A stretch of 24,413 nucleotides of DNA from a virus (IMGVR_UViG_3300034121_000458:1-24413); one strand, 5' to 3'. Positions 1 through 24,413 are shown, counted from the first letter of the stretch. Notes: generated by a model from the letters alone, not told the origin. A program made the numbers and translations.

Positions 1-116
1 AGCACCATGTTGCCGTCGTCGTCGAGGATGCCGGGGCCGGTCGGCTCCTCGTCCTCAAAGTCCAACTCAGCGAGGTTAGGATTCGCGGCCTTCGGCGGTG
101 GTTGCTTGCGTGGCAT
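1..116 (-). CDS. Start of an unknown gene, cut by the left edge
   Basis: A minus-strand reading frame starts at ATG 116-114 and stays open to the window edge, giving about 38 residues. It begins MPRKQPPPKAANPNLAELDF and continues with a run of acidic residues, then Gly, Pro and Asp. A purine-rich GAAAGGA-type ribosome-binding sequence lies roughly 8-10 nt upstream. It follows the GT25-like gene after a 38-nt gap and fits the unidirectional operon. The visible part is charged, proline-rich and probably disordered, so no function can be assigned. Confidence 0.55.
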   Translation of the reverse strand, partial: MPRKQPPPKAANPNLAELDFEDEEPTGPGILDDDGNMV

Positions 117-154
117 CCGGCGTGATCCTTTCGCCGTTCAACGTAGCGGCGGCG

Positions 155-1165
155 TCAAGCGGGGGCGATGCGAAGAAAAACAAACTTTTCTCCCAACGCT
201 TTGTGGCATTTCTTCAAGGCTTCGTCGGTCGTTTCCGCTTCAATTTGGATGACTTCAACGTCAGACAAAATCCCGTGAGTGCACGCTGTCGAAGCGTGAG
301 GGTGCCAGATGGTACAAACCCCGTCGCCTTCTGGAAATGAAGCGCACTCCCATTGAATATCCGTAATGAACTTTGAAATACCACCGGCGTACCTACCCGG
401 CTTTGGGAAAATTGTGTTAAGCCCTCGGTCATTCCCATCGTTGTCCCTGTCGTAACCGTAGTGGAAACCGTAGTCACGAAGGGCTTCCGCAACCTCGCGG
501 GGGCACCGCAGCCAGACAATTGGAGAGTCCTCTTTTGGCGGCCTCCAAAATTTCGCACCGTTGTCCCTGCCGTTTATGTCGGAGCGTCCCGCGTTCTGCC
601 CAACCACAAACGGGTCGGGCGCATACGTGCGGAGCCGCCGACCAAAAAACGGCCCCATGTCCCAATCAATGTGGTTTCTGCTGCTCTGCCACAGTTGGCA
701 CAAGTCGCGGATGCCGTCGCCATAAACAGCGTAAGCGTGCGTCCGTTGCGTGTTTGTGCATCGCACGATGCCGTCCGCAACTTTCACGGCGTCCTTCATG
801 TGCTGCCCGCCAAGCATGAGGCACTCCCAATCCGCCGGGACGTCAGCCACAAAACGGCGCAAAAACCCAGCAAATCCAGCCTGAAAAACGGCGTCATCTT
901 CAAAGACAAGCAGGCTTTTTATTCCGTCCATTAGCGCCTGCTGCAAAACCTGAATGTGAGACTGCTGGCATCCGTATGCGCCGCCGCCAGACTTCCAGTA
1001 GTTTGGGCATGGGACAACACCTGACCCGCCGTCGATGGCGCTGAACACGGTCGGCTCTGCCATATCCCAGCCAGAGGCGCAAAGCGATTGGTGAAACGCC
1101 GCAAGCCTGTCGGCCCGGCGGCGCAGCGATATAACGACCACGCGGTCAAAAAGTTCGTCGCTCAT
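155..1165 (-). CDS. GT25-like glycosyltransferase with extra C-terminal domain
   Basis: This 336-residue protein looks like family 25 (LPS-biosynthesis type) glycosyltransferases, which transfer a sugar from a nucleotide-sugar donor. The N-terminus has the family pattern [14 protein letters not shown] near residues 8-21. GAYGCQQSH follows at 62-70, and the metal-binding acidic motif LVFEDDAVF has E89, D90 and D91. The HAYAVY and DWDMGPFF segments also fit. Residues about 215-336 form an additional region I do not recognise. The reading frame extends upstream to 1396, but the ATG at 1165 overlaps the stop of the preceding gene as ATGA, so I place the start there. It is one of three glycosyltransferases in a row at this end. 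The target may be DNA or a virion protein and cannot be told from sequence. Confidence 0.8.
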
Positions 1166-1788
1166 GTGTAGTCGGCGTAGTGCCCTACGCACGGCTCCCA
1201 ATCTCCCGGAAATGGAATGCCCGGCCAACGGCGTCGCAGCGAGTCGTGGACAAGTGCTTTCGTCATCGCGTACGGCCAGACAAAACGGTGGAGAAACCAA
1301 GTATCCGAGCGGTACTGAAACGGTTTCTTCCTTGCTATCCACCACGCCACAAGGTGCTGAAAGTCGAATGGAAACGCCCCTCGCTTTGCCCCCCACATGC
1401 CGCCCTCAACCGGTACGGTGTGGTGCTGCTCGTGGTCGCGCATAACGTGAATATCTAGATCCGACGCCATCCACTGCAATACCGCTGCGGCTTCCCGTTC
1501 GCACACGACGCTGTCAATGTCGCGGCATAGCACGGCGTCGTATCTTGGGTCTCCAACAGACGCGAAACGCCACAGCAAATATTCAGCGCTCGTGTTGCGT
1601 TCGTGCTGCACAAGTTCCCAGCCGTGTTGACAGGCCGCAGTCAGGTAGGCTTGCGGCACGCTGTCGTCGTGGTGCAAAACGACCGGCACTCGCCCGTACA
1701 CCTCCGCAATTGCCTTGGCGTTTGCGTTGATGCCGCCGCAGTAGCGGAGATTGTCACCCGCAAGAGAAAACGAGATCGCAATATTCAT
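1162..1788 (-). CDS. Putative GT-A glycosyltransferase (RDIDS motif)
   Basis: This is a 208-residue protein. The DxD-type motif CRDIDSVV (D90, D92) is followed by [10 protein letters not shown] and then [10 protein letters not shown] and [10 protein letters not shown] recognise that order from a family of viral and bacterial nucleotide-sugar-transferase-like proteins in which the aspartates would bind a metal and the nucleotide-sugar. A longer frame begins at 1836, but the ATG at 1788 overlaps the preceding stop (ATGA), and the N-terminus then reads MNIAISFSL, a plausible first beta strand. The gene is translationally coupled to GT25-like genes on both sides, which suggests that the three enzymes build one glycan or act on one target. 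The donor, acceptor and fold are inferred. Confidence 0.65.
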
Positions 1789-2441
1789 ACGCACCGTAAC
1801 GTATCGCTGCCGTATCCGCCCTGAACCGCGTGCCACTCAATCGGAGAATAAACGCACTCGTCAATTCCCATCATGCTTGCCGTAGACTGGTCAATCACGG
1901 CAAACTGCTCGACCCACACGTGATCCCACAAACGCAAAAGACCGTGCCTGTTGACCACGTAAGCGTGCATCTGCGTGCACCCACGCTGTAGGTTCACCAG
2001 TTTTCCGACACGCTTCGGCGCAGTTCGGTTCCAGCCGCCGAGCCACAGCGCTAGCCAATCGGGGAAGTCGTTGTTGATCTCCTCTAAGAACTCGTTGAAT
2101 CCTGCGTAGAAATGTTCTGTGAACTCGGCGTCGTCCTCAAGGATCAGCGCGGCCGACCAGTTGGGGTCGTTCCACAAGCGGTGATAAATGTCCCGGTGTG
2201 ACTCGCCAGCCGCGTAATAGCCAGCCGTGTACGGCCACGACGGCGGAACCATTGCTGATCCGATTGACCAGTGCCCGGCTATAGATCGAGTTGCACGCGG
2301 CTCTGAAACAAACTCAATCGCAAGTTCTTCCGCGAGCACGCCACGACTTTGCGCGGTGCTCAATTGCCGCTTGATGTTCTCGCGTCTGTCGGCACGGTGC
2401 GACAGCGAGACGCAGTAAATTTTGTCTACCGCGATAGCCAT
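1785..2441 (-). CDS. GT25-like glycosyltransferase
   Basis: This is a 218-residue glycosyltransferase of the family 25 type. The start DKIYCVSLSHRADRR (residues 6-20) matches the conserved beta-strand and Arg-Asp-Arg signature. AGYYAAGESHRDIY resembles the family's Gly-X-Ser-His segment, and ALILEDDAEF has the acidic triad E102, D103 and D104. The later MHAYVVNRHG segment also fits. It is shorter than the GT25-like gene at 155-1165 and lacks that protein's C-terminal extension. The ATG at 2441 overlaps the end of the upstream gene by 16 nt. The two GT25-like proteins are divergent enough to have different acceptor specificities. Confidence 0.78.
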   Translation of the reverse strand: MAIAVDKIYCVSLSHRADRRENIKRQLSTAQSRGVLAEELAIEFVSEPRATRSIAGHWSIGSAMVPPSWPYTAGYYAAGESHRDIYHRLWNDPNWSAALILEDDAEFTEHFYAGFNEFLEEINNDFPDWLALWLGGWNRTAPKRVGKLVNLQRGCTQMHAYVVNRHGLLRLWDHVWVEQFAVIDQSTASMMGIDECVYSPIEWHAVQGGYGSDTLRCV

Positions 2442-2959
2442 GCTTTTCGGGCGTTTGAAATCGCTCTCCTCACAAGCACCCTACCGGCAACGTCAAGGAA
2501 CGGCAGTTTTCGCTTCGTCGCTTCCTCGCGCAGCCAGCCCACGATCTCGTCTAGGTGGGCCTCGCACCAGCCGGGTTCGCGGGCTTCCTCAATATCCATG
2601 CGTTTCGCGCGGGCGTTACAGGAACAGTTGGGCGTGGCGACGATGCCGATACGCTTCAGGAGTTTCTTGAGTTCCGCGCCGGGGCCGTGGGTTGGTGCTG
2701 GCGGCTTTGCCTGTGTCTGCGCCATTGCCATTGCCCTTGCCCTTGCCCTTGCCTGCGGCTTTGCCTGTGGCTGCGGCATTGCCCTTGCCTGCGGCTTCAC
2801 AAATCCCGGCTTTGGCACTCTCGGGTAGGCCGGGTGGTCAACGTCTACGGTGATCGTGTCTCCGTTTACGCTGACGATGCAGTCCCGAACTTCGTCCAAC
2901 GCGTAGCCGCGTTGGTAGCAGCGACTCGTAAAATCATTTATGCGGCCGGTAATAGTCAT
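2426..2959 (-). CDS. Unknown protein with low-complexity linker and conserved Cys-motif C-terminus
   Basis: This 177-residue protein has three parts. An N-terminal part of about 50 residues includes a short beta-type stretch (IVSVNGDTITVDVDHP). A low-complexity linker rich in Pro, Gln, Ala, Lys, Arg and Met follows, encoded by a degenerate 6-bp repeat (about 2701-2796). The C-terminal domain of about 80 residues carries CSC, a downstream RMD, WC, and REEA / AISNARK helices. I have a general memory of this C-terminal module in phage proteins near glycosyltransferases, but know of no function. The Cys-X-Cys and later Cys could bind metal. The ATG at 2959 overlaps the upstream stop as ATGA, so I prefer it to the in-frame start at 2977. 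It lies between the Ser-rich protein and the glycosyltransferases. Confidence 0.7.
   Translation of the reverse strand: MTITGRINDFTSRCYQRGYALDEVRDCIVSVNGDTITVDVDHPAYPRVPKPGFVKPQARAMPQPQAKPQARARARAMAMAQTQAKPPAPTHGPGAELKKLLKRIGIVATPNCSCNARAKRMDIEEAREPGWCEAHLDEIVGWLREEATKRKLPFLDVAGRVLVRRAISNARKAWLSR
2701..2796 (-). repeat. Degenerate 6-bp repeat encoding a basic Ala/Gln/Pro linker
   Basis: The plus strand shows repeated TTGCCC/TTGCCT hexamers broken by GCGGCT blocks. In the coding direction they encode alternating Ala-Arg, Ala-Met, Pro-Gln and Ala-Lys pairs. The tract stays in frame and forms the middle linker of the gene at 2426-2959. Such a tract is likely to vary in length between relatives. 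Confidence 0.7.
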
Positions 2960-4065
2960 GGGAAAGTGTTCGGGCAACAGGCAGAAAGATAGTAAACAAC
3001 GCTACCGCCAACTGGCTGCCCAGTGATGATGTGTTTGGTGCAATTGTTGAAACCCATGGAATCCTTGGCTTCTTGTGCATCGGCCTCATTGCAGAAAATG
3101 TCGTAGTCTATGCAGAATTCGGTTTCCGGATCGCACTCGCTGCAAATGTCTGCTGGCACACACTGAGATGGGAAAAAATTATCTAACGTCCCGCCGTTCC
3201 CCAAGTGCATGCCTAAATCATAGACGCAAAAGCACCCTGGTGCGCAATCCTCGTCGCTGTCGCACGGAGAGTACCTTGGCTCATTCGGCAGATGGCTGTT
3301 GTTGAAGCATCCAACATAAGGCGCGGGTTTGCAGTTGCCGCAGTTGTCGCACTCGCACCCTTCGGGACACGGGTTCTCGCCGTCACAAGGGCCGGAGCAT
3401 GGCGACGAGACGCACTCCCCATCCACACACTCGCAGCCTTCGGGGCACGGGTTCTCCTCGTCGCAGGGGCCGCAGCAAATCTGCTCGCAAGTCTGGCCGG
3501 AATAAAACGTGCCGCCAAGAGCATCGCACGCCGCCTGCGTGGAGTTAGCCACGCAATATCCCGGAACAGGAGCCCCGATGACATCACCCTCGCACGTTCC
3601 TATAGGAACATCGCCGGAGATGACGCAGAAACGTTCGCCTAAAACATTTTCCTCACAACTTTGCCCTAGTTCTTCTGGGCATCCATCAGCACCAAACGAG
3701 CCGGGAGCGCACGGTCCTGCGATTACTCTGCAAGGTTCTTTTGGAGGGACGCAGCACGCTCCAGTCTCTTGCACGCACTCACCATCCACGCACTCGCAGC
3801 CTTCGGGGCACGGGGTTTCGCCGTCGCACGGGCCGGAGCAAGAATCAGAACTGCTCGATGAACTGCTGCCCGACGAATCAGAACTGCTCGACGAACTAGA
3901 ACTGCTCGACGAACTAGAACTGCTCGACGAACTAGAACTGCTCGACGAACTAGAACTGCTCGACGAACTAGAACTGCTCGACGAACTAGAACAACAGCAG
4001 TTGCGATTCATAGCAACTGAGCCGTCTTCAAAAAGCAGTTTCCCGTCTAGGAAATAAATGCTCAT
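2956..4065 (-). CDS. Poly-serine, cysteine-rich virion or adhesion-like protein
   Basis: This 369-residue protein starts MSIYFLDGKLLFEDGSVAM and then has three cysteines (C23-C25). An unbroken run of 37 serines covers residues 26-62, followed by a second Ser/Asp stretch to residue 75. The rest is very rich in Cys, Gly, Pro and Glu. A module of about 23 residues built on C-x3-C-x5-C-x3-C-x-C-x4-C appears near residues 76-98 and 197-219. A third copy at 223-245 differs at its end. The spacing suggests small disulfide-stabilised knots separated by longer Cys-containing segments. There is no obvious signal peptide or membrane segment. Its position after the tail genes and before three glycosyltransferases suggests a tail-tip or host-contact protein, possibly O-glycosylated on the serine stalk. 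That role is inference. The start at 4065 follows the previous stop by 3 nt. Confidence 0.85.
   Translation of the reverse strand: MSIYFLDGKLLFEDGSVAMNRNCCCSSSSSSSSSSSSSSSSSSSSSSSSSSSSSSSSSSSSSDSSGSSSSSSSDSCSGPCDGETPCPEGCECVDGECVQETGACCVPPKEPCRVIAGPCAPGSFGADGCPEELGQSCEENVLGERFCVISGDVPIGTCEGDVIGAPVPGYCVANSTQAACDALGGTFYSGQTCEQICCGPCDEENPCPEGCECVDGECVSSPCSGPCDGENPCPEGCECDNCGNCKPAPYVGCFNNSHLPNEPRYSPCDSDEDCAPGCFCVYDLGMHLGNGGTLDNFFPSQCVPADICSECDPETEFCIDYDIFCNEADAQEAKDSMGFNNCTKHIITGQPVGGSVVYYLSACCPNTFP
3881..3988 (-). repeat. Six perfect tandem copies of an 18-bp unit encoding poly-Ser
   Basis: The plus-strand unit GAACTGCTCGACGAACTA is repeated six times without mismatch over 108 bp. A diverged partial unit lies at about 3848-3880. 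Read on the minus strand, each unit encodes six serines using both codon families (TCT, AGT, TCG, TCG, AGC, AGT). The array is inside the gene at 2956-4065. Perfect identity at DNA level implies recent expansion or ongoing slippage, and the length is likely to be polymorphic. It has no spacers and is not a CRISPR array. Confidence 0.97.
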
Positions 4066-4068
4066 TGG

Positions 4069-4677
4069 CTAATGGCATTCCGTCCCGTCAAGGGTTATCT
4101 CGTCAGCCGGTGCTACGTCCTTGAACACCCAGACGTTCTCGCACTCAAAGACAATGCTTGTCGCGTCAATTCTTGCGTTAGTGATAACTGTCACAGGGCT
4201 CATGCTAAGCCACTTCATGCACCCAGCGACGTTTGCCAAAACCTGACACCCTCCGCCCGGCTGAATTGACGCATCGCTTGACCCCAAGTCGATGCCGTCT
4301 TCCGTGATTTCTCTTGCTGGCAGCGAGTAGTTGCAGCCCGCTTTGTTGTGCGTAACGTACGACCACGCCGTGCCGTCGCGCGCAATCGCTACCTTTCTTT
4401 CCTCTACAAAGTCTGACTCCCTTACGTCAGCAATGCCGTTAAAGGCAGTGAGTTCTCGGAACGACGTTCCGTAAGGGACATATACGCTTTTCGTCCCGCC
4501 TAGCGGCCAAGTCCCTTGAATAACACCAAAGCGGATTTGTTTCTTAACTTGCTCGGCTGGCTTTTCAAAGTTCAGCGGTGCCCCACCCGCTGGCGTCAGT
4601 TCAAGCGTCCGCACCACGCCCGCAATGCGGTCGGCACTTTCCCGCGTGAACTGTACGGCGTCGCGTGGCGTTGTCAT
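4069..4677 (-). CDS. Unknown tail-region protein
   Basis: This is a 202-residue protein that I do not recognise as a named family. It begins MTTPRDAVQFTRESADRIAG, a likely helix, followed by VVRTLE. The remainder looks beta-rich with several cysteines (GCNYS, GGCQVLANVAGCM, FECENVWVF). It ends in Cys-His. The frame is open upstream to 4806, but the ATG at 4677 forms an ATGA overlap with the preceding stop, so the shorter form is chosen. It lies between another unknown tail-tip-region protein and the poly-Ser protein, so a structural or tail-tip role is the simplest inference. Confidence 0.7.
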   Translation of the reverse strand: MTTPRDAVQFTRESADRIAGVVRTLELTPAGGAPLNFEKPAEQVKKQIRFGVIQGTWPLGGTKSVYVPYGTSFRELTAFNGIADVRESDFVEERKVAIARDGTAWSYVTHNKAGCNYSLPAREITEDGIDLGSSDASIQPGGGCQVLANVAGCMKWLSMSPVTVITNARIDATSIVFECENVWVFKDVAPADEITLDGTECH

Positions 4678-5585
4678 GTCGGCGCGGTTCCAAATACTGC
4701 AAGGAACGCCGCCTCGGGATTCACGCGGCGCTGCAAGATCGCGGGCTGGCCGCCCGTCTGCGCTCCGCTGCCGTTGAGGCCCACGGGATTCGGGCTGGCA
4801 ATCCACTCGGAGTTGTTGAAATCGAACACCATCGCACGGCGTTTCTGCCCGCCGTCAAGAAAGTTCCATCCAACGTCGGGCAGTTGCAACTGGTGCCCGC
4901 TCTGGCGGAAAACAATCGTGGCGGTGGCGCTCCAGTAGGAAACCTCGGAAGCGCCGTAAACCTCAGTGACGCGGTTCGCGGTGATCCCCGCCACCCGCAG
5001 CGTGCCGGGGCCGCAGCCGAGATACGTGTCGCTGTTCACGAAGTTGTTGACGGCGAACCAACTGGACGGCAACGCGGCGAAGTTCTTTTGCACCGTCGCC
5101 CGCACCAACGATTCCTGCGTCATCAACCCGGGGAAATAATCGTAGGCAGAGTTCGTCAGTGGGTTTTTAGTGCCGTTGCCCGCGCCTGATTCGCCGTAGT
5201 GGAAGAGCGCGGGGTAGTCGCCCGCCGACGCCTCAAAGTTCCACACAACGGCACGATCCACCGGCGAGAGAAGTTCGTTCGGAAGAACAACGCCGTACTC
5301 GACCGCGACCTCGACGTGATACGGCGAGCCTTCGAAACCCTCGTTGATGTAAACCTTTCGGCTTTTCCACGCAGGGAGCGAAGGGTATGACAATCCAAAC
5401 AACTGAACAAACCCGTCCACGACCGGCACCCCCAGCGCCGCCGCAATGATTTCGGTTTCGTCGGGCCGCGTCGTCGTCAACGTGTCGTCGCTCAGAACAA
5501 CGACAAACCGCCGCTTGACGATAGCGGGCTTGCCCACCTCGCGCTCGTACGTCCGCGCCAGTTCTTTGCTGGAAACAATTGCCAT
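4674..5585 (-). CDS. Probable tail-tip or distal tail protein
   Basis: This 303-residue protein is encoded directly downstream of the tape measure gene, where siphophages keep their distal tail and baseplate-type genes. The start at 5585 overlaps the tape measure stop by 1 nt (TGATG). The sequence is soluble-looking and mixed alpha/beta. It is rich in aromatic residues in the middle and has a glycine-rich C-terminal stretch (PVGLNGSGAQTGGQPAIL) ending PEAAFLAVFGTAPT. Similar Leu-Asn/Asp-Gly-X-Gly endings occur, to my recollection, in phage tail-region proteins, but I cannot name the family. The assignment rests mainly on gene order. Confidence 0.6.
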   Translation of the reverse strand: MAIVSSKELARTYEREVGKPAIVKRRFVVVLSDDTLTTTRPDETEIIAAALGVPVVDGFVQLFGLSYPSLPAWKSRKVYINEGFEGSPYHVEVAVEYGVVLPNELLSPVDRAVVWNFEASAGDYPALFHYGESGAGNGTKNPLTNSAYDYFPGLMTQESLVRATVQKNFAALPSSWFAVNNFVNSDTYLGCGPGTLRVAGITANRVTEVYGASEVSYWSATATIVFRQSGHQLQLPDVGWNFLDGGQKRRAMVFDFNNSEWIASPNPVGLNGSGAQTGGQPAILQRRVNPEAAFLAVFGTAPT

Positions 5586-8500
5586 CAGCCAAACCCTCCG
5601 AGCCGTGCCGCACCGACGATCGCCACCGGCTGATTGAAGTAATTCGACGCAGCCCCGGCGAGGCCAAGGGCGATCTGGTTCAGCAGTTTCGTTTGAATCC
5701 GCGCCTCGATCAGTTCGGGGTCTTGGGCACTCGCGGCGAGGTCAAGCACAAGGGCGGCACCCTCGGCGGTGCGAACGTCGGTCGTCTTTACCGTCGCGGA
5801 GCCGAGTGTGTTGAGTTGCCGGACCCGCTCTTGCTGCCGCGCGAACTCCGCTTCCTCGGCCTTGCGGCGTTCCTCCGCGATGCGGGCCTGCTCTTGGGCC
5901 ACGGCCTGCTGCTGGGCTTCTTGGGCCTTTGCGGCTTCTTCCTGCTGCTTCTCAAACGCCTTCTGATATTCCTCGCGTTGCTTCGCGGCACCACTGGCAA
6001 TGTCCTGCTCTTTGGCCTGCACTTGGTCAAGTTGCTGTAGCCGCGTCAGCGCCGCCCGTTGGGCCTCGTCGTCGCCCGCTGCCCTCGCAGCCGCCGCTGC
6101 TTCTTGGGCGCGAGCAATCTCGGCTTCAATCGCCACAAGGTTTTCCCCAGCCTTGATCCGCTCTTGATCGCCACCCACCTGTTGCATCGCAATAAGGTTG
6201 TTTACCAACTCTTGCTGCTGGAGTTGTTTCTTGTCGGCATCGTCTCGGGCCTTTTGGGCGTCAGCAATGATTTTCTTTTCGCCTTCGATCCGCTTGTCAA
6301 ACAACGCTTGCTGCCTCGCCACCTCGGCGTCAAAAGCCGGTTTGGTCAAGATGCCTGCCTCTGCCTGCGACTGCGCGGCCTTGATGCCGTCTTGCAGTTG
6401 TGCGGCAGCGTCGAACCCGGCCTGCCCAAACTCTGCGGACTTTTCAATCGCGGTGTCGATAGCCTTGTTGGCACCTTCAAACGCTTGCTCGAACCCTTGC
6501 CCGAATCCCTGCTCCAACGCCTGCTGCTGTTCTTCAAGGTTTGCCCGCAGCGTGTCGAGTTGTTCAAGGCGAGCCTGTGCATCCGTGCCGCCTTGTTCGG
6601 CGATCCTTGCCCGCTCACGCTCGACGGCGGCAAGGTCGTCGGTCACCTTGCTGGCAGCGTCGCTCGTCTTGAGCAACCCGTCGATGCGGGCCGTGTCTTG
6701 GTCGGCTTGCTTCGCAGCCGCCTCGTTCGCAGCAGTGCGTTCCGTAGTCTCCTGCTGGATCAACCGATTGACTGTTTCCTGCGCTGCCTTGATCCGTGCA
6801 ATCTCTTGCGCGGTCATGTTCAGCGGGTCAATGACACTCGCCGTCGCTGCCTCAAAGCCACGCATCGCCTCGGTGACGGCACTGCCTTGATCGACCACGC
6901 CGCCGAAGAAATTGTCGAACTGCTCCCGCGTCTTTTCAATGTTCGTTTCGATCTGAAACTGCGGGCTGCGTTCCCGTTCAATCCGCTCGCGGAGAGTCTG
7001 CACAAACTGCGAGCCAGCGCCGTTGCCCGCCTCCGCAGCCGCGTTGGACGCACCGCCAAAGGCAGCGGCCACGGCTTCGGTAGCGTTCTTTTTCGCGGCC
7101 TCTAGTTCCGCCTTGTTCCTTTCCAGCGCTTCGTTGCCAGCGTTCGCCAAGTCTTTTCCGGCTTGCTGCAAATCAGAGTCCACCCACGACCCCAGCCCTT
7201 CAAGCACCTTGCCCAAACCGATCAGCAAGTTGTTTCCGACAACTTCAAAGATATTGAAAACGTACCGCAGCCCCTCGCTGACGCCGACGAGGATGTTTCC
7301 GACGAAACGAAAAACGTCGCCCGCGTCTGACAGGATGGACGTGAACCCGTCGAAGTCCGCGAACACTTTGTCGAACACGCCAGCAAACACTTCCGCACCG
7401 TTGAGCAGCACGTCGGCGATTGTGTTGGCGATTCCTTGCCCGCCTTCGCCGCCGTTGAAGTCTTCGATGAACTTCAAGAACTCGTCCGCAACAGCGGCGA
7501 CCGCCGGTGCCAGTTGCCCAATCACGCGACCGACAATTCCTTGCACCGTCGCGGACACAAGATCGAAACGGTCATTCATTTCGGCAATGTTGGCAATGAG
7601 CGACTCGGGCACAATCGCACCAAGTCGCTCGGCCCGTGCTGTCAGTTCGTCAATGCTTGTCGCACCCTCTCGGAACAGCGGGGCAAGCGCGGCCCCCTGC
7701 TTCCCAAACAGCGACACAGCAGCCGCAGCACGATCTGCTGCCGTCGGCAGTTGTGAGATGGCATTGCTAATCGCACCGAACTGCTCCTCCGGTGCGAGGC
7801 TTCGCAGTTCCGCAACAGACAGGTTGATGCCACGCAGCGATTTGTCGAGTGCATCGCCGGGCGTAGCCTTTCCAATGTTTACGGCCAACTTCTGAATCGC
7901 TGACCCAAACTGCTCGGTGTCCACACCGGCCAACTTCGCCGCGAGCGAATACCCTTGAAGGGCTTCGACGCCAACGCCTGTCCGTGCGGAAAAGTCGTTG
8001 AGCGTATCAAGCGATGTGTTCACGCTTGTCACAAGGCTTGTGACTTGATTCGTCGCGCTGGTGAACGCGTTGCCAATAAGTTGAAAGCCGCTCACAAGCA
8101 CTCGGCCAACTTCAATCGTCGCAAGGATGCCAACGTTGCGATTCAGCCGGTCAATGTTCTTGTCGGCCCCGGCCGCGGACTTGCCAACTTCGTCAAGGTC
8201 TTTGCGTGCCCGTGCGGCTGCCTTGTTGAACTGTTCCTGCGAAAGCCTGCCGCCATCAAGATGCTTCCTCAACTCCTGCATCTGCTGGTCGTAGCGTTCT
8301 TGCGGCCCAAGGTTCGCCTGAATGATCCGCGATGCAGCGGCTAGTGCGTCGGCACGTTCCCGCTCTGCCTTCGCCGCTGCGGCGTTCGCGCCGCTGGCCT
8401 CGGCTGTAGCGCGGCTGAACGTCTCCTCCGAAATAGCACCTTGGTCGAGCAAGGTTGTCAGCCTTGCCATCTCAGTGGCACGCTGCTCCTCCGCAGTTGC

Positions 8501-9424
8501 GTATCGCTCGGTGATCCGCAACCCTTCATCAACCACACGCTGCCGTGCCGCCTCGGCTGCGGCTGCTGCGGCGTTTGCCCCGGTAACGTCAGCCACCGCA
8601 CGCGAGTGCGTTTCCTCGCTGATGGTCGCCTTGGCAAGCCGGTCGTCGAGGTCAGCCAAAATCGTCGCCCGCTTCTCGGCGTCGGTCTGGTACTTGGCGG
8701 TGATAACGTCCGACTGTGCTTGTGCCTGCCTGTCTTCTGCGGCTCTTTTTTCTTGGGCAGCGGCGGCTTCCTCGACGGCCCGCGTGAACTCGATGTTCGC
8801 CTCGCTCGACGCTGCAAAGGCCCGGTTGTACGTCTCTTGGGAAATGGCCCCCTCGGCGACGAGCCGGTTGATCTTCTCCAGTTCAAGAGCGCGTTTTTCC
8901 TCGGCCGTCGCGTACTGCTGCGTGACCCGTTCGCCCTCGGCAAGGACTGCCGCCCGTCCCCGCTCGGCTTCCAGTGCCGCAGCGTTCGCCCCGCTCGCCT
9001 CTGCCGTTGCACGGTTGTACGTGTCTTGGTCAATCGCGTTGAGTTTGAGCAGCCGCGAAAGATTCTCCAACTCAATGGCACGCTTTTGCTCGGCGGTGCG
9101 ATTCGCCTCCGTGACCCGTATGCCTTCGCCGAACGCGGTCGCAACGTCCTTCGCCTCTTTCGTCAGCCGGGCAAACGACTCCGCGTATGCGTTGGCGTCT
9201 TTGGTGTTTCGGAACTGCTCGGCTAGGGCGGCGAACCGATCCGCAAAACCTTGCTGGGCATTCGCCGCCGCCGCACTGGCAGCGGTGAACGGGGCAAAAA
9301 CAGACGTAGCCTTTTCCGCCTGCTTGCCGATGCTGGCAAGTGCCTTGTCAACAGGCGTGAGGCTCTTAGCGAGGCTTGACGCATCGCCCGTCACCTTCAA
9401 CGCTAGTCCAAGAATGTTCGCCAT
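5585..9424 (-). CDS. Tape measure protein
   Basis: At 1279 residues this is by far the longest gene here. It sits immediately after the tail chaperone pair, as expected of the tape measure that sets tail length and is ejected with the DNA. The N-terminal third is Ala/Glu/Arg-rich coiled coil with a 63-residue repeat. The middle (about residues 420-800) resembles the phage minor-tail/tape-measure core, with Gly/Ala-rich and hydrophobic helices (for example LVSGFQLIGNAF and NLLIGLGKVLEGLGSW). The C-terminal third returns to long charged coiled coil rich in Gln, Glu and Ala. At the usual 0.15 nm per residue it would specify a tail of roughly 190 nm. The ATG at 9424 overlaps the previous stop by 1 nt; GTG at 9427 is an alternative. 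Confidence 0.95.
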   Translation of the reverse strand: MANILGLALKVTGDASSLAKSLTPVDKALASIGKQAEKATSVFAPFTAASAAAANAQQGFADRFAALAEQFRNTKDANAYAESFARLTKEAKDVATAFGEGIRVTEANRTAEQKRAIELENLSRLLKLNAIDQDTYNRATAEASGANAAALEAERGRAAVLAEGERVTQQYATAEEKRALELEKINRLVAEGAISQETYNRAFAASSEANIEFTRAVEEAAAAQEKRAAEDRQAQAQSDVITAKYQTDAEKRATILADLDDRLAKATISEETHSRAVADVTGANAAAAAAEAARQRVVDEGLRITERYATAEEQRATEMARLTTLLDQGAISEETFSRATAEASGANAAAAKAERERADALAAASRIIQANLGPQERYDQQMQELRKHLDGGRLSQEQFNKAAARARKDLDEVGKSAAGADKNIDRLNRNVGILATIEVGRVLVSGFQLIGNAFTSATNQVTSLVTSVNTSLDTLNDFSARTGVGVEALQGYSLAAKLAGVDTEQFGSAIQKLAVNIGKATPGDALDKSLRGINLSVAELRSLAPEEQFGAISNAISQLPTAADRAAAAVSLFGKQGAALAPLFREGATSIDELTARAERLGAIVPESLIANIAEMNDRFDLVSATVQGIVGRVIGQLAPAVAAVADEFLKFIEDFNGGEGGQGIANTIADVLLNGAEVFAGVFDKVFADFDGFTSILSDAGDVFRFVGNILVGVSEGLRYVFNIFEVVGNNLLIGLGKVLEGLGSWVDSDLQQAGKDLANAGNEALERNKAELEAAKKNATEAVAAAFGGASNAAAEAGNGAGSQFVQTLRERIERERSPQFQIETNIEKTREQFDNFFGGVVDQGSAVTEAMRGFEAATASVIDPLNMTAQEIARIKAAQETVNRLIQQETTERTAANEAAAKQADQDTARIDGLLKTSDAASKVTDDLAAVERERARIAEQGGTDAQARLEQLDTLRANLEEQQQALEQGFGQGFEQAFEGANKAIDTAIEKSAEFGQAGFDAAAQLQDGIKAAQSQAEAGILTKPAFDAEVARQQALFDKRIEGEKKIIADAQKARDDADKKQLQQQELVNNLIAMQQVGGDQERIKAGENLVAIEAEIARAQEAAAAARAAGDDEAQRAALTRLQQLDQVQAKEQDIASGAAKQREEYQKAFEKQQEEAAKAQEAQQQAVAQEQARIAEERRKAEEAEFARQQERVRQLNTLGSATVKTTDVRTAEGAALVLDLAASAQDPELIEARIQTKLLNQIALGLAGAASNYFNQPVAIVGAARLGGFG
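8228..9097 (-). repeat. About 63-residue repeats in the tape measure protein
   Basis: Four clear units start with a T-A-E-x-x-R-A type motif at residues about 111, 174, 248 and 311, with a fainter fifth near 374. Spacing is 63, 74, 63 and 63 residues. Each unit carries a leucine-rich helix, then a Gly/Asn-Ala-Ile-Ser/Asp turn, then x-E-T-Y/F/H-x-R-A and an Ala-rich helix. The DNA is diverged, so this is an old protein-level repeat, not a fresh tandem array. The Ala-Ile-Ser-x-Glu part recalls short helical-hairpin modules such as SHOCT; that comparison is only a suggestion. Confidence 0.75.
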
Positions 9425-9729
9425 CACTCAAGCCCCAACTGTTTTTTCAAATCTAAAAGAACGTCGCGGGCCTGTGCTTGGTGCTGCGGCGGTTTTTCAA
9501 GCGGGATAAAGTCTTCGGCCTTCGGACACTTGCCCCGTGGCGAGTGTGGTGCCAGCAGGGCGCTGACAATCAATCCCGTCTCTGCCCATGAATCTCCAAG
9601 TGCTTCGTAGTACCGCGTGTATGCCATCCACTCGGTGAACTCCTGCGAGTCCATCCGAGCCATCAATTCCTTCACCGTCATCTTCAGGTGACCCGCAAGG
9701 CGGAAGGCAAACCTCCGCGTGTGGGACAC
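9424..9729 (-). CDS. Tail assembly chaperone, T-like ORF reached by frameshift
   Basis: This frame encodes up to 101 residues. The pattern FRLAGHLKMTVKEL, then SQEFTEWMAYTRYYEALGD, matches the T-type tail assembly chaperone domain found between the chaperone G gene and the tape measure. It lies in the -1 frame relative to the ORF at 9732-10076, which ends in a GGGAAAA slippery site. It is therefore probably translated mostly as the C-terminal part of a G-T fusion. An independent GTG start at 9729 is possible, just 2 nt after the upstream stop. A later in-frame ATG at 9681 would remove part of the conserved helix. The product binds the tape measure during tail assembly and is not expected in the virion. 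Confidence 0.82.
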   Translation of the reverse strand: MSHTRRFAFRLAGHLKMTVKELMARMDSQEFTEWMAYTRYYEALGDSWAETGLIVSALLAPHSPRGKCPKAEDFIPLEKPPQHQAQARDVLLDLKKQLGLE

Positions 9730-9731
9730 GT

Positions 9732-10076
9732 TCAGCCTTTTCCCAGTTCTTCGACGTCTGCCTCCGACATATTGTTGTGCTTCATCGCACGGTCGAAGAG
9801 CCGCGACATAACCGCCGCCGACTTCTGGCCCAACTTTTCAATCTGCTCCCGCGTAAACAGAAGTTTCCCCGCGTCGTCGCACAGCACCCGCTGCAAATAC
9901 TCCGTGCGGAAGTTTTCGATTCCGGTGTCACGCTTACCGATCCACATGCGTTCGTAAGCGTCCCGCTCGGCCACGCTCATCACGCGAACGTAGACCTCGC
10001 CGTTCCATTCCTTCACGTTGATCTTGAGGAGCGTTGCGTCGTCGGCTGCAAGAATCTGGTCTGCTGAAAGCGACAT
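9732..10076 (-). CDS. Tail assembly chaperone, G-like
   Basis: This 114-residue protein sits between the tail tube genes and the tape measure. It contains the segment EWNGEVYVRVMSVAERDAYERMW, typical of small phage tail assembly chaperones, and an acidic helical C-terminus (MSEADVEELGKG). The ATG at 10076 is chosen because the N-terminus MSLSADQILAADDATLL fits the family. The track of codons upstream to 10148 crosses the previous gene. The last codons, CTG GGA AAA GGC TGA, contain a canonical -1 slippery heptamer, giving a short form (this ORF) and a fused long form as with lambda G and G-T. Confidence 0.85.
   Translation of the reverse strand: MSLSADQILAADDATLLKINVKEWNGEVYVRVMSVAERDAYERMWIGKRDTGIENFRTEYLQRVLCDDAGKLLFTREQIEKLGQKSAAVMSRLFDRAMKHNNMSEADVEELGKG
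9738..9744 (-). other. Programmed -1 ribosomal frameshift site (GGGAAAA)
   Basis: On the minus strand the heptamer G GGA AAA is in the correct register for X XXY YYZ slippage, with zero-frame codons GGA and AAA. It lies two codons before the stop of the G-like ORF. After slippage the reading continues Arg-Leu-Asn-Val-Ser-His-Thr into the T-like ORF with no intervening stop. Both ORFs are in the right order and -1 relation, which is the known arrangement for phage tail chaperone pairs. Confidence 0.88.
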
Positions 10077-10086
10077 TTTATTTCTC

Positions 10087-10407
10087 TTATTCCGGGGTGA
10101 TCTTGAACGTCGCTGCGTACCTTGCAACGTCGTTGACTTTGCCCGCAATCTGCAACGACTGACAGATCGCCTTCGTCGTGAGCGTCAAGCCGCCGCCGGA
10201 AATATCCAGCGTGGCTTTCCTCCCATACGTGGCAATCGAAATCTGCGCAGAGGACAGGCACTTCACATCTATAGTGCCCATGTCAAATGCCCACGCACTT
10301 GCGCGAGCAAGCGGCAGACTGCCGCCGACGTTGACGTTGATCTCCGTCAACTCGCCAAGTGCAATGCTATTCCACGTAACGCTGACGCCTGTGCATACAT
10401 TCGCCAT
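10087..10407 (-). CDS. Small tail protein, tail-tube-like
   Basis: This 106-residue, beta-rich protein opens MANVCTGVSVTWNSIALGEL and continues TEINVNVGG. It ends in a strand (YAATFKITPE). Small beta-sandwich proteins of this length directly before the chaperone genes are usually tail tube or tail terminator components, and the pattern of short strands with Thr/Val/Gly fits a tube subunit. The GGAGG ribosome-binding site at 10414-10418 lies 6 nt before the ATG, the strongest signal in this part of the operon and consistent with high expression. Which of this gene and its neighbour at 10429-10818 is the main tube protein is uncertain. Confidence 0.6.
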   Translation of the reverse strand: MANVCTGVSVTWNSIALGELTEINVNVGGSLPLARASAWAFDMGTIDVKCLSSAQISIATYGRKATLDISGGGLTLTTKAICQSLQIAGKVNDVARYAATFKITPE

Positions 10408-10413
10408 GACGGG

Positions 10414-10418
10414 CCTCC
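10414..10418 (-). promoter_or_regulatory. Strong ribosome-binding site (GGAGG)
   Basis: A perfect GGAGG on the minus strand, 6 nt before the ATG at 10407. It supports independent, strong translation of the small tail-tube-like protein in an operon where most starts are coupled by overlap. Confidence 0.7.
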
Positions 10419-10428
10419 GTCACGGCAA

Positions 10429-10818
10429 CTAAGCGCGGGCAATACGAACCGTGGCCTGACCGCGAATCGCGTCGTTCGTTGCCAGCGTCAGCGTGGACGA
10501 GTTCACCGTGTAAGCAACACCGGCCACCAGACTGACCGCATTGCTCACGATTGAGCACGTGCCCGTCGAAGCGTCCGCAATGATGCTGCTGCCGAGGTAG
10601 TCAAACTGCACCGTGCGGCCCGTGTCACTCACGCTGCCCTGCAGCGGGCGATCAACAGTCTTGACCTGCGCGCCGGTCGTCAGGCCAAGGTGGCTTACGT
10701 CAATCTTTTCCGCATCGGCGTTCGGGTCGGTGAACGAAATGACGATATTCGTCACGGTGTAGAGCGTCGCGCCAAGCCGGAGCGTGGTGCCTGTACCGTC
10801 GTGCGGGGTGGCTGACAT
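10429..10818 (-). CDS. Major tail (tube) protein candidate
   Basis: This 129-residue protein begins MSATPHDGTGTTLRLGATLY. It continues through TNIVISFTDPNADAEKIDVSHLG, a motif pattern I associate with major tail proteins that polymerise into the tube (a strand, an acidic loop and then Ile-Asp-Val-Ser). The C-terminal half is a Ser/Thr/Val-rich beta region. It lies after the tail completion gene and before a second small tail-tube-like gene, as expected. The ATG at 10818 has an AGGAG 8-10 nt upstream. It is shorter than the classical lambda tube protein, and a second gene may supply the missing domain or decoration. Confidence 0.65.
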   Translation of the reverse strand: MSATPHDGTGTTLRLGATLYTVTNIVISFTDPNADAEKIDVSHLGLTTGAQVKTVDRPLQGSVSDTGRTVQFDYLGSSIIADASTGTCSIVSNAVSLVAGVAYTVNSSTLTLATNDAIRGQATVRIARA

Positions 10819-10821
10819 TCT

Positions 10822-11241
10822 TCAAATCTCCTGCCAAAGTATTGAGTACGTTTGCGACACCGAATACAGAGGCGGTGTTTCGCCGCCCGCCAACTGAGCG
10901 AATCCGTCAGACTCGTTATCGAGGCTCACGTTCTTCACTACCACCAAGTCTGACTCACTGGTGCCATACCCATCCAGACACGCCCGGCACTTGTCTGCCA
11001 ACTCTCTTACTGCCTCGTACGTCTCGGCATAAAGGTCGAGCGTCAGCACAACGGTGGGCATCCCAATCGGGCCGGAAAGCGACTGCTGCCGCTGCACGCC
11101 CGACCGCCGGTAACAGGCAAACGGGGGCGGGGCAGACGCCGGTGCCAGCACCGGGAAAACCCGCGTGGCAACAATCGCCGCCACGGCAGCGTTGGCGACA
11201 AGAGCGTTGCGAATAACCGCCTCGGGAGATTTCAGTGCCAT
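10822..11241 (-). CDS. Tail completion / head-tail joining protein (DUF3168-like)
   Basis: This 139-residue protein has a helical start (KSPEAVIRNALVANAAVAAIV). It then has RVFPVLAPASAPPPFACY, the characteristic phrase of the HK97 tail-completion (DUF3168) family, and a strand-helix segment TVVLTLDLYAETYEAVREL. These proteins cap the tail tube and link it to the head. The frame extends upstream to 11412, but that extension overlaps the previous gene and has no conserved character, so I start at ATG 11241, which follows a G-rich stretch. The gene precedes the tail tube genes as usual. Confidence 0.85.
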   Translation of the reverse strand: MALKSPEAVIRNALVANAAVAAIVATRVFPVLAPASAPPPFACYRRSGVQRQQSLSGPIGMPTVVLTLDLYAETYEAVRELADKCRACLDGYGTSESDLVVVKNVSLDNESDGFAQLAGGETPPLYSVSQTYSILWQEI

Positions 11242-11279
11242 GCCCCCAGCGTGGCAGAAACCGCCGCAGGCTTGCAGCC

Positions 11280-12083
11280 TTACCCGCTGGCCGTGAGGGC
11301 ACCAGTGATCGAGCCGGTTGTCTGAAACGTCAACGCCCGAATGGCCGCTTCGAGGGAAATCTTCAACTCGGCCTGCAGCCGGTTCGCCACCTCGGCCTTG
11401 GTTTGGTTCCACGCGGTCTGAATGGGGGGGCGACCGGCTACGCCGCCCGGCTGCACCGCCGAAATCTGAAACGGCTGCGACGACTTTTTGAAGTACGCTT
11501 TGTTGTAACCCGGTTCCGTCCGCACTTCGTCGCTGCCCGTCTCAACAAACTTGAAAGGCCCGAGCCGCTTGAAACTCGACGCGATGTATCCGTTCTGCCC
11601 GCTGACCCAATGCACGACTCCTTTGCCCCGCACGGTTTCTTGGACGCCCATGCGGACGCGGGTGAACGGTGCGGTCGGTGACTTCCGCTGATACGGCGTG
11701 TTCGACAGCCGCGCAAACTTTCGCTCCTTCGTGCCGAACTCCAGCCACCATTGATGGAAGGCTCGATCCGGCCCGGCCCGCACGGTGCCGCCTGCGGCAC
11801 TCGACGCGTTCTCTTTTCCGGCCCGCGTGTACCCAATCAACGCGACCGCGCCGCCGGTGCGCGGGTAAGCCTTGGCCTTGTAGGTCGCCGCCCGCTTAAG
11901 GTTTCCCGTCGGCCCGATTGGCGTCACCTCCCGCAGCCGCAAGTACGCAGGCCAGATAGCCTTTTCCAAAGCGTCCTTCAGCAACTCCGCTGCCGCTGCT
12001 TTGTCGCCAAGGTTTTTGATGCCTTCGCGCAGCGCGGCTAGTTCGGGAAACTCGACGCTGATCTTGATGCCAGCAACAGCCAT
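11280..12083 (-). CDS. HK97 gp10-like head-tail / tail component
   Basis: This 267-residue protein matches the HK97 gp10 type. An N-terminal helix region is followed by REVTPIGPTGNLKRAATYKA, the family's signature for a basic segment after a short helix. The sequence continues with VALIGYTRAG and WWLEFGTKER, also typical. It is longer than the usual 120-150 residues because of an insertion and a C-terminal helical extension (QTAWNQTKAEVANRLQAEL). The ATG at 12083 overlaps the previous TAA by 1 nt. These proteins work at the head-tail interface. The extra length is the only odd feature. Confidence 0.85.
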   Translation of the reverse strand: MAVAGIKISVEFPELAALREGIKNLGDKAAAAELLKDALEKAIWPAYLRLREVTPIGPTGNLKRAATYKAKAYPRTGGAVALIGYTRAGKENASSAAGGTVRAGPDRAFHQWWLEFGTKERKFARLSNTPYQRKSPTAPFTRVRMGVQETVRGKGVVHWVSGQNGYIASSFKRLGPFKFVETGSDEVRTEPGYNKAYFKKSSQPFQISAVQPGGVAGRPPIQTAWNQTKAEVANRLQAELKISLEAAIRALTFQTTGSITGALTASG

Positions 12084-12400
12084 TACAGCGTCTCCTGACA
12101 AATCAGTTCGTGGATGCTTCGGTTTTCATGCTCAAGCACGGAAATGATTTCGAGCGTGCGGCCCCGCCACAACAGCCGCATTTGCGACTTCAAACCCGGT
12201 ATGTGCCGCATCCGCACGCGGTGGGAAATCTCTACCTGTTGCTGCCCGGCCAGCAGCAACTCGCGGGCCGTCACGCCTTGCACGTCAGCCCACACGGTCG
12301 CAAATTCGCTCCATGCAAATATCGTTTCGCCAAGTGAGTTTCTCGACTCGCTCGACTGCTGCACGGTCACGCGTTCGCGGAGTTGGCCCGCTTTGATCAT
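12083..12400 (-). CDS. Head closure / head-tail joining protein
   Basis: This 105-residue protein starts MIKAGQLRERVTVQQSSESR and continues SLGETIFAWSEFATVWADVQ, then strands with RVRMRHIPG and RGRTLEIISV. This is the standard pattern of the SPP1 gp16 / HK97 head-tail adaptor family, which closes the portal channel after packaging. A much longer open frame runs to 12700 but only as a shadow of the upstream gene. The ATG at 12400 gives an ATGA overlap with its stop. The length is normal for the family. Confidence 0.9.
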   Translation of the reverse strand: MIKAGQLRERVTVQQSSESRNSLGETIFAWSEFATVWADVQGVTARELLLAGQQQVEISHRVRMRHIPGLKSQMRLLWRGRTLEIISVLEHENRSIHELICQETL

Positions 12401-12843
12401 ATGGCTGTGCCCTCGCCAACAATCACAATGTCGTAGGTCGCCCCAGCCGTGGAGGTGATGTACAGCGTGGCCGAAGTCGTGCCTGCCGCCGTTGGGTTGA
12501 CGTTGAGCAGGACGCCCCCCGGTGCAACACTGCCGGTGTAAGCACCCGTCACGGTCAGCGTGTGCGTGTCGCCGGTATTCTTCAGATAGATCGCCTTGAG
12601 CGCGGTGAGGTTGACCGTCACCGCCGCCCCGTCCCGCGAGTCGGAGAGTGCCGACAGTTGGAACGTGTCGGTGCCGCCCGACACCCGCGAGTCGCTCCAC
12701 ACGATTTGTGCTTGGTTCGCCGCCGTGCCTTCGGTCAGCGACGCGAAATAATCCGCACGCGTCACTCGCGTGTTGCGCGCAATGTCGGCGGTGTCGGTTT
12801 CAATCGTCACCAGATTCACGAGAATTTCGGCGGATAGGCTCAT
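12397..12843 (-). CDS. Beta-rich unknown protein in the head-tail connector region
   Basis: This 148-residue protein is not one I can place in a named family. An N-terminal helix (residues about 1-40) is followed by IVWSDSRVSGG and a long Ser/Thr/Gly/Val-rich beta region (ALKAIYLKNTGDTHTLTVTG, then PGGVLLNVNP and TYDIVIVGEGT). The composition resembles small capsid decoration, cement or virion surface domains with a jelly-roll-like fold. It is inserted between the gp6-like connector and the head-closure gene and coupled to both by ATGA overlaps. A structural role is likely. The start at 12843 is chosen from the overlap. Confidence 0.7.
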   Translation of the reverse strand: MSLSAEILVNLVTIETDTADIARNTRVTRADYFASLTEGTAANQAQIVWSDSRVSGGTDTFQLSALSDSRDGAAVTVNLTALKAIYLKNTGDTHTLTVTGAYTGSVAPGGVLLNVNPTAAGTTSATLYITSTAGATYDIVIVGEGTAI

Positions 12844-13442
12844 GTGTAACTCCCCCAAGAAACGCTATCGAGTAGCGACTTTGCACCCAGCGGCACCTCG
12901 CTCATTGTCGCGGCGTCAACCGCTGCACGCTGCTCGTACCAGTGCAGCACAAGCATGAGAATCGCGTGCCTGACCCGCGTAGGCACGCTCGTCCCGGCAT
13001 CGCCGTACCCGCTCCACCACGTGACCGATACGCTGTTTTGATCCAAGAGATGCGACGGCCACGACCCCGCGTAGATATTGCGAATCACACCCGGCGTGGC
13101 ATCGCGGTCAACGCGGTACTGCGTCGTGCTCAAGGTCGCCGTGCCGCCGTTGTCGCCGGTTGTGTACGTGATCGTCACCGCCGTGGCGGTGCCGCTGGCG
13201 ACCATCGGCGGGCGGGGCAGTTCAATCTCTGCCGGGAACGCGTCCAGCCGCATCACGTACTGCTGCGTGACAAGGCTGCGGTCGAGATAGTCCTCGACCC
13301 ACTCTCTCGCTGCCGTTACCAGCGACGATACGTAGGCATCATCTGTGCTGGTGTCGATCCGGCAATGCGACTTCGCCTCGGCAAGCGTCACAGGTTCGAC
13401 CACGGGGGCGGACGTTCGCCGCAGGCTGCGGTAGCGTTTCAT
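12840..13442 (-). CDS. Head-tail connector protein, gp6-like (phiE125 gp8 type)
   Basis: This 200-residue protein contains VEPVTLAEAKSHCRI, the classic N-terminal motif of the gp6-like connector. It then has DDAYVSSLVTAAREWVEDYLDR, a helix pair, a beta insertion, and a C-terminal helix with RVRHAILMLVLHWYEQRAA followed by EVPLGAKSLLDSV. These rings sit under the portal and receive the head-closure protein. The length matches the phiE125 gp8-type subfamily. It overlaps genes on both sides by ATGA. Confidence 0.92.
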   Translation of the reverse strand: MKRYRSLRRTSAPVVEPVTLAEAKSHCRIDTSTDDAYVSSLVTAAREWVEDYLDRSLVTQQYVMRLDAFPAEIELPRPPMVASGTATAVTITYTTGDNGGTATLSTTQYRVDRDATPGVIRNIYAGSWPSHLLDQNSVSVTWWSGYGDAGTSVPTRVRHAILMLVLHWYEQRAAVDAATMSEVPLGAKSLLDSVSWGSYT

Positions 13443-13639
13443 TTCTTCTGCCTCCGGGGGATGGCGTCTGCGGTTTCGGCGGCGGGTTCAACGCGGGTGT
13501 TTTCAACCAACTCCCGCTGATCGTCGCGGGCGGCGACCGCGTACTCCCAAGCGATCAGCGACTCGGCCTGCCGGTCTGGAAGGTCAATCACTTCGCCGCG
13601 TTTGTACGCCCCGTGCGGCTTCGTCAGTCTGATTCTCAT
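13439..13639 (-). CDS. Small unknown head-region protein (66 aa)
   Basis: This short protein begins MRIRLTKPHGAYKRGEVIDL, then PDRQAESLIAWEYAVAARDD, and ends in Pro/Ala/Glu/Lys. The first half resembles the small phage proteins with a strand, a Gly-Glu/Gln-Val-Ile-Asp-Leu turn and a helix that are often found beside head-tail connector genes. The frame extends to 13798, but ATGA overlap with the previous gene fixes the start at 13639. The function is unknown. Confidence 0.72.
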   Translation of the reverse strand: MRIRLTKPHGAYKRGEVIDLPDRQAESLIAWEYAVAARDDQRELVENTRVEPAAETADAIPRRQKK

Positions 13640-14370
13640 TCTGACACGCTCCACGCATCCTTCGGCTGCTTCTTTGTTTCCTGCCACTCGGTCGTGTATT
13701 GGTGAACCGGAGCGGCGAAGTTCTTCCCCGGCCACGTGATCGTGTATTCCCCGTGCCCGATGCAAACTCGCGGAGTCACGTACAGCCGGTTGCCGCACTT
13801 CTTGAACTGCCGCCAGAACGATATATCGGAGTCAGTTCTGCCGTCACCCCAACCGCCCGTCGGGTCTGGCTGTTCGTGGAACCAAGGTTTTGCCATCCGC
13901 TTGAGTGCCCTTGTAGAGATGATCGTGCAGCCGAAATGAGCCGTATCGACTTGCTGCACTGGCTCGTTGAACCACCCAAGCGGCAGGCTCGTCACGCCGC
14001 CTTCCGGCGGGTTGTCGAGCGTGTCAAGCAGCGTCAGCATCGGCCTGCCGTCTTCACGCTTTGTCTGCAGCGGGGCAAGGGCGTCGCACTGGAAAGACAT
14101 AGCAAGAGCGAACAGGTGTTCAACCGATTCCCTGCTCACGAAACTGTCCATATCTAGGGTGATTATATATTCCGTCGTGTCTTGGAAACTCTCAAGCATT
14201 CGCGTCAAAACCTGACTCCAGAACGCACCCTGCCCGAGCGTCGGGCGGATGTGCAGCGGCATCATCGCTTCAACAAATCCAAACGCGTTGATCAGCGGCC
14301 CGAACCGGGGGCCAGACAGGATCGCTTCCGCACGCACGTCAACCTTCGTGTCGCCAATCTGCACAATCAT
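13636..14370 (-). CDS. GT-A glycosyltransferase-like protein inside the head gene cluster
   Basis: This 244-residue protein has a GT-A-type centre. TEYIITLDMDSFVSRES gives a strand ending in the metal-binding D-x-D, and it is followed by a helix and the segment SFQCDALAPLQTKRED. Later come DTAHFGCTIISTRAL and, near the end, CIGHGEYTITWPG. A transferase using a nucleotide-sugar donor is the best reading. It lies between the capsid genes and the connector, downstream of a strong intrinsic terminator. It starts at ATG 14370 with GGAGG 4 nt away, in place of the open frame to 14430. The acceptor could be the capsid, another virion protein or DNA. Confidence 0.72.
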   Translation of the reverse strand: MIVQIGDTKVDVRAEAILSGPRFGPLINAFGFVEAMMPLHIRPTLGQGAFWSQVLTRMLESFQDTTEYIITLDMDSFVSRESVEHLFALAMSFQCDALAPLQTKREDGRPMLTLLDTLDNPPEGGVTSLPLGWFNEPVQQVDTAHFGCTIISTRALKRMAKPWFHEQPDPTGGWGDGRTDSDISFWRQFKKCGNRLYVTPRVCIGHGEYTITWPGKNFAAPVHQYTTEWQETKKQPKDAWSVSE

Positions 14371-14374
14371 GAAA

Positions 14375-14379
14375 CCTCC
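14375..14379 (-). promoter_or_regulatory. Ribosome-binding site (GGAGG) right after the terminator
   Basis: GGAGG on the minus strand is directly adjacent to the T-tract of the terminator and 4 nt before the ATG at 14370. It allows a fresh start of translation on the reduced read-through transcript. Confidence 0.75.
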
Positions 14380-14416
14380 AAAAAAAACGGCGGGGAGGCG
14401 ATTGCCTTCCCCGCCG
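14380..14416 (-). terminator. Intrinsic (rho-independent) terminator after the capsid genes
   Basis: On the minus strand, CGGCGGGGA pairs with TCCCCGCCG (9 bp, mostly G-C). The stem has a single bulged A, an inner GGC/GCC stem and a four-base loop AATC. The hairpin is followed directly by eight T. It starts 26 nt after the stop of the gene at 14443-14886 and ends just before the ribosome-binding site of the next gene. This is the only strong intrinsic terminator I see in the window. It would separate high-level capsid expression from lower-level connector and tail genes. Confidence 0.9.
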
Positions 14417-14442
14417 CTCAGTGTGGTCACTGTGTCAAGCGA

Positions 14443-14886
14443 TTAGCCGACGGCCTGCGTGTTCACGCCCTTGCTGGTGGCGTCCATCGGGCCAGCCTCG
14501 CCGCGACTCAGCCGGGCAACCGTAGCCACGCCAACAGTCAGCGCGGGGGTCGCGTAGACGGTCAGGTAGCGGCTCTTGCCCCGCAAGTCGATGTCGAACC
14601 GGTGGCTGTACCCAACGGCTGCTCCGGTCGTGGAACCGGCGGCAACCGTGAAGTCGGTGCCACCCACAAAGCCCGACACGTTGGTCTGGCCGCTGCCAGA
14701 CGCGTTGGACTGTGCAAGGCGAAGCACCGTGGCAGCAGCCGTAGCGGCAGCCGTGAACGGCGAGAAGGCAACGTCAATCGAAGCGTAGGCAAAACCGAGC
14801 GTGTCGATTTCGATTGAGTGAGTCGCGCTGTTTGCAACGCTCGCTTCAATCTTCTCGACCGACTTGGTGGCGGCAACGTGGTTCAT
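14443..14886 (-). CDS. Capsid-region protein, possible decoration or minor capsid
   Basis: This 147-residue protein is Ala/Thr/Ser/Val-rich and appears beta-rich. The N-terminus MNHVAATKSVEKIEASVANS is followed by HSIEIDTLGFAYASIDVAFS and, later, HRFDIDLRGKSRYLTVYATP. The gene directly follows the major capsid gene and precedes the strong terminator, so it is likely to be expressed at the same high level. Position and composition suggest a capsid decoration or stabilising protein, but I do not recognise a named family. The ATG at 14886 is preceded by an AGGAG about 11 nt upstream, somewhat far. Confidence 0.65.
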   Translation of the reverse strand: MNHVAATKSVEKIEASVANSATHSIEIDTLGFAYASIDVAFSPFTAAATAAATVLRLAQSNASGSGQTNVSGFVGGTDFTVAAGSTTGAAVGYSHRFDIDLRGKSRYLTVYATPALTVGVATVARLSRGEAGPMDATSKGVNTQAVG

Positions 14887-14917
14887 GGGTCAATCATCTC
14901 CTGAGAGGGTTTTAGGT

Positions 14918-16309
14918 TCAGCCGAACTTGAGCGCAACAACCGGGCCTGCCTTGGTCGTCGAGCCAAGGTCGTTGACAATCATCGCGTTGCGCGTCGTGG
15001 CAAACGTGAGGGTCTGGTCATATTCGATGTACCGCTCCGAGGCGGTCTTGATCGAGATGGCCCGACGCTCGCCAAAGATCGCCGACTGCGACAGGTCGCC
15101 GAACAGAGCAGCACAGCCAGCAGTCGTGCCGGTCAAACGGCTTTCCATCGGCTGCACCAGCGTGACCGGGTAGCCAAGGAACGTCTCGCCGAATCCTGCC
15201 GCGACGTTGTCGCTGTTGTTGCCACCAGCACCGGACGAGCCGCCGGGGAGCATGGCAAGCCGCAGCATCGCGGAACCCCAGCCAGCCGGGCTGATGTACC
15301 AGCGGGCGTTGCGGTTGCGAGCGTACAACGGAAGCCGAGCCAACACGTCGGTGAAGTTCTTCATCGTCAGGTCGCCGAAGGTCGTGTTGCTCGTCGCGGT
15401 CACGACCGACGCCGAGTAAGCCGACTGCAGCACCTTGGTGCAGATGCCGGTCACGCCGTGATAAGACAGCCCGCCGTCACCGATAAAGCCCGAGTTGTCA
15501 AACGCTTCGCTGAAAGCCTGTGCCGTCTCGACGGCCATAGCATCAGCGAGGTTGATCACCGAGTCTTCAAGCAGCGAGTTCGGGGTGCGGTTTGCCACGC
15601 CCCAAATCCGTGCGGTCAGTTCCACGTTGTCGAACGTTACGTCCGATGCCGTCACTTCGACGTTCTCGCCAACGGGCCGGGCCGTCAGTCCGCCAGTGCG
15701 GCGGGGGAAGACAAGCGTGTCGGAGTTCATGCTGACGCGCTTCGCGTACTGAGGGAACACACCGAACTCTTCGACAAGGCGGATGATCTCAGAACTGAAC
15801 TCGGGGCTGGTAAGAACGCCGCCGAGATTGTTGATTCCACCAGCCTGCGTGCGGTTTTCAACGCCGTGATCCTTGCACCACCGACGGGCCTCAGCATCGC
15901 CGAACACGTAGCCCTTGAGGTGCATACCGGCACGGTAGGCACGCTCGCTGGCATCCGCACCCTTGAACGCGTGCAGGGGGCCGTGATTCTTCGGGACAGC
16001 GTACTCGCGCTTTTCCACGGCAAACTCCTTGGCTTCTGGGGCAACAACCTTGGCGGGAGCGGAACGCTCCAGCACCGAACGCAATCCCTTCTCCTTGACG
16101 GCGACGGCCTCAAGGAACTCAATCTTGGCTTTGATCTTCTCGGCCCGCTCGGTCAGCGAACGCAGTGCGTTCTCCTGCTCGTCGGGCATCGCGGCACCGG
16201 CCTCGCCGTCGGGAGCCTCACCCTCGGGGGCTTCCTCTTGTTCCATCGCAGCCTGAATCTGCGCGGTCACGTTCGCAAGTTCGTCGAGCAGTGCCTTGAT
16301 CTTGTCCAC
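14918..16309 (-). CDS. Major capsid protein, HK97 fold (gp5-like)
   Basis: This protein of about 463 residues has an N-terminal coiled-coil scaffolding (delta) domain of roughly 90 residues, a linker rich in Glu, Pro and Lys, and then the shell domain. Shell motifs include FGDAEARRWCKDHG, NNLGGVLTSPEFSSEIIRL and GLTARPVGENVEVTASDVTF. It ends with RAISIKTASERYIEYDQTLT and FATTRNAMIV, typical of the HK97 family. The delta domain would be removed by the protease encoded just upstream. Start choice: AGGAG at 16319-16323 is 9 nt before GTG 16309, so I prefer that. ATG 16336 (472 residues) is possible but has no clear ribosome-binding site. Confidence 0.95.
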   Translation of the reverse strand: MDKIKALLDELANVTAQIQAAMEQEEAPEGEAPDGEAGAAMPDEQENALRSLTERAEKIKAKIEFLEAVAVKEKGLRSVLERSAPAKVVAPEAKEFAVEKREYAVPKNHGPLHAFKGADASERAYRAGMHLKGYVFGDAEARRWCKDHGVENRTQAGGINNLGGVLTSPEFSSEIIRLVEEFGVFPQYAKRVSMNSDTLVFPRRTGGLTARPVGENVEVTASDVTFDNVELTARIWGVANRTPNSLLEDSVINLADAMAVETAQAFSEAFDNSGFIGDGGLSYHGVTGICTKVLQSAYSASVVTATSNTTFGDLTMKNFTDVLARLPLYARNRNARWYISPAGWGSAMLRLAMLPGGSSGAGGNNSDNVAAGFGETFLGYPVTLVQPMESRLTGTTAGCAALFGDLSQSAIFGERRAISIKTASERYIEYDQTLTFATTRNAMIVNDLGSTTKAGPVVALKFG

Positions 16310-16383
16310 GGTTGGAATCTCCTGTGTGCGAATCATGGCAACGCGGACGCGTCGCCTACGCTTGAAACTAAATGCTCGCCCCG

Positions 16384-16584
16384 TCACCCATCCAGAACGG
16401 AAGAGCGCGGCAGTAAACTACTCGCCCGGCGAACCTCGCGGGCCAGCAGCACATGCTTGTCGGTGCAGCCGCACTCCGTGCAGCGCAGGTACCGAATCTG
16501 GTACTCGCCCTGCTGCTGACTGCTTGCAACAAGCAGCCTGCCGCCCCGGCATTTCTGGCACGAATCCCCGGCTTTAGCGGCCAT
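16384..16584 (-). CDS. Small zinc-ribbon protein
   Basis: This 66-residue protein has two Cys pairs, C-Q-K-C near residues 9-12 and C-T-E-C-G-C near residues 35-40. They are separated by a strand region (GRLLVASSQQQGEYQIRYL), which is the layout of a zinc ribbon. The C-terminal half is a basic helix. Small zinc-ribbon ORFs between the protease and capsid genes are common in phages, but their role is not established. The ATG at 16584 overlaps the end of the protease gene by 11 nt. Confidence 0.75.
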   Translation of the reverse strand: MAAKAGDSCQKCRGGRLLVASSQQQGEYQIRYLRCTECGCTDKHVLLAREVRRASSLLPRSSVLDG

Positions 16585-17587
16585 GATTCCTCAAGAACGC
16601 GTGAAGGTCTGGCAACTGCCTGCGGAGGTCGGTCGTGACCGCAAGCCGTCGCATCCGCCCTTGGCGAAACTGGTCATACGAACGCTTCGCAACCGTCACG
16701 TCGGCGTCGGGGTAGGCTGGGAACGTGGTCGGGGAAACGTCAATCAGCGAATCAACTCGCTTGATCGTCCGCACACTGCGGCCTTCTTCGACGCTCCAAT
16801 CATCGCCACCGGCTCCAACCGTGAACGCAAAGGAACTGCCCCGCACAATATTTGCTTTGATGTTCGCAGCGATGTCTTTGCCGTAGGACGTGTCGGGCAC
16901 GGGAAACTCGTACCGCAGGCCGATGTCGTCAACGGTCAGCCGCAGCGTTTCGGGATAGCGAGCGAGCGGGAAGTTGGCGTCGTGGTTCCACAACGCACGC
17001 GTCTGCAGTGGCTTCTTGCGGCCACGCCGCTCGGTGACGAGTGCGAACGCACCGGGATCAAGCCGCTCAACAAAATCCCCCAAGTCGAGTGACAGCACTC
17101 CGAACTTCGCAGCGTAGCCGACGATCCACTCCTGCGAGGCGTCGCTGCCCTCTTCGCTCCGCGTCTCAACGGAGAGCAGCGGCGTAGGGGATTCAATCTC
17201 GTCAAGGATCAGTGAGCGGCGTTCGACGTTCATTTCCATGCTCCTGTTGTTGTCTGCTGCGTCAATCTGCTTGGTCAGTTTGCTTGCCCATGCCTGCCCC
17301 GGATCGCCGCCCCACAAAGCCCACGCAATCCGGCCAGCACTCGGGAATCCATCCTCACCGGGGCTGAATCCTTCGCCCTTCTTGTCCACTTCGTGCCGGG
17401 CGAAATAACTCGCCATTCGCTTCGCCGTGTCGGGCGAGATGTTCGTGCCGTTCGACAAGTCTCTCGCACGGGCAACGCCGACTGCGGTGCCGCCCCGGTT
17501 GAACTCGTCACGCCACGCCAGCCCCTTCGCGGCTTCGTCGCGGACGCCAGACGGCGGCGAGAAGTCAATGTGGTCATACTTCGCCAT
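16574..17587 (-). CDS. Prohead protease (HK97 gp4 / S78 type) with extra N-terminal domain
   Basis: This 337-residue protein has two parts. Residues 1-110 form a domain with YDHIDFSPPSGVRDEAAKGL, RARDLSNGTNISPDTAKRM, YFARHEVD and AWALWGGDPGQAWASK, known to me only as a conserved phage-associated region of unknown function. Residues about 119-300 match the S78 prohead protease. The core WIVGYAAKFG is followed by LWNHD (likely catalytic H202), GLRYEFPVPDTSYG, RGSSFAF (likely catalytic S252) and LIDVSPTTFPAYPDADV (acidic D283). The enzyme cleaves the capsid delta domain during maturation. An internal AGGAG at 17241-17245 lies 7 nt before the in-frame ATG 17233, so the protease domain may also be made alone. 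The start at 17587 overlaps the portal gene by 14 nt. Confidence 0.92.
   Translation of the reverse strand: MAKYDHIDFSPPSGVRDEAAKGLAWRDEFNRGGTAVGVARARDLSNGTNISPDTAKRMASYFARHEVDKKGEGFSPGEDGFPSAGRIAWALWGGDPGQAWASKLTKQIDAADNNRSMEMNVERRSLILDEIESPTPLLSVETRSEEGSDASQEWIVGYAAKFGVLSLDLGDFVERLDPGAFALVTERRGRKKPLQTRALWNHDANFPLARYPETLRLTVDDIGLRYEFPVPDTSYGKDIAANIKANIVRGSSFAFTVGAGGDDWSVEEGRSVRTIKRVDSLIDVSPTTFPAYPDADVTVAKRSYDQFRQGRMRRLAVTTDLRRQLPDLHAFLRNHGR
17241..17245 (-). promoter_or_regulatory. Internal ribosome-binding site at the protease domain boundary
   Basis: AGGAG on the minus strand is 7 nt before ATG 17233, in frame with the protease gene and exactly at the junction between the N-terminal domain and the S78 domain. 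It suggests a second, shorter product of about 219 residues. Confidence 0.6.
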
Positions 17588-19481
17588 CGGACTTCTTTCT
17601 GCGGCTCCGCTTTTTTGCTTCCGGTGCTGGCTTGTCGGTGATCGTCTGCGGCGAGTCATCGACCCAAACGTCCACGTTGATCCCAGCGGCCTCGGCCGCA
17701 TCGGCCTTGAGCATGTCGCCGCCGACGAGCAGCACCTGCGAGAACGCTGACGCGTAATCGCCAAGCGCCTCCGTGACCGTCTGGCGATCCTCCTCCGGTC
17801 GCCGCGAAATCATCACAACTGTGTTTCCCTCCGCAGCCGACTTGCGGGCAAACTCGCCCCACATCTGCGGATCAGCAGCGAACGTGCGGTCGAAGTCAAT
17901 GCTGACCGTCATCGCACGCGGCTCGGGCAGCGACCGGCCAAACGGTGCGGCGGGCGCGGGCGCGGGCGTTGGCAGCGGCGTGGCGTCGGTCGCCACGCCA
18001 GCCAGGATCGCCGTCACCTGCGCGGGCGATATGCTTGGGAACGACGCGGCGATAAGCGCCGCCGCACCGTCCTTGGTCAGCAGGCCAGCGGGCACCTGTG
18101 ACAGAATCGCAATCAGCCCCGTAATCTGTGCCCCGTTCAGCGACACGTCCGCAACTTGTGGTGCCTCAGGCTGCGCCGGTTCGGCTGGCACCGGCGTGGC
18201 CGGTGCTGGCTCCTCCGCTGCCGCTGCCGTGCCACCGGCGACCGCCTGTCCGTCGATCCCGCTGCCGGGTTGCTGCTGGGCCAGCACGTCGCCCTCGGAG
18301 GGCGGGGCACCAAGCGTGCCCATGTTGAGCGGCCGGTAGCGAACGTCGCCGCCCTCGACGGGGTTGCGGTTTTCAAGTTCCAAGATGTCGTTTGTCGAAA
18401 GCGCCCCCACGTCCCACATCGCCCGGTAGTAAGCCGACCGCGATGCCGAGTCGCCGCGAAGCAAACCGCGCACGTCGAACTCAACTTGGTAGCGGTCGTC
18501 GTCTTCAATCAAGTCACGCATAAACGCAGACTCGAAACGTCGCAGCCACGGCAGGATCGTGTGCTGCACGAAGTCCAAACCCGCGTGTTCAATCGAGCCG
18601 TAGCCGCCGTTCATCACACCAAGCAAGTGCATCGGCACGCGGAACAATCTGGCAATCTCAGCCAACTGGTAGGTTCGCGCCTCAAGAAATTGCGCATCGG
18701 TGTTGCTTGATTGCGGAATGTCATAAGGCCGCAGCCCGCCCGTGAGGACTGCGGTGTTGTGCGAGTTGCCGACGCCGCCGTGGCGTCGATCCCACTGCGA
18801 CCGCAACTGCTCGCGGGCCTCGGCGTTCAACTGCCCGTCGGTAGACAGCACGAAGCCGGGGCGGGCACCGGCGGCAAAAAACCTCGCCCCGTGCAACTCG
18901 CACGCGCGGGCCAACGCAATCGCGTCTTTGCACTCAGTCACCAGCGAGATGCCATGCACGCCGTCGTCGGACGGGCCGCGAACGTGCAGGATTTGCTCTT
19001 CGGAATAAACCGTTTCCGAGCCGCGTTCCTCGCGGTACTTGTATCGCAGCCGCCCGTTCTCGATCCGCTCCACAGTCATGCGGCTCGGGTGCAACGGCAC
19101 GATCTGGTCAACGGCACCGGACGGGCCTGACTTCAGTTCGCTAAAAGCATCGCCCCACAAGGCAACGTGAAAAACGGCCTGCTCCCGCCACTCGAACGAA
19201 GTCTGCCAAGCGTTCGGCTGCTGGTGCAGTTTTCGGTACAGCGGCAGTTCGCGGGCCTCGCGTTTGCCCCCGGTCTTCACCCGCTCAAGAACGTGGAGCG
19301 GCAGGCTGGCAACCGTCTCGCTCAAAATCCTCAAACACGCAAACACGGCAGTGACTTGCGTGGCGTTGGTCGCGTCGATGCGGACGCCAGCGGCGTTGCG
19401 GGAACTGCCGCCGCCGTCCTCGTCCCACATTCGTTCTTCGCCGGGGAGCCAGAGGATTCTGTTTTCGTTTTGGGCGATCAT
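17574..19481 (-). CDS. Portal protein fused to a C-terminal HAD-like domain
   Basis: At 635 residues this is much longer than an ordinary HK97 portal (about 400). Residues 1-390 are the portal. Motifs include TAVFACLRILSETVASLPLH near 44-63, ILHVRGPSDDGVHGISLV near 164-181, and QLAEIARLFRVPMHLLGV near 272-289. A Pro/Ala/Glu linker follows, then a small helical module (LNGAQITGLIAILSQV, residues about 448-495). After a second Pro/Ala linker, residues 524-615 form a HAD domain. D529-x-D531-x-T533 is motif I, the VVMISRR segment is motif II, K592 is motif III and D608-D609 is motif IV. The tail is basic. The portal forms the DNA channel; the HAD role is unknown. The start gives an ATGA overlap with the terminase gene. 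Confidence 0.93.
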   Translation of the reverse strand: MIAQNENRILWLPGEERMWDEDGGGSSRNAAGVRIDATNATQVTAVFACLRILSETVASLPLHVLERVKTGGKREARELPLYRKLHQQPNAWQTSFEWREQAVFHVALWGDAFSELKSGPSGAVDQIVPLHPSRMTVERIENGRLRYKYREERGSETVYSEEQILHVRGPSDDGVHGISLVTECKDAIALARACELHGARFFAAGARPGFVLSTDGQLNAEAREQLRSQWDRRHGGVGNSHNTAVLTGGLRPYDIPQSSNTDAQFLEARTYQLAEIARLFRVPMHLLGVMNGGYGSIEHAGLDFVQHTILPWLRRFESAFMRDLIEDDDRYQVEFDVRGLLRGDSASRSAYYRAMWDVGALSTNDILELENRNPVEGGDVRYRPLNMGTLGAPPSEGDVLAQQQPGSGIDGQAVAGGTAAAAEEPAPATPVPAEPAQPEAPQVADVSLNGAQITGLIAILSQVPAGLLTKDGAAALIAASFPSISPAQVTAILAGVATDATPLPTPAPAPAAPFGRSLPEPRAMTVSIDFDRTFAADPQMWGEFARKSAAEGNTVVMISRRPEEDRQTVTEALGDYASAFSQVLLVGGDMLKADAAEAAGINVDVWVDDSPQTITDKPAPEAKKRSRRKKSDGEV

Positions 19482-21085
19482 ATGAAAAAGATTTCGGGGG
19501 TGTCGTCTGGCTTGTGTTCGCTACCGATCCAACTGCCGATGCTCTGGCACAGTGCCACGATGCCGTCGATACGCTCCGTTGATTTCGCCTTGCTTGGGAA
19601 AATGTTTCCGTACCTGTCTTCGTGAACGGCCGCGTTGCCAGCACACCACGAAAGCACCGGATGCCCGGCGTGGCGAATCTTGGAATTGGCTATCAAGTTC
19701 TCCAGAGCCTTGGCAGGCGCGCTCATGGCGCGACCGCCCTGCGGGTATCCTTTCACGTCTACCCCGTCCCCTTGCAGCATATTGGCGATCATTTGCCCGT
19801 TGAATTTCAAATCGACCACCAACTGCCGCACGCTGTACTGCTCACAAATCGCGGTTATGTCGCGGTGCAGCACGGTGTAGTCGGTCACGTTCCCGTCGGT
19901 CGTGCGGAGGTGCCCGTCGCGTATCCAATCCAGATACGGCACCTTGTCCCGCTGGCTCCGCTCGACCGCGTTGGATTCTGGAATCCAGAAGAACGGCAGC
20001 ACGTCAATGCTCCCGTCCTCGGGATCGGGGCACACCAGCACCAGTGCGGTCAAGTCGTAGGTCGTCGCAAGATCAAGGCCCGCGTACACAGGCCGGTCGC
20101 CGAACTCGCGGAGCGGCACCGACCCCTGCTGCCACGTTTCCGGCGACAGCCACCGCACGTCGGAAGAAGTCCAAGTGTTAAGCCGGTAGCGGAGGAAAGA
20201 ATTGAGTTTCGTCGGCGACTGCTCGGCCTCCTTCGCGTCATGGGCAAAGTCGTCGGGCTTGATCGTCACGCCCCACGAAGGGTTCGCCTGCGGCCATGTG
20301 TCGGGGTCTTTCCAATCGGCGTCGGCTTCCATTTCGTGGATGCAGGAGAAGAACGTCGGGTCGTGTTTCCAGTTCGCCGCAACCGCCTTCGCGTACTGGT
20401 ATTGCTCGTAGCAGATACCCTTGCGGTCGTAGCCCGCAGTCGTTATCGAAACGAGGAGCGGTTGTTCTCGGGCCGCACCGCCGTACCTTAATGCGTCCCA
20501 TAATTTTCTGTCTTTTTGAGCGTGCAGTTCGTCGAACAAAAGCCCGTGAATATTGAGTCCTTCGGCTCGAAAAGCGTCAGCAGACAGCACGCGATAGAAC
20601 GACGCTTCTTTGCGGTATGCAATCGTGCGGCGGGAATCAACAACCTCCAGCACGCGGGACAACTGCGGCGAGGCCCGCACCATGCTTGCCGCCTCGCGGT
20701 AAACCACCGATGCCTGCTCACGGTCAGCAGCCGCCCCGTACACTTCGCAGCCGTTTTCGCCGTCCATGACCAGCAAATAGAGGCCGATGCCCGCCAGCAG
20801 CGTGGACTTGCCCTGCTTCTTTGCCGTCGAGATGTACGCCACGCGGAACCGCCGCGTGTCGTCGGACAGCCGCTTCCAGCCGAACAACTCACCGATCATC
20901 ACCGCTTGCCACTCAAGCAGCGTGAACGGCTGGCCCGCGTGTTTTCCTTTGGAGTGCCGCAGCCACTCTTCAAAGAATCCGATAGCGTGCTTCGCCGCGT
21001 CGGGGTCGAAGTAGTAATCAAGCCCCGCTAGGGCGGCGTCGCTTCGCAGCGTAGGCGGCAACCGGGTCTGTATCTGCGTTTCCAT
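19478..21085 (-). CDS. terL: Terminase large subunit (HK97 type)
   Basis: This 535-residue protein is the ATP-driven packaging motor and nuclease. The ATPase part has Walker A AKKQGKS (88-94) and Walker B LLFDE (D185, E186) followed by LHAQ. SITTAGYD (213-220) fits the coupling motif. The nuclease part has AGLDLATTYDLTAL with D338, VVDLKFNG with D425, and ERIDGIVAL with D507, the expected acidic triad. The N-terminal FDPDAAKHAIGFFEEWLRHS and GKHAGQPFTLLEWQ are typical of the HK97-like group. The gene overlaps the small subunit by 68 nt. ATG 21085 is the only early ATG, so the overlap may be real. Confidence 0.97.
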   Translation of the reverse strand: METQIQTRLPPTLRSDAALAGLDYYFDPDAAKHAIGFFEEWLRHSKGKHAGQPFTLLEWQAVMIGELFGWKRLSDDTRRFRVAYISTAKKQGKSTLLAGIGLYLLVMDGENGCEVYGAAADREQASVVYREAASMVRASPQLSRVLEVVDSRRTIAYRKEASFYRVLSADAFRAEGLNIHGLLFDELHAQKDRKLWDALRYGGAAREQPLLVSITTAGYDRKGICYEQYQYAKAVAANWKHDPTFFSCIHEMEADADWKDPDTWPQANPSWGVTIKPDDFAHDAKEAEQSPTKLNSFLRYRLNTWTSSDVRWLSPETWQQGSVPLREFGDRPVYAGLDLATTYDLTALVLVCPDPEDGSIDVLPFFWIPESNAVERSQRDKVPYLDWIRDGHLRTTDGNVTDYTVLHRDITAICEQYSVRQLVVDLKFNGQMIANMLQGDGVDVKGYPQGGRAMSAPAKALENLIANSKIRHAGHPVLSWCAGNAAVHEDRYGNIFPSKAKSTERIDGIVALCQSIGSWIGSEHKPDDTPEIFFI

Positions 21086-21545
21086 TTGTCGTAGATACCT
21101 GTGACCGACTGCTTGGCGTCATGCCGAACTCTTGCTCAATCCGCAGCATCGCAGCGTGATGGCGGTGCATCTGCGTTGCCCACGGGGCAACCTGCGTGTA
21201 CTTGATTCGCAGCCGACCGTCGGTGCGGTTCGGGTCTGGCTCCCAGTGCGTAACTTCCTCGCCGCCGACCTTCACCTTCTCATAGCACGCAAGGTACAGC
21301 ACCGCCTCGATGCAGTACCGCGTCAGCGTCGGCACGTCGGCCTCGGTCAGCACCCGCATCCGCGCGAGTTTCGGCACCATCTCGTTCCAGACTTCTGCGG
21401 CCTTGCCGTCGAGCGTCTTGGGCGGCGGGAAGTCCTGCGGCACCAACTCCGGTGTCGGCTCGCTCGACGGCAGCGAATCCTTCGACGGGTTGCCGCGAAT
21501 GTATTTCAGAATCGACGGTTCGGGCGGGGGGCCGCGTTTGCCCAT
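21018..21545 (-). CDS. terS: Terminase small subunit, P27 family
   Basis: This 175-residue protein begins MGKRGPPPEPSILKYIRGNP, the P27-type signature. It continues with KAAEVWNEMVPKLARMRVLT, then EADVPTLTRYC, and near the end has RIEQEFGMTPSSRSQV, all diagnostic. It recognises the phage genome and hands it to the large subunit. An AGGAG at 21555-21559 lies 9 nt before the ATG, so translation restarts here after a 15-nt gap from the glycosyltransferase gene. The length is normal. Confidence 0.95.
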   Translation of the reverse strand: MGKRGPPPEPSILKYIRGNPSKDSLPSSEPTPELVPQDFPPPKTLDGKAAEVWNEMVPKLARMRVLTEADVPTLTRYCIEAVLYLACYEKVKVGGEEVTHWEPDPNRTDGRLRIKYTQVAPWATQMHRHHAAMLRIEQEFGMTPSSRSQVSTTNGNADTDPVAAYAAKRRRPSGA

Positions 21546-21560
21546 TGAGGAAGTCTCCTG

Positions 21561-22271
21561 CTATCGAATCAAAATCTCATTGGGCCTGCGAGGGTTGTCT
21601 CTGACCATCCCAGGCCACTTGCTCTTCAAGTAGTCAATCATCTTTTGCTCAAGGGCGGCAGTGCGATAACTGCAAGCGCCGCCACGATTTGTCCTGTGCG
21701 CGAAAGTCGCAAGGATAGCGTTGAGCCGAACAACGACGCCGTACTGCTTTATGTGCTGCAGCGTGTAGTCGTAGTCTTCCTTGAGACTCATGGCTTCGTC
21801 AAACCTAAGCGGCGTGCGACGAACAGCAATCATGTCCCCAACGATGAATCCGTTTGTTTGAATTGGCTTGAGCGGATTGAAATAAAATGAGTTTGCTGTT
21901 GGGGCCATGCCTGCTAGTCGCGCGCCGGATTTCTTCATTTCTTTTAACATGAAGTCAACCGCCTCGTCGCACTTTAATTCGCGCTTGCTGTCCTTGCTTT
22001 CTGCGAAATGCAACTTTCCGAGGTCGTCGCTCAACTCAACGACATATTCACAATCTGCGAATCCTGCATCAAGAGCGGCGTTGCGGCTGCGACAAAGAGC
22101 ACCAGACTCTACAACGCACGCTGCGCCCGCAGCGGCGTACTCGCGGCCCTCTCCTCGCCCGACGAACCAAGTTGCTTCGCCGCATTTTTCTTGCATCGAC
22201 GAAACGGACGCGGAGCGTTTGTGCGAAATAACGGAAACGAAACAAGACTCCCCGCCGATTATGCGATTCAT
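21561..22271 (-). CDS. TET-associated-type glycosyltransferase (TAGT-like)
   Basis: This 236-residue protein resembles the GT-A-like glycosyltransferases that accompany phage TET/JBP genes. The start FVSVISHKRSASVSSMQEK is followed by a strand pattern with GREYAAAGA and CRSRNAAL. VVELSDDLGKL contains the S81-D82-D83 motif in the place of the metal-binding D-x-D. MSLKEDYDYTLQHIKQYG near 161-178 carries a probable catalytic acidic cluster, then TFAHRTNRGGACSYRT and KWPGMVRDNPRRPNEI. It would add a sugar to the hydroxymethylated base made by the oxygenase upstream. The start at 22271 is fixed by an ATGA overlap with that gene; the frame extends to 22310. The family name is from memory of motifs. 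Confidence 0.72.
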   Translation of the reverse strand: MNRIIGGESCFVSVISHKRSASVSSMQEKCGEATWFVGRGEGREYAAAGAACVVESGALCRSRNAALDAGFADCEYVVELSDDLGKLHFAESKDSKRELKCDEAVDFMLKEMKKSGARLAGMAPTANSFYFNPLKPIQTNGFIVGDMIAVRRTPLRFDEAMSLKEDYDYTLQHIKQYGVVVRLNAILATFAHRTNRGGACSYRTAALEQKMIDYLKSKWPGMVRDNPRRPNEILIR

Positions 22272-23152
22272 CCTGTCATCGACTCCCCTCGTTTGCGGTT
22301 CTTCGCCCACTCAACTTCCTCTCGGGCCGACTTGCAGTGAATCATCTTCTCGCGGTAGTAGAAGACGAGCGTGATGCGCTCGTAACCGGCCCGCATGTTC
22401 TTGAACCCGGTGTTGCTGTGCCACTCGTGAACGTCCGCGAGGCACAGGCACCCGTGCGCAAAGTTCACCGCAACGCGGTAGGCCGGGAACACCAAATAAG
22501 CCCCGTCGTACTTGTCGTTCCGCAGGCACGACATCACTCCGAATCCTGAGTGTAGGTCACCGGCGTCCTTGTGCGTGGCGGTCTGGAAGTTCTTGTTGAC
22601 GGTGACGGTTGTGAATGTGCTTTGAGGGATAACCCAATCCGACGCAGTGCGGCTGGCGTGCTCGCGTTGAACCTCCCACCGGTCAGGCATGAACTCGCGG
22701 AAGCCTTCGTCGGCCCTTGCGATATATGGGAGGAACCGTTTCCACGCCGCCGCTTCAGATATGAGGAATGCGGTTTGCCTGCAAAAAGGAAATCGGGGGT
22801 TCCTGTCAAAGTAGCCCGCGATGCCGCTCGCCACTGGTTTTGCGTGTGATGTGTTTGTTCGCCTGCCACTTTTTGTGAACGAAGGCGCATTCGCTTGGCC
22901 TTCCCTGACAGTCCCCGACGCCATGCCTCTGTTTGTAGTTGGCTGCGCGACCTTGCGGCACGTCGGCAAGACGGACCTGCACAACTCTTCCGAGAACCAG
23001 CCGGGGCGGTATTTCAGCAGCGGTGTCCCGTCGGGCTTGTATACGTCGCAAGGCTCGCTGCCGCCAACGAGCGTATCGTAGTGCGACTCGTCCAATTGCT
23101 GGCCGTAGAGCCGGTCTGCTTCAACTTGCACGTCACAACGAATTGACCGCAC
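22268..23152 (-). CDS. TET/JBP-type 2-oxoglutarate/Fe(II) dioxygenase
   Basis: This 294-residue protein carries the double-stranded beta-helix signature of TET/JBP base oxygenases. FTTVTVNKNFQTATHKDAGD contains the iron-binding H194-x-D196. It is followed by DGAYLVFPAYRVAVNFAHG, then DVHEWHSNT with the distal histidine (H245 likely). R259 in YERITLVFYY would bind 2-oxoglutarate. The upstream segment SGIAGYFDRNP plus CRQTAF is also typical. The family oxidises the methyl group of 5-methylcytosine or thymine in DNA. No ATG is available. I choose GTG 23152 because GGAGG at 23162-23166 lies 9 nt upstream; TTG 23209 and GTG 23131 are alternatives. It overlaps the ParB-like gene by 20 nt. Confidence 0.85.
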   Translation of the reverse strand: MRSIRCDVQVEADRLYGQQLDESHYDTLVGGSEPCDVYKPDGTPLLKYRPGWFSEELCRSVLPTCRKVAQPTTNRGMASGTVREGQANAPSFTKSGRRTNTSHAKPVASGIAGYFDRNPRFPFCRQTAFLISEAAAWKRFLPYIARADEGFREFMPDRWEVQREHASRTASDWVIPQSTFTTVTVNKNFQTATHKDAGDLHSGFGVMSCLRNDKYDGAYLVFPAYRVAVNFAHGCLCLADVHEWHSNTGFKNMRAGYERITLVFYYREKMIHCKSAREEVEWAKNRKRGESMTG

Positions 23153-23771
23153 TTCGCATTGCCTCCAAAACTGTGTCGGTAAGGTTGTCTGTTCCGTGTC
23201 GCTCGCCAAGCGTTGCGCACGCTTCGTGAAAGTCGGCGATGTTTGTCTCGCTCAGAAACAACTGAACCATTCGCACGCCCGCAAGTACGGCTTCGTCGGC
23301 GTCGTCGTCATCTTCGCCATGCGGCGGTTCTTCCGCGTCGTGCAACTCCCCGCCGTTGCTGAACAGCCCCGCCGCCTCTGCCGTGCGGCCCAGCAATTTT
23401 GCCAGCGATTCGTTGCCTGTGTCGATTGACTCAAACAAACTCTGCGCCGCAACGGAGTCAATGTCTGCCATTTGTTTCATTGGATCGAGCGTCAGCAGTA
23501 ACTTGTCCGCCTCGCTCTCGGTAACGTCCAGAACGAGCACAGGCAACTTGCCGCCTTTGGCTAGTTCAAGCCGTAGGTGGCCGTCGATTAGCATCAGCCG
23601 CCCGTCCGGCAGTTCCCTCGCAAGCGCTGCGGCAGCGCACCCGACTTCTTCAAGGATTCCCTCCATCGCCTTGCGCTGTCCTTCCGGATGCTCTCTCCAG
23701 TTCTTTGGATTTGGGAGAACGTCTTCACAAGAGACGAACCGCAACTCTTTCACCCTGTCTCGAATGTTCAT
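23133..23771 (-). CDS. ParB-like protein, copy 1
   Basis: This 212-residue protein has the N-terminal ParB/sulfiredoxin-type domain. NPKNWREHPEGQRKAM near 21-36 is followed by LPDGRLMLIDGHLRLEL with D63-G64-H65-L66-R67, the nucleotide-binding or catalytic loop. Then comes VLVLDVTESEADKLLLTLDP. An acidic linker (residues about 145-160) leads to a C-terminal module with RMVQLFLSETNIADFHEACA and GTDNLTDTVLEAM. Phage ParB-like proteins of this size often lie in base-modification clusters, where they may act as nucleases or DNA-binding factors rather than in partitioning. It is a paralogue of the next gene and is coupled to it by ATGA. Confidence 0.85.
   Translation of the reverse strand: MNIRDRVKELRFVSCEDVLPNPKNWREHPEGQRKAMEGILEEVGCAAAALARELPDGRLMLIDGHLRLELAKGGKLPVLVLDVTESEADKLLLTLDPMKQMADIDSVAAQSLFESIDTGNESLAKLLGRTAEAAGLFSNGGELHDAEEPPHGEDDDDADEAVLAGVRMVQLFLSETNIADFHEACATLGERHGTDNLTDTVLEAMRSAVNSL
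23162..23166 (-). promoter_or_regulatory. Ribosome-binding site (GGAGG) deciding the GTG start of the oxygenase
   Basis: GGAGG on the minus strand is 9 nt before GTG 23152. It lies inside the end of the upstream ParB-like gene and supports a non-ATG start for the TET/JBP-like protein. Confidence 0.7.
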
Positions 23772-24346
23772 TTCGCGGCCTCCCGCGTCACTGCTTCAAG
23801 GACGGTGTCCGTCACCCCATCGGTGCCATACTCTGCAGCAAGACGGCTCGAAAGTTCGTGAAACTCCAAGACGTTGTCTTGGTCGAAAAACAACTGAACC
23901 ACGCGTATTCCGGGTGTCGCGTCGGTGTCGGTCGATGGGTCTGGCTCGTATGGATCGTCTGGCTTCGCAAGTTCGCGCAGCCTGTCAACAACGTCGTCAA
24001 ACGATCGGCTGAGTTCGGCGAACGCTTCGGAATTTGTTTTTGCCATGCCTGCGACGGGGTCAAACGTCGCCAAAATCTTGTCGCCCTCTTCCTCGGTAAC
24101 GTCGAGGACGATTACCGGGATGAGCGAAGTGCTTGCCGTCTCCGCTCGCAGGTGCCCGTCGAGCAGCATGAGGCTCCCGTCTGGAAGTTCCCTTGCTACG
24201 CAGGCGTTTGCCATGCCGATTTCTGCAAATGCCTTTCGCAGTGCGTTGTGCTGCGACTCCGGGTGCGTTCTCCAGTTCTTCGGATTGGGCCGGAGGTCGC
24301 CCGCCGGGACTCTCCGCAACTCTTTAACGCGGTTTCGGATGTTCAT
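23768..24346 (-). CDS. ParB-like protein, copy 2
   Basis: This 192-residue paralogue of copy 1 has the same architecture. It starts MNIRNRVKELRRVPAGDLRP, then has NPKNWRTHPESQ, and LLDGHLRAET with D63 to R67 identical in position. VIVLDVTEEEGDKILATFDP follows, and the C-terminal module has VVQLFFDQDNVLEFHEL and GTDGVTDTVLEAV. The linker is shorter and less acidic than in copy 1. It is the first complete gene in transcription order. I see no clear ribosome-binding site upstream, so it may be coupled to a gene beyond the window edge. The 67 bases to the right edge show no supportable promoter. Confidence 0.84.
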   Translation of the reverse strand: MNIRNRVKELRRVPAGDLRPNPKNWRTHPESQHNALRKAFAEIGMANACVARELPDGSLMLLDGHLRAETASTSLIPVIVLDVTEEEGDKILATFDPVAGMAKTNSEAFAELSRSFDDVVDRLRELAKPDDPYEPDPSTDTDATPGIRVVQLFFDQDNVLEFHELSSRLAAEYGTDGVTDTVLEAVTREAAK

Positions 24347-24413
24347 GTAGCCAAACTATTGGTCAGGGTAAAAAGGTCAGAGAACGCGGATTTGGGGCTG
24401 TGGAAAGGGGGGG
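24347..24413. other. Right-edge segment without a recognised feature
   Basis: These 67 bases precede the first complete minus-strand gene. No frame with a convincing start or stop can be called at this length, and no clear -35/-10 pair, hairpin or ribosome-binding site is visible. The last seven bases are a G run that may be natural or may mark a contig end. Confidence 0.5.

Follow-up and report, generated by a model that had tools for sequence, protein, structure and literature searches.

A ParB-TET-TAGT gene cassette in a virus genome as a candidate route to glycosylated 5-hydroxymethyluracil

A four-gene cassette ahead of the terminase

The window, meaning the whole stretch of DNA analysed, is a 24.4-kb virus record. 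We found four tightly coupled ORFs on its minus strand, encoding two ParB-like proteins, an oxygenase and a glycosyltransferase, followed by the genes for TerS and TerL. ParB-like protein 1 (192 aa, 23768..24346) and ParB-like protein 2 (212 aa, 23133..23771), the latter directly upstream of TET, are joined by an ATGA overlap. ParB-like protein 2 shares 20 nt with the TET/JBP-type 2-oxoglutarate/Fe(II) dioxygenase (294 aa, 22268..23152), which starts with GTG, and a second ATGA overlap links the oxygenase to the TAGT-family GT-A glycosyltransferase (236 aa, 21561..22271). These positions and overlaps agree with the earlier note. The terminase small subunit (21018..21545, Terminase_4 E 5.9e-18), which lies outside the modification step, and the large subunit (19478..21085, TerL_ATPase and TerL_nuclease in Pfam) form the flank on the same strand.

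The product of 22268-23152 matched Tet_JBP (PF12851, E 1.3e-22, 80.3 bits against a cut-off of 34.9), and Pfam matched no other domain in its 294 residues. The residues H194-x-D196, H245 and R259, corresponding to the HxD...H iron triad and the 2OG-binding Arg, are invariant in an alignment of 52 TETs. Searching with the AlphaFold model (pLDDT 91.6), Foldseek ranked TET2 (1.7e-13), NgTET1 (3e-13) and CcTET at the top of the solved structures, and FTO and AlkB-type proteins came far behind these human, Naegleria and Coprinopsis TETs. The TET alignment profile reached TET2 at 2e-8 among the PDB sequences; plain phmmer with the window TET found no match there. The Pfam match and the fold search bear out the TET/JBP assignment of the earlier note and disfavour other 2OG families, a placement that the note had named as refuting its reading; in the structure comparison that it proposed, the model resembles human TET2 and Naegleria TET. 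The oxygenase is thus predicted to oxidise, probably, a 5-methyl pyrimidine in DNA. 2OG oxygenases are versatile, and the enzyme might act on RNA or protein with its neighbours being incidental; we regard this as very improbable, since the nearest solved structures are DNA-base oxygenases and the partners at such loci (ParB, ADDT, TAGT) belong to DNA-linked families. A genome scan for the host returned no more than distant TETs, from MAGs of Parcubacteria, Pirellulales and Terriglobia.

The product of 21561-22271 matched TAGT marginally (PF20691, E 2.7e-6, 27.9 bits, 0.4 bit above the cut-off of 27.5) and PHROG 842, glucosyltransferase, with E 3.9e-9. It carries S-D82-D83 and D166, and these three aspartates are invariant among the aligned TAGTs. 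Its model showed a GT-A-like nucleotide-sugar fold at moderate confidence (pLDDT 72.5). Plain phmmer of this protein against PDB sequences gave no match, and the TAGT profile gave no meaningful one. The ORF can be opened to 22310; the ATG coupled to TET is at 22271. The family match just over the cut-off, the conserved aspartates and the fold support the TAGT-like glycosyltransferase that had been proposed.

Neither ParB-like protein matched any Pfam family. Both matched ParB-like PHROGs (E 1.8e-6 and 4.5e-7, the latter for ParB-like protein 1), and they are 49% identical to each other. ParB-like protein 1 has a ParB_N-like N-terminus and a C-terminal VRxVQLFx...TDTV motif; in the alignment of the pair with its homologues (A6), PF02195 ParB_N matched 5 of 15 members. 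The fuller C-terminal motif, VRMVQLFL...YGTDNxTDTV, is common to TET-associated ParB-like proteins of very divergent phages. Judging by their sequences, the window pair (23133-24346) and its homologues apparently form a dedicated subfamily. The PHROG matches and the recurrence upstream of TET, described below, are in line with the ParB-like partners named earlier.

Substrate choice in a complete genome

The window is contained in full, at 100% identity, in the IMG/VR contig G002 (53,916 bp). A 127-bp direct repeat at the ends of this contig leads us to take it as the complete genome, with its opening point just upstream of the cassette. The earlier note had suggested that a C5-methyltransferase may lie beyond the right-hand end of the window. 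This was not borne out: PF00145 had no match in the complete genome, and a Pfam scan of 51 further proteins returned no methyltransferase family. The 51 proteins gave 21 families, including portal, capsid, Prim-Pol, UvrD, integrase, glycosyltransferases and the DNA polymerase III beta clamp. Profile searches of this genome for N6/N4 and D12 methylases and for the thymidylate-synthase-type hydroxymethylase (PF00303) were negative, and neither a 5hmU DNA kinase nor an amino acid:DNA transferase (ADDT) was among the families of the scanned proteins. Nor did a family of replicative DNA polymerases turn up in the scanned set, which would be consistent with replication driven by the host and modification afterwards.

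TET needs a 5-methyl pyrimidine, and neither a methyltransferase nor a thymidylate-synthase-type hydroxymethylase was found in the genome. That leaves thymine as the one abundant 5-methyl pyrimidine that the phage itself supplies, with the counterpoint that 5mC could come from the host. The preference for 5-methylcytosine in the earlier note is not supported, given the absent C5-methyltransferase and the relatives that tie TET to the amino acid:DNA transferase.

Several other genes of this genome drew our attention. The window contains further glycosyltransferase-like genes at 155-2441 (two GT25 with an unassigned one between) and, among the head genes, at 13636-14430, and the other genome half has a glycosyltransferase cluster at 8458-11330 of G002 (L027). 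Together these comprise two GT25, one GT2-type and others, whose targets are perhaps virion or host glycans. The product of the ORF at 2956-4065 of the window combines an extended run of serines with repeats rich in cysteine (such as GPCDGExPCPEGCECVDGECV), and had no PHROG match.

Conserved ParB-TET loci with exchanged partners

Scanning IMG/VR turned up 24 close relatives; when an alignment served as query, 585 records encoding a relative were found, and we retained the best 80 of them. A ParB-like gene stands at position -1 of TET, near or overlapping it, in 69 of 94 loci, and is a neighbour of TET in 55 of the 61 non-redundant relatives. ADDT and/or a P-loop kinase lies near TET in 37/61 (ADDT in 34/61) and TAGT in 13/61; GT-B, radical SAM or FkbM genes are found in others. 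These ParB-TET loci often sit just ahead of terminase genes in divergent phages, the position from which the note suggested that modification may be timed with packaging. The recurrence of a ParB-like gene upstream of TET and of nearby tailoring genes in dozens of divergent phages argues that the cassette arrangement is not chance.

In the close relatives of the window, the partner genes lie between TET and TerS. The partner is TAGT in the window and three relatives (L005, L006, L013), a GT-B-like protein with no Pfam match in two (L008, L015) and an FkbM methyltransferase in one (L012). ADDT and a P-loop kinase, with or without a glutamine amidotransferase, a GNAT or another 2OG oxygenase, occupy five loci (L004, L009, L018, L020, L052), and a radical SAM-SPASM protein, an unassigned RSGSH-motif protein and TAGT occur together in two (L023, L025). 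Pfam confirmed ADDT in 18 of 20 tested members and Ploopntkinase3 in 11 of 19. Matches to GT-B and radical SAM in L004 and L052 were discarded, as those profiles had been built from over-extended ORFs.

The nearest TET, that of L052, is 79% identical to the window TET (branch support 100, quick tree method) and has ADDT (E 5e-15) and the kinase downstream of it. Since this sister of the window TET has ADDT and a kinase, the decoration has changed with the oxygenase kept. TETs across the TAGT and ADDT loci are 61-79% identical to the window TET, which suggests that the same base is probably acted on in both.

TAGT was nearly exclusive with ADDT/kinase (overlap 2/13, p 3e-4). This bears on the alternative that TET hydroxylates thymine and TAGT targets a protein or a host glycan, leaving only 5hmU in virion DNA. 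The marginal TAGT score and the several other glycosyltransferases of the genome, which make other glycosylation plausible, are consistent with it. We nevertheless consider it improbable, because TAGT overlaps TET by ATGA, belongs to a family named for its TET association, occupies the slot of DNA-base tailoring enzymes elsewhere and keeps apart from ADDT/kinase. The DNA-hypermodification role first suggested for the cassette is supported, as are its TET/JBP, TAGT and ParB-like assignments.

Two further gene contents were observed among the relatives. The radical SAM-SPASM and RSGSH-motif genes lie between TET and TAGT (L023 2783-5356, L025 10925-13541), possibly yielding a sugar-bearing base of greater complexity. 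Two loci (L009 2803-3936, L020 2867-4000) have an additional Asp/Arg-hydroxylase-like 2OG oxygenase between ADDT and the kinase, Pfam-tested in L009, which suggests further oxidation of the attached group.

For the ADDT of the TET locus L018, 96% of the sequence could be aligned to proteins from ViI-like phages of the Ackermannviridae, and ADDT is homologous to thymidine-hypermodification enzymes. ViI DNA contains 5-(2-aminoethoxy)methyl-dU (5-NeOmdU) at about 43% of T, made via 5hmdU and a 5hmdU DNA kinase (PMC6449724). In ViI-like phages, 5hmdU is described as incorporated into DNA. At the TET loci, this incorporation would be replaced by the action of TET on the DNA itself. The window genome itself differs from M6/ViI-type thymidine hypermodification by having no PF00303 match and no kinase or ADDT among the families of its scanned proteins, with kinase and ADDT near TET in its close relatives.

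Several named phages carry the same gene order. In Rhodococcus phage Tonitrus, ParB, a TET-like JBP, aGPT-PPlase2 and a 5-hmU kinase have been described and the same proposal is in print (PMC11955845). We found the order ParB-TET-ADDT-kinase-terminase in the cultured Gordonia phage CaiB and ParB-TET-kinase-terminase in the cultured Mycobacterium phage KayaCho, whose TETs score below the Pfam cut-off. Tonitrus, CaiB and Bclasvirinae such as KayaCho share with the window related TETs and the order ParB, TET, tailoring gene and terminase, but have ADDT and/or a P-loop kinase in the slot where the window has TAGT.

Some annotations of such genes in cultured actinobacteriophages (Microbacterium phage Matzah gp3, L048 1595-2179; KayaCho gp2 and gp3, L200; CaiB gp2, L198) are likely wrong, to judge from profile matches. 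Those annotated as a HicA-like toxin or terminase small subunit are Ploopntkinase3, and those at position 2 annotated as queuine tRNA-ribosyltransferase or oxidoreductase match Tet_JBP weakly.

For comparison, we retrieved loci using the TET from the Methylophilales phage Melnitz as query (17 non-redundant). A C5-methyltransferase lies near TET in 16/17 of these and, with the same profile, in 0/61 window-clade relatives (p 1e-15). Conversely, ParB is near TET in 55/61 window-clade loci against 0/17, and ADDT in 34/61 against 0/17 (p 1e-5). The Melnitz-type TETs form one well-separated tree group (17 rows, support 99, quick method), and the slot upstream of TET holds the C5-methyltransferase in Melnitz and ParB in the window.

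These data bear on a cytosine pathway, in which TET would oxidise 5mC to 5hmC for glycosylation by TAGT, as in characterised phage systems of C5-methyltransferase and TET. The 5mC would come from the host or from a methyltransferase that escaped recognition. Phage TETs with an adjacent C5-methyltransferase exist (Melnitz) and some have TAGT, which we found near 3 of the 17 cytosine-type TETs; the glycosylated cytosines of such systems have been summarised (PMC12730594). A few window-clade relatives also carry a C5-methyltransferase-like gene: PF00145 has a partial or short match elsewhere on the contig in three virus records (G024, G054, G071), the G024 match being a short ORF some 7 kb away from TET. 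We judge the cytosine pathway unlikely, at perhaps one chance in several, as no methyltransferase of any kind was found in the complete genome, ParB stands upstream of TET where Melnitz has its C5-methyltransferase, and the nearest relatives carry ADDT.

Three candidate markers were set aside. The Asp of HxDxxD, which contacts 5mC in NgTET1, is present in the window TET and in both TET clades, and was dropped as a marker of base specificity. Candidate specificity positions that differ between the clades (e.g. T191/M, G205/T, N247/V) amount to correlation only. The P-loop kinase was dropped as a thymine-specific marker, since 5 of the 17 C5-methyltransferase loci have it too. Its presence inside such loci (L050 7302-7832, L184 7252-7797) hints at 5hmC phosphorylation as a further cytosine pathway.

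A proposed pathway and its known counterparts

We infer the base, the sugar, the role of ParB and the protective function of the cassette as follows. After replication, the TET/JBP oxygenase would act on thymine within the phage DNA and hydroxylate its 5-methyl group, giving 5-hydroxymethyluracil (5hmU). TAGT would add a sugar from a nucleotide-sugar donor to the new hydroxyl, giving glycosyl-5hmU, a phage equivalent of base J. The ParB-like proteins may be DNA-binding factors that load the enzymes or direct them to their targets, and the modified DNA would resist host nucleases. We favour this ParB-addressed, protective pathway from thymine as the fairly likely reading.

The base J pathway of kinetoplastids yields beta-D-glucosyl-5hmU in DNA through the thymidine hydroxylase JBP1/JBP2 and the glucosyltransferase JGT. 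Iyer et al. (2013) reportedly placed JGT with TAGT and made predictions for TAGTs, for JGT and for the TET/JBP systems of phages, so that the families of these enzymes were already known. What is new here is a variant of the ParB-TET cassette that has TAGT and lacks a methyltransferase. Like the base J pathway, the window has a TET/JBP oxygenase and a TAGT-type glycosyltransferase, no DNA methyltransferase, and glycosyl-5hmU as the predicted product. It differs in that the 294 residues of its TET form one domain and include no J-binding or SWI2/SNF2 domain, and its ParB-like partners set it apart.

Phage cytosine systems combining a C5-methyltransferase, TET and a glycosyltransferase are said to have been described by Burke et al. 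(2021). Like Melnitz, they resemble the window in having a phage TET and sometimes TAGT, but have a C5-methyltransferase in the place of ParB and a TET of a separate clade. In the cultured Nonlabens phage P12024L, TET (35% identity) adjoins an annotated beta-glucosyl-HMC-alpha-glucosyltransferase, with no C5-methyltransferase. This phage has no ParB at the locus, an N6/N4 methylase adjoins, and its TET-TAGT pair lies beside a primase gene, not the terminase.

Phage TETs thus fall into two clades whose partner genes differ, a distinction that matters when they are used as reagents. With related TET loci in cultured P12024L, CaiB and KayaCho, the substrate question is open to nucleoside mass spectrometry. 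More tentatively, and at somewhat less than even odds, the product may be true base J or a close analogue, the first such pathway in a bacterial virus, with ParB-TET as a widespread core for swappable sugar, amino acid or radical-SAM decoration, in which the ParB-like proteins would address the enzymes to DNA. To our knowledge, base J has so far been a DNA base of kinetoplastids; if our reading is true, it has a parallel in phages.
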